Assembly (NCBI RefSeq): GCF_000801105.2
Contig: NC_079518.1
Coordinates: 18,394,800 to 18,458,799 of the forward strand
Length of the DNA: 64,000 nucleotides
Direction of reading: 5' to 3'
Source of the DNA: Raphanus sativus
Lineage: Eukaryota; Streptophyta; Magnoliopsida; Brassicales; Brassicaceae
Part shown: positions 1 through 64,000 of the stretch, one piece after another
Position numbering within the stretch: position 1 is the stretch's first letter
How the letters are laid out: each line of letters begins with the position of its first letter
Made by a program: the position numbers and the translations under genes
The notes under the pieces: generated by a model
The model's input: the letters and a program-made list of their open reading frames with translations, nothing else
What the model was told of the DNA's origin: nothing
Databases searched by the model: none

Positions 1-217
1 TATGATACGATGCTATTAATATCCATATTTCCTGTAGTGATCTTGTTCATCTTTATGGATTTTTAACAAACTTTTTCTCCTTTTTGACAAATTATAGGCG
101 AATAATGGGTTCATTGGTAATGTACCTACCCCTCTCTTTCCAACAATGTGTGATCATTCCATTAGAGAAGAGTAATGAGGTCGCAGGAGACACTCCTACC
201 CCTTTAAACATCAGGAA

Positions 218-305
<88 letters not shown>

Positions 306-604
306 CATAAATACACATACTTTTACCTTCCAGATTTGTAGGAGGACTCCGATCCAATGTTTACCAATCCCCAAGACAAGCAAGTTAAGTTGATTAAGCT
401 TGGAAGTCAACTTTGGGTTCCAGACATTCTCAGCAGGTATGGATGTTAGCATTACGTGATACACTGCATTGTTTCCATTTAATACATCTTGCAATCAATA
501 AATCTAGATGGTGCTAGAGAGTGATTAGAGTAGCAATCAAATTTTATTTTATCATAATCCCCTTCTTGACTCAATAAAACACTTTTGAAAACATTTGATA
601 AGAC
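1..604 (-). mobile_element. Athila-like interior remnant (3' untranslated region)
   Basis: This stretch has no credible gene. It resembles the 3' non-coding interior of element A (about 3950-4390) and of element G (about 52600-53140): the shared landmarks are an 'aataatggg' block, an 'acaatgtgtgatcat' block and 'gtcgcaggagacactcctaccc'. Orientation is inferred from those copies. It ends where an LTR begins at 605. It is therefore either the flank into which that LTR inserted or part of a rearranged older element. Confidence 0.7.
221..303. repeat. (AG)n microsatellite, about 41 units
   Basis: A pure AG run of 83 bp. At the equivalent position A and G carry only a short seed, 'gagagagaaggaaggg' (near 4180 and 52826), followed by the same 'aacca.aaa.acaca' flank. 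The microsatellite has thus grown inside a retroelement non-coding region. Arg-Glu and Leu-Ser repeat ORFs across it are artefacts. Confidence 0.97.
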
Positions 605-3419
605 TGATACTGCTCAAATTACCCTATAGAGCTTACTCTCTCAAATAAGAGGTTCAACTGTAGTACTTAGGGATCGAATCACGAGGAGCTAGGGAACCAA
701 TTAAATCTAATCAATTAATCAATCCTAGGTGAAGTTGGTTTTAATGATGAAATGTAAATGACAATTCCTAAAATGGACAAGGTAGTTGCTCTAACTAACA
801 ATATGATGGTTGTTTAACTGATAATAAAGAGTGTTAGACTTAGGGTTTTTATTCAGGAATGGAGATTATAATATTTATAAATGCCTAACAAGTTGCTTGC
901 ATGATACTAAAGAACTCAGCCGCTTAACTCTCAGTGATATCTCAGTGGTTAAATTATCTAGATCTCTGGCCTCAACTGTCGTCTGTTGACCAGAAAAAGA
1001 GTCGATCGATATCCTTTAGAGATACCGAGCGATACACCTTTCGCAGCGCCGATCGATTCACATGTCGGGATATCGATCGACGGCTTCTAGATATGCCTAG
1101 GCGCGAGCCGATAATGAACACTAGGTCTCAAGGAGGGCGGTTAGCTCTTCTCCAAGGAGACAACTAGTTCAAACAGATAATTCAAGATATCAAAGATCCT
1201 AGTGATCTATGTTCTAGTTAGCTACTCTAGAACAAGCTTAGAGTGCAATATATTTGATGAATATCACAACTTAGCAATTATAGTTTGGGGCTAATCCCAC
1301 AAACCTATTTAAACCCTAGATCTAACAAGTAGACTACTCAGACATAGTTAAGCAATTTATAATATAAGATAGATAAACGAATTGCATAGATAGAGAATAT
1401 AAAACAAATGGAGTTCAATCACAAATCTCTCAATGATCTCTCCAATATCTCAAAATATATAAACTCTAGCTTTCTCTCACACTCTATGCTTACTTCTGCC
1501 TTCAAAAGCTTGCTTTTCTTAGACTTGTTCAAAGCTTGCCGTAGAAAACACTTAGCAGGAATATTTAAGCATTTCCATTAGGTTAAAAACTCGTTAGGGG
1601 AAATCTCGTAATTTGGTGAAGTCTTGGTGAAGTAGTCGGCTAAACTATTCCGTCTTCGATATCGATCGACGACACTAGATGTGTATCGATCGATTATAAT
1701 CTTCTAGTACGCGGATCTTCTCAGCTACATCGATCGACAACTCTGGATGAGCATCGATCGATTCTTATCACAATGTTGACTTCCGACTTGGTCTTGAATG
1801 GTCAACTCGGGTGTATTATCTATTGTACTCCAAAATGCTCCAAAAGCATCACTTTATCACGAACCAGAAATACACAGACTTTTACCTTCCAGATTTGTAG
1901 GAGGACTCCGATCCAATGTTTACCAATCCCAAGACAAGCAAGTTAAGTTGATTAAGCTTGGAAGTCAACTTTGGGTTCCAGACATTCTCAGCAGGTATGG
2001 GTGTTAGCATTACGTGATACACTGCATTGTTTCCATTTAATACATCTTGCAATCAATAAATCTAGATGGTGCTAGAGAGTGATTAGAGTAGCAATCAAAT
2101 TTTATTTTATCATAATCCCCTTCTTGACTCAATAAAACACTTTTGAAAACATTTGATAAGACTGATACTGCTTAAATTACCCTATAGAGCTTACTCTCTC
2201 AAATAAGAGGTTCAGCTGTAGTACTTAGGGATCGAATCACGAGGAGCTAGGGAACCAATTAAATCTAATCAATTAATCAATCCTAGGTGAAGTTGGTTTT
2301 AATGATGAAATGTAAATGACAATTCCTAAAATGAACAAGGTAGTTGCTCTAACTAACAATATGATGGTTGTTTAACTGATAATAAAGAGTGCTAGACTTA
2401 GAGCTTTTATTCAGGAATGGAGATTATAATATTTATAAATGCCTAACAAGTTGCTTGCATGATACTAAAGAACTCAGCCACTTAACTCTCAGTGATGTCT
2501 CAGTGGTTAAATAATCTAGATCTCTGGCCTCAACTGTCGTCTATTGACCAGAAAAAGAGTCGATCGATATCCTTTAGAGATATCAAGCGATACACCTTTC
2601 GCAGCGCCGATTGATTCACATATCGGGATATCGATCGACGGCTTCTAGATATGCCTAGGCGCGAGCCGATAATGAACACTAGGTCTCAAGGAGGGCGGTT
2701 AGCTCTTCTCCAAGGAGACAACTAGTTCAAAAAGATAATTCAAGATATCAAAGATCCTAGTGATCTATGTTCTAGTTAGCTACTCTAGAACAAGCTTAGA
2801 GTGCAATCTATTTGATGAATATCACAACTTAGCAATTATAGTTTGGGGCTAATCCCACAAACCTATTTAAACCCTAGATCTAACAAGTAGACTACTCAGA
2901 CATAGCTAAGCAATTCATAATATAAGATAGATAAACGAATTGCATAGATAGAGAATATAAAACAAATGGAGTTCAATCACAAATCTCTCAATGATCTCTC
3001 CAATATCTCAAAATATATAAACTCTAGCTTTCTCTCACACTCTCTGCTTGCTTCTGCCTTCAAAAGCTTGCTTTTCTTAGACTTGTTCAAAGCTTGCCGT
3101 CGAAAACACTTAGCAGGAATATTTAAGCATTTCCATTAGGTTAAAAACTCGTCAGGGGCAATCTCGTAATTTGGTGAAGTCTTGGTGAAGTAGTCGGCTA
3201 AACTATTTCATCTTCGATATCGATCGACAAAACTAGATGTGTATCGATCGATTATAATCTTCTAGTACGCGGATCTTCTCAGCTACATCGATCGACAACT
3301 CTGGATGAGCATCGATCGATTCTTATCACAATGTTGACTTCCGACTTGGTCTTGAATGGTCAACTCGGGTATATTATCTATTGTACTCCAAAATGCTCCA
3401 AAAGCATCATTTTATCACG
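302..3419. repeat. Tandem direct duplication, two 1559-bp units
   Basis: 302-1860 and 1861-3419 are near-identical copies, each with about 300 bp of Athila-like interior followed by most of an LTR. Anchor: 'ggaggactcc' at 341 and at 1900. Only scattered substitutions separate the copies, so the event is recent or has been homogenised. The junction at 1860/1861 lies in a short 'cacgaac' microhomology. The second copy alone continues into the last 109 bp of the LTR. Confidence 0.9.
605..1860 (-). mobile_element. Truncated Athila-like LTR (first copy)
   Basis: Begins TGATACTGCTC and matches the intact LTR at 2163-3528, but is cut at the duplication junction before the terminal TATATCA. It carries several TCGATCGA palindromes (near 1001, 1070, 1660, 1685, 1730 and 1753), as the family's LTRs do. 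Confidence 0.85.
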
Positions 3420-3528
3420 AAACGCTCCTGAACCTGAAAACATACCTAACAGGCTAGAAAACACATTAGTTATATAATAAAATACTACTATACCATGGTA
3501 GAAAATCAGTGAAATCCATGGTATATCA
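2163..3528 (-). mobile_element. 3' LTR of element A
   Basis: 1366 bp with TGATACTG at one end and GGTATATCA at the other, so termini are TG...CA on either strand. It is followed inward by a polypurine tract and is closely similar to solo LTR S (31271-32629). TCGATCGA palindromes occur near 2560, 2628, 3218, 3240, 3288 and 3310. Confidence 0.92.
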
Positions 3529-3543
3529 ACTCCCCCAGACTTA
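3529..3543 (-). promoter_or_regulatory. Polypurine tract of A
   Basis: On the minus strand this reads TAAGTCTGGGGGAGT and abuts the 3' LTR. That is the position and composition expected of the plus-strand primer for reverse transcription. Confidence 0.8.
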
Positions 3544-4813
3544 CTCCTTTGCTTGTCCTTAAGAAAAACCAGTAGTCTTTGGAAAATGTTTGAAAACAGT
3601 AGGGACTCAAAGATTCAAAATATTGAAGTCATCACTCTATGGGTTCGCAATCCATATCTAAACATCCTAATCACAGAAGTTCATTATGCCTTATCCTAGC
3701 TTAGCAACCAAATTCATCTAGTCCACAACTTAGTAAATCTTATCTCACATTCGCCTCTACTAACCTCATTTCTTAACATAAAATAAAAGTGCAGGCTTTA
3801 CCTTGGGAGTATCGATCAAATGACACATAGATTTAACTCAAACAAGTATCTTAACACACAGGTAGTCTTCTCTGATCCCTTTCTCCCCTCATCTCTCTTC
3901 TCTAAATCTATTATTAGTTTCAATTTCAATAGGTTTTGATGCCACAAAGGTCATCTAGTTTATCTCATTGACATTTGCATTTGTAACTCATACATTTTGA
4001 CAAAGTGTAGCGAATAATGGGGTCTCAGGTAATTTACCTATCCCTCATTTCCACAATGTGTAATCATCCCTGAGATTTAGAATAATGAGGTCGCAGGAGA
4101 CACTCCTACCCCTCTGCCTCTCAAGAAATCATTTCAATCTTTCATAACATAAAACTTAGATCTTTGAGATGCCGAAGAGAGAGAAGGAAGGGAACCAGAA
4201 ACACACAGACTTTTTACCTTCCAGACTTGTAAGAGGATTCCGATCCAGTGATATAGGTGACAGGTTGATCCACTTTAGCATCTTTAGTACTATCTGCAAT
4301 CAGTAAATCTAGAATGGTGCTAAAGAGTGGTTAGATAATCAAGTATAAATCTATATCAATATCCCCATTTAGTACTTATGTGAAAAATAATTTGAAATCA
4401 TTTTTAATAAAAACCAAAATAAAAACACATATTAGTAAACTCCCTCCCCCAGACTTAAATTACACTGTCCCAGTGTAACACAGACGGAGTGGAGTGAATA
4501 AATAAATCATAAGAACTGAATGTAACAAGATATAATGACTAAACCTGACCGCGAATGGTGTCGATTGATACGTAAACATGTACGTCGATCGTTAGTGATG
4601 GTCGCGTGGTGTCGAGCGATGTGAATGGATTGTGTCGGTCGACGGAATCATCATTCTACTTGGATCTTTAAAAATCTGCAAAAATAAATGCGAAAAATAA
4701 AAGTGAAAATGTTAAAATAACTTAAAAAGAAAATAAAATAAAACATAATAGTGGGTTGCCTCCCACTCAACGCTTTGTTATAGTTATTTAGCTTGACTTT
4801 GGTGGTATGTGAC
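3544..4813 (-). other. 3' non-coding interior of A
   Basis: About 1.27 kb without a supported gene. It contains the conserved 'cgaataatgggg' and 'gtcgcaggagacactc' blocks shared with 1-220 and with G, and a second polypurine-like sequence plus hairpin at 4447-4479 (cccccagacttaaa followed by TTACACTG-tcc-CAGTGTAA, an 8-bp stem). The region is A/T-rich elsewhere. Confidence 0.7.
4751..4775 (-). promoter_or_regulatory. Conserved block after the last ORF of A
   Basis: Plus-strand 'gtgggttgcctcccac' followed by 'tcaacgctt'; GTGGG and CCCAC can pair. G has a near-identical block at 54278-54302, also just beyond its last ORF. From memory, Athila and Calypso elements carry a similar AAGCGCT...GGGAGGCAACCCA sequence upstream of the env-like region. 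Its function is unknown. Confidence 0.5.
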
Positions 4814-6775
4814 TCAGTTGGTGCAGAAACTGCTGCTTATTGGACAACAAGCATCAATTTCGTGTCTCCTCCTATCAAACCATGTGGCAATGAAGCTTCT
4901 TGTGGCGTCATCACTTCTGAGTTGTTTCTCATCTATCTTGAGGATTGTATCTGTGAGTTTTCTCAGAGTTCTTTCAATAGATTCGATGCTGCCAACATTC
5001 TTGTAGATGGTGTTGTAGGAGTATTCTGACAGTTCTCTCAGTTCATTCTGTATTGCGTCGATCTTGTCATGATTCAACTGATCTCGGTCTGCCAAGGACT
5101 CGGTGTCGATCGATGCTACAACATGTGCGTCGGTCGTTTCTCTAGGAGTAATGTCGGTCGATCCAGTAGTAACTGTGTCGATCGATTTTGAACGTTGGCC
5201 TTGGTACTGCATAGCACGTATCTCATTCTTCAGGAGACGAGTAGCTCTGCATAGGCTGTTCATTCTTTCGTTGAGAGTGTCGTCAATGTCATCACTTCTC
5301 CCGTTGAGTCTCTCCTCCATAGCATTCATAGCCTGATATAACTCGTGTTTGATCTGATCAACTTCTGCTGCTGTGCATGCTGTCTGCACTGGTGGTTGCT
5401 TGATGTCGATTGATATGGGTCTATGCCTGTCGATCGATGTCGCGTTTCTGTCACGAAGACCAAGATGGTCTTGAACTATGCCAATATCTTGTTGCAACTC
5501 GTTCAACTGTTGTGACAGTGTATCCAGGTATCGCATGATAGGTGAACTGTAGTGGTTGTGCCTTTCCTCGTATGATTTTATCCTATCCTCCATTTCTGTG
5601 AATATTGTGTCGATCGATGGTGAAGACTTTGTGTCGATCGATGGAATAGTAACATTCTGAGTCTGACCTTTCTCGCGACTTGTTGCCAACTCTTTCTGTA
5701 GAAGATCAATCCTCTTGCTTAACAATTCGACATTGTTGTTGAGAGGGCTGTAGACGTCTCCAATCTGTGTATTGATGTAAGCAATCTCCCATTCATCTCG
5801 TTTACGTGATGAACATTCTGGTTGGTCATTGGATGTAGTCTTGCCGATGTCGATCGATGGTGCAGGTGCTGTGTCGATCGATACTGGTGGCGTAGCTTCC
5901 TTCTCAAGCATGGTTCTAATGCTCTCAATCTCCATTCTTAGCACTGCCATATCACTTTGGAGAGCTTCATAGCTGCTATTCAAAGGCTGGAAAGTATCTT
6001 CCACCAATGTGCGAAAGTCTTCCTCAAGGTGTGTCTGAGCTCCCCACACATCAGTCACCATATCATCTATCTCTTCTCTGCTGTAAGGTACTGTTGCTGG
6101 TCTGTATGCATGGTAAGGGTGTGCATGTTCTGGAAGGTGTAACCAATTCTTCTGAAAAAGAGATGCTCTCTCCAGGATTCTCCTTATGTGCTCCTTGGTG
6201 ACAAGGATTATTTCACCATCAACTACTCTAGCATGTCCAAACTCATCTCTGTGGACACCAAATTCGTCATTTTCTTCCCATTTGAATCTTCTGGATCCGT
6301 TGGAATCAGAGGCATGTCGTCCGAACTCAATATGTCTGTCGGTCGATCTAACTCTTGCACTGTCGATCGATATGGGTAACTCGCCGTCGATCGATCGTGA
6401 TGAAACGATATCGATCGATGGTGAACTCCTATGTTGAACGAAACTTTGAGGAATTGTATCCTCTCTCATGGTGACGTGGTGGTTGTCTTGGATGTGAGCT
6501 AGGATGTCTGGATGGCCACGTTGCTGTGTGAACAGGTTTTCTGATCCATTGGCAACTTGAAGGATGTCTGCTATGTCTTCTCTGGATATGCGCAGAACTC
6601 TTCCATCCATGGCTCTTGCAAAGCCATCTGTGTCCTTGAAAATACCAAATTCATCAGGTGTTAGTGAAACATTCCTGATATCATATGAATTATGAAATCG
6701 AGATTGAGCTCTAGAAAAGGAATCGATCGATGGTGCAGTGGTGATGGCGATCGATGATTGATCGTCTAGCTGCAT
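4814..6775 (-). CDS. 653-aa extra ORF of A, Ser-Ile-Asp-rich coiled-coil protein
   Basis: An open frame of 653 codons downstream of protease, where an autonomous element would have pol. It has two copies of a motif of the form DEFG..rD..G.AR..DG.(I/L)..(S/T)(R/K)E.I..IL, near residues 41-75 and 168-200. Long charged, probably coiled-coil stretches follow (about 220-300, 340-370, 450-520 and 570-630), separated by short 'SID' units encoded by TCGATCGAT. I recall the DEFG-type motif only from Brassicaceae retroelement proteins; its function is unknown. It overlaps the upstream protease-frame ORF by 65 bp in another frame, and the SID units switch frame around 6780-6900. It was therefore probably once the C-terminal part of the gag-pro polyprotein and was separated by a frameshift. 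No catalytic motif is seen. Confidence 0.6.
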   Translation of the reverse strand: MQLDDQSSIAITTAPSIDSFSRAQSRFHNSYDIRNVSLTPDEFGIFKDTDGFARAMDGRVLRISREDIADILQVANGSENLFTQQRGHPDILAHIQDNHHVTMREDTIPQSFVQHRSSPSIDIVSSRSIDGELPISIDSARVRSTDRHIEFGRHASDSNGSRRFKWEENDEFGVHRDEFGHARVVDGEIILVTKEHIRRILERASLFQKNWLHLPEHAHPYHAYRPATVPYSREEIDDMVTDVWGAQTHLEEDFRTLVEDTFQPLNSSYEALQSDMAVLRMEIESIRTMLEKEATPPVSIDTAPAPSIDIGKTTSNDQPECSSRKRDEWEIAYINTQIGDVYSPLNNNVELLSKRIDLLQKELATSREKGQTQNVTIPSIDTKSSPSIDTIFTEMEDRIKSYEERHNHYSSPIMRYLDTLSQQLNELQQDIGIVQDHLGLRDRNATSIDRHRPISIDIKQPPVQTACTAAEVDQIKHELYQAMNAMEERLNGRSDDIDDTLNERMNSLCRATRLLKNEIRAMQYQGQRSKSIDTVTTGSTDITPRETTDAHVVASIDTESLADRDQLNHDKIDAIQNELRELSEYSYNTIYKNVGSIESIERTLRKLTDTILKIDEKQLRSDDATRSFIATWFDRRRHEIDACCPISSSFCTN

Positions 6776-8463
6776 GGTTGGATCGATTGTTCTTGATGTT
6801 GCAGTCCTCCGTGGTGATATTTCTAGTTGCTGGAAGCTGTTGGGTATAAGTTGTTGTAGTTTGAATTTTCGTGGCTGATGTTGACAACTTTATATACCCA
6901 TTTGTTGTCCTAATCGGTGAAATTCTGATCTTGTCCTTTAAGTTGTCTGAGTCAATATCGATCGATGTGATGATGGCGATGTCGATCGATGGATGATGTC
7001 GTTTTGCTGGGTGAAGTAGATAATCGATCGATGGTGGACAGTGGATGTCGATCGATTTTGGGAAACGATTTGCAAATCTATCATTCTCCATGTAGTTTTC
7101 CCAAGCTCTTTCTTCCCAATAATCTTCATCAAATTCTTCACTGTGGTTTCCACTGTGGGAAGATGTGGCTATATCTACTGCAAAACTTTCATGAAATCCG
7201 CTATCTGCCCAACTCCTTACTGAGTAATCATCTTCTTTGTTGTTGGGTTGGATGGCGAAATTTAGGTAGCAATGATCTGGTAAATCGATTTCATCATCTG
7301 GTGTGCCTTTGTCGATCGATAATCCATGGTTGGTGTCGATCTCTTCTGACTCGCTGGTGTCAATCGATGATGTAGAGAGGTTGTCGATCGATTCCGAGTA
7401 CTCTGTCTCATACTCTACTTCACAATGACAAACTGCAATCATACCAAGAGCATCTTCTTTTTCCACGGTTTTGGCTGGTGGTTTTCCAAGTTTGACAGGG
7501 TCGTAGTGGATATCTGGATCTATCATAGTCAAGCACATCTTGTTGGTGTTCATGTCACATACAGCTCCTATCGTAGCCAGAAAATGCTCTTCCAAGTAAG
7601 AGGGAAGAGTTCCAATTTAACTTGATGTCTAGGACATGAAAATCCACAGGGAGAATGACATTACCAATCTGCACTTCCAGGTCTCTGATCAAGCCTCCAG
7701 AATTTTTCTGAGTGTAGTCCACAAATGTGAAGATCTCTGGTGAAGGCTCTACTTTCAGACCCAGATGGTCTGCCATAACCTTTGGTAAGATGCTGACTAA
7801 TGAACCAGTGTCACATAGTGCATGAGAAAACTCAATCCCTTTTACTACACAGAGTATTGCAAACTTTCCAGGATCACTCTTCTTCTTCAATATGATCCTT
7901 TTCCTCATATCTTCTCTGACATTGTCAAACAATCTCCTAATGTCATTTTCAGTCTCCCTTGTTTCTCTAAAGAACATCCACAATCTACTTGTGAAGTAAA
8001 ACTCCTCAACGGGTTTCTCTAGTGGGATTCTGATAACTCTATTAGTGAAACCATCAATCTCCTTCTCATTAGCTTCCCTCTTAAGGGTCTTAGGAATTTT
8101 CTCCTTTCTACTCCTTGACCCTCTTCCTTCAGTTCCCTCTAATGTAGGTGTAGTGTCTGAAGGGTTACTAGTAGTTTCTGTAGGGTTAGCTTGTGGTTTC
8201 GGTGTGGGTCGGAGTGCATTGATTTGGTTGCTGTCAATCGATGGTAATTGCACTCGGTATGTGAGAGGTGCGTGTCGATCGATAGGTGGAGAAAATGGTC
8301 GATCGATGCATGTCTCTTCTTTGTGTTGATCGATGAGTGGCTCGTCTCGTCGGTCGATATCTTCGTAGGTGGGGGTGGGTGGATGAGGATGCGAAGCCGT
8401 GAATTCAGCATGTGTCAAAATCCTAACCGCGTTGCAATCTACAGTTGTATCTGGAAATGACAT
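6711..8463 (-). pseudogene. Aspartic protease region of A (frameshifted)
   Basis: The frame 8463-7555 carries a retropepsin-like active site within CDTGSLVSILP (about residues 216-226) and the later hydrophobic LLLGRAF segment, the usual second landmark of retroviral-type proteases. A one-base shift near 7585 moves the downstream part (ATIGAVCDMNTNKMCL...) into the frame 7595-6711. A basic region (KRE.NEKEIDGF..RV.RIP) upstream of the active site is shared with G. The protein would cleave the polyprotein in the particle. The frame is the same as that of the 3' part of gag, separated by a TGA at 8506-8508, so gag-pro was probably one frame. Confidence 0.8.
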
Positions 8464-8505
8464 CGTTTGTGTCGATCGATGTGGACTAGTTGGTGTCGAT
8501 CGACA

Positions 8506-10192
8506 TCATTGCGATCCTCTGAAACTTAGTGAACTTTCCACTTCGAAGTCTCCTTCTTGAAGCTTCTTATGCTTCACCACTTGCCAGAAATCATCATCTA
8601 TAATGACATTCACGTGGTGTTTCATGCTTCCTTCTCCTACTTCCTTAGAAGTTCCAATTCTCCTGATAGAGTCTTCAGTTTGGACAATTTGTGTCTCAAG
8701 CTTCCTAACTTGAGTACAAATGGTGTATATCCTTGTGTTCAGATTGTTGAAGACAGAGTCAATCTTTCCATTGAAATCCACCGTAAGCTTTTGCTGTCCT
8801 TCAAGAACTCTATCAATCATGGCATCAAACTTACTCTCCTGGGTGGGTGGTGGTAGGTTTTGGTAAGCTGAGTTGCCATAGTTCCTGATGTTGGTGAAGG
8901 GTTTCTGATACAGTGAACTCTAGTTGTAGTTACTCTTCTGACCACTGCCAAAAAAGTTTCTGTTTCCACTCTAGTTTCCATATTTCTGAAATCCAGTACC
9001 TCCAATGTAGTTCACATCTTCCTCTGTATCATCTTCTCTAGCCTCTCCTTCTTCAGCTGAGCAGACTAGTTTCCCCAGAAATGCATGTAAAGCATCTATC
9101 TTAGCCCTGACTTCATTCATCTGGTCCTCCCCGATGGCTGCAACAGATTTCTTCTTATCATAGTCAGTGTTCTTGTTGCTGCTGCTGTTGGCTAGGTTCT
9201 CAATAAGTCTCACAGCCTCTATTGGATTTCTGGTGTTGAAGTTCCTCTCGCTAGCAGTATCAAGAGCCATCTGATACCTCAAGGTGATACCTCTGTAGAA
9301 AGTGCTTAGCAACTGCACTTCATTGAATCCATGGTGTGGACAGTCTCGCTGGAAGAACTTAAATCTGATCCACGCGTCTTTAAAAGTCTCACCAGGCTTT
9401 TGTGCGAAAGTGACGATTTTGCTCCTTAAGCCTTCAGCACGTGCCACATCAAAGAAATTACACAGGAAGGCGTTTTTGATGTCGGCCCAGGATGTCAGTG
9501 ATCCTGTAGGTAGCTGCTTGAGCCAGTGTGAAGCTTCTCCAATCAGTGAGTATTTGAAGAGCTTGCAGAGTAGGTAGTCCTCGGGGACTCCATCCATACG
9601 AATAACATCTAAGATCCTCGAACCTCTCCAGATGGTCCATAGGATGCTCGTGTGATAACCCAGAGTAAGGTATCTGTGACACGAGAGAGTAGTACTGAGG
9701 CTTGAGCTCGAAGTTCGGTTTCTGAATCTCTGGAAGTCGAATAGCTAATCTGTTGGTGTAGTACTCATCAGGACGATTGTAGTCTGCCAACAATCGTGTT
9801 TGAGCTTCTCCTGTAGCCTCAGCTTCTGGCTCAGGGATTATGTTTCCCTGTGCATCTAGCTTCTGACCTGTTGCATTACGCAGATGACCATCTTGGTCAT
9901 ACAGGTTTCCATTCTCGTCCTGCGTGAGAATAACAATCGCAACCATGCCTCGCAGGTTAGTATTGATCGATGTACGGTGGGTAGTGTCGAACGATGTGGA
10001 TCGGCGAACGGTATCGGTCGACGGTGGTATCTGAGTATCGGTCGACGGTTGAACGTGAATATCAGTCGACGGTACTGCGGTTCTGTCGATCGATGCGGAG
10101 CGTAGGTCTTTGCGGATTGAACGTGCCAAGTGTACAGGATCTTCTGAGAATATTAGTTGATTTTCCTTATTGCTTCTGGTACTGCTGGGCAT
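8506..10192 (-). pseudogene. gag of A (Retrotrans_gag family), broken
   Basis: The N-terminal frame 10192-9458 begins MPSSTRSNKENQ, has SID/STD repeats and then the gag core start (SGLSHEHPMDHLERFEDL). A short deletion near 9610-9620, relative to G, shifts the frame. The core continues in 9597-8971 with the characteristic PEDYLLCKLFKYSLIGEASHWLKQLP and CPHHGFNEVQLL segments. Two in-frame TAG codons follow (after QKYGN near 8971, and near 8920), then a coiled-coil tail to the TGA at 8506. This is the capsid/nucleocapsid precursor. The core matches Athila-type gag proteins as I know them. It cannot make a full-length product as it stands. Confidence 0.88.
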
Positions 10193-10289
10193 GTACCTGA
10201 AAAGATAAGAAAAAATTTAATCAGAAAGGGTAAAGAAAAAGAAAAACCTAAAATTGATAAAATTAAATCTAATGGCGATCAAAGCTCCA

Positions 10290-10303
10290 CGGCAACGGCG
10301 CCA
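10290..10303 (-). promoter_or_regulatory. Primer-binding site of A (tRNA-Asp)
   Basis: Plus-strand CGGCAACGGCGCCA equals the 3' end of plant tRNA-Asp including CCA; the minus strand therefore offers 14 nt complementary to the tRNA. It lies 4 nt inside the 5' LTR boundary at 10308. Confidence 0.88.
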
Positions 10304-10307
10304 AATT

Positions 10308-11017
10308 TGATACTGCTCAAATTACCCGATAGAGCTTTCTCTCTCAAATAAGAGGTTCAGCTGTAGTACTTAGGGATCAAATCAGAGCTAGGGAACCAAT
10401 TAAATCTAATCAATTAATCAATCCTAAGTGAAGTTGGTTTTAATGATGAAATGTAAATGACAATTTCTAAAATGAGCAAGGTAGTTGCTCTAACTAACAA
10501 TATGATGGTTGTTTAAATGATAATAAAGAGTGCTAGACTTAGGGCTTTTATTCAGGAATGGAGATTATAATATCTATAAATGCCTAACAAGTTGCTTGCA
10601 TGATACTAAAGAACTCAACCGCTTAACTCTCAGTGATGTCTCACTAGTTAAATAATCTAGATCTCTGGCCTCAACTGCCGTCTGTTGACCAGAAAAAAAT
10701 TGATCGATATCCTTTAGAGAATGATAGACGGCTTCTAGATATGCCTAGGCGCGAGCAGATAATGAACACTAGGTCTCAAGGAGGGTGGTTAGCTCTTCTC
10801 CAAGGAGACAACTAGTTCAAACAGATAATTCAAGATATCAAAGATCCTAGTGATCTATATTCTAGTTAGCTACTCTAGAACAAGCTTAGGGTGCAATCTA
10901 TTTGATGAATATCACAACTTAGCAATGAATATCACAACTTAGCAATTATAGTTTGGGGCTAATCCCACAAACCTATTTAACCCTAGATCTAACAAGTAGA
11001 CTACTCAGACATAGCTA
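10308..11017 (-). mobile_element. 5' LTR of A, truncated ('half A')
   Basis: Matches the first 710 bp or so of the family LTR from TGATACTGCTC to 'cagacatagcta', with a small deletion in the TCGATCGA-bearing part near 10715 and a short duplication of 'atgaatatcacaacttagca' near 10905-10940. It stops at 11017. The next bases, TGTTAGGG, are the inverted terminus of a D-type LTR. Confidence 0.88.
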
Positions 11018-11141
11018 TGTTAGGGTATTTTTGTGTAGGATCGTTTAAGTGCTACGGAACACTAGCGGATTTGTATAACAGAGTAAGAAATCGAGGCAAA
11101 GAGATGTTATTGAGTATAATGATCGGGACTACAACGTATTG
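11018..11141 (-). mobile_element. Inverted 3' end of a D-type LTR
   Basis: About 124 bp that match, as reverse complement, the last part of the D LTR (24640-24769), starting at the terminal TGTTAGGG/CCCTAACA. The match ends near 11141 ('aacgtattg'), where element B gag-type sequence starts abruptly. Together with 24321-24330 it defines a 5-bp target duplication TAGCT (see findings). Confidence 0.85.
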
Positions 11142-11277
11142 GGGGCTCGGGAGTTACCTTCCGAGATCGAATAACTGACCCCTCGTTCCCTCGAGGACGT
11201 CTAGATTTTTCCCTTGATAACACTGGTTCGGGAGAACAGGCACCTGCTTTCCAAACGCCTCACACAGGACAACTCCT

Positions 11278-12850
11278 GTGTTTAGCCCGCCTCTCACCAG
11301 TGCTATGGGAAGCAACCTAGCATCAACCAGCTCTGTACCAGAGCAGATTACTGGTCAGAGCACTCGCCTACCTCCTCCACCACCTATTCTTAGGTCAGGA
11401 GAAGGAGTATCCAATCCGTCCGGGGGCAGAACGTCAGCTTCGGTGTTTCAGGCCAGAAACCTAAACACGAATCCAGATGAACATCAAAGGACGGATGCTG
11501 ATCCTACAACTCGCCCCACTAACCTAACTCGTCAAAATAACCCAAGGGCCAGTGAGCAAATCAGCCCACCTCGCACTTGGGAAAATGATCGAACACGATT
11601 CCATCAGGGGCCTGTTCGACAGGTACCTAATGATGACCCGACTGTCCTTCCTCTAGAGGGACCTGAGGTTATTCGCAGATATATGGAACGAACTCACGCA
11701 GCTCTCCAAAAATTGGGAGCTCAAGTCCACAAGGCAACGAGCTCAGCTCCCGAAATCGAGAGCTTGATCAAAAAGACCTGTGGAACTCCATTCACTAACA
11801 GAATTGCCAACTCTTACATAAGAGACACTCGAAAAATTAGGATCCCTGAATATGACGAGACCTCACACCCAAAGGCTTACCTGAGAGCCTTCCGGTTAGC
11901 TATCGTGAAAGCTCACCTTGCGAAAGAAGAATGCGAAGCAAGTTACTGCAGGACATTCGCCGTAAATCTAGTCGGAACAGCCCTCGAATGGTTCTCTGGT
12001 CTCGAACCAAATTTGATAGATAGCTTCGACCAGTTAAGCAACACTTTCATGAAGCAATACTCGACTCATATCCTGAAGCAAGCATCCGAGGCTGACCTCT
12101 GGAAAATCAGACAGGGAGTGGGAGACTTGTTACGAGCCTACATCAAAAAAATCAGAGCAGTGAGAACTAAGCTCTCAAACTCCAACGACCAGGTCGCCAT
12201 CGAGGCTCTCAGAAGAGGTCTCTGGTATAAATCAGAACTTTGGTCGGAGCTAACGCTCAATCCTCCCCCAACTATCGACGATGCTCTTCATAAAGCGTCT
12301 AGATACGTCACCTTGGAAGAGGAAACAACTGCACTGGATAAACTCCACAAGAAACCCCAGAATCACCCGAAAGGTGAAGCCTCATAAGCAAAAGGACCTC
12401 ATAAAAAGGGGAACTCTCGAAACAATCAGACCCAGGGAGAACATTCCTATGCAATCGAGGAAGATAAGGAAGAAAAACCTGTCGCCGCAGCAAACAAAAC
12501 CCCCTAGTCAAAAGGATATGATGAGAACAAACACTGCTCTTATCCTGATCGGAAAGGACACTCAACTGAGGAATGTTGGGACCTTCAACGACAACTGGCA
12601 GCTAAATTCACAGGCGGAGAAATAAAATGCGTGGACCTAAAAAAACCACAGACACCAGAGACACCTCACCGAAACGAGAAAGGTCTCCTGAAAAAGAGAC
12701 CGATTCACCATCCCCAGCTCCTAAGAAAAGGGTCGACATGATCCTTGAGAAGCTCTCCTAAGGAAAAAGCCTACAAATCGAGGCCCTCCTGAGCAAACCG
12801 TTACCTCAGTCGAGCCCCGGTTCGAGGGTAGACTACATTCTCGGAGGATC
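11278..12850 (+). pseudogene. gag of B, with zinc knuckle
   Basis: The main open part, 11278-12387, holds a proline-rich N-terminal region (RLPPPPP) and the gag core: GTPFTNRI..SYIRDTRKIRIPEYD, then YCRTFAVNLVGTALEWFSGL, then a C-terminal helical part. Homology to E gag starts before 11278, at about 11149, without the true start. A TAA at 12385-12387 and later stops interrupt it. The nucleocapsid knuckle near 12530-12580 follows the plant pattern C-x2-H-x4-H-x4-C in E but has Pro instead of the first His in B (CSYPDRKGHSTEEC), so zinc binding is probably lost. Confidence 0.85.
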
Positions 12851-12854
12851 TGAT

Positions 12855-13436
12855 ATGTGTCGAGACTCTGTTAATTCTATTAAAACTCATGTACGGAAGG
12901 CTGTGTCTAACACTCAAACTAAGCCTTCTAACCCCGAGTCTAACATTAAGATTTCCTTTTGGGAAAGTGAGACGTCAAACCTTGACAGACCTCACGACGA
13001 TGCCCTGATCGTCACCCTGAACATCGCAGGGTACGAAGTACCCAAGCTCATGGTAGACACCGGGAGCTCTGTCGACCTCATTTTCTACAGCACCCTGAAG
13101 GGGATGGAAATAGACGGGTACGAAATCGTCGACCAGAAGGCTAGTCTCATAGGTTTTTCCGGAGAAATATCTACCTCATTGGGAACTATAAAACTCCCAA
13201 TTATAGCTGGCAGAATCATGAAAATGACGAACTTCGTAGTCATCGACAGACCCTCCCCGTTCCATGCGATCCTAGGAAGACCTTGGATCCATAAGATGAA
13301 AGCAGTAGCTTCAACTTACCACCAATGTGTGAAGTTCCCGACACCTGAAGAGATAGCTACCGTGCACGGTAACCAAAAGATCTCCAGGATCTGTTACCTG
13401 GGAGGATTCGAAATTCTTAAAGAATCGCCCCAATAG
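12855..13436 (+). CDS. Aspartic protease domain of B
   Basis: An open 193-codon stretch with the retropepsin active site in LMVDTGSSVDLIF (about residues 65-77) and the HAILGRPW segment typical of plant gypsy proteases (about residues 142-149). It is the C-terminal part of gag-pro: in E the same region is fused in frame to the zinc knuckle. In B upstream stops separate it, so the ATG at 12855 is only the start of the open part. It ends at a TAG (13434-13436) in a leaky-stop context, followed by RT. Confidence 0.8.
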   Translation: MCRDSVNSIKTHVRKAVSNTQTKPSNPESNIKISFWESETSNLDRPHDDALIVTLNIAGYEVPKLMVDTGSSVDLIFYSTLKGMEIDGYEIVDQKASLIGFSGEISTSLGTIKLPIIAGRIMKMTNFVVIDRPSPFHAILGRPWIHKMKAVASTYHQCVKFPTPEEIATVHGNQKISRICYLGGFEILKESPQ

Positions 13437-13445
13437 CAATTACAG
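13431..13445 (+). promoter_or_regulatory. Putative readthrough stop between pro and RT (B)
   Basis: CAA TAG CAA TTA CAG. The six bases after the stop, CAATTA, fit the CARYYA context known to promote readthrough in tobacco mosaic virus-type RNAs. The frame reopens directly after the stop into RT. The same 12-mer TAGCAATTACAG is at the homologous place in E and D. Confidence 0.6.
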
Positions 13446-13463
13446 ATCCAAGAGGGTCGTGAG

Positions 13464-14975
13464 ATGCAACAGAATATTCGAGGTCCCCCTAAAATCCTCA
13501 CCGAGCAAGTTAGTATCGACGACTCAAATCCTGAAAAACAAGTGAGTATCGGATCTGAGCTACCTTTCGAGACTAAGAAGGAGCTAATTGACTTTCTAAA
13601 AAACAACGTCGGAACCTTTGCATGGACCACTAGTGACATGAAAGGTATAAACGCCGACGTCACTACTCACAAGCTTAATGTAGACCCCACTTTCAAACCG
13701 ATCAAACAAAAGCGTCGCAAGCTAGGCCTAGAAAAGGCACAAGCTGTTAACGACGAGGTCGACCGACTTATGAAAGCTGGGTCCATTCGAGAGGTACATT
13801 ACCCCGACTGGCTAGCTAATCCAGTAGTAGTAAAAAAAAAGAACGGGAAATGGAGAATCTGCGTAGATTTCACCGACCTAAATAAAGCTTATCCCAAAGA
13901 CAGCTTCCCGTTACCTCACATTGATCGTTTGGTCGAGGCCACTGCTGGCCACCAGCTCATGTCCTTCATGGATGCCTTTTCAGGGTACAATCAAATCATG
14001 ACGGATCCCCGACGATCAAGAGAAAACCGCATTCATAACTGAACGAGGGACCTATTGCTATAAGGTCATGCCATTCGGTTTAAAGAACGCATGAGCTACC
14101 TATCAAAGGCTAGTGAATAAAATGTTCGCTGGCCAGCTCGGGAAAACCATGGAGGTCTATATTGACGATATGCTAGACAAATCCTCAGATTGAGAAGACC
14201 ATATCTCCCACTTAAGGGAATGCTTCGATATCCTTAACAAGTACGATATGAAGCTCAATCCCACTAAATGTACCTTCGGGGTACCCTCAGGCGAGTTCCT
14301 AGGCTACCTCGTAACCGAAAGGGGCATTGAAGCCAACCCGCAGCAGATAGCAACCTTCCTGGAAATGCCGTCACCTAAGACAACCAGAGAGGTACAGAGA
14401 TTGACCGGACGAATCGCAGCATTAAATCGATTCATATCCAGGTCAACCAATAAGTGCCTCCCATTCTATAAACTACTAAAAAATAATAAGAAGTTCTTAT
14501 GGGACGAGAAATGTGAGGAAGCTTTCAAGCAATTAAAAGCTTACCTCTCCGAACCTCCGATCCTGTCCAAACCGGTAATAGGAGAGCCACTGTATCTGTA
14601 CCTCGCCGTATCAACCCCTGCAGTTAGTGGTGTGCTGGTACGAGAGGAACAAAACAAATAGAGACCTGTCTATTACACTATCAAAAGTCTGATTGACGCC
14701 GAAACAAGGTACCCTACTATAGAAAAGTTAGCACTGGCGGTCGTAACAGCAGCCAGGAAATTACGACCCTACTTCCAATCGCACTCGATCATCGTAATGA
14801 CGTCACAACCATTACGAATGATATTGCACAGTCCCAGCCAGTCAGGACGATTGGCTAAATGGGCCATAGAGCTCAGTGAATATGACATCGAATACAGACC
14901 TCGAGCAGCAGCAAAGGCTCAGGTTCTTGCCGATTTTATCATTGAGCTAGCATATGAGCAATTAGACTCGGAAAT
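13464..14975 (+). pseudogene. Reverse transcriptase and first RNase H of B
   Basis: Fingers and palm: KQKRRKLGLEKAQAVNDEV, then the WLANPVVVKKKNGKWRICVDF and LNKAYPKDSFPLP motifs, FMDAFSGYNQI, then MPFGLKNA and the YIDD catalytic box near 14160 (YIDDMLDKS, where E has LVKS). An indel near 14000 (MTDPRRSREN in place of the relative's DPEDQEK-type sequence) shifts the frame. TGA codons near 14092 and 14192 and a TAG at 14659-14661 add breaks. The connection and first RNase H (LYLYLAVS...SGVL, ETRYPT.EKLALAVV, LRPYF) run to about 14975. The parts are collinear with E. Confidence 0.87.
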
Positions 14976-15399
14976 GGAAGCTCCGAAGTGGAACTTGTAC
15001 GTCGACGGAGCCTCGTCAAAACAAGGTTCCGGTATCAGACTAAGGCTGACTTCTTCAGCTGGAGAAACCATCGAGCAGTCCTATAGGCTCGGATTCAGCG
15101 CCTCAAACAGCGAGGCTGAATATGAAGCACTAATCGCAGGGTTGAAACTCGCCCTAAGCCTCGGAATTCGAAAGCTAAACGCTTATAGTGATTCACAGCT
15201 AGTAGCTAGCCAGTTTCACGGAGAATACGAAACGAGGGACGAAAGAATGGGGGCATATCTCGAAGTCGTCCAGAACCTCACTAGGCAGTTCGACAAGTTC
15301 GAGCTAACAAGAATCCCACGAGGAGAGAACTCCTCAGCAGATGCGTTGGCTGCTTTAGCCTCCACGTCAGATCCCCTCGTAAAACGGATCATACCGTAA
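14976..15399 (+). pseudogene. Second (archaeal-type) RNase H of B
   Basis: Begins WNLYVDGASSKQGSG, with later acidic landmarks NSEAEYEALIAGL, YSDSQLV and NSSADALA: four carboxylates in the order expected of a cellular/archaeal-type RNase HI fold. A duplicate RNase H between the retroviral-type RNase H and integrase is a hallmark of Tat elements. It ends at a TAA (15397-15399), where E stays open into the linker. Confidence 0.82.
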
Positions 15400-15880
15400 A
15401 AGGAATCGAAAAGCCAAGTATCGACATAGCTACTAAAGCTGAGATAGACAGCAAGCCAAAAGAGCAAACCAAAGGTAACTACCCTGAAACGGTAGCTACC
15501 CAAGTTCTCACAACATTCTGGTTCCCAAAAGCCAAAGTACGTAGCTTTAAAAAGCACACCTCCGGGAATATGATCCAAAACACGGAGAACAACGACAAAA
15601 ATGAAGGTATTCCCCGAAATTCAGACTCCCAGGAGCTAAATCCTATGAATACCTCCGGGGGCACCATCCAGACCTCGGACCCACTCGTCTTCAGAGTCAA
15701 AACTAGAAGTCGGTCAGCTCTCAAAAATTCATCTGGGGGCACCATCCAGACCCCGGAGAATAACTGGGAAAATGGAGATATTCCTTAGAATTCAGACTCC
15801 TTGGAGCTTAATCCTACGAATATCTCCGGGGGCACCACGCCACCAGGTCCCGAACAGGAATCTCCTTTTTCTCTTCATAA
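15400..15880 (+). other. Repeat-bearing linker between RNase H and integrase (B)
   Basis: A serine/threonine/proline-rich tether. A unit around 'tccgggggcaccatccagac' recurs near 15656, 15733 and 15823, each with an upstream 'gaattcagactcc..gagc.taatcc' segment. The homologous part of E (34140-34440) is open and encodes NTSGGTI-type units. It is probably a flexible spacer that expanded by duplication. Confidence 0.6.
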
Positions 15881-16867
15881 CAAAGTCGTAGGGAGAGAGG
15901 ACTGGAGAACACCAATCATGCAATACATCCTGGAGGGAAAGACTCCACCCAATAAATGGGAGGCTCGAAAAGTCAAAGCATTGAGCGCGTGATACTGCAT
16001 AATCAATTCTGCCCTCCACAAACGAAGCGTTTCCGGACCTTACCTAAAATGTGTTCATGGCCTTGTTGCTATGAAACTCATGAAGGAAATGCACAACAGC
16101 TCCTGTGGAAACCACTCATGTGGCAGAGCTCTAGCTATCCGAATCAAAAGACAAGGCTATTTCTGGCCTACTATTATTGCAGACTGTGAGGTCTGCTCTT
16201 TCTCATGCGACAAATACCAGAGGCATGCACCGATTATACACCAACCTGCGGAAAAGCTATGAGGTGGTCCATGGACATCGTAGGACCATTAGTAGCATCA
16301 GGAAGTGGAAAGAAGAATCTACGCTTCCTCTTAGTCCTAACAGACTACTTCACGAAATGGATTGAGGTTGAAGCTTTCCAACAGGTAACCAGATTCGAAG
16401 TCGAACGATTTGTGTGGAAAGACATTGTGTGTAGACACGGCGTCCCATACAAAATCGTAACTGACAATGGAAGGCAATTCATATCTCACGACTTCAAAAT
16501 ATTTTGTGACAAATGTAATATCCGCCTGACCTTCTCAACACATCGGCGCCCTCAAGGAAACGGCCACGCGGAGGCTGCTAATAAATCAGTATTAGCAAAC
16601 CTCAAGAAACGCCTCGGAACCCAGAAGGAACTCTGGTCAGAAAAGTTACCTGAGGTACTTTGGGCATGTCGAACCACCCCACGAAAGGCTACAGTGGAAA
16701 CCCATTTCTCCTTAGCCTACGGGATGGAAGCTGTCGTCCCAGCCGAAACCATTGCTGGTAGCCTCCGCCGGGAACTCTGTACGTCCGATCCTGCAGCTAA
16801 TGACCAGCTCCTGACGGACAGCCTCGATCTAATCGAGGAAAGACGGGAGCGAGCCCTGGTTCGCATT

Positions 16868-16967
16868 NNNNNNNNNNNNNNNNNNNNNNNNNNNNNNNNN
16901 NNNNNNNNNNNNNNNNNNNNNNNNNNNNNNNNNNNNNNNNNNNNNNNNNNNNNNNNNNNNNNNNNNN
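16868..16967. other. Assembly gap of 100 N
   Basis: Flanks 'cgcatt' and 'caaaac' are adjacent in E ('cgcattcaaaac', about 35439-35450), so nothing need be missing. Confidence 0.95.
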
Positions 16968-17068
16968 CAAAACTATCAGCAAGCAATGGCAGGACAGTAC
17001 AACTCCAAAGTCATGCCCTGACAGTTCGCTGTAGGCGACCTAGTACTTAGGAAAGTTTTTGAAGAAAC

Positions 17069-17168
17069 NNNNNNNNNNNNNNNNNNNNNNNNNNNNNNNN
17101 NNNNNNNNNNNNNNNNNNNNNNNNNNNNNNNNNNNNNNNNNNNNNNNNNNNNNNNNNNNNNNNNNNNN
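17069..17168. other. Assembly gap of 100 N
   Basis: Flanks 'gaagaaac' and 'caaggaacc' correspond to contiguous 'gaagcaaccaaggaacc' in E (about 35537-35553). The run of N is a placeholder. Confidence 0.95.
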
Positions 17169-17328
17169 CAAGGAACCATATGCTGAGAAGTTAGGAACCA
17201 ACAGGGAGGGTCCCTACCGGATCATCCATGTGGTACGACATGGCGTTTACAAGCTCCTGAAGGTGCGAACCGGAGTACCTGAAATCAGATCGTGGAATAC
17301 CACAAATCTCAAGAAATATTATCATTAG

Positions 17329-18514
17329 GTATTTAAATTCCTCGAATTATGTTAGGCTTGACTCCTTGACTGGGTACGTAGGCAATTGTGTTATGAGTGC
17401 AACCCCAATCTCATTTTAACACTCTTTCCACCATGACGAAAGGGGGCATATGTTTGAGAACATATAGCCCAAACAGCGATGGTATGATTATTGTGATATC
17501 ATGTATCCTATTATCAATAAAGCAATTATCTTCGATACCTTGACCTTCGAACAAATTCAGGTCTCTACGAACCTGAACCCAAGGTCTTAAAATCCTTCGA
17601 ATAAATTCAGGTCTCTACGAACCTGAACCCAAGGTCTTAAAACCCTTTGAACAAATTCAGGTCTCCATGAGCCTGAACCTAAGGTCTTAAAATCCTCAGT
17701 AATCTCGAAGGTCTTAAAATCCTTCTAGCAAACTCAGGCCTCCATAAACCTGGACCTAAGGTCTTAAAATCCTTTCTACAAACTCAGGTCTCCATGAACC
17801 TGGACCTAAGGTCTTAAAATCCTTAGTAACCTAGAAGGTCTTAAAATCCTTGAGGCGACATCAAACGTCTACAAACCTAAGGTCTTAAAATCCTTAGAAA
17901 TCACTAAAAGGTCTTAAAATCCTTATCAAATCCCAAAAGGTTTTAAAATCCTTATCAAATCCCAAAAGGTCTTAAAATCCTTATCAAATCTCAAGAGGTC
18001 TTAAAATCATTATCAAATCTCAAAAGGTCTTAAAATCCTAAGCAAACTTCAATGGGTCTTAAAATTCCACAAACAAATTCAGGTTCCCATGAACCCCCTC
18101 CTAAGGTCTTCAGGGTAGCTCAGGTTCCTAAAAACCCGGAGCCAATCTCAATATTTCAGGAACTCTTTCTAAGGATCCTCGTAATCGAATACACTCGAAA
18201 TCTTCGAGACCTGATAAGTCATTGGACATTGTATCAAATAATCACGATACATGTCCTATCCGAAACTTCCACTTGACAAAAGTCAATCTCATCCAAGAAA
18301 CGATCAAACCAAGTCAAATGACTTAATACGAAAAATAAAACCGAAATTTGAATAAAAGGGTTTAAAAGCCTCCCCAGGCTAACGAGGGTTTAGAAGACCC
18401 TAAAACAAGTCAAGGTTTAAAAGCCTCTTCAGGCTATAAGTCTGAAACGTAAAAGAAGCCCATTGGGCAAAAGTCATGAAAAGCAACATTACAATACAAA
18501 AAGAGCCGCAGCTC
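17329..18514 (+). other. 3' non-coding region of B with ggtcttaaaatcctt repeats
   Basis: No gene is seen. The block gggtacgtaggca is at 17372-17384, about 45 bp after the integrase stop, as in E. From about 17535 to 18070 the phrase 'aaggtcttaaaatcctt' recurs more than ten times, with spacers such as 'caaattcaggtctc.acgaacctgaaccc'. A 'gggtttaaaagcct' segment follows near 18358. E has the same arrangement. Confidence 0.8.
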
Positions 18515-18817
18515 TTAGACATCATTATCACGGGAGCTCATCCCGACATCCTTGTCTCCTTCAACTGGATCACTTTCTTTGGCTGGATCTCCCTCATCTG
18601 CCTCCTTGTCATCGCCCATCTGGGACGTCTCGACTGGAGCTGAATCAGGGCCCACCAAACCTAAGTTAGAACCATGCTCTCCGGAAAAGGATATATTAAA
18701 CATGTTAATCTCGAAAGTACCTGAACTCTCTGAGAATTGAGGAATGGGAAGCTTGCTGGCCGAGAAGTCGGATACTTGTGCCTTTTCATACGCAATCGTA
18801 ACCATCAGATTAAGCAA
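18515..18817 (-). pseudogene. Antisense ORF remnant of B (C-terminal part)
   Basis: A minus-strand frame of 100 codons. Its YEKAQVSDFSASKLP, GTFEINMFN and acidic ...MGDDKEADEGDPAKE tail are nearly identical to the C-terminus of the antisense ORF of E (36699-37499). The upstream coiled-coil part present in E is deleted here, and the sequence runs directly toward the polypurine tract. Confidence 0.8.
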
Positions 18818-18910
18818 AGGAAATCTTCAATAAAGATAACTGTTGCTCGAGATCTCAACGAAAAGATTGATTCTCGGCGGCTAGGTCTAGCTTCCGAGAT
18901 AAGGAATCTT

Positions 18911-18931
18911 ATCTCGAAAGCTGGGGGCAAC
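18911..18931 (+). promoter_or_regulatory. Polypurine tract of B
   Basis: 'cgaaagctgggggcaac' directly before the LTR at 18932; the same sequence precedes the 3' LTR of E. Confidence 0.75.
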
Positions 18932-20326
18932 TGTTGGGCCCAAATATGACCCTCTAGCTAGTAATAAACAACAAGAAATGATAACGGTTCGCGATAGGCC
19001 CATCATGGATTAAATCCTCAGAAGCAGCTAAGACAGAGCCGGAGGCTGTGAGCTGAAGATGTTCATTAGAGAGGTCGAGGAAAAGAGGCAGCTCGTGGAC
19101 AAATAAATAGGCGCAGGGCCCGGTCAAAGAGGTAGCTTGTGGACAAATAAATAGGCGCATGACCCGGTCAAAGGAGAGCTGTTACAAATCCCTCAAATCG
19201 CGGAGAAGATCTCGGGAACCAGTTGGTAGCGACCAAAGGGGGCCTGAGGCTATTCAAAGAAGACATCAAACAATGATCAAGGGATCAGCATTCTTACTAT
19301 TGATAAGTAATAGCTCTTAAATTCATTACTTTCCTTGTAAACGTTATAAACATCTCTTGTAAACAATTCTTACAAAAATATCAATAAATCATTCATTCAT
19401 TCTACAAAGTTCTTACGGGATTCAGCCCATGTTATCTTCCCATTTTGATCTGGACAAGACTTAGGTTCACCCCCTATGGTGAACATTTAAATTCACCACT
19501 CTTCTTAAAACCAATCAAAATGCCATATATATAATTAAATAAAAAATATTAAATTATAAAAAATAGTTTAAAAAGGAAATAACGTTAATTTTAATAACGT
19601 TAACTAAATACTAAACCCTAAATTTAAATTCTAAACCAAAACCTATACCCTAAACCCAAATCTTATACCCTAAACCCAAACCATATATCCAAAACTCAAA
19701 TTCTAAACCCTAAATCCAAACACTATATCCTAAACCCATTCTATATCCTATACCCTAAACCCAAATCCTATACCCTAAACCCAAACTATATACCCTAAAC
19801 CCAAACCATATACCCTAAACCCAAATCTTATTCCCTAAACCCAAATCGTAAATCCTAAAGCCAAATTCTTAAGTTTAGGGTTTGGGTTTAAGGTGTAGAA
19901 TTTAGGTTTAAGATATACGTTTTGAGTTTGGGGTATATGATTTGGGTTTAGGGTATAGGATATATGATCGATTTAGAGTATAGGGTTTGTATTTAAGGTT
20001 TATGGTTTGGGTTTAAGGTTTAGAATTTGAGTTTAGGGTATATGATTTGGGTTTAGGGTATAAAATTTGGGTTTAGGGTATATATTTGGGTTTAGAATTT
20101 ATGATTTAGGGTTTAGGGTTTAGTTTGCATCATTAAAATTGACTTTATTTTTCTTTTTAACTATTTTTTAATAATTTAATATTTTTTATTTAATTATCTA
20201 CATGACATTTTGATTGGATTTAAGGGGAGTGGTGAATTTAAAGATTCACCATAGGGGGTGAACCTAAGTCTTGTCCTTTTGATCTTAACCTGACCTAAAA
20301 TCAGGAGTTGAGTTTAGTCCCTCACA
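18932..20326 (+). mobile_element. 3' LTR of B, interrupted by fold-back element M
   Basis: Starts TGTTGGGCCCAAATATG and ends AGTCCCTCACA, like the LTRs of E. Without M and one copy of its 9-bp target duplication it is about 561 bp, close to the 548 bp of E. Element C interior follows at 20327, so B appears to have inserted into C. Its left target duplication is lost. Confidence 0.9.
19452..20276. mobile_element. Fold-back element M (Mutator-like, non-autonomous)
   Basis: 825 bp with long terminal inverted repeats beginning GGACAAGACTTAGGTTCACC on each side. A 9-bp target duplication TTTTGATCT is at 19443-19451 and 20277-20285; 9 bp is the Mutator superfamily signature. The interior is two opposed arrays: 19608-19865 is rich in 'taaaccctaaaccc' and 19866-20125 in 'gggtttagggt', so the whole element can fold into one long hairpin. 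The arrays resemble degenerate plant telomere repeats. No ORF. Confidence 0.9.
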
Positions 20327-20853
20327 TACACCATGAATCGATCGACACCCTACAAACAGTAGTGATCAATAAAGTCAGCTAACCGTCAAACAAAACTGTT
20401 CATCCGAACACTGTTCATTACAGTACTGTTCATACGGGTACTTTTCATCACGGTACTGTTCCTCCTTAACTGTTCACCTTGACATTATTATACGATGTCG
20501 ATCGATATTGTTCATCCATCATCGATCAAGACTGTTCATCAGATGTTGATCAACACTATCCATCCCCGACATTGTTCACCGCAACACTATTTATCATGAC
20601 ACTATTCATCACACTACTGTTCATACCGCGTCGAACGACACTGTTCATCCAACATCGATCGACACTGTTCATCCAACGTCGATCGACATTGTTCACCCAA
20701 TGTGATCGACATTGTTCACCCCAACACTGTTCACCGTGGCACTGTTCATAGCAATACTGTTCAACGCGACATTGTTCATCGCGCTACTGTTCATCTGTGA
20801 TGAAAAATACTATTCATCAAGTGTTGACCGACACCACTTGCGTGGAGACTGAA
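20327..20853 (+). repeat. actgttcatc short-repeat region of C
   Basis: From about 20393 to 20815 the phrase 'actgttcat' recurs at spacings of about 15-25 bp, mixed with TCGATCGA units (20496, 20655 and 20678). G encodes the same phrase as Thr-Val-His-x-x repeats in its gag tail (56080-56370). Frames here are broken, so coding capacity is doubtful. Confidence 0.7.
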
Positions 20854-20953
20854 NNNNNNNNNNNNNNNNNNNNNNNNNNNNNNNNNNNNNNNNNNNNNNN
20901 NNNNNNNNNNNNNNNNNNNNNNNNNNNNNNNNNNNNNNNNNNNNNNNNNNNNN
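20854..20953. other. Assembly gap of 100 N
   Basis: A run of exactly 100 N just before the gag frame of C opens. The true distance is unknown. Confidence 0.95.
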
Positions 20954-22765
20954 AAAGTCAAAGTAATTATACTGAGATTCGATGAGAATGAGATGTTAAG
21001 AGACGAAGAAGATCGCCCTCGCAACAGTGTAGGACAATTGATTAATGCACATGGTTCTGTGATCCCTAATTTGATTGCTGTTACTGAGATGAACGACTTT
21101 GATTTGAACCGTGAATGGTATGATTGGGGAAGTCAGGACCCCTTTCGTGGTCTTCCTCACCAAGATCCCAGAGACCATATCAAAGAGCTTGAGAAGTTAG
21201 CCTCAGCAATCGAACATAATGAAGTGCATGTAGATCACACTATTTGCAAGATCTTCCCCTATTCTCTATCTGGAGATGCAATTAGTTGGTTCAGTCAGCT
21301 GCAGCCAGGATGCCTAACCTGTTGGGAGGGCAATAAAAGTGTATTCCTCAACAAATCTCTCAATGAACCTGCAGCAACTCGACAGAGGAAGTTTGATGAT
21401 ATGTTGGACCAGACGATTAAAGGTCGGGAGAATGAATTAATGTCTAGTTTCAGTCGGATGCTGGGTGTAGTCTACACTGAGCCGAATAGAGAAATTGAAA
21501 CCATGAGCACTCACATCAAGAAGCCAGACATTCAGGTTCTACATGCAGATAATGATACGCAGAGGGACAAACTGAACAAAGGACAACTGGTTGATCATAA
21601 TACGGTAGAGGGTGATGAACAACAGGAATCTGAAGAGCCGAGCATAGTAGAAGAAGTCGATATTAGTGACAAGAGCTCCGCTTCGAACGACACCAACACC
21701 TTGGTATCAATTGACACTAGCATCTCAGAATCAATTAACAACACCATTTCAGCATCAATCGATTGTACGACCTCAGAAACGATCGACAACAACATATCAG
21801 CTTCGATCGGCAGAAACCTCTGTTTCCGATTGACACCTATTGAAATCCTTGAAAGTTCGAGTTGTCCTCATGACATTACAGACTCGACATTGGAGCACAG
21901 ATGAATCAAGTTGTTATCTTGCGTCAGATACATACAAAGAAATCACCATGAAGATTTCTTTGATCTAGAGGAATTCTTTGAACTAGAGGAGGGAGAAACA
22001 CTTGAAAATAAGGATTGTGATAGGGAAGTCACTATGGAAGAATTTTTAGAGCTAGAGGAATGGCTTGAATCAGAGAAGAAGCTTGATGACGATTGTCACA
22101 GTAGGAGAGGAGATCTGGAAACTTCATCAAAGGCTAGCATCGATCGACACAAACCTAATGAGATTGATCGACAATGTTGCTACATCATCGATCTACACCC
22201 ACCCTATGTCATTGATTGACACCCACCAGGTAGCATCGATCAACACCCACCCTGCATCATCGATCGACATCACCCACCCGACATCGTTCAACACACACAC
22301 AATTGCATCGATCGATTACCATCGTTGGACGAGCTGCCAGGATATACAGTTGAGCGGGAACCGATTCAGGAAATAGATTACAAGTCTGGAGTTTCACACC
22401 TTGATGTCCTTAAACATCAGAGACAACCTATTTGTGCAGAAGAAGTTGTTGTGATTCGTAAAAGAGTGAAGAGGATAAATGACCATGTGAATATTGTGGT
22501 TCCATGCGTTGTATTTGAAGATGAATCTCCTATCCCACCAGATAGAAGTGTGCATCTAGGTTCTTACACTGGGTTATCTGATGCTCTTCTACATGCCGAA
22601 GCTTCTCAGAGAGGGTTGAGATTTAGAAGTGACGTTGACAAAGGCCCTAGAAAAACAGTATCGAACGACATCAACAAGCCGGCATCGATTGACCTTACCA
22701 CTTCATCATCGATCGACCCTACCACTTTCATCATCAATCGACAACCATCGCGTATTAGAACATAA
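20954..22765 (+). pseudogene. gag-like polyprotein of C (one frame, two stops)
   Basis: One reading frame from the gap to 22765, broken by TGA at 21902-21904 and 22217-22219. The start (ILRFDENEMLRDEEDRPRNS) aligns with the DENG-type start of gag in A and G. The core DPFRGLPHQDPRDHI..LE, FPYSLSGDAISWFSQLQPG is of the Retrotrans_gag type but diverged and shorter. Downstream are SID repeats, an acidic ...LEEF.ELEEGE... segment and a basic IRKRVKRI segment before VPCVVFEDE. No protease DTG motif is seen. It is a gag-only, non-autonomous type. The 5' end is hidden by the gap. Confidence 0.72.
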
Positions 22766-23705
22766 TGAGTTTTAAGAGTGTCAAAATGTTTTTGATGGAG
22801 GCACCACCATACGATCACACAAGTATGGGGGAAAGAGAAGGTAGAATTGGAAGAAGAGAAAAAGGATCAAGGACAATCCTCAGTTATCACTGATTCCTAA
22901 ATTCTAAAATGATGTCAGAAAATCCAGAGTGCACAACAGATACTTCTCACAGCCATTTGCAATGTTTTGAGCAATCCTTATTGCTAAGATGATAGACAAA
23001 GGAGAAGAGTCCGTGGAAGAGGATTTCACAAAAGAATGATAAAGCTTCAAAGAGTAGACATTGAGATTTGTTTTGGAGCATGTAAAAAATGATGAAGAGT
23101 GCGGACGACACTACAACAACAGTGTAGAGCGACACTGTAGCGAGAACATCGAGCGACACTATAGCAAGAACATTGGTCGACACTGTAGCAGAGTTACTGT
23201 AGTAGAGTCACTATAGTTGTGATACTTTAGCAACACTACTGTCGAAGAGTCACTGTTCATTGGAATAAAAATTATTAATTAATTGGTTTTATTTTAATCT
23301 ATTACTAAGTTTTGTGTTTTATTAATTTCAGGTTAAAAAAACAAAAGAGATCCAAGGAAGATGAGTTTCCACAAGAATCGACGATGACTAGCTATCATTG
23401 ATCGACAGAGCATCAATAATATTGATCGCCACTTTACTGTGTTGATTGGCACTCACATCAAAGGCAGATATACCGTTTTCTTGTCATATTTATTACATAT
23501 GATTTATTTTCTTACCAATCTTAGACTGTATAACACTTCAGTGTGTCGATCGACACGGACATCACAAGCTTGTATATCGTTCTTACTTGTTAAATTATGC
23601 ACTTATGATTTATGTTCTCACCAAACTTCGACTGGATATACACTTAAGACAATGTAATTTAAGTCTAGGGGAAGGTTTACTGATATTGAGTTTATTGTGA
23701 GTCTT
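22766..23705 (+). other. 3' non-coding region of C
   Basis: No gene. A 'cgacactgtagc' type repeat recurs between about 23100 and 23200, with diverged copies to 23250. G has the reverse-complement phrase near 54095-54190. A polypurine-like 'taagtctaggggaagg' is at 23659-23674, about 30 bp before the LTR rather than at its edge. Confidence 0.65.
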
Positions 23706-24330
23706 TGATATACCATGAATTTCACTCATTTTCTACCATGGTATAGTAGTATTTTATTATATAACTAATGTATTTCCTAGCCTGTTAGGTATGTTTTCAG
23801 GTTCAGAAACGTTTCGTGATAAAGTGATGCTTTTGGAGCATTTTGGAGTACAAGAGATAATACACCTGAGTTGACCATTCAAGACCAAGTCGGAAGTCAA
23901 CATTGTGATAAGAATAGATCGATACTCATCCAGAGTTATCGATCGATGTAGCTGAGAAGATCCGCGTACTAGAAGATTATAATCGATCGATTCACATCTA
24001 GTGTTGTCGATCGATATCGAGGACGAAAGGGTTTAGCCGACTACTTCACCAAAACTTCACCAAATTACGAGATTGCCCCTGACAAGTTTTTAACCTAATG
24101 GAAATACTTAAATATTTCTGCTAAGTGTTTTTGACGGCAAGCTTTGAACAAGTCTAAGAAAAGCAAGCTCTTGAAGGCAGAAGCAAGTAGAGAGTGTGAG
24201 AGAAAGCTAGAGTTTATATGTTTTGAGAGACTGGAGAGATCATTGAGAGATTTGTGATTGAACTCCATTTGTTTTCTATTCCATATCTATGCAATTCTTT
24301 TATCTATCTTATATTATGAATTGCTTAGCT
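23706..24330 (+). mobile_element. 3' LTR of C, truncated ('half B')
   Basis: Begins TGATATACCATG and is the reverse complement of the A/S type LTR as far as 'gaattgcttagct', where the LTR of D starts at 24331. The missing part corresponds to what is present, inverted, at 10308-11017; the two overlap by TAGCT. Confidence 0.9.
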
Positions 24331-24769
24331 TGTTGGGGAAAAATACCCAGATGTAAGTTTTCTCCAGTTTCCGGATAGGTCCTCGACTTCCAGACCCTTG
24401 CTCAAGAAGATACCAGGGATCTACCCCTGCCTTAGGTCCGACCCCTAGATCGGACCGACCATTTGGAGCAAAATAGAAGTTTTCTACCCAAGGGGAAACT
24501 TCCATTTTCCGATTATGGAAGAGTTCTATTACTTGAAGCCGACGTCTACAACTATAAAAGGGGACCCGAAACCCTAGAATAAGGGATCGACTTTCGGAGG
24601 CTTAGAGATTAGAGTTTAGGCGACTAGAACTAGGGTTTATACACCAATACGTTGTAGTCCCGATCATTATACTCAATAACATCTCTTTGCCCTCGATTTC
24701 TTACTCTGTTATACAAATCCTCTAATGTTCCGTAGCACTTAAACGATCCTACACAAAAATACCCTAACA
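24331..24769 (+). mobile_element. 5' LTR of D
   Basis: 439 bp, TGTTGGGGAAAAATACCC to AATACCCTAACA, preceded by the TAGCT target site. A TATA-like 'tataaaagggg' lies at about 24554-24564. Confidence 0.88.
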
Positions 24770-24770
24770 G

Positions 24771-24789
24771 TTTAGCGCTAGAAGGAGGG
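24771..24789 (+). promoter_or_regulatory. Primer-binding-like site of D
   Basis: 'tttagcgctagaaggaggg' directly after the LTR. F has 'tttggcgctagaaggaggg' at the same place (40790-40808). The D copy has A for G in the complement of the tRNA CCA end. I do not assign the tRNA. Confidence 0.6.
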
Positions 24790-24804
24790 TAGTGATCCAA
24801 CTAC

Positions 24805-26638
24805 GTGACGATGGCATTAGAGGACGACGCTAACCAGTCGGAGATGACTCCGAGAGAGATCGAGCTTCTCAACAGGCTTGAGTTTCTTCAGATTCAGGTC
24901 ACCGATCTTCACAAAGCTCGGGAGACGACACCCGGAGGTCCTGAACTTCTCCTCGAAGTTCAAACCCTAAAAGACCAACTTGGAGAGCACTCCAAGCAAC
25001 TACAGCAAGCGCCAAGAAGCTAGACGCCATAGAGGCGGAAAATCTTGTCCTCCGACAAGAGAACCATACCCTCGGTGAAGTTAGCAACAAGCGAAAGCGG
25101 TTCCGGACTAAGGTATGACCCATGGCTTCACTCTACACTCAGCGAGACAGTGAAGAGGTACCTCGCCGACCTGCCTCAACCGAAGACGAACCCGAAAGCC
25201 GAGGAGCCGCGAACGATAGGACCCGAGTACAAGTAGATAGCGATTCCGATACGGAGGACGAGGAGTATTCACCCGACAATCCCAAGATCTCAGATCCAGC
25301 CCTAGCAGCTTACTTAGAAAGAGTGGTCTCCGAAAGGTTCGGCACCATTCAATCTATGGTAGAAAGGCTTCCAGGGGCAGCTCCTCCTATTCGAAGAAGC
25401 AATCAGGGGTCCTACTCCGATACACCTTTTGTGGAAGAGATTGCTTCGGTGGAGATGCCGCGAAAGTTCTCTTTCCCAAGCATAAAGATGTACGAAGGTA
25501 CTGGGGATCCCGACAATCACATTGCTCAGTACAAGCAACGCATGCTAGCAGTAGCAATCCCTCAAGATGCACGGAAAGCTACCATGTGCAAGGGATTCGG
25601 ATCGACCTTGACCGGCCCGCTCTTCAGTGGTATATCAACCTGCCCACCAAATCCATCAAATCCTTTGCAGCCCTTAGCGATAAGTTCGTGGAGCAGTTTG
25701 CTAGCAGCCGTGACCTATAAAAGAATTCGGATGATCTCTACAAGATCCTCCAGCATAGGAATGAGCCCCTTTGTTCTTACATAGCTCGCTTCAACCAGGC
25801 GAAGGTGGCTATTCCTGAGTGCAACGCTGATACGACTAACTCAGCCTTCAAGAGGGGTCTACTTCCAGTGGGAGACCTTTACAAGGAGCTGATCAAATAC
25901 AAGTGCAGGATTATGGAAGATGTGCTCTCCTGTGCTTGGGTTCAAGTAAGATGGGAAGAAGATGTTGCTAGTAGGACTAAAGCCGGTCCAAAGTACGATC
26001 AGAAGCCGTCAAAGGCTACAAGGAATGACCGCGACGAGTCTTCCCACTCGAAGTCCGCCAGGGAGACTAGCAACCCGAATAGGGGCAGGTATCAGCATCG
26101 ACCTTTGCCTAGATCCGAAGGGATGATTGTGTCTACTTGGCCTGACATCTCCCATCTCGCGATAACTAAACCGGAGCTGATCAGTGACTTACGACAAATG
26201 GGTCCTCAAGTTAAGTGGCCTCCTAAGATGAAGGCCGCAGAGGCTAATCGAAATCCCAAGCGATGGTGCGAGTTCCACAGTGATCATGGACATACTACAG
26301 AGGATTGCATAGCCCTAAAGATGGAAGTCGCCGAGCTCCTCAAGAACTTTTTAAATAAAGAAAGTCCCAGCCTCCCTATCGAGGCAGCTCCTGCATTGCC
26401 ACCACAGCAAGATCGGGTTATCCACGTCATCACAGGTGGATCAGAGGTGAGCGGAATTAGCAGTGCCGCAGCCAAGAAAAGTACTCGCAATGCCAGGAAC
26501 GGCCGAGAGGCCGAGGGTCCCAAGCGCCTGCCCCTTGGAACAGATGAGATCAGTTTCACTGCAAGGGACCAGGAGAAGGTCCTCGTCCCTCATCATGACG
26601 CTCTCGTCAACCTTAGGGGAAAGACTCAGGTCTCATAG
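24805..26638 (+). pseudogene. gag of D (three frames, zinc knuckle)
   Basis: N-terminal coiled coil (REIELLNRLEFLQIQVTDL) in one frame from 24805; the gag core start (FSFPSIKMYEGTGDPDNHI..YK..M) in the frame of 25122-25784; the rest (ECNADTTNSAFKRGL...) in the frame of 25805-26638. Two frameshifts thus break it. The zinc knuckle CEFHSDHGHTTEDC (near 26270-26310) follows C-x2-H-x4-H-x4-C. After PHHDALV the protease found in B and E is absent, and the sequence jumps to the pre-RT TAG at 26636-26638. Confidence 0.83.
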
Positions 26639-26647
26639 CAATTACAG
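26636..26647 (+). promoter_or_regulatory. Putative readthrough stop before RT (D)
   Basis: TAG CAA TTA CAG after TCA; the frame reopens at once into the pol N-terminal region. The 12-mer is identical to that in B and E although the codons around it differ. Confidence 0.6.
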
Positions 26648-27381
26648 AAGAAGCTTCCGGCCCCACATACCGAAGAGCCGGAAGTGGAAGAAATGGATGA
26701 GGTCCCGCTCACGGAAGGGAACTCGAGTCGAAACTTAAAGATAGGCTCCAAGCTTCCGGAAATCTTGAGGAGGAGACTGATCGATTTCTTAAGATCCAAC
26801 TCCGATTACTTCGCCTGGTCTCATGAAGACATGCCTGGAATTGATCCTGATGTTATCATGCACCAACTCAAGGTGGATCCAATGCATCCTCCTGTCAGAC
26901 AGAAGAGGAGAAAACTCGCTCCTGAAAGGGATGAGATAATCAACGAAGAGGTCAAGAACCTACTAGATGCTGGATTCATACGAGAAGTGCAATACCCGGA
27001 ATGGCTAGCCAATGTGGTGGTCGTGAAGAAGAAGAATGGGAAGTGGAGAGTCTGTATCGATTTCACGGACCTTAATAAGTCATGTCCTAAAGATCCTTTC
27101 CCTCTGCCTCACATCGACAAGCTGGTCGACGCAACGGCTGGTCACGAGCTGATGAGCTTCATGGATGCATTCTCTGGATACAATCAGATCCTAATGCATC
27201 ATGACGATCAAGAGAATACCTCATTCATGACCTCAAGGGGCATCTACTGTTACAAGGTTATGCCTTTCGGATTGAAGAACGTCGGCTCAACCTACCAAAA
27301 GCTTGTCAACATGATGTTCGCCGATCAGATAGGGCAGACCATGGAAGTCTACATTGATGACATGTTGGTGAAGTCCCTAGA
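26639..27381 (+). pseudogene. Reverse transcriptase of D, 5' part
   Basis: An open frame with FAWSHEDMPGIDPDVIMH, QKRRKLAPERDEIINEEV, WLANVVVVKKKNGKWRVCIDF, LNKSCPKDPFPLPHID, FMDAFSGYNQI, MPFGLKN and the catalytic YIDDMLVKS box. It stops at 27381 only because E inserted (TSD CTAGA, 27377-27381). It resumes at 47775. The RT motifs are intact in this half. Compared with E it is a different subfamily. Confidence 0.9.
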
Positions 27382-27929
27382 TGTTGGGCCCAAATATGGC
27401 CCGTTAGCTGACGATAGAACCAAAACAAGTATTGGGCCGAGATAAAGCCCAACGCGTATCGGCGACCTTAGCTAAGGTTTAATACGAAGCCGGAGGCTGG
27501 AAGCTAAGGGCAATCTTCGAAGAGGTCACGGTAAAGAGGAAGCTCACATCATAACAAAAGGAGCGCAGGACCCGGTCAAAGGGAAGCTGTTGCGGATTCC
27601 TCAACAATCGGAGAAGATCTCGGAGATCAGTTAAAGATAATAAAGAGAAGTCCAAAGCTATTTAAAGAGAAGAGCGAGGACTAAAGAGGGGGATCCGATT
27701 CAACACATATTCGACTCCTATTCATTTTCACGATCATACACCCAAACTCTAAAATATTTACCATCTTTGTAATCATTCTGATATACATTCTTTGTAACCA
27801 TTCTTTACCAAAATCATCAATACAAAATCATCATTCATTCTACAAGTTCTTACGGGATTCAGCCCACGTTATCTTTCCTTTTAACCTTAACCTGATCTAA
27901 AAACCAGGTAGTGAGTTTAGACCCTCACA
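27382..27929 (+). mobile_element. 5' LTR of E
   Basis: 548 bp, TGTTGGGCCCAAATATGG to TTAGACCCTCACA. The 3' LTR, after removal of F and one TTGCG, is also 548 bp and differs at a small number of positions. Confidence 0.93.
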
Positions 27930-27930
27930 A

Positions 27931-27948
27931 TTGGCGCCGTCTGTGGGG
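27931..27948 (+). promoter_or_regulatory. Primer-binding site of E
   Basis: 'ttggcgccgtctgtgggg' begins two bases inside the 5' LTR end; TGGCGCC complements a tRNA ending GGCGCCA. The tRNA is not assigned. Confidence 0.75.
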
Positions 27949-27982
27949 AAGAAACAATCGAATCCCTTACTCTAACTTGAGG

Positions 27983-29439
27983 ATGAATCCTACCAATCAG
28001 ACAACGAATCCGTCTGACCTTAACCTCCCGATTCAGAGCGATGGCTCACCGAACGATGGAGGCTCTAATCTCGTAACTTCGGAGCCTCGACGTGGCGATC
28101 ACCGATCTGGGCAACAGCCTCCGGCTAGCGCTCGAACGAGCCTGACTGCCATTGGAGCTACCAACCCAAGATCGTCAAGTGGAACCGCCCCCGGGCTTCC
28201 AGTCACCGAGAACCCTCAGCAGCAAGCCACTCCGAATCAAATGAAGGCTCACCTCTCTGAGATTCGTTAGATGATGATGCAATTAGTAGACAAAGCTCAG
28301 GAAAATGAGCGTACAATGCATCAGCTAGCTGTTCGGCAGCAACGATTTGAAGAGGTAACTAGATCTCTAAACGCAACAACCCAACCACCGCAACGTCAAG
28401 CTCCGTGGGTCACTTTCGGAGATCGATTAACCGATCCCTCGTTCCCCCGAGGACGTTTAGACTTTTCTCCCGACAGCACTATTCCGGAAGGACGGGGGTC
28501 TGCTTTTCAGTCACCTCATACTGGGAAAGCTCCCGCGTTTAACCCACCTGTCACCAGTGCTATGGGAAGTAACGCAGCGACAACCAGCTCCACACCCAGT
28601 CAGATTGCTGACTGGAGCACTCGCTTACCTCCTCCGCCGCCTGATTTTAGGTCCGGAGCAGGAGTATCCTTCCCATCTGGGGGCAGAACATCAGCTTCGG
28701 TTTATCAAACCAGAAGCTCAACCCCGAATGTGGATGGGTATCAAAGGGTAGACTCCAATAACCCAAGAGCTGGTGAGCGACTTAGCCCACCAACTGCATG
28801 GGAAGATGAACCAACACGATTCCATCAGGAACCTGCCCGTCGGATACGTAATAACGACCCAAATGTCCTTCCCTTAGAGGGACCTGAAGCTATCCGCAGG
28901 TATATGGAACAAACTCACGCAGCTCTCCAAAAATTGGGAGCTCAAGTCCACAAGGCAACGAGCTCGGCTCCCGAAATTGATAGCTTGATTGAAGAAACCC
29001 GTGGGACTCCATTCACTGACAGAATTGCCAGTTCTTACATAAGAGATACCCGAAAAATTAGAATTCCCGAGTATGATGGGACTTCTGACCCAAAGGCCTA
29101 TTTGAGAGCCTTCCGATTAGCTATCGTGAAAGCCCATTCTACGCAAGAAGAATGTGAAGCAGGTTACTGCAGGACATTCGCCGGAAACCTGGTCGGAACA
29201 GCTCTTGAGTGGTTCTCTGGTCTCGAACCAGCCTCGATAGACAGCTTCGATCAGTTAACTAATGCCTTCATGAAGCAGTACTCGACCCATATCCTGAAGC
29301 AAGCCTCTGAGGCCGATCTCTGGAAGGTCAGACAAGGAATGGGGACTCGCTACGAGTCTACATCGAGAAATTCAGAGCAGTAAGAACTAAGATCTCGAAA
29401 CCCAACGACCAAGTCGCCATCGAGGCCCTTAGAAGAGGT
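27983..29439 (+). pseudogene. gag of E, N-terminal and core
   Basis: Starts at an ATG (MNPTNQTTNPSD...) about 35 bp after the primer site. A TAG at 28268-28270 interrupts the frame, which continues with a coiled-coil segment (LVDKAQENERTMHQLAVRQQ), a proline-rich region and the gag core (RKIRIPEYDGTSDPKAYLR, GYCRTFAGNLVGTALEWFSG). A one-base deletion near 29340, relative to B, shifts it. The C-terminal part goes on in the next entry. Confidence 0.86.
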
Positions 29440-30672
29440 ATGTGGTATAAATCGAAATTCTGGTCGGAGCTAACACTCAATACTCCTCCAACTATCGATG
29501 ATGCTCTTCATAAAGCCACTAGATATATTACTTTGGAGGAGGAGACAGCTGCACTGGATAAACTCCACAAGAAACCTCAGAATCACTCGAAAGGTGAATC
29601 CTCAGAGGCAAAGGGACCTCATAAAAGGGGGAACCTCCGAAACAATCAGACTCAAGGAGAACATTCCTATGCAATCGAGGAGGACAAGGAAGAAAAACCT
29701 GTCGCCGCAGCAAACAAAACTCCCTGGTCAAAAGGCTTTGATAAGAACAAACATTGCTCCTATCACGATCGAGAAGGGCACTCAACTGAAGAATGTTGGG
29801 ACCTCCAACGACAGCTTGCAGCTAAATTCGCAGTCGGAGAAATAAAGGGCGTGGACCTCAAAAAGCCACCGCCCTATCAGAAAAGAGGTCCCAGAGATAC
29901 CTCTCCAAAACGCGAAAGGTCACCAGAGAAGGAGACGGATTCGCCACCTCCAGCTCCCAAGAAGAGAGTCGATATGATTCTTGGAAAATTCCCCCAAGGA
30001 AAAAGCCTGCAAATCGAGGCTCTCTTGAGCAAACCGTCACCTCAATCGAGTCCCGACTCGAGGGTGGACTGTATCCTTGGAGGATCAGATATATGTCAAG
30101 ACTCCGTCAATTCCATTAAGAATCACGTACGGAAGGCTGTGTCTAACACTGGACCTAAGCCTCCCAACCCCGAATCCAATACTAAGATTTCTTTCTGGGA
30201 AAGCGAGACCTCAAACCTTGACAGACCTCACGATGATGCTCTGATTGTCACCCTGAACATCGCAGGATACGAGGTGCCTAAACTCATGATAGATACAGGA
30301 AGCTCTGTTGACCTTATTTTCTACAACACCCTGAAAGAGATGGAAATAGACGACTACAAAATTATTGGCCAAAAAGCTAATCTCGTAGGCTTCTCCGGAG
30401 AAACAGCTACCTTATTGGGAATTATCATGCTCCCAATCATAGCTGGCGGAATAATGAAAATGACCAATTTAGTAGTCATCGACAGACCTTCCCCGTTCCA
30501 TGCGATCCTAGGAAGACCCTGGATTCACAAAATGAAGGCAGTAGCTTCGACTTATCATCAATGCGTGAAATTCCCAACACCTGAAGGAATAACTACCGTA
30601 CATGGTAGCCAGAAGATCTCCAGGATCTGCTACCTGGGAGGATTCGAAATCCTCAAAAAATCCCACCAATAG
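29440..30672 (+). CDS. gag C-terminus, zinc knuckle and protease of E
   Basis: A 410-codon open frame. It contains the end of the gag core, a basic linker, a zinc knuckle CSYHDREGHSTEEC near residues 107-120 (C-x2-H-x4-H-x4-C), a Pro/Lys-rich stretch and a retropepsin domain with LMIDTGSSVDLIF near residues 283-295 and HAILGRPW near 360-367. It shows that gag and protease are one frame in this family. It ends at a TAG in leaky context. Confidence 0.87.
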   Translation: MWYKSKFWSELTLNTPPTIDDALHKATRYITLEEETAALDKLHKKPQNHSKGESSEAKGPHKRGNLRNNQTQGEHSYAIEEDKEEKPVAAANKTPWSKGFDKNKHCSYHDREGHSTEECWDLQRQLAAKFAVGEIKGVDLKKPPPYQKRGPRDTSPKRERSPEKETDSPPPAPKKRVDMILGKFPQGKSLQIEALLSKPSPQSSPDSRVDCILGGSDICQDSVNSIKNHVRKAVSNTGPKPPNPESNTKISFWESETSNLDRPHDDALIVTLNIAGYEVPKLMIDTGSSVDLIFYNTLKEMEIDDYKIIGQKANLVGFSGETATLLGIIMLPIIAGGIMKMTNLVVIDRPSPFHAILGRPWIHKMKAVASTYHQCVKFPTPEGITTVHGSQKISRICYLGGFEILKKSHQ

Positions 30673-30687
30673 CAATTACAGATCTAG
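30667..30687 (+). promoter_or_regulatory. Putative readthrough stop between pro and RT (E)
   Basis: CAA TAG CAA TTA CAG, as in B. Here a second TAG at 30685-30687 follows two codons later, where B has CAA, so readthrough would now fail in this copy. Confidence 0.6.
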
Positions 30688-31270
30688 GAGGATCGCGAAA
30701 TGCAACAAAACATTCGAGGTCCCACTAAGAACCTCACCGAAAAAGTTTGCATCGACAACTCAAATCCTGAAAGACAGGTGAGCATCAGATCTGAGCTACC
30801 TCTTGAGACCAAAAAGGAGCTCATTGACTTCCTGAAAAGCAATGTCAAAAACTTTGCATGGTCCACCAATGACATGAAAGGTATAGACCCGAACGTCACA
30901 ACCCACAAACCGAAGGTAGACCCCACTTTCAAACCGATCAAACAAAAGCGTCGCAAGCTGGGCCTTGAAAAGGCTCAAGCTGTTAACGACGAAGTTGACC
31001 GACTTACGAAAGCTGGATCCATTCGAGAGGTACACTACCCTGACTGGTTAGCTAACCCGGTAGTCGTAAAAAAGAAAAACGGGAAATGGAGAATCCGTGT
31101 AGACTTCACCGACCTAAACAAGGCTTGCCCTAAAGACAGCTTCCCGTTACCTCAGATCAACCGCCTGGTTGAAGCAACAGCTGGCCATCGACTCCTATCC
31201 TTCATGGATGCCTTCTCAGGATACAACCAAATCATGATGGATCCTGAGGACCAGGAAAAAACCGCATTCA
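30688..31270 (+). pseudogene. Reverse transcriptase of E, 5' part
   Basis: An open frame to the S insertion, with QKRRKLGLEKAQAVNDEVDR, WLANPVVVKKKNGKWRIRVDF, LNKACPKDSFPLP, FMDAFSGYNQIMMDPEDQEK. It ends at the target site ATTCA (31266-31270) of solo LTR S. The second part starts at 32630. Confidence 0.9.
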
Positions 31271-32629
31271 TGATAGTGCTCAAATTACCCAGTAGAGCTT
31301 ACTCTCTCAAATAAGAGGTACAGCTGTAGTACTTAGGGATCGAATCACGAGGAGCTAGGGAACCAATTAAATAAAATCTACTAATCAATCCTAGGCAAGG
31401 TTGGTTTATATGATGGAAATAAAAATAACAAATCCTAATATGAGCAAGGCAGTTGCTCCAACTAACAATATGAAGGGTTGTTTAAATGGGATAAAGAGTG
31501 CTAGACATAGGGTTTCTATTCAGGGATGGAGATTATAATCTCTATAAATGCTTTAATAAGTTGCTTGCATGATACATTAGCTCTCAGCCGCTTAACACAT
31601 GTGAATGAATCACTGGTTAAAATATCTAGATCTCTGGCCACACCTTTCGCATGATGACACGGAAAAAGAGTCGGTCGATATCCTTTTGAGATATCGAGCG
31701 ATACACCTTTCGCGGCGCCGATCGATTTACCAGTAGGGTATCGATCGACGGCTTCTAGATCTGCCTAGGCGCGAATTGAATATGACCGCGAGGTCTCAAG
31801 GAGGAACTGTCGTTCTTCTCAACGGGAAACAGGCATCGCTCAAATAGATAATTCAAGATAATCTAAGATTCTAGTGATCTATGTTCTAGTTAGCTACTCT
31901 AAAACAAGCATAGGGTACAATTCATTTGATGAGTATCACAACTTAGCAATTATAGCTTGGGGCTAATCCCACAAACCTATTTAAACCCTAGATCTAACAA
32001 GTAGACTACTCAGACATGGCTAAGCAATTCATAACAATAGATAGATGAAAGAATTGCATAGATAGAATAAAGTAGGAATACAAAAGGAGATGAGAAATCT
32101 CTCCAATCTCTCTCAAACAAATAAAACTCTAGTCTCTCTCTCACACTCTCTGCTTTGGTTGTGAAAAGCTTCAAGCTTCAAAGGGTTTCAAAACTTGCCA
32201 TCAAAAAGACTTTGCAGGAGTATTTAAGCATTTCCATTAGGTTAAAAACTCGTCAGGGGCAATCTCGTAATTTGGTGAAGTCTTGGTGAAGTAGTCGGTT
32301 AAACCATTCCGTCCTCGATATCGATCGACAACACTGAATGTGTATCGATCGATTATAATCTTCTAGTACGCGGATCTTCTCAGCTGCATCGATCGACGAC
32401 TCAGGATGAGTATCGATCGATTGTAATCGCAATGTTGACTTCCGACTTAGTCTTGAATGGTCAACTCGGGTGTATCATCTCTTGTACTCCAAAATGCTCC
32501 AAAAACATCACTTTCTCACGAAATGCTCCTGAACCTGAAAACATACCTAACATGCTAGAAAACAGATTAAATATATAATAAAATACTAGTATGCCATGGT
32601 TAAAAACGGGTGAAATCCATGGTATATCA
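31271..32629 (-). mobile_element. Solo LTR S of the Athila-like family
   Basis: 1359 bp from TGATAGTGCTC to GGTATATCA, same family as the LTR of A. The target duplication ATTCA is at 31266-31270 and 32630-32634. Only one LTR is present and no interior, so an element inserted in RT of E and was removed by LTR-LTR recombination. ORF sequence across the left edge is chimeric. Confidence 0.95.
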
Positions 32630-32987
32630 ATTCATAACCGAACGAGGAACCTATTGTTACAAGGTTATGCCATTCGGGTTAAAGAACGCAGGAGCTACCT
32701 ATCAGAGGCTAGTAAATAAGATGTTTGCTGGGCAACTCGGAAAAACCATGGAGGTTTATATTGACGATATGCTAGTCAAATCCTCAGCTGGAGAAGACCA
32801 TATCTCCCACTTAAGGGAATGTTTCGATATCCTCAATAAGTACGATATTAAGCTCAATCCCACTAAATGTACCTTCGGGGTACCCTCAGGCGAGTTCCTA
32901 GGTTACCTCGTAACTGAAAGAGGCATTGAAGCCAACCCGCAGCAGATAGCAACCTTCCTAGAAATGTCGTCACCTAAGACAAATTGA
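32630..32987 (+). pseudogene. Reverse transcriptase of E, 3' part
   Basis: Continues the palm after S: TERGTYCYKVMPFGLKNAGATYQRL, YIDDMLVKS (catalytic Asp pair near 32762) and the thumb start CTFGVPSGEFLGYLVTERGI. A 16-bp deletion near 32982, relative to B, brings a TGA and shifts the frame. Confidence 0.9.
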
Positions 32988-34716
32988 CTGGATGAATCGC
33001 AGCATTAAATCGATTCATATCCAAGTCCACCGACAAGTACCTCCCATTCTACAAACTTCTAAGAAATAATAAGAAGTTCTTATGGGACGAGAAATGTGAG
33101 GAAGCCTTCAAACAATTGAAAGCTTACCTCTCCGAACCTCCGATCCTATCCAAACCTGTAGTAGGAGAGCCACTGTACCTGTACCTCGCCGTATCAACTG
33201 CTGCAGTTAGCGGTGTGCTGGTACGAGAGGAACAAAACGAACAAAGACCTTCTATTACACCAGCAAGAGCCTGATAGATGCCGAAACAAGGTACCCTGCA
33301 ATGGAAAAATTAGCGCTAGCGGTCGTAACTGCTGCCAGGAAATTGCGACCTTACTTCCAATCGCACTCGATCGTCGTAATGACCTCGAAACCATTACAAA
33401 TGATATTGCACAGCCCCAGCCAGTCATGGCGATTGGCTAAATGGGCCATAGAACTCAGCGAATACGACATTGAGTATAGACCTCGAGCAGCAGCGAAGGC
33501 TCAGGTCCTTGCCGATTTTGTCATTGAGCTAGCATCTGAGCAATTAGACACTGAAATGGAATCTCCAAAGTGGAGCCTGTATGTTGACGGAGCCTCATCA
33601 AAACAAGGCTCCGGCGTCGGGCTAAGGCTGACTTCCTCAGCTGGAGAAACCATCGTGCAGTCCTATAGGCTCGGATTCAGTGCCTCAAATAACGAAACTG
33701 AATATGAAGCACTAATCGCAGGGTTAAAACTCGCCCTAAGCCTCGGAATTCGAGAACTAAACGCTTATAGTGATTCACAGTTAGTAGCTAGCCAAATTCA
33801 CGGAGAATATGAAACGAGGGACGAAAGAATGGGGGCATATCTCGAAGTCGTCCAGAACCTTACTAGGCATTTCGACAAGTTCGAGCTAACAAGGATCCCA
33901 CGAGGAGAGAATTCCTCAGCAGATGCGCTGGCTACTTTAGCCTCCACATCAGACCCCCTCGTAAAACGAATCATACCCGTAGAAGGAATCGAAAAACCGA
34001 GCATCGACATAGCTACTAAAGCTGAGATAGACAGCAAGCCAAAAGAGCAAACCGAAGATACCTGCCCTGAAACAGTAACTACCCAAGTTCTCACAACATT
34101 CTGGTTCCCAAAAGCCAAAATACGCAGCTCTAAAAAGCAGACCTCCGGGAACACAATCCAAAACACCGAAAACAACGAAGGTATTCCCCGAAATTCAGAC
34201 TCCTTGGAGCCTAATCTCACGAATACCTCCGGGGGCACCATCCGGACCTCGGACCCACTCGTCTGTAGAGTCAAAACCAGAAGTCGCTCAGCTCTCAAAA
34301 ATTCATCTGTGGGCACCATCCAGACCCCGGAGAATAACGGAGAAAGTGGAGGTATTCCTCAGAATTTGGACTCCCTGGAGCCTAATCCTACGAATACCTC
34401 CGGGGGCACCACGACACCAGGTCCCGAACAGGAACCTCCCTCATCTCTTCATAACAAAGTTGTAGGGAGAGAGGATTGGAGAATACCAATCACGCAGTAC
34501 ATCCTGGAGGGAAAGACTCCACTCAATAAATGGGAGGCTAGAAAGCTCAAAGCATTAAGTGCGAGATATTTTATAATCGAATCCGCTCTCCACAAACGAA
34601 GCATTTTCGGACCTTACCTAAAATGCGTCCATGGCCTCCTTGCTATGAGACTCATGAAGGAAATGCACGACGGCTCCTGTGGAAACCACTACAGTGGAAA
34701 AGCTCTAGCTATCTGA
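32988..34716 (+). pseudogene. RNase H domains, linker and integrase N-terminus of E
   Basis: The first RNase H connection (AYLSEPPILSKPV, LYLYLAVS) is shifted by a one-base loss near 33248. The frame of 33301-34716 then stays open for 471 codons: the end of the first RNase H, a second archaeal-type RNase H (SLYVDGASSKQGSGVGLRLT..., NNETEYEALIAGL, YSDSQLV, NSSADALA), the repeated NTSGGTI linker, and the start of integrase with its HHCC His region (HDGSCGNHYSGKALAI), ended by a TGA. The dual RNase H marks the Tat lineage. Confidence 0.87.
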
Positions 34717-35704
34717 AACAAAAGACAAGGCTATTACTGGCCTACCATTATTGCAGACTGTGAGGTCTACTCTTCCTCATGTGATGAATGCCAGAGGCAT
34801 GCACCAATTATACACCAACCTGTGGAGAAGCTATCCAACATATCCGCCCCTTACCCATTTATGAGGTGGTCCATGGACATCGTAGGACCACTAGTAGCGT
34901 CAGGAAGTGGAAAGAAGAAGCTACGCTTCCTCTTGGTCCTGACAGACTACTTCACGAAATGGATAGAGGCTGAAGCTTTCCAGCAAGTAACCAGATTCGA
35001 GGTCGAACGGTTTGTATGGAAAGATATTGTGTGTAGACACGGCGTCCCATACGAAATCGTGACTGACAATGGAGGACAATTCATATCCCACAACTTCAAA
35101 ATATTTTGCGACAAATGGAATATCCGCCTGACCTTTTCAACACCTCGACGCCCTCAAGGAAACGGCCAGGCGGAGGCTGCTAATAAATCAGTATTAGCCA
35201 ACCTCAAGAAACGCCTTGGAACTCAGAAGGAACTCTGGTCAGAAAAGTTACCTGAAGTACTTTGGGCATGTCGAACCACCCCACGAAAGGCTACAGAGGA
35301 AACCCCTTTCTCCTTAGCTTACGGGATGGAAGCTGTCGTCCCAGCCGAAACTCTGTATGTCAGATCCTGTAGCTAACGACCAGCTCCTGACGGACAGCCT
35401 CGATCTAATCGAGGAAAGACGGGACCGAGCTCTGATTCGCATTCAAAACTATCAGAAAGCAATGGCACGACAGTACAACTCCAAAGTCAGGCCCCGACAG
35501 TTAGCTGTAGGTGACCTAGTACTTAGGAAAGTCTTCGAAGCAACCAAGGAACCAGATGCTGGGAAGTTAGGAACCAACTGGGAGGGTCCTTACCGGATCA
35601 TCCACGTGGTACGACCTGGCATTTACAAGCTCCAAAAGGTGCGAACCGGGGTACCTGAAATCAGATCGTGGAATGCCACGAATCTTAAGAGATACTATCA
35701 TTAG
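34717..35704 (+). pseudogene. Integrase of E, CC pair, core and C-terminus
   Basis: CDECQRHAP gives the Cys pair of the zinc module. The core has [16 protein letters not shown] and QAEAANK (Asp, Asp and Glu in DD35E spacing). A deletion of about 26 bp near 35349, relative to B and flanked by short microhomology, breaks the frame. The C-terminal part 35357-35704 has KLGTNWEGPYRI (GPY/F module) and ends RYYH. It would insert cDNA into the genome in an intact relative. Confidence 0.88.
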
Positions 35705-36698
35705 GTACCTAAGAATTCTCGAACTACGTTAGGCTTGATCCCTTGACTGGGTACGTAGGCAACTCCGTCATGAGTGCAGCCCCAATCTCATTTCAACACT
35801 CTGTTCACCACGACCAAAGGGGGCATATGTCTGATTCAAATCACATAGCCCAAGCATCAATTGTATGATTACTATGATTCCATGTATTCTATTATCAATA
35901 AAGCAATTATCTTCGATACCTCGACTTTTTAACAATTCGGGTCCCCAAGAACCTGAACCGACAATCTTCAGATCAACCCAGGTCACTAAGAACCTGGACC
36001 TAAGGTCTTAAAACCCTTAATGCTCTTGAAGGTCTTAAAATCCTTCAAACAAAATCAGATCTCCACAGATCTGAACCCAAGGTCTTAAAATCCTTAACAA
36101 AAACTAAGGTCTTAAAATCCTTAACACAAACTAAGGTCTTAAAATCCTTAACAAAAACTAAGGTCTTAAAAATCCTCAACAAAACGAAGGTTTTAACATC
36201 CTTAACAGAGTCGAAGGTCCCTAAATCCTTCGAAGAAATTTGAAATTCAATAAAACAATTTGTTTCCTCACAAAGTCAGATCGGAAAAGATCTCACAAGC
36301 CTTCGAAATAATTCAGGTTCCTAAAAACCTTGAGCTAATCTCGATATCCTAAGAATTCCTCTTAAGGAACTAAAGACAATCCAAGTCTTCTAGACTTATC
36401 ATAAAACCCGAGATCTAATTTTGAGGATTCAGTAAACCTCTTCCTATTGAAACTCTTAACAAAGTTCGAACTCATCCAAAAAAATGACTAAGTCAAATCG
36501 AAAGACTTGGAACGAAAATAAAAACCAAATTCAGATAAAAAGGGTTTAAAAGCCTTTCCAGGCTACCAAGGGTTCCGAAGACCCTAAAACAAGTTAAGGT
36601 TTAAAAGCCTCCTCAGGCTGCAAATCTGGTACATAAACGAAATTAAAAGCCCCTTGGGCTAAAGTCATGAAAACAACATTTTTAAAGAGCCTCGGCTC
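35705..36698 (+). other. 3' non-coding region of E with ggtcttaaaatcctt repeats
   Basis: No gene. The block gggtacgtaggca is at 35749-35761 with an upstream 'gaactacgt' (35721), forming the arms of a possible stem-loop. 'aaggtcttaaaatcctt' recurs between about 36000 and 36240. 'gggtttaaaagcct' near 36541 matches B. Confidence 0.8.
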
Positions 36699-38010
36699 TT
36701 AGACATCATCATCACGGGAGCTCCTCCCGACACTCTTATCTCCTTCAGCTGGTTCACCTTCTTTGGCTGGACCTCCCTCATCTGCCTCCTTATCATCGCC
36801 CATTTCGGACGCCTCGATTGGAGCTAAATCAGGGTCCACCAAACCTAAGTTAGAACCGTACTCTCCAGAAAAGGGGAGATTGAACATATTAATCTCGAAA
36901 GTACCTAAGCTCTCAGAGAGTTGAGGAAGAGGAAGCTTGCTGATCGAGAAGTCCGAGACTTGCGCCTTCTCGTACGCAGTAGCCGCCTCCGGCATCAAGG
37001 TCATTAGACGATTATACTCGTCCTCAGCATTCGGGATTTCATTTTCCAGCATATCCTTTAAAAGGTCGGTGTTGGCCTGAAGCTCTTGAGCATAAATCTG
37101 GAGCTCGACCTCATCCTTCTTCTTGGCAAACTTCTCCTTCACGGAGGCCAAGATCTTGTTGTAGGCATCAGCTACCTCTTTCTTCCCTCTCCTAACTGAC
37201 AACTTGACCTCAGCTTCCCTGTTCTTCTGGCTGTCTTGGGACGAAGCAATCAGTTCTTTGACCTGGTACTCGGCTATCTTCCAAGCAGTATCCAACTCCC
37301 CAATCTTCCTGTTTTTCACCTGGATGTCAATCGCTTGGCTCTCGATCGTCCCCTGCTGAACATCAGCCTTGGAGCCAAGTCTCTTGACCTCAGCTTGAAG
37401 TTCCGAGATCAGAGCCCGAGCCTGGTTGAGCTCAGTCTTGGTTGCCTTGACTAGATCGGTAACCTGAGCTAATTCTTCAGCGCTGGGGGCATTGTGCACA
37501 GTGTCCTCAAACTTGAACTGAGCCCTGTTAATAGCGCCAGCCAGCTACAAAAACAAAAACAATGATTTAGTGAACATCTTCCACAAAGAATTAAGCTAAA
37601 AAGTTGAAATAAAATTCATACCTGACCCATGTAAGGGGCAATCTCAACATACTCATCCTTACTCGTGAGGTTGGAGATCGAGGGGAGGGCCCGGTTCTCT
37701 TCATATGCCTCATCAGCGTAGCCAAACCCCACGAGTCATCCAAAACTGACCCAGGCTTCGAGTGAGCAAAGTTCCAGCCAACGGTACCCCCTCTAGAAGA
37801 GGAGGAAGAAGACCTCGAAGGTCTGTCAACTTGGTCGGTCCGGGACCTCTTGCTCCTCGGAGGCTCAAATTCTGGAGGATCCCTCGCCATCTGAGGATCA
37901 GTTTCCATCACCGGAACCTCGGAGGGAAGACCAACTTCCTGAACTCTGGGCTCCGAAGGACCAACATCTTTAGCAGGAGCAGAGCCTCCATCATCGAGGA
38001 CTTCCTTCAC
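36699..38010 (-). pseudogene. Antisense gene of E, coiled-coil protein, one intron visible
   Basis: Exon 2 (37544-36699) encodes a 266-codon open part: ALISELQAEVKRLGSK and following heptad-rich sequence, AYEKAQVSDFSISKLP, then an acidic tail. An intron at 37621-37545 has GTATGA at the donor and a T-rich TTTTTGTAG acceptor, 77 nt. It joins ...APYMGQ to LAGAINRAQFKFED in phase 0. Exon 1 (from about 38010) has a basic-serine region (RSKRSRTD, RSSSSSSRGG) and DDSWGLATLMRHMK, with a frameshift before the donor. Antisense ORFs at this place are known for Tat-type elements. The product's role is unknown. Confidence 0.75.
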
Positions 38011-38483
38011 GGGCTGAGGAAGGATCCTCCTTGGTTCTTGTCGCTTCCTCGAGAGGAGCTGGCAGCCTTCGTCGATCTACCCCTGGAACGGAACGAGGGC
38101 TGAATAGGCATCTTCTGTGACTGAGTCTTTTCAGAGGTACTGGCTCCAGACGAGACTTCAAATAACCTCTCAGAGAGAGGTTAAGAACGAAGAACTAGTT
38201 CGATCAAGAAGCGGATAAAAAAAATAATAATAACAAAACGCAGTAAAATAAAGGGAAAAGGAGAGTTACCTTGGAAACCGTCGAGAGGCGTGGAGGAAGT
38301 GGAGAGACAAGTAGTTAATTCTCTCAGCTTTATATCCCATCACGTCTCGAAAGTCGGAAACCACATTTCAAACTCTCTTTAATCTGAGCCATCGATTTAA
38401 TTAAAGAAAAATTACAGCCGTCCGATCGAGCAAGAATATATATGGTTGAGATAGCTAATAATCATTATCTCAACCAGAAGATC
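38011..38483. other. Region upstream of the antisense gene of E
   Basis: Minus-strand coding-like sequence continues to about 38110. Beyond it is A/T-rich DNA with no gene. Because it lies 5' of the antisense gene it could hold its promoter. The N-terminal domain present in D is not found here, so this part may be deleted. Confidence 0.4.
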
Positions 38484-38583
38484 NNNNNNNNNNNNNNNNN
38501 NNNNNNNNNNNNNNNNNNNNNNNNNNNNNNNNNNNNNNNNNNNNNNNNNNNNNNNNNNNNNNNNNNNNNNNNNNNNNNNNNNN
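38484..38583. other. Assembly gap of 100 N
   Basis: 100 N between the antisense gene's upstream region and the polypurine tract of E. Comparison with B suggests that little needs to be missing, but this cannot be fixed. Confidence 0.95.
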
Positions 38584-38629
38584 TAGGTTGGACGGCTAGG
38601 TCTAGCTCCAGAGAATAACGAAGTCTAAT

Positions 38630-38648
38630 CTTGAAAGCTGGGGGCAAC
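38630..38648 (+). promoter_or_regulatory. Polypurine tract of E
   Basis: 'gaaagctgggggcaac' ends at the LTR start 38649, the same as in B. Confidence 0.78.
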
Positions 38649-39068
38649 TGTTGGGCCCAAATATGTCCCGTTAGCTGACGATGAAACCAAAAAAAGTATT
38701 GGGCCGAGATAAAGCCCAACGCGTATCGGCGACCTTAGCTAAGGTTTAATACAAAGCCGGAGGCTGGAAGCTAAGGGCAATCTTCGAAGAGGTCACAGTG
38801 AAGAGGAAGCTCACATCATAACAAAAGGAGCGCAGAACCCGGTCAAAGGGAAGCTGTTGCGTGTTGGGGTCAAAAATGGTTATCTCGAAATCAACGGCTA
38901 AGTCTATTTGTCATACGAAAGTATAAGGAAGAAAGGGGAAGTGATCTAAGTTTGGATAGGCCGAACGACAAGGAATCCGCCTTAAAACTTCAAAGAGCCC
39001 GTTCTCTCAAACCGTGAGGACCCAGAAAACGATCAACATATCAAATCGAAGCCCTCGTCGAGACGCAC

Positions 39069-39492
39069 GTGCTGGTCGTAGCCGCCGGGCGGCTAGCCCC
39101 CGTGCTGGCCGTGGCCGCCGGCGGCTAGCGCCCGTGCTGGCCGTGGCCGCCGGGCGGCTAGCCCCGTGCTGGCCGTGGCCGCCGGCGGCTAGCGCCCGTG
39201 CTGGTCGTGGCCGCCGGGCGGCTAGCCCCGTGCTGGCCGTGGCCGCCGGCGGCTAGCGCCCGTGCTGGCCGTGGCCGCCGGGCGGCTAGCCCCGTGCTGG
39301 CCGTGGCCGCCGGCGGCTAGCGCCCGTGCTGGCCGTGGCCGCCGGGCGGCTAGCCCCGTGCTGGCCGTGGCCGCCGGCGGCTAGCGCCCGTGCTGGCCGT
39401 GGCCGCCGGGCGGCTAGCCCCGTGCTGGCCGTGGCCGCCGGCGGCTAGCGCCCGTGCTGGCCATGACCGCCGGGCGACTAGCCCCGTGCTGG
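39069..39492. repeat. 32-bp GC-rich minisatellite in U3 of F
   Basis: About 13 units of roughly 32 bp that alternate between two forms: gtgctggccgtggccgccgg followed by gcggctagcccc, or by cggctagcgccc. Each holds the palindromes GCCGCCGGCGGC (second form) and GCTAGC. The same array is at about 45717-46130 in the 3' LTR and a shorter, diverged one at 41640-41890. Pro/Ala/Arg-rich ORFs here are artefacts. Confidence 0.93.
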
Positions 39493-40027
39493 CTCGGGTC
39501 TTCGGATAACGATCTTCGGTACACGAATCCCAGTCCCCGGCAGTCTGAAGTTTGTACTTTGAGTTTTTCTCAAGTCCTCGCAGGACGAATCATCGAGATT
39601 CCGTGTACGAAACTCCAGTCCTTACTCCAATCAAAGACCGTCGGAAACACTTCGGAAACTCGTAAGGTATCAACCGGAAGGAAGATCTTAAATTCTTCGT
39701 ACGAAACAGCGATGGTTATCTTAAGACACCACTCGTCTCAACTCTACGAATGAATGAAGAACTTCCGGAGAGATCGTAGAAAACCACGGAAGTCCTGGAA
39801 ACGGCCCGAAAGGGACTAAACACGATCGGACAGTCCGTTTACGATTATCTGAGATAGATACGACGATTTACGTTTATCTTTGCATAGCGAGATAAATGCT
39901 AAATTTCTGGAAGGATAAATGTCAAGTTTCCCGAAGATAAATGTCAAGTTTCCCGATGAAAGCCGACGAAAATGGAAAGAAGCCCGCCTTGCGGCCCAGG
40001 AGGAGAATAGACCGTCATAAGAAGGAG

Positions 40028-40035
40028 TATATAAA
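40028..40035 (+). promoter_or_regulatory. TATA box of the F LTR
   Basis: TATATAAA in 'ggagtatataaaggagc', with G/A-rich sequence following. The same is at 46674-46681 in the 3' LTR. It is the best candidate for the genomic RNA promoter, about 540 bp downstream of the minisatellite. Confidence 0.6.
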
Positions 40036-40250
40036 GGAGCTTTGGGAGAGGAAGAAAGGCAGAGCGAAAATCATTAAGAGAGAGAGAAATCCGAGATTGG
40101 AGACCTAGAAAGCTCCTGTTAGGTTAAGAACTTAGAATTTAGGCGGTAGACTAGCAAGGTAGGACCTAGAACGTCCGGCCGCCTCTCGTTCTATTTTCAT
40201 CTTGTCCGCAGGCTCCTGTCTCTCTCGGAAGGATCTAACAATCCTTTTAC

Positions 40251-40668
40251 TTAGAGTTCCGCTCATAGAAACCCTAGGCGTTATTCTCGACACGCCCGTT
40301 TCTATGACAAACGCTCGTACTAGACGAACTCCGCCAGGCAGTTCGATCTCTTGTTCAAATCTTTCCAACTGAACTACGTCCGACTTGATCCTCGAAAGGG
40401 GTACGTAGGCAGCCTTTCTCAAGGTCCAGTCCCAACTCTTAACAAAACCCTTGTTGTACTTAGAGTTCCGCACATAGAAACCCTAGGCATTATTCTCGAC
40501 ATGCCCGTTTCTATGACTAACGCTCGTACTAGACGAACTCCGCCAGGCAGTTCGATCTCTTGTTCAAACAACTCCAACTGAACTACGTCCGACTTGATCC
40601 TCGAAAGGGGTACGTAGGCAGCCTTCCTTAAGGTCCAGTCTCAAATCTTAATAAAACATTTCCGCATT
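40251..40668. repeat. 209-bp tandem duplication inside the F LTR
   Basis: 'ttagagttcc' at 40251 and 40460. Each copy runs through 'gaactacgtccgacttgatc' and gggtacgtaggca to 'cttaa.aaaac'. The two copies differ at several sites but the 3' LTR has the same pair, so the duplication predates the insertion. Confidence 0.92.
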
Positions 40669-40789
40669 TATTTGATCACTTGTTGTTGGTTGTCGCAGAG
40701 AATCCGGACCTTCAGGGAAAGTTAGGTTTACTTAGCTTTCCTCCGATTTACTTACTTAAAATCGACAGTGCGAATTTCGGTTCCCACAG

Positions 40790-40808
40790 TTTGGCGCTAG
40801 AAGGAGGG
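40790..40808 (+). promoter_or_regulatory. Primer-binding-like site of F
   Basis: 'tttggcgctagaaggaggg' just inside the 5' LTR; TGGCGC fits the complement of a tRNA ending GCGCCA. Shared with D at one mismatch. Confidence 0.7.
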
Positions 40809-40881
40809 TGGGTCGGATTCTCTTACTCAAAAACCTACGATTGGTAACAACAGCACGGCCACATCACCTGTCCACAACATC

Positions 40882-41644
40882 GTGTCATTCGGGGATAGAG
40901 CAACGGCTGGTCAAGCCAAACCTCACAACGAACTCCTCGTTATCAGACTAACGATCCAGGACATCGACGTAGCGAGAATATTGGTCGACACCGGATGCTC
41001 GACAAATATTATATATAAAAACACCCTCGAGAGGATGGGAATCGACCTAAACGCTATCACGGACGATCCCAATCCGATAATCGGACTCTCAGGAAACATC
41101 ACTATGACCCTCGGCTCGGTCGATCTCTCGGTCAGCAGCATATAACGCGATCGTCGGGACTCCGTGGTTAAATTCCATGCGAGAGATCCCCTCGACTTTC
41201 CATCTGTGCCTCAAATTTCCAACCCTCTACGGAGTGGAAACAATACAAGGAGATCGTAAAGCGCCGCAAGTCTGCTTGGCCACTGGGTTAAAACGGAAAA
41301 ACTCCGAGCCCGAAATTAAACCAAAAAAGCAAGCAACCCACGAACCAGCATCGCAGGACCCTCCAGAAATCTTCTGGCAAACGCAAAGAGCTGAGGTCCT
41401 AGAAGGGAAACGTGAGCCCACTTGCGAACCGGTAATTTCGGTCTGCCTCGACGAGACTAACCCAGAGCGGTGCGTGGAGATTGGAGCCAATCTCCGCGAT
41501 CCGTCGAAAGCAGAACTCATCGCGTGTCTCAAGAAGAACCTTAACACGTTCGCTTGGACTGCGGAAGATATGCCGGGAATCGACATCAACATAACGAACA
41601 CGAACACTCAGGAACCGAGCAGCCGACCCCGGCCTCGGCCGTAG
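40882..41644 (+). pseudogene. Protease and first residues of RT in F
   Basis: 40882-41145 encodes a retropepsin fragment with RILVDTGCSTNIIY (active site DTG near residues 36-38). A frameshift near 41145 leads to 41177-41644, with LCLKFPT (protease end) and later LKKNLNTFAWTAEDMPGID, the entry of RT. At about 41610 homology stops and LTR-type sequence begins. Gag is absent: protease starts about 90 bp after the primer site. Unlike B, D and E there is no TAGCAATTACAG here. Confidence 0.8.
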
Positions 41645-43060
41645 CCGCCGGGCGGCTAGTGCCCGTGCTGGCCGTGGCCGCCGGGAGGCTAGCCCCGTGC
41701 TGGCTGTGGCCGCCGGCGGCTAGCGCCCGTGCTGGCCATGGCCGCCGGGCGGCTAGCCCCGTGCCGGCCGTGGCCGCTGGCGGCTAGCACCCGTGCTGGC
41801 CGTGGCCGCCGGGCGGCTAGCCCCGTGCTGGCCGTAGCCGCCGGCGACTAGCGTCTGTGCTGGCCGTGGCCGCCGGGCGGCTAGCCCCGTGCTGGCTCGG
41901 GTCTTCGGACAACAATCTCTGGTACACAAGTCCCAGGCCCCGGCCGTCAGAAATCTGTACTTCGAGTCTTTCCCAAAGTCCTCGCAGGACAAATCATTGA
42001 GATTCCGCGTACGAAACTCCGGTTCTTACTCCAAGCTAAGACCGTCGGGAACACTTCGGAAACTCGTAAGATATCAACGGGAAGGAAGATCTTAAATTCT
42101 TCGTACGAAACAGCGATGGTTATCTTAAGACACCACTCATCTCAACTCTATGAACGAATGAAGAACTTCCAAAGAAATCGTAGAAAACAACGGAAGTCCT
42201 AGAGACGGCCCGAAAGGGACCAAACGTGATCGGACAGTCCGTTTACGATTATCTAAGATAGACACGACGATTTACATTTATCTTTACGTAACAAGATAAA
42301 TGCTAAGTTTCCCGAAGATTAATGTCAAGTTTCCCGATAAGTATGGAGGCCAACGAAAATCAGCGTTTCTAATGCTAAAATTCGATAACATTTTACGGAA
42401 CACCTTTCGTAAAATAAATTCTCGAAAAATATTTCACGAGACAGCTTTTGCATGATTAAACTCGACAACATTTTACAAAACAGTTTCCGTAAAATTAACT
42501 CGACAACATTTTGTGAAAAAACTCTCAGCTCAACAATATTTTACGAAACATCATTCGTAAAGTATAACAAGATCGTAAGCTTCTTGACCTGACCAGTTCG
42601 CTCATAGCTTGACGAAACAAGAAGCCCCACTCAAGTGACATCTTGCCATTCGTTTTCACTTGTCTACCCACCTTAGCCTTCTTCGAGTTTCGCCTACTTC
42701 TCCTCCCTTTGCTTCAACGATTCTGCAACGATTCTGCACTGCTCCTTCATGTTTCATCAAAAATCGATTCTCGATTCAGTATCGGACTTTTCGAAGACCT
42801 TTGACGATGAAACGGTAGAAGACAAAGAGGAACGGACATGAGGCAATCTCGAGTAATCAATGAGACTACGGTACGCCCGACTTAGAAAATTTTATCAAGG
42901 TTTAATTTTTTCGTAGGAAAGGAATGGGAACGTCTTGTAAACTGCCGTAAAATTTAGGGAACTTAGAACCTAGGTGGATAGTCTAGCAAGATAAGTCTTA
43001 GGCATTTTCTCCAGTTTCGTTCTATTGTTTCTTGACTGTCTAGGCAGAACGCGCAAACCG
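41641..43060 (+). mobile_element. Diverged LTR-like fragments inside F
   Basis: 41640-41890 is a short version of the 32-bp array, and 41890-42360 matches the F LTR from 'gtgctggctcgggtcttcgg' to 'gtcaagtttcccgat' with frequent substitutions. Around 42957-43060 a further stretch resembles LTR positions 40127-40200 ('gaacttagaa..tagg.gg.agtctagcaag'). Between them, 42390-42560 repeats 'aacattttacgaaac' type phrases. It looks like the LTR of an older relative captured in the interior. Confidence 0.65.
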
Positions 43061-45137
43061 ATCTAATCTCTCGAAAAACCGAGAAACGATCACCGCGCAT
43101 CCTTGGCATACTCTTTCCGCTTCCGTGAGACTAATGGCACGACGGTGAGCTACAAAATTAACGAAATAACCTTCGGTAAAACTTCATGAGTAACCCGAAG
43201 CAACTTTCGAAATCAAAGCGGAAACATTTCCCGTGTAAACCACGGAAACAGTGCTACTTTGACTATCTGCGATTTTCTATTTCCATGAAACCAGTCATCG
43301 ATTACTGAAACCTAAAGTGGAAAATCATTTCAAAAAGCCATCACCCGTAACTTGGAAAACTCCGCTAAGATTTGCATGTCTATCTCAACGAACGCTATTC
43401 GGCCCTCGCCAACTACGCCTTTCCAAAAAGCCCGAACCTGAATTCGGCATCACCATGACCTTAATACGAAAGGATCGCGGTCTGATCGTTTACCAACTCC
43501 TTGGTTAAACGGCTGAACACAGCCTTCACGCCAAGACAAAACAGCTGAACGATCGCCGCTCCAATCACTTAAGGGCCAAACGATAATCATCGATTTGTCA
43601 TAAAATGCCAAGTGACCATTACGCAAGCAACTCTGTCGCATAGCCCAAAAGCGGAAATCATGCGATAAATTTCTTGTAGTAAAATCAGTCCTAACAGCCA
43701 TTCGGTTAACGGAAAAATTTGAACTTAACATCGACTGATTAATTTCAATACGCCCCGTAAACAAAGCATGAAAAGAAACACTCGTAACAAAGCTCCAAGA
43801 GTTATACGAGTCCCGGAAGGCCAACACTTCGCGAAGCAAAGCGAAGGTAGACACTTCTCCCTGGGTCAAATATACGCGACCCCTGGTCCTAATTCCTCGA
43901 TCAAAATTTTATAACTTGCGCGTCCAAACTGAAACAACAGTTTCTGACTACGGACATTCGCAAAACATCTCCAAGCCCGCGAACATTTGAAATGCGGCAC
44001 AAGGGAAAATTAACTCGTACACGTTTGAAATGTGTATGCTTGTATAAACCCACGTTTTTTGAAAAAACCGGATTTTCGAAACTCTTTGCAAACAGAAACC
44101 GAATTTTCGAAACTCTTCACAAACAAACTCGCCAATTGCTAAACGGCTGCGACAATGGATCCAGTATCCATAAAAAGATTATCACATCCAGACACATGTC
44201 TCTCATCGCTTACACCTAAAATCGCTTGCTAAAAAGTAGCATACGAACCAAGCGACAAAATCACAATCCGAAGTGACTACTCGGATTCTATCCTTAACAC
44301 TTGACGAAAGTATAAATCACATCATAAGCGAAAGCCCATAATCCTCTTATGGCATGAGAAAAATAAAATCGCAGCACTGCGAGACGTCGCTTCGTGCTCG
44401 GATAAACATTTTTCGATAACAAATTCATACGCCTTCAAAACGGCATCATTTCGTTGTTGCTGATCACAACAAACGAACTCTAACGTCCTAAACAGACAAG
44501 CCACCTAAAGGGTAGGCTCTTTACATCCGACAAGGATCCCATAGCGCGCTATACAAAAAATCCAAATTTGGTTCAGCACTTCGTAAAGGAAGTAGCTCGA
44601 TTCGTGCCCAGACAAATCATATAAGCCGATACCACTTCGCGGATTTTAAAACGGTACGAATCAGGTTAAAATCACAAACAGGCAAAACGAAAGCCGATTT
44701 GTCATCGCACAGCCTCAGTCTGAGAGTAAACCTAGGTCTTGCCCTAAACCCAGCCTTGCTGGTATCTTAACATCTCATAGACAAAGCGTCAACGACGCGA
44801 GATCCCAAAACTTGTCTCTTCACTCAAGTCTGAACGTTTTCACGAATTTTCGCGTAAATCGTAAACCGCAGGAAAATCTCGCTTTGTACAAACTACGGAT
44901 ACGGTGATCGTCAGGGAGGCAGGAATGAGACGACAACTCACACCCTGCCCCTCTAACTTCGACAAACAGAAGTTCTAAACGCAAAATATTTTATAAATGC
45001 ATACCGCGAGTTCAATACAACGCCCTAAAAAGGGCAGGGACTCAAAGCCAGCAACGGCCAGTCCCGAAATCATACATAATGGCCAACCAACGGCCGAAAT
45101 GTAATCAAAATAAAAATCTCTAAAGGGATTGATAAAC
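43061..45137. other. Unidentified interior of F
   Basis: About 2.1 kb without a convincing ORF or known motif. Short ORFs on both strands (for example 43450-43869 minus) look random. Sequence character (many 'cgaa', 'gtaaa') is like the flanking F material, so it is likely retroelement-derived spacer. Confidence 0.5.
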
Positions 45138-45437
45138 CTAGACGCTCCCCGGAGCATCACCTTCATCCTCAAAACTCACCCAAAGTAGGAACGGTCTCAC
45201 CGTCGCCTCCATTGGTCGCACCACCACTGCATGTCTCATATGCGCCGGCTTCGCGATCCTTGACTGCGTGGTCCTGGTCCTCCTAACCCTCCGAATGCAG
45301 GACAAGGTGCACACGGATTTCAGACCAGCAAGAATCGAGTCGAAGTTGAGCAACGAACTCACGGTCTTCCCGACGTCACGTTCAAGATCGCCAATCAAAG
45401 GTGATGTGGATTTCCGCAATGAAATACTCTTAGCCAA
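45138..45437 (-). pseudogene. Possible antisense ORF end in F
   Basis: A minus-strand 99-codon frame (MAKSISLRKSTSPLIGDLERDVGKTV...) that ends in an acidic FEDEGDAPGSV just as the antisense ORFs of B and E end in acidic tails, and lies at the same place, about 70 bp before the polypurine tract. Sequence similarity is not evident by eye, so assignment rests on position and composition. Confidence 0.35.
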
Positions 45438-45492
45438 AAATTTCGATTTTCAACTCATAATCTTCCGCCCGCAAGATCGCTCCCGCATCTTG

Positions 45493-45509
45493 CATGCTGG
45501 GGGGCTAAC
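45493..45509 (+). promoter_or_regulatory. Polypurine tract of F
   Basis: 'catgctggggggctaac' directly before the 3' LTR at 45510; it resembles the tract of B and E. Confidence 0.72.
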
Positions 45510-47434
45510 TGTTGGGGTCAAAAATGGTTATCTCGAAATCAACGGCTAAGTCTATTTGTCATACGAAAGTATAAGGAAGAAACGGGAAGTGATCTAAGTT
45601 TGGATAGGCCGAACGACAAGGAATCCGCCTTAAAACTTCAAAGAGCCCGTTCTCTCAAACCGTGAGGACCCAGAAAACGATCAACATATCAAATCGAAGC
45701 CCTCGTCGAGACGCACGTGCTGGTCGTAGCCGCCGGCGGCTAGCCCCCGTGCTGGCCGTGGCCGCCGGCGGCTAGCGCCCGTGCTGGCCGTGGCCGCCGG
45801 GCGGCTAGCCCCGTGCTGGCCGTGGCCGCCGGCGGCTAGCGCCCGTGCTGGTCGTGGCCGCCGGGCGGCTAGCCCCGTGCTGGCCGTGGCCGCCGGCGGC
45901 TAGCGCCCGTGCTGGCCGTGGCCGCCGGGCGGCTAGCCCCGTGCTGGCCGTGGCCGCCGGCGGCTAGCGCCCGTGCTGGCCGTGGCCGCCGGGCGGCTAG
46001 CCCCGTGCTGGCCGTGGCCGCCGGCGGCTAGCGCCCGTGCTGGCCGTGGCCGCCGGGCGGCTAGCCCCGTGCTGGCCGTGGCCGCCGCCGCTAGCGCCCG
46101 TGCTGGCCATGACCGCCGGGCGACTAGCCCCGTGCTGGCTCGGGTCTTCGGATAACGATCTTCGGTACACGAATCCCAGTCCCCGGCAGTCTGAAGTTTG
46201 TACTTTGAGTTTTTCTCAAGTCCTCGCAGGACGAATCATCGAGATTCCGTGTACGAAACTCCAGTCCTTACTCCAATCAAAGACCGTCGGAAACACTTCG
46301 GAAACTCGTAAGGTATCAACCGGAAGGAAGATCTTAAATTCTTCGTACGAAACAGCGATGGTTATCTTAAGACACCACTCGTCTCAACTCTACGAATGAA
46401 TGAAGAACTTCCGGAGAGATCGTAGAAAACCACGGAAGTCCTGGAAACGGCCCGAAAGGGACTAAACACGATCGGACAGTCCGTTTACGATTATCTGAGA
46501 TAGATACGACGATTTACGTTTATCTTTGCATAGCGAGATAAATGCTAAATTTCTGGAAGGATAAATGTCAAGTTTCCCGAAGATAAATGTCAAGTTTCCC
46601 GATGAAAGCCGACGAAAATGGAAAGAAGCCCGCCTTGCGGCCCAGGAGGAGAATAGACCGTCATAAGAAGGAGTATATAAAGGAGCTTTGGGAGAGGAAG
46701 AAAGGCAGAGCGAAAATCATTAAGAGAGAGAGAAATCCGAGATTGGAGACCTAGAAAGCTCCTGTTAGGTTAAGAACTTAGAATTTAGGCGGTAGACTAG
46801 CAAGGTAGGACCTAGAACGTCCGGCCGCCTCTCGTTCTATTTTCATCTTGTCCGCAGGCTCCTGTCTCTCTCGGAAGGATCTAACAATCCTTTTACTTAG
46901 AGTTCCGCTCATAGAAACCCTAGGCGTTATTCTCGACACGCCCGTTTCTATGACAAACGCTCGTACTAGACGAACTCCGCCAGGCAGTTCGATCTCTTGT
47001 TCAAATCTTTCCAACTGAACTACGTCCGACTTGATCCTCGAAAGGGGTACGTAGGCAGCCTTTCTCAAGGTCCAGTCCCAACTCTTAACAAAACCCTTGT
47101 TGTACTTAGAGTTCCGCACATAGAAACCCTAGGCATTATTCTCGACATGCCCGTTTCTATGACTAACGCTCGTACTAGACGAACTCCGCCAGGCAGTTCG
47201 ATCTCTTGTTCAAACAACTCCAACTGAACTACGTCCGACTTGATCCTCGAAAGGGGTACGTAGGCAGCCTTCCTTAAGGTCCAGTCTCAAATCTTAATAA
47301 AACATTTCCGCATTTATTTGATCACTTGTCGTTGGTTGTCGCAGAGAATCCGGACCTTCAGGGAAAGTTAGGTTTACTTAGCTTTCCTCCGATTTACTTA
47401 CTTAAAATCGACAGTGCGAATTTTGGTTCCCACA
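45510..47434 (+). mobile_element. 3' LTR of F
   Basis: 1925 bp, almost identical to 38862-40788. Visible differences include one in 'gaaacggga', array indels and substitutions near 46085, 47330 and 47424. It ends CACA followed by TTGCG. Confidence 0.95.
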
Positions 47435-47774
47435 TTGCGGATTCCTCAACAATCGGAGAAGATCTCGGAGATCAGTTAAAGATAATCAAGAGAAGTCCAA
47501 GGCTATTTAAAGAGAAGAGCGAGGACTAAAGAGGGGGGTCCGATTCAACACATATTCGACTCCTATTCATTTTCACGATCATACACCCAAACTCTAAAAC
47601 ATTTACCATCTTTGTAATCATTCTGATATACATTCTTTGTAACCATTCTTTACCAAAATCATCAATACAAAATCATCATTCATTCTACAAGTTCTTACGG
47701 GATTCATCCCACGTTATCTTTCCTTTTAACCTTAACATGATCTAAAAACCAGGTAGTGAGTTTAGACCCTCACA

Positions 47775-49100
47775 CTAGACGCCGAAGACCATATCTCACA
47801 CCTTCAACAAGCCTTCACCCCTCTCAGGAGGTACAACATGAAGCTGAACCCTTCAAAGTGCTCATTCGGAGTAAGCTCTGGAAAGTTCCTAGGGTACATA
47901 GTCACCCACAGGGGCATTAAAGCAAATCCAGAGCAGGTGAGAGCGATTCAGGTGATACCTTCCCCTTGCAACGTTAAGGAGGTGCAAAGATTGACAGGAA
48001 GGATGACCACCTTGAGCAGATTCATCTCCAGGCTATCCGACAAGTCGCACGCTTTCTTCGAAACCCTAAAGGACCCCAAGGACTTCCAAAAGACCGAGAA
48101 ATGTGAGCAAGCCCTGTCCGATCTAAAGGCCTATCTCACTACTCCACCTATCCTCTCAAAACCCTTGGAAGGAGAGGTCCTGTTGCTCTATCTGGCGGTA
48201 TCGGAACACGCAGTCAGTGCGGTCCTAGTAAGGCAAGAAGGAAGAAAACAACATCCTATCTACTACGTGAGCAAATCTTTACTAGACGCGGAGACCCGCT
48301 ATAGTCACCTCGAGAAGCTGGCCCTTGCTCTAGTCAATGCTGCCCGAAATCTGCGTCCCTACTTCGAGGCTCATCAAATCGTGGTAGTCACATCCTTCCC
48401 TATCAAGGCAGTTCTGCATAAGCCAGAAGTTTCTGGACGTCTAGCAAAATGGGCTATAGAGCTGGGGGAATACGATGTGATCTTCCGGCCCGCAACAGCC
48501 ATCAAATCGCAAGTCCTAGCGGATTTCGTAGCTGAATTCTCTTCTGCCATGCTTCCAGCCCTGGAACAAGAGGTAAAGCTTCGTGATAGCGAAGGGGAGA
48601 AAGGTGAATGGATACTGTACGTCGATGGGTCTAGTAACATAAGGGGCGCATGCGTGGGACTGGTCCTAACTTCCCCCACGGCGGAATCAGCCTCAAGGGC
48701 CGTACGTTGCAACTTCAAAGCAACGAACAACGAAGCTGAGTATGAAGCTCTAATAGCAGGGCTGACACTCGCCAAACGAGACATCCAGGTCTTCAGGTGG
48801 AAGATATCCAGGTCTTCAGCAACTCACAATTGATCATAAGATAAGTCCAAGGAGACTATCAGGCGAAAGATCCGAGTATGGTCGGGTACCTATCTGTGGC
48901 TAAGCGACTACTCGACAGGTTCCGACATTGTAAGCTCACCCAGATTCCTAGGGAGCACAACTCCCAGGCTGACGCCCTAGCTAACCTAGGGTCTGCCCTA
49001 GAGACTACAAGTCATATGAGCATCCCATTACTGGTACTCCAATGGCCCGCGACCGAAAAGAAGACGAAACCTGAAGAAATATCTGTGGTAGACGAAGGAG
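47775..49100 (+). pseudogene. RT end and RNase H domains of D
   Basis: Resumes the RT of D after E (AEDHISHL, CSFGVSSGKFLGYIVTHRGI), then the first RNase H (LLLYLAVSEHAVSAVL, ETRYSHLEKLALALV, LRPYF) in the frame of 47838-48833. The second RNase H follows (WILYVDGSSNIRGACVGLVL, NNEAEYEALIAGL). A frameshift/duplication near 48780-48830 replaces the expected D-x-S-Q motif region. The last part (IPREHNSQADALANL) is in the frame of 48878-49483. This confirms the Tat-type dual RNase H. Confidence 0.87.
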
Positions 49101-50341
49101 AGACCTGGATGACGCCCATAATCAACTACCTAAGGTATGACACCTTGCCTGAAGATCAAGACGAAAGTCAGAAGATAAGGCGCCAAGCTGCAAGGTATTG
49201 CTTTTCCGAGGGGAAACTATACCGAAGATCCTTTTCAGGACCCTATCTACGATGTCTTACCCCTAGAGAAGCCGCCAGGATATTAGAAGAGCTGCATGAA
49301 GGAGAATGTGGTTCCCACTCTAGTGGTCGGAGCCTGGTACTCAGAGCTAGAAGAGCAGGATACTATTGGCCAACCATGGCGAGGGACTCCCTCAAACAAG
49401 CAAAGCTCTGCAGTCAATGCCAGAAGCACGCGCCAATCCCCAACCTTCCACCAGAGAACCTCAAATCTCTAAGTTCTCCTTAGCCCTTCCGAAAATTGGG
49501 CATGGACATCGTAGGAAAGTTCCCTATGGCACCGGGGCAAAAGATTTTCCTCCTAGTCGTGACAGACTATTTCACCAAATGGGTGGAGGCCGAAGCACTA
49601 GCCAAGATAACGGATATCCAAATCAGGAAATTCCTATGGACTAACGTGATCATACGTTTCGGAACTTCCCATGAGATCGTCACAGACAACGGACCACAGT
49701 TCACAAGCTATAACTTCCGAAAGTTCTGCAAGGACTAGAACATCAAGCTCTCATACTCAGCACCACGACACCCTCAATCTAATGGCCAAGCAGAATTCAC
49801 TAACAAGACAGTGGTGAACATGCTCAAGAAGCGCCTAGAAGACGCCCATGGACGATGGGTAGAAGAACTACACGGAGTACTCTAGGCCTATCGGACAACC
49901 CTGAAGACGGCTACCCAAGAGACTCCTTTCTCCCTTGTCTAAGGTGCTGATGCGGCGATACCCACAGAGGTGCACGTAAGGACCACGGTCTCTGAATTCC
50001 TCTCCCAGGAGGAGAACAACGAGCTAATGTCCCTGAGTCTAGACCTACTCGACAAAAAAAGGGAGGCGGCCCGCCTTAGAAATGCATCCTACCAGTTGAA
50101 AGTCGCCAAGAGCTACAATAAAAAGGTCAGATCCAGAACCTTCCAGAAAGGGGATTGGGTCCTAAGGCGAGTCTGTGACCACACAAGGGACAAATCAGCC
50201 GGAAAACTCGCTCCTGGATGGGAAGGTCCCTATAAGGTAATAGAGGTGCAAGGGGTAGGAGCCTATAAGCTGGAAGACAGCGACGGCAAGGTCCAACCCA
50301 ACTGCTGGAATGCCTTGCACCTCAAATTCTATCACTTCTAG
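49101..50341 (+). pseudogene. Integrase of D
   Basis: HHCC region LHEGECGSHSSGRSL ... CSQCQKHAP (49290-49440). Catalytic core: MDIVGKF, IVTDNGPQF and GQAEFTNK for the DD35E triad. The C-terminal module LAPGWEGPYKV is near 50208-50235, ending FYHF. Stops at 49481-49483 and 49736-49738, and two more near 49883 and 49939, interrupt it. The catalytic triad residues themselves are all still encoded. Confidence 0.88.
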
Positions 50342-50722
50342 AGTAAGATCCCCGGGTCAAGCTCTATATACTACTACTATTATTATGATATATTTAAGTA
50401 CACTGGTATCCTACTCCTATGTATGCGATAACGTCTCCGGACTAAGCTTATAAAATACATTATTAGTTACGGCTAAAGGGGTTATAGGAACTCTACTGTA
50501 GTTAAAGGTACATACTAGCTAGGTCAGGTCTTAAGGAATCTTAGACCTCAGCAAACCTATATACACTAGTGAGACTACTCACATGGGTATACGACATATA
50601 AGCAACAAGTCTGATCAACCCTATTACATTGTATGCATCTCGGGCCCTGCGTAAAGGCTATAAGTCCAAGAATTAAGTGGGGACCACCGTACTAGTGCTA
50701 CCCAAATCCTGTGTTAAAGACG
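50342..50722 (+). other. 3' non-coding region of D, first part
   Basis: No gene or clear repeat seen. It ends at the AGACG target site (50718-50722) of G and continues at 59241. Confidence 0.6.
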
Positions 50723-52167
50723 TGATATCACTCAAATTATCCTAACAAGTGATCTTACTCTCTCAAATAAGAGGTTCGATTGTAGTACTTAGGGATCGAA
50801 TCCACAGAGAGCTAGGGCGCACACTAAACTATAGATATTAAGATTTAACTAGGCAAACAGTTATAAAGCAGTAAATATGAATGTAATGAAAGCAAAGTGA
50901 ACAAGGCAGTTGCTCTTATTTAATCAAGAGTTGTTTGATGGAATATTGGTAGCTAGATCTAGGGTTTCTATTCAGGTTGGGATTATAATGAAATAGATAC
51001 TAAAATATGATATTATAGAACTCAACTATAAGAATAACATATCAACTCTCGTTGTATAGGTTATCTATTAATAGATCCAATGATCTCACCTGTCGGGATG
51101 ATCAATTAGAAAGTGTCGATCGATGACTCTATAGGAGTATCGATCGATACACCTTTCGCTCCGTCGATCGATTCACCTGTCGGGATATCGATCGACGCGC
51201 TTCTAGTAGGCTTAATGCGTGGGTTGAATATATGTTCGCTAGGGTTTCTAAACCAGCTCTCGCTGTTATCTAGCAATCCTAGATCAGAGAAGACAAGTCA
51301 GATAAGAGACCAAGCTCTCGCTTGTGCCTAATGATTCTATGATCAAGTTCAGGTTAATTACTCAAGAACAAGCATTAAGAACAGTCTCAATGATTAATAC
51401 CACAACTTAGCAATTCTATATTTGGGGCTAATCCCTCATAACCTATCTGAACCCTAAACCTAACAGGTGGATCTACTCAGACATGATAGCTGTCACAGAA
51501 ATCATAGATGAATAGATGAAATTGCAATAGAATAGATATAAAAACCAAAGGAGTTCCAAGAGGACTCTGAAGGAGTTCCTCTCTTCTCTCCTAAACTAAG
51601 AACAATGAATCAAAAGAAAGCGTAGAAAGCGTAGCCGTCAACAATGGCTTAGAAATAACATAAATAGGGTTTCTGGTCGTCAAGGGTATTTTGGTAACTT
51701 TGTGGTGACTCCTGGGCTTCAGTCGGTCATGAAATATACTCAGCCCACATTCTGATGTCCCTGTCGATCGACATGCAGTGTGCTGTGTCGATCGACATAC
51801 AATCCTCTTCTCGACAGTCTTCTCTCGCGAGGCAGACTGACAACTCTTCCGTAAAACGGGAATAACTTTTGATCTAACCGTTGGATTGATTTCAAACCGG
51901 TGGCATTGGAAAGCTAACTTAACTCTCTATCTTGTGTCAAACGATGGGCTAGATCCAACGGTGGGAAGGTCTCCATCGAGAGCTAAACCTTTGAAGCGTC
52001 TGTGCAGTTCTGCACTGCGAAAGACTCCAAAAGACACCAAAATCACCATATATCTCCAAATCGTCCCTGAACCTGTAAATACTCTAAATAGACTCCAAAA
52101 CATAGTAAATAGTATATAAAACACTTATATACCATGGGTAAAAATAGGTAAAATCAATGGTATATCA
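50723..52167 (-). mobile_element. 3' LTR of G
   Basis: 1445 bp, TGATATCACTC to GGTATATCA as written on the plus strand. TCGATCGA near 51116, 51140, 51163, 51186, 51763 and 51787. Confidence 0.93.
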
Positions 52168-52182
52168 ACTCCCCCAGACTTA
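52168..52182 (-). promoter_or_regulatory. Polypurine tract of G
   Basis: Minus strand TAAGTCTGGGGGAGT adjoining the 3' LTR, identical to that of A. Confidence 0.82.
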
Positions 52183-54338
52183 TCCTTTTGCTTGTCCTCA
52201 AGCAAAACAACCGGGCAGTCTCTCTGAAAGAGGTTTGAAAACAGCAGGGACTTAAAAGATTTTAAAAACTCAGTTCATCATCTCTTTATTAGTGTAAACC
52301 AAATCATTAAACATCTTAACCTTAAAAGCACATCATACCATATCCTAGTATCGCAACCAAATTCCACTAGTTCCACAACCTAACAGATCATGTCTGACAA
52401 TCCCCTCTACTAACCTCATTTCTTGCATAAAAATAAAAGTGTAGGCTTTACCTTGGGAGTATCGATCAAAGGACACATGGACTCAACTCAAACAAGTTTC
52501 TGAACACACAGGTAGTCTTCTCATCCCTTTCTCCCCTCATCTCTCTTCTCTGAATCTCTTATTAGTTTCAATTTCAACAGATTTTGATGCCAACACAGGT
52601 CATCTAGTCTATCTCATTGACATTGCTTTTGTAACTCATACATTTGACAAAGTGTAGCGAATAATGGGGTCTCGCGTAATTTACCTATCCCTTGTTTCCA
52701 CAATGTGTGATCATCCCTGAGATTTAGAATAATGGGGTCGCAGGAGACACTCCTACCCCTCTGCCTCTCAAGAAATCATTTCAATCTTTTCTTTATAAAC
52801 TTAGATCTCGAGATGCCGAAGAGAGAGAAGGAAGGGAACCAGAAACACACATACTTTTTACCTTCCAGACTTGCAGGAGGATTCTGATCCAATGTATACC
52901 AAGCCCCAAGACAAGCAAATCAAGTCAGTATTAGATTGGAGGTCAGCTTTGGTTCCTTCAAACAATTTCAGCAAGTGCAAACATAGTTGACAGGTTGATC
53001 CACTTTAGTATCTCTAGTACTTCTGCAATCAGTAAGTCTAAGACTGGTCTAAAGAGTGGTTAGATGACAAGTAGTAAATCGATTAAGATTATATCCCCTT
53101 CTTGACTCAATAAAAACTTTTTGAAAACGTTTTAAATAAGACTCATGAAGTAGATAATCGTTAGTAATCCCCCCAGACTTAAATTATACTGTCCCCAGTG
53201 TAAAACAGCCAGTAGTAGGGTGAAAATCATAAAGCAATAGCACAAAATTAACAAGTAAGAACGATATACCAGCTCGCTAATGTCGGTGACGATCGACACA
53301 ATGAAGTGACAATCGATCGTTGAAGATGAAGCGCTGTCGAACGATATCGACATGGTCTCATCGGTCGATGGTTTAGAGAGATCGTTTGACACAATGAAGA
53401 GACAATCGATCGTGTGATATGAAGCGCTGGCGATCGATATCGAGCTGGTCTCATCAGTCGATGTGCTGAGCAATCGTTTACCTCGATCTTTTTTTTTTTA
53501 ACTAACTAAAACACAATATCAGTAGAACCTCCCCCAGACTTAAATAACACTATAATGGTGTTATTAAGTCGGAGATTGGTGAGAAATAAACCATAAGTAC
53601 TCAATTTAACAAGTTAGAGCGAAATACCTGACCAGAAGAGTTGTTGATCGACATAAATGTGTTGTCATTGGTCTAGGCAGATTTGGTTATGTCGATCGAT
53701 ATCGACTTCTTCTCGTCGGTCGATATTATGGCAATCGTTTACTCGGGTCCCTATTCTAAATAGCTAATCTAAATTATAATATTAGTACGATCTCCCCCAG
53801 ACGTAAACAACACTGTTACCAGTGTTATACAGTCTAAGATTGGTGGAAGAATAAATCATAAGGACAATATTTAACAAGGAAAAATGGTGTACCTGATTTG
53901 GATGTGAGTGTCGACAAACACAGTTAAGTGGCGATCAATACTCCTAATGCTCTGTCGATCGATGCTAGCTAGCCATCGTCGATTCTTGTGGAAACTCATC
54001 TTCCTTGAATCTATCTCCTGTATTTTTACTAACATAAAACACTAAAAGTCAATAATAGATAAATATAAAACTAATATTTTTTTTTCGGATGAACAGTGAC
54101 TCTGCTACAGTAACTCTGCTACAGTGTCGATCGATTTGCATGCTACAGTATCGCTCGGCACTATTGCTACAGTGTCGTGCGTACTGTTCATCTTTTTTTT
54201 TTTCTTTTACCTGCAAAATTTAAAAACAAAAATCAGTAGTATATGAAAATAAAACCAAATGTAAAACAAACCTAATAGTGAGTTGCCTCCCACTCAGCGC
54301 TTATTTTTAGTCATTAGCTTGACTTTTGGAGGTCTGAT
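52183..54338 (-). other. 3' non-coding interior of G with polypurine-hairpin modules
   Basis: 2.1 kb without a supported gene. Shared blocks with A lie at 52660-52830. Three extra modules 'cccccagacttaaa' plus a hairpin are at 53169-53204, 53531-53564 and 53793-53828, separated by A/T-rich DNA with TCGATCGA and near-matches. At 54095-54190 'gctacagtgtcg' type phrases repeat. The block 54278-54302 precedes the ORF end. Confidence 0.75.
54278..54302 (-). promoter_or_regulatory. Conserved block after the last ORF of G
   Basis: 'gtgagttgcctcccactcag' followed by 'cgctt', the counterpart of 4751-4775 in A. Confidence 0.5.
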
Positions 54339-55999
54339 TTAATCTGGATGAGGATGTGAACTTGCTCCAAAACAAGTTTCTGTGTCTCTCTTCCTCATTT
54401 GGTTGATGCAGTTGATGAAAGCTCTTGCAGATGCTTCCCCTTTGTCTCTCAGTTTTGGATCAGATAGCACTCTAACCTTACCAAAAGAAGCTGGACCTCC
54501 TCTGCGGCGAACTCTACACTCAAGACTTTCCTCCTGACACTGAGAAGGGACCAGTAATAGAGAATATGCATCTATATTCCTTTTCATTTTCTTCTTCCTC
54601 TTTCTAGGTCTTCCCCCAGACTTAGACTTTTCAGTCTCGTTCTGTTCTGAAATTTGGATTCTGTCGACCGATTCTAAAGGCTCTGTGTCGGTCGATCCGT
54701 GAGGCTCATTGTCGACCAATCTTGAAAGTTGAATGTCGATCGATGTTGATCCTGATTTTGCAAACTCGCGATCTGCATATGTTAGAGGTGCTGGATCTTC
54801 AAACATCTCTATGTATGAAATCAAATCTTCACTTTTCTTCTTCTCCACAGGATCATAGAAGACATTTTCATCAACATTAGTTAGGCACATCCTATTCTTC
54901 TTAAGATCACAAACTGCTCCCACTGTAGCCATGAAGGCTCTTCCAAAAAGAAGGGAAGATGTCCTGCCTGATTTGAGCTCCACGACATGAAAATCCACAG
55001 GAATAGTGCATTCTCCTATCTCCACTTTATCATTCCTAATCATGGCTGCTGAGTTTGCTTTGGAGTTATCAACGAAAGAGAAACTATCTTTTGAAGGTCC
55101 GTCTTTAATCCTAATACTTCAGCAGTGTCTATAGCCATGATGCTGACTGCAGATCCAGTATCGCAGACGGCGTTTGGCAAATCGTGGTTATTTATGGAGC
55201 ATGGAATCAGAAACTTTCCAGGATCTTGTTCCTTCTTTAGAGTCCTCTTAGGCTTACGGCAGACCTTGTTGAATAGTATCTCCATTTCCTTTTCTGTCTC
55301 TCTGCTCTCTCTGAAGAAATTACCAAGTCTATACTTATAAAAGGCTTCCTCAAAAGTCATACCCTTAGGAACTCTCTTCACCCTCTTGTGAAATCCATCA
55401 AGTTCAGCTTTGTTAGCTTCTCTCCTCAGGTGTTTGGGAACATAGAGTTTCTTAGCTTTCGACCTCATCCCAATCTGAATCACATCTTTTGTTGCCTTCC
55501 GTCCCATGACAGGTTCATGTCCGTCCATTTGGTGTTGATCGATACCAGGTGGATGTCGTCGATCGACACTCTCAACGAAAGAAGTTTCAACTAGAGCCAA
55601 TTGCTTTTGGTCTGGTGCATCTGCAGGTTGCTGTTTGGTCTTCTCCATTGTCTTTAAGCAAACTGGCGTCTGAGATGGGTTGCGAGTTGCATTCAAATCG
55701 TGGGCATAAGGGTCTGGTAAACACACTAGATTTATAGTGAGCCGCTGTCGATCGATGCTTTCCCGTGGAGGTCGATCGATGCCGTTTTGTTTGTGTTGCT
55801 CGACGTCATATGTTTTAGCATGGTACGGGATGGGAGTATGTGGGTGTTGAGCAGCGAAATCTGAGTGGCTCTGGATTTGAACAGTACTGCATGACCCTAA
55901 AAGTGGTGTCGATCGATGTTCAGCTGATGGTGTAGATCGACATAAGTACGAGCTACCAATGGACATGCAACTTTCGACTAAAAAGTCTTCTTCTTCCAA
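54339..55999 (-). pseudogene. Protease region of G (one frameshift)
   Basis: Frame 55999-55040 has SID units, a basic region (RSKAKKLYVPKHLRREANKAELDGF) and the retropepsin active site in AVCDTGSAVSIM (about residues 287-298). A frameshift near 55085-55105 moves the rest into 55043-54339: IPVDFHVVELKSG, SLLFGRAFMATVGAVCDLKKNRMCL, then a Lys/Arg-rich stretch (RPRKRKKKMKR) and a C-terminal region of unknown role. The 55999 frame is the same as gag upstream, separated by a TAG at 56051-56053. Confidence 0.83.
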
Positions 56000-56050
56000 C
56001 TTCTCATGTTTGATTACTTCCCCACAGTAGTTATCCCATCTGGAATCGAC

Positions 56051-57718
56051 CTATTGCTCTTCCCAGTCGGGATGAATAGTTTCACGATGAACAGTATCCC
56101 GATGAACATTTTCTGGGTGAACAGTGTCCCGATGAACAGTACCGCGATGAACAGTACCGCGATGAACAGTATCGCGATGAACAGTATTTCGGTGAACAGT
56201 ACCATGATGAACAGTGTCGACCGATACAGGATGAACAGTGTCGACCGATATCGGATGAACAGTGTCGATCGATGCGGGATGAACAGTACCTCGATGAACA
56301 GTACTCGGATGAACAGTACCCGCATGAACAGTACCCGCGTGAACAGTACTCCGATGAATAGTACCGGCATGAATAGTATCGTTCCTTTGAAGAAAATTTT
56401 CATTTTTCACAGTTTTTGCAATCTGAGAAATTTGGGTGCACAACATCTTGAAACGGGTATCAATGATATTTATCATTCCATTCACCTCTTTGCAGAGAGA
56501 ATCCAAATGCAGATTAAGCTCCTCAGTGATCTCCTACTGTTCTTTCAAGCGCTCCTCTAGCATAAATTCCATCTCTTCTAAATTGTACTGATCCTCATCC
56601 TGGTATATAGCGTGCTCCACAAATGAGACTTCATGTACAGAACCAATCTCAGCCTCAATTATCTTGTTGTCATCCTTTACAGCTGATTTTATCCTGTGCA
56701 TATCTAGATTTTTGACACTGGTGCTGGACGCCAAGCTCTCAATCAGTCTCTTAGCTTCCTCTGGGGTCCTTGTTCTAAAGTTCCCATCGCTTGCAGTGTC
56801 CAGCATTACATGATATTGCACATCAATACCATTGCAGAACTTCATCAATAGCTGAACCTCCGTAAAACCATGATGTGGGCAGTCCCTTTGGTAGCTCCTG
56901 AACCTCTCCCAAGAGCTTCTGAAACCTTCTGTAGATCCCTGAGAGAATGTCCAAATTTTATCTCTTATTTCTTCAGTCCGTGCCTCATCAAAGAATTTTC
57001 TTAGGAATGCATTTTGGATGTCGGTCCAGGATGTAAGAGATCCTGGTGGTAGCTGCTTAAGCCAAAGCGAAGCTTCTCCAACAAGTGAGTATTTGAAGAG
57101 CTTGCAAAGCAAGTAGTCCTCAGGGACTTCATCCATACAGATAAGAGAAATAAGATCCTCGAACCTTTCTAGATGGTCCATAGGATGCTCGTGAGATAAT
57201 CCAGAGTAAGGTATCTGTTCCACGAGGGTGTAGTACTTTGGATTCAGCTCGAAATTCTGTGTCTGGATATCTGGTAGACGAATGGCTGATCTGTTGAAAT
57301 AGTATTCCTCTGGACGGTTGTAGTCAGCCAGTGTCCTTTGTCGAGCATTCTTATCTACAGGTATAGCAGCTCCTGTAGCATCAATATCGGAGTTAGGGAT
57401 TACAGTCCCCTGAGCATCAAGTCTCTGACATGCTGCATTACGCAGATGACCATCCTGGTCATGCAGGTCCCCATTCTCATCCCTTTGTAGCACAAGTATC
57501 TCGCTCATGGTTGCTCGCAGATTGGTATCGACCAATGTTGCAGATGATGTGTCGATCGATTCTCTTTCACAAGTGTCGATCGATGATGTATAAGTGGTAT
57601 CGATCGATGCTGCGAGTTTCTCTTTGCGGATCGAGCGTTCTAAATGTGCTGGGTATGAGAAGAAAAGCAATTCTCCCTTGCTGCTTCTGGTACTAATTGG
57701 CATGTACCTGAAAAACAA
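56051..57718 (-). pseudogene. gag of G with Thr-Val-His repeat tail
   Basis: 57718-56534 is open for 394 codons: start MFFRYMPISTRSSKGELLF (the inner MPISTRS is the more likely start, as in A), SID units, DENGDLHDQDGHLRNA, the gag core PEDYLLCKLFKYSLVGEASLWLKQLPPGS and CPHHGFTEVQLLMKFCNGI. A TAG at 56534-56536 interrupts it. The same frame continues with a coiled coil (LCKEVNGMINIIDTRFKMLC) and about 20 repeats of the kind TVHRG/TVHRD/SVDTVHP, ending at TAG 56051-56053. Capsid precursor; best-preserved gag of the window. Confidence 0.88.
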
Positions 57719-57786
57719 GAAAAAATTTTCGTAAGTAACTTAAAACAGTAAATGAAACCTAGAATAAACCTATTACTCAAGTCTCT

Positions 57787-57799
57787 GGCAACGGCGCCA
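57787..57799 (-). promoter_or_regulatory. Primer-binding site of G (tRNA-Asp)
   Basis: Plus-strand GGCAACGGCGCCA equals the tRNA-Asp 3' end with CCA (13 nt), 4 nt inside the 5' LTR boundary. Confidence 0.88.
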
Positions 57800-57803
57800 A
57801 ATT

Positions 57804-59240
57804 TGATATCACTCAAATTACCCTAACAAGTGATCTTACTCTCTCAAATAAGAGGTTCGATTGTAGTACTTAGGGATCGAATCCACAGAGAGCTAGGGCG
57901 CACACTAAACTATAGATATTAAGATTTAACTAGGCAAACAGTTATAAAGCAGTAAATATGAATGTAATGAAAGCAAAGTGAACAAGGCAGTTGCTCTTAT
58001 GTAACCAAGAGTTGTTTGATGGAATATTGGTAGCTAGATCTAGGGTTTCTATTTAGGTTGAGATTATAATGATATAGATACTAAAATATGATATTATAGA
58101 ACTCAACTATAAGAATAACATATCAACTCTCGTTGTATAGGTTATCTATTACTAGATCCAATGATCTCACCTGTCGGGATGATCAATTAGAAAGTATCGA
58201 TCGATGACTCTATAGGAGTATCGATCGATACACCTTTCGCTCCGTCGATCGATTCACCTGTCGGGATATCGATCGACGCGCTTCTAGTAGGCTTAATGCC
58301 TGGGTTGAATATATGTTCGCTAGGGTTTCTAAACCAGCTCTCGCTGTTATCTAGCAATCCTAGATCAGAGAAGACAAGTCAGATAAGAGACCAAGCTCTC
58401 GCTTGTGCCTAATGATTCTATGATCAAGTTCAGGTTAATTACTCAAGAACAAGCGTTAAGAACAGTCTCAATGATTAATACCACAACTTAGAAATTCTAT
58501 ATTTGGGGCTAATCCCTCATAACCTATCTGAACCCTAAACCTAACAGGTGGATCTACTCAGACATGATAGCTGTCACAGAAATCATAGATGAATAGATGA
58601 AATTGAAATAGAATAGATATAAAAACCAAAGGAGTTCTAAGAGGACTCTGAAGGATTTCCTCTCTTCTCTCCTAAACTAAGAACAATGAATCAAAAGAAA
58701 GCGTAGCCGTCAACAATGGCTTAGAAATAACATAAATAGGGTTTCTGGTCGTCAAGGGTATTTTGGTAACTTTGTGGTGACTCCTGGGCTTCAGTCGGTC
58801 ATGAAATATACTCAGCCCACATTCTGATGTCCCTGTCGATCGACATGCAGTGTGCTGTGTCAATCGACATACAATCCTCTTCTCGACAGTCTTCTCTCGC
58901 GAGGCAGACTGACTACTCTTCCGTAAAACGGGAATAACTTTCGATCTAACCGTTGTATTGATCTCAAACCGGTGGCATTGGAAAGCTAACTTAAAGATAT
59001 ATCTTGTGTCAAAAGATGGGTTAGATCCAACGGTGGGAAGGTCTCCATCGAGAGCTAAACCTCTGAAGCGTCTGTTCAGTTCTGCACTGCGAAAGACTCC
59101 AAAAGGCACCAAAATCACCATATATCTCCAAATCGTCCCTGAACCTGTAAATACTCTAAATAGACTCCAAAACATAGTAAATAGTATATAAAAACACTTA
59201 TATACCATGGGTAAAAATAGGTAAAATCCATGGTATATCA
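57804..59240 (-). mobile_element. 5' LTR of G
   Basis: 1437 bp, same termini as the 3' copy; followed by AGACG. Confidence 0.93.
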
Positions 59241-60579
59241 AGACGCTACGAGCTAAATACACGCAGGGGGCATGACGTACATTGCAAAGTACTGTAATCA
59301 GATGCTGACGGCTGATATGCAGGGAGAAAATGTGCGAAAATACCGGTTAGCACCAAAATTTAATACTTATCCAGACGTGGAAAGTAGTGTGTCTGGTGTG
59401 AAGTTGCTCCGCGGGGCAGCCCACGCCAGACCACAGTAAGTCTGAGCGTGACCTTTTCTGCAGAAAGGTAGAGTACATCATTGAGATTCACGAGAGTGGC
59501 TTATACCTCCGGGTGGCAGAGTGCGGTTTCTCAATAACAGATCGGTAGTGGTTCCCCCATGGGGAGCAGAATACGATCACAAACCTCCCATAACGCATAC
59601 GGCCTCAGTGTCTATGACGAACCTCAGGGTTCAATACGGCCTCAGGGTTCAATACGGCCTCAGGGTGTATATAATAACCTCCGGATTTAGTACGGCCTCC
59701 AGGTCTAAAAAAGAACCTCAGAGTTCAATGCAGCCTCCGGGTCTGTAAGAAATCTCCGGATTCTAGATCACCTCATGGTAGATCAAGGGCCTTCGGGTCT
59801 AACTGATCCTCAGATCTAGTAAGAACCCCAGGGTTCAAGGATCTTCGAATCCTAAATACCAACCTTCGGGTTTGCTAAGAACCTCATGGTTGAAAAGCAT
59901 CAACCTCCGGGTTCGAGGTATCCATAGGGTTTAATCATGGTCCCCGAATATAAAGATTAAACCCCAACACTCAGAAAACCTCAGGGTTCAATGAGCAAAC
60001 CTTCGGGTTCAATAAAACAGCCTCCGGGCCCAGGTAAGGGACCTCAGGGTTCAAGACCTTAAGAACTTTCGAGTTCTAAGGCTCAAGAACTTCAGGGTTC
60101 AAACCAAGCTAGAACTCTAGGGTTCCAAGAAAAGATCTTTCATTCCAAATCTAAAACTAAGGTTTTTAATAATGGATTACAAGGTCTAACGTTTTTCTGA
60201 TCATTTCAGGATTCAATCAATATACTAACAGGATCCAGGTCCTAGACGTTGATATCCATTCAAGGGGTCAACCCCTACAAGGATCCACTCCTAACAACAC
60301 GTCTACAAGTCTATCTAGATACTCCCGTGTTCTAGAGATATGAAATGTGTTCGGCAAGGGTTATACCCCTCAATTATCGGCGCCACAAGAGGATCCCGAT
60401 CCTAAACCCTAAAACTCCGCCCAGGAGACCGCGCTCAAAGGTTTTACGAACCATTCCGAACAAAAGCAAAGGATATTATTCAACGATAAAATTCAAGGGA
60501 CAAGAAAAGCGTATAAAAAACATTGTTTCAGCAAAGATGGGCCGTCCAAGGCCGTTATTACAAAAAGCTCAGATATCCT
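59241..60579 (+). other. 3' non-coding region of D, second part, with cctcagggttcaa repeats
   Basis: No gene. Between about 59605 and 60130 phrases such as 'cctcagggttcaatacgg' and 'cctccgggtct' recur at 15-30 bp spacing. This is the positional equivalent of the ggtcttaaaatcctt arrays in B and E but with unrelated sequence. Confidence 0.75.
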
Positions 60580-62141
60580 CTAAGGCCTGCCGCGCCTAGA
60601 TAAAGGAATAGCTGGTTCGTCTTCAAAGGAGGGAGGTTCAGTATCTTCGAGTTCCGTTTCGGCCAAAACCACCGTCTTGTACTGAGAGAACTCCTTGTGC
60701 AAGTTCCATTTCTGGGCATGCCCTTTGAGCCACTCTCTCATTACTTCCCAACGGGCGATGTTCCTTGCGCCGTTCACAGCCATGGTCGTCATATTTTTCG
60801 AAGTCTCCGCCTCTGTTTGAAGTTTAGCGATAGTCTCCTCCAGCTCCTGCTTTCTCGGCTCAATTGAAGCGATTCAGCTGAAGCAATTTCCACTGAACCC
60901 TTGATGGCCCGAATCTTTGCTTGAAGGTCCCTCAGCTCCAGTTCCTTCGCAACACGCCTACTCCTCTCCTCAGATAATTGATGGGTTAATTCCAAAACCT
61001 TATCTCGACTCATTGACGAACCCTACTCCACTATTCGATCCTTCAGATGATGCAGATCAGAAAGGACCTGCGTAGGAAAACAAGTCTTATAAACTGCGGA
61101 CTCATAATACAAGGTCTTATCCATATCTCACCTGAAGGAGTTCGCCCTGGACCTGCTGAACAATCCCAGAAGAGTCCTTGTCCGAGGGAAGAGCCTTCAT
61201 CCTCGCGAACACATTGGCATTCAAGTCAGCCAGCACGTCAGACAACCCTCCGGATGAGCATCCAGTCAGCAATGGCCGCTGTGAACGCGTGCTTACACCT
61301 TCCCTAGACCTACCGCCTCGTGAGGGAGAGGAGTCGCCATCCCTCATTATCATCCTACGCTTGTTACCAACAGTCGTGGCTCCATCGCCCGAAGCATTCC
61401 TGCTGGATGAGTCCCTTCTCGCCGATATGGCATCCGTGGCCTTCTTAAAAGCCACCATCGGATCTTCAGGGTCTCCTTCCCTTTTGTCTTCTGAAAAAGA
61501 GGTATTTCGCGAGTTATTATGTGAAAGAGGGATACCCGTATGTCGCAAAGAAGTAACTTACCCCATAGCTTGCTACGGCGCAGGACCTCCAAAGTGAGAA
61601 GATGGGTCACGCGGCATCGTTCGTGGGGAAGCTTCCGTACCTGAAGAACATTGTGTTCGCCCTCGACGGGAGCTGAGTGAGTTCCCTCTAAAAAAAAGGA
61701 GGAATGCAAATCAGATAGATCTCATCATCAGAACTCGTGGAGAAAGAGCGTCTACTAAAACCCCTTACCTACGAAGTTCCACCAATAATGAGATCCTGGG
61801 AGAGTCATAAAAACATATCTCTCTGGCCATTTCTTCACAAAATCCAATCCCTTCCGATCAGTCTTGGGAAGCTCCTCGACTATGGGAAGCCCCGATCTCG
61901 GACGAAGATGAAAATGCCCCTCGTGCCCATTGATCGGAGCCAGATGATAAGCAAAAAGTACTTCACTAACTCCAAAAGCTAGATCTTCTCCATCCCCGAG
62001 GTTTTCGATTGCTATGAGGATACACCAAGCTGGAGGATTAAGCTGGGATGAAGAAATATGGAAGTAGCTGCAGAGACTCGATATCAACAATGGTATGTCA
62101 CCTCTAAAGCCCAATTCACCCTCAGGTAGTCCACTAACCAA
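60580..62141 (-). pseudogene. Intron-bearing antisense gene of D (PF04195-like N-terminus)
   Basis: Four exons on the minus strand: 62141-61769, 61687-61562, 61490-61132 and 61067-60580. Introns 61768-61688 (GTAAGG...TTTTTAG), 61561-61491 (GTAAGT...TTTTTCAG) and 61131-61068 (GTGAGA...TACGCAG) are canonical, and each joins the reading frames correctly (phases 1, 1 and 0). Exon 1 has NLGDGEDLAFGVSEVLFAYH and FHLRPRSGLPIVEELPK, which I recall from the 'putative gypsy type transposon' family (PF04195). Later exons have a Ser/Arg-rich linker and a coiled coil (LELTHQLSEERSRRVAKELEL). Lesions: a TAG at 61025-61023 and a frameshift near 60870. The true start may lie upstream of 62141. Function unknown; the introns imply transcription from its own promoter, opposite to the element. 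Confidence 0.72.
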
Positions 62142-62155
62142 TCTAGACCACCTCA

Positions 62156-63779
62156 GCTACTGGCCCAGCTTCTGCCCAATCAACCGGTTAGTCCTCTCAT
62201 TGTTTGCAATTGTTTAGATCAGCCCGGTTCACATCACAATAGGATTTAACTTCCCCTTCCAGCTGCAGCTCAGCTCTCCCCCACTAAAACCTCAGTAGGG
62301 TTGAGCTGACTTACAGTCAATCCAGCTTCATTGTTAACTTCCTTCAGCTAAGTCAACAATAAAACTGGCAGATTAACCATATCATCATCTACTTGTCCGG
62401 ATGTGTGGGTGAACAACCACAACCCAACGATCCTAGAATCAACCAGGCTCTGACGCCAACTTGTAAGACCCGAACCCGGCCGGATAGGCTGCGGTCGATG
62501 CCTCACGTCGCTCGGTCCAAACCCTGACCGAACCTCTCAATTTTTCGCGCTTTATCTATACTTTCGCCTAAGGGCGAAGTCTATCTTAGACCTTAGCTTA
62601 AGACTACCTTAGTCATTACCTAGCTTAGATCCTTTCAACTTATGCACAGCGGAATATTAACTATCAACCATTGGTCTAAAACCAATCTAACACTTGTCAG
62701 GTCGAATCATCTTAGCCATGGTCAGTATACACAACTACTACAAGCTCCAAGGTTGATTCTGAACCTAATCCAAGTCATACAATAAACAAGGTTCCATTCC
62801 CCTAACCATTCTATCTAGATCTAAGTAACATTGTTAGATCATACCTTTGCCACATCCACAGAGCTTGATAGCTCATTGTATCAGCTGACTTAGCTGTTTA
62901 ACTAGCTCATCCAGCTAGCTGAGCTGAACCACTTCACTTGAGGTTCCCAACTCTCTTCCACCTGATCGAGCTGCGAGGTAGCTTTTTCTAGCTCCCCGTC
63001 CACTCGTCCAACTCCCTTATACCTGTATAAACTCTCCCCTTAGGTACTTAGTCATTCATCCAACCATCCCCACAGACCAAGTACCTTTGGGAAGTCTTCA
63101 GCTGCAAAATCAACCACAAGCAAACATGCTCCAAAAACTAATTAAAATTCATGATAATTCATAACTAAGAGAATGGTCAAGTCAGATTTCTCAGAACTGG
63201 CCTCGATCATACTGATATCGCCTATGAACAGCCCATATGGCCATAACTGACCACCTCTAAATCAATGAGATAAAGATAATCTTTCACCATGATAATTCAT
63301 GATAAATACCCACTAAGAGATATTTGAAGTCGGATCCTAACAATTCCTTCAGGAACTATCAGATCACCACTTACCTGGCCAACCAAGGCCATGGAGAGAT
63401 TCCTCTGAACCGGCCAACCTGTGGCTCAGTGCCTCCATTTCTAAACAACAGAGCATAAGATTAACAATGCCCACCAGTTCCTGAGTCAATCAACCAACCA
63501 CCCCACATGACTCAGAACTGATGAGTCATCACACATACCTAATGAATGGACCAAACGACTAATTACGTCCCACATGAATGCACCCGTTGGACCTCCTGAT
63601 GAAGTTGTAGCTTTTCCGATGCAAGTAGAAGCAATGAAGCATGCTACAAATGTAAGTCTCAGTCTGGTGGCATGGTTGCAACGTCAAAAGATCAAGATAA
63701 AAGTGGAGAACCTTTTGACGAAGGGAGTGGGGCTAATATAGAGAGTTGCGAGCATGAAAAGGGAAATGTCTGTGGAGAT
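62156..63779. other. Unidentified repeat DNA; possible minus-strand LTR from 62462
   Basis: Similarity to D ends near 62155. 62160-62440 is rich in 'agctgag' type words and has no ORF. 62446-62458 ggctctgacgcca resembles (11 of 13) the tRNA-iMet 3' end ggctctgatacca, and TGTAAGACCCG starts at 62462; on the minus strand this would be an LTR end followed by a degenerate primer site. The outer end of such an LTR is not clear. 63541-63780 may hold a foreign exon-like piece (see findings). Confidence 0.4.
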
Positions 63780-64000
63780 GACATGCCAGTGAGCAGTAGC
63801 AGCCACGCAGCTTGGCTTCAGACTCCCTCACCAGCTTGTACTGCTGGAACTCCACGGCCAGCTCCCACTTGTCGGTCTGCTCCTTGAGCCATTCCCTCAT
63901 CAGCTCCCAGCGAGTAACCACATTGGCTCCACTCACGGCCATCATCTTTTCGTCCTCAAAGTACTCCTTCTCTAACTTCAGCCCGCACAATTCCTCATGG
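63780..64000 (-). pseudogene. Fragment of a Tat antisense gene
   Basis: A minus-strand frame with MAVSGANVVTRWELMREWLKEQTDKWELAVEFQQYK, clearly similar to the last exon of the D antisense gene (MAVNGARNIARWEVMREWLKGHAQKW...). Upstream sequence continues beyond the window. The match ends near 63795. It belongs to another Tat-like element to the right. Confidence 0.7.

Follow-up and report, generated by a model that had tools for sequence, protein, structure and literature searches.

A candidate leaky UAG stop codon between the gag-pro and reverse transcriptase frames of Tat retrotransposons in radish

We propose that in some families of Tat retrotransposons from radish (Raphanus sativus), Gag-Pro-Pol is made by programmed readthrough of a UAG stop codon. 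Judging from comparisons of sequences, we consider this very likely. Ribosomes on the element's RNA would yield Gag-Pro, as they would usually terminate at the UAG. A fraction of them would insert an amino acid there, aided by CAA UUA on the 3' side of the stop (a type I context, as in tobamoviruses), and would continue to give Gag-Pro-RT-RH-aRH-INT. The outcome would be an excess of Gag-Pro over Gag-Pro-Pol. We infer the occurrence of readthrough, its rate, and the residue inserted at the UAG from the sequences and by analogy with TMV. As described in passages of PMC2754532, the TMV context led to the insertion of tyrosine at the UAG in tobacco leaves; readthrough was 32% in one plant reporter and ~20% in another, and it was lost if the C after the UAG was changed to G.

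The stop codon in three elements

In the window (the whole stretch of 64,000 nt that we analyzed), the 12-mer TAGCAATTACAG occurs exactly three times, always on the + strand: at 13434-13445 in element B, at 26636-26647 in element D, and at 30670-30681 in element E. No further exact copies were found in the window. The RT frame resumes at the codon after the TAG, in the same frame, in all three elements, and the translations across the stop (shown as *) are PQ*QLQIQEG for B, VS*QLQKKLP for D, and HQ*QLQI*EDR for E. A first-pass annotation had reported the 12 identical bases, the in-frame reopening of RT past the TAG, and a CAA upstream of the TAG that is common to B and E; our exact search and translations agree, and the shared CAA is present. 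The features of the three elements, all on the + strand, are:

11221..12387, + strand: B, gag frame (Retrotrans_gag, PF03732, E = 2.9e-15)
12762..13436, + strand: B, protease frame, which ends at the candidate leaky UAG (open frame; PF13650, 26.1 bits, cut-off 24.3)
13431..13447, + strand: B, CAATAGCAATTACAGAT, matching the TMV readthrough cassette of PMC2754532 at all 17 nt, with the UAG at 13434-13436 (sequence comparison)
13437..14042, + strand: B, RT frame that reopens in phase at the codon after the UAG, cut short by decay (RVT_1, E = 2.9e-6, 27.6 bits, just below the curated cut-off of 29.6)
14662..15399, + strand: B, RNase H and then the additional RNase H (RVT_3), the hallmark order of Tat (Pfam matches)
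16190..17050, + strand: B, integrase core (PF00665)
25721..26638, + strand: D, gag frame fused by a protease deletion to the C-terminus of gag-pro, ending at the UAG at 26636-26638 (open frame and comparison with the D clade; no match in Pfam)
26636..26647, + strand: D, TAGCAATTACAG; 14 nt, ATAGCAATTACAGA, are common to B, E, and the TMV cassette (sequence comparison)
26639..27445, + strand: D, RT frame directly after the UAG (RVT_1, E = 1.2e-19)
28271..29383, + strand: E, gag frame, frameshifted relative to the protease (open frame; DNA similarity to B)
29311..30672, + strand: E, gag C-terminus and protease frame, which ends at the UAG (open frame; protease by alignment with B, with no Pfam match of its own)
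30667..30683, + strand: E, CAATAGCAATTACAGAT, with the UAG at 30670-30672 (sequence comparison)
30685..30687, + strand: E, second in-frame TAG (among 40 B/E-clade junctions, this codon is CAG in 38, TAG in L147, and CAT in L142; in B, it is CAA)
30688..31314, + strand: E, RT frame, broken after ~31271 by an LTR-like insertion (open frame, repeat alignment, and Pfam)
33211..34716, + strand: E, RNase H and additional RNase H (Pfam matches)
34717..35376, + strand: E, integrase core (domain match)

B and E are Ty3/gypsy elements of the Tat lineage (Ogre/Retand type), by their domain order and their additional RNase H. Both have the order PROT-RT-RH-INT: B has protease, RVT_1 (just under the cut-off), RNase H, and integrase, and E has RVT_1, RNase H, and integrase, with its protease placed by alignment with B. 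In both elements, RT_RNaseH is followed by RVT_3 before rve; according to a passage of PMC6317226, an additional RNase H between RH and INT marks the Tat elements of angiosperms. The spacer or intron that separates the gag-pro and RT frames of Ogre is absent, and the UAG alone parts the frames.

The first-pass annotation described the upstream frame as gag-pro in B and E and as gag in D. This is partly right. The TAG does close the protease frame in B and E, but gag is out of frame with the protease in both. The "gag" of D is a gag-pro frame that has lost its protease: it jumps from PHHDALV to NLRGKTQVS* across an internal deletion. Because other D-clade copies do have the protease and end with TL(R/K)GKTQVL* at that same TAG, the stop in D is the same gag-pro stop. 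All three elements in the window are decayed, and the second TAG in E reflects decay of that copy, since the codon is nearly always CAG at other B/E-clade junctions and is CAA in B.

The 9-mer pattern TAGCARYYA was observed 12 times in the window, as compared to 3.3 expected, and four of the 12 are in copies of an LTR-like repeat. We rejected TAGCAATTATAG (at 1272, 2830, 10940, and 31944) as unrelated to the junction, as it sits in copies of one LTR-like repeat.

Other features of the window are as follows. The RT of E is broken by a 1.36-kb LTR-like sequence at 31272-32630, which resembles repeats at 605-3529 and 23705-24333. On its two sides, the alignments of B with E share 6 bases, as a target-site duplication would produce. 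Two head-to-tail copies of a 1.56-kb LTR-like repeat (302-1863 and 1861-3421) are 97.9% identical. The 1.93-kb direct repeats at 38862-40788 and 45510-47434 are 99.7% identical and are likely the LTRs of a young insertion that split a D-like copy of pol (38649-38861, and from 47435 on). Behind the integrase of E there is a 281-aa antisense frame with a match to DUF1633 (36702-37544, - strand), similar to the antisense frames described in Retand elements, where they lie between pol and the 3' LTR.

Junctions across the radish genome

We searched one assembly of R. sativus (433 Mb). TAGCAATTACAG occurs 574 times genome-wide, as compared to 48 times for its reversed control, and 27 of the 28 sites that we inspected closely are B/E- or D-clade pro-RT junctions (the exception is L001). 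To avoid choosing junctions by their motif, we picked our samples by similarity to RT.

For the B/E clade, we sampled 40 junctions from 150 listed RT matches: 26 whose pol frame reaches 1217 aa or more, and 14 others. TAG is present in all 40, the exact 12-mer in 38, and CAATAGCAATTACAGAT in 38. Every one of the 26 copies with a long pol frame has TAGCAATTACAG (C4:25913234, which is among them, carries a TAG inside its match). For the D clade, we fetched 40 of the 80 junctions that were prepared from 144 matches. TAG is in register in 38 of these; L074 has it shifted by 2 nt, and L080 is rearranged. Counting L074, 31 of the 40 have the exact 12-mer, and no sense codon was found at the stop among the 39 recognizable junctions. 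Outside of this sample, a D-type copy at 76% identity (L095) has TAA at the stop. Among another eight partial D-type copies, five have TAG near the expected position, with the 12-mer or a variant of it that differs by one base. L108 carries TAA instead, and no junction could be recognized in L103 or L107.

We also looked for B/E-type junctions while leaving part of the site free. With any codon allowed at the stop, TAG was found in 99 of the first 100 listed of 346 places, and the other place had TTG. With any hexamer allowed after the TAG, CAATTA was found in 95 of the first 100 listed of 349 sites, and the others were CAACTA (two), AAATTA (two), and CAATGA (one), so 97 of these 100 fit CARYYA, the type I context. 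Both of these free searches, with 99 and 95 hits per 100, concern one clade in which many copies share a recent ancestor; what they show is that the site is retained, not that it was selected independently. Random 10-kb samples of the genome contained three B/E-type junctions, all with the 12-mer, and two junctions of another type with TGG (see below).

A conserved island between diverged clades

To compare the clades, we aligned 38 B/E copies with 38 D copies at the stop (1444 pairs), after dropping L109 and L133 (upstream indel), L074 (displaced), and L080 (rearranged). The mean identity was 97.7% at positions -1 to +12, versus 22.9% upstream and 20.3% downstream; counts within a clade are not independent (recent shared ancestry, one genome), and this comparison between clades amounts to one independent contrast. 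Outside the island, the identity between B/E and D is at the level that unrelated sequences would give. It had been noted before that the flanks of D are strongly diverged from those of B and E while the motif is identical, and these percentages bear that out. Both clades encode QLQ directly after the stop. Constraint on this peptide alone might explain part of the island, but it would be a weak alternative because QLQ has 24 possible codon spellings. The TMV cassette as printed in PMC2754532 shares 17 nt with B and E and 14 nt with D.

Could ribosomes instead terminate at the UAG and then reinitiate, or initiate internally, at a close downstream AUG? There is an AUG close behind the stop in B (27 nt past it) and in E, and this kind of Met is where gene predictors place the start of RT proteins. 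The best argument in favor is that all 26 copies with long pol frames keep the Met 27 nt past the stop. Of the 14 other B/E copies, however, 10 have Ile at that position (and further cases were seen), and the first AUG in the D clade is 54 nt past the stop. Nor does a downstream start account for the 14 bases shared by clades that are otherwise unalignable there. Overall, we think that a downstream start is unlikely.

A downstream RNA structure might also stimulate readthrough, but the signal for one is weak: simple 100-nt folds at the three stops, which model secondary structure without pseudoknots, gave z of -1.67, -0.80, and -1.33 and showed no strong simple structure.

Coding constraint on both sides of the stop

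Between B and E, the ratio dN/dS is 0.09 in the protease (the last 150 codons before the stop). After the stop, it is 0.10 in the first 19 codons (a small count, with 5 synonymous changes and 3 others), 0.15 in the first 59 codons, and 0.12-0.15 in the piece of pol. In both of the other frames, dN/dS is above 1.

In principle, an intron could remove the stop from some of the transcripts. This happens at the same place of the polyprotein in Ogre, where a spacer is spliced (as described in part of PMC6317226), and some protein models from Eutrema skip the stop, apparently by means of predicted introns; two of these resume with QLK or QLQ. But the radish elements have no spacer. The constraint reaches the stop and continues past it in one frame, and in 19 of the 23 copies in which gag-pro and pol matches could be paired, the aligned matches are just 6 nt apart. 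Removing an intron would delete constrained coding sequence, and splicing does not need CAATTA after the TAG. Because there is coding constraint on both sides of the stop, we disfavor an intron across it and consider it quite improbable, more so than a downstream start.

Young copies with both frames open

By the terms of the first-pass annotation, readthrough would be refuted if relatives that are intact and were active recently had a sense codon, or bases without any relation to the motif, at this site. In the B/E clade we saw the opposite, as the 26 copies with pol frames of at least 1217 aa all keep TAGCAATTACAG and at least 15 copies are open on both sides. Specifically, a gag-pro match adjoins the pol match in 23 of these 26 copies, and the gag-pro frame is at least 800 aa in 14. 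One of those, C4:25913234, is off by one base, which leaves 13 matched copies with gag-pro of at least 800 aa in the same frame as pol. In L150 and L151, which we read directly, gag-pro runs without a stop for at least 886 aa, counted from its first Met. Thus, in at least 15 B/E copies, the UAG is the sole stop between a gag-pro of at least 800 aa and a pol of at least 1217 aa. The downstream frame is open and in the same frame in the B/E clade, as a readthrough signal requires. In the D clade, RT is in frame past the stop, and the longest RT-side frame among the D-type matches is 984 aa.

Of eight gag-pro pieces that we read, four have no stop up to their edge, one is open for 800 aa, and three close earlier. 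Pairwise identity among five of these pieces is 98.5-99.6%; L152 and L154 are 92-94% identical to those five, and L151 is ~88% identical to them. Given these levels of identity, more than one lineage spread with the stop in place.

These copies bear on two other explanations. One is that the UAG is a true terminator, so that the copies are donors of Gag-Pro and Pol is supplied in trans by families with a single frame. Such Tat families do coexist in this genome, with frames of up to 1970 aa, and one clade lacks RT close behind its stop (both are described below). However, the pol frame past the UAG is open for at least 1217 aa in 26 of the 150 listed copies. These long frames, and the dN/dS of 0.12-0.15 between B and E in pol, imply that the pol behind the UAG is used, and we consider supply in trans to be highly improbable. 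The other is that the UAG is a functionless pseudogene stop that was inherited by descent. The decay of B, D, and E would be consistent with this, but it is contradicted by the young copies that are open on both sides and keep the stop, as well as by the conservation of the context between diverged clades, and we give it almost no credence.

For a single UAG that stands in a type I context and parts two constrained frames in young copies, programmed readthrough is the simplest account. The conserved island of 14 bases is left unexplained by reinitiation, by splicing, and by supply in trans. The proposal in the first-pass annotation that these elements make gag-pol by readthrough has strong comparative support: 26 of 26 copies with long pol frames keep the motif, at least 15 are open on both sides, and the stop is found in 39 of 40 D copies (displaced in one).

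Other Tat families

Readthrough would be the strategy of some Tat families and not of all, since more distant Tat families in radish use a sense codon. One Tat-like family has a single frame of up to 1970 aa (its RT matches lie in open frames of 1962-1970 aa), with many copies of equal score. Among 11 loci of this type that we fetched, 10 have sense sequence at the site and L094 has unrelated sequence there. A sister family has TGG CAATCG at the stop site in both of the radish loci that we examined (L038 and L045), and protein records for this family from Brassica and Raphanus read WQS or WQL at the site. Relatives of this family in Eutrema include 12 proteins that end after ...KLL, as well as P0035, which reads KLLWQLHIGE, and two protein models that resume past the stop with QLK or QLQ. 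Judging by protein sequences in the case of Eutrema, this suggests that the site switches between a stop and Trp while the Q-L or Q-S behind it stays.

A third Tat-like gag-pro clade in radish has TAA or TAG at the homologous place, without CARYYA, in three of three loci (L157, L158, and L159, or G000:C3:9317120, C2817:9434, and C1:16655774). RT was absent in frame from the ~95 codons that we read behind the stop at each of the three loci. This suggests another expression strategy or a non-autonomous group. Because this clade's stops have neither CARYYA nor RT in frame, a stop at the end of gag-pro does not by itself mean readthrough. In a separate observation, at ~4.2-5.0 kb of L043, a gag-pro frame ends with TAGTAG and then CAACCG, and there is no RT match in that 10-kb stretch.

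Proteins from other plants end at a similar place. Our search found 191 proteins, of which 120 were listed; five of these lack the anchor, and 62 of the 115 anchored proteins end 29-31 aa past the same protease landmark. These shared ends are found in Brassicaceae, Silene, Asteraceae, spinach, and others. We do not take the 62 to be the number of elements that use readthrough: in radish, one clade with such ends has neither CARYYA nor in-frame RT in the stretch that we read. Outside of the radish genome, we found no relatives in viral contigs, genome contigs, or phages, and plasmids gave two distant matches that are not from plants.

A bolder idea is that Tat elements and tobamoviruses arrived at the same extended signal beyond CARYYA (an A before the UAG and CAG A after CAAUUA), and that Tat families switch between a single sense-codon frame and UAG as a dial for the ratio of Gag-Pro to Pol. 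We offer this tentatively, and we suspect that it does not hold in full.

Comparison to known systems

The closest parallel is type I readthrough in TMV and other tobamoviruses, in which the UAG is followed by CAAUUA and the extension, in the same frame, leads to the polymerase. B and E also share with TMV the CAA before the stop and the CAGAU after, to give 17 nt of the cassette (PMC2754532). Unlike the viral replicase, the radish elements are genomic Ty3/gypsy elements in which readthrough would link Gag-Pro to Pol, as proposed from sequence.

The gammaretrovirus MLV offers another parallel, but the context of its stop is different and the radish stops have no strong simple structure. In MLV, UAG readthrough makes Gag-Pol, via a downstream pseudoknot. 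Among plant LTR retrotransposons, SIRE1 reportedly has UAG-CARYYA with about 5% readthrough. According to a passage of PMC2829016, SIRE1 (a Ty1/copia element of soybean) has a single in-frame stop that is thought to be suppressed; that stop lies between pol and an env-like frame, whereas the stop in the Ty3/gypsy elements of radish lies between gag-pro and RT. A fungal copia element uses UGA, without CARYYA (PMC3441728, in part).

Within Tat, gag or gag-pro and the rest of pol are in separate frames in part of the Retand clusters (PMC11963269 and PMC6317226), as in radish, but the passages of these reports mention neither the context of a stop nor readthrough as a mechanism. A 2025 survey of Retand elements describes a single frame for gag and pol in 37 clusters (59%), with two frames in the other clusters (a passage of PMC11963269). 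Neumann et al. 2019 describe Tat groups with two frames and splicing in Ogre (a passage of PMC6317226). As in the radish elements, the break in Ogre is between gag-pro and RT, where it regulates synthesis of the polyprotein; but in Ogre it is a spacer with a mean of 274 bp, which is an intron in pea and Medicago, instead of a single codon (PMC6317226, in the same part).

The passages available from PMC1142308, PMC7385966, and PMC5009743 contain nothing on readthrough in Tat elements. Across the titles, the beginnings of abstracts, and the passages of the open-access literature, we found no description of UAG-CARYYA readthrough in these elements. The parts are known, and it is their combination, a type I readthrough signal at the gag-pro/RT junction of Tat elements, that we did not find in that portion of the literature.

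Implications

The protein records of these elements run only as far as the stop. Annotation therefore divides one element between two proteins, gag-pro and RT, and a whole element may be scored as broken. How plant Ty3/gypsy elements set the ratio of Gag to Pol is mostly unexplained: many have a single frame, and Ogre uses splicing. If our proposal is correct, then readthrough would be a further route to this ratio in plant Ty3/gypsy elements. With leaky-stop, sense-codon, and other Tat families side by side, the radish genome would be a natural experiment on the Gag-Pol ratio.
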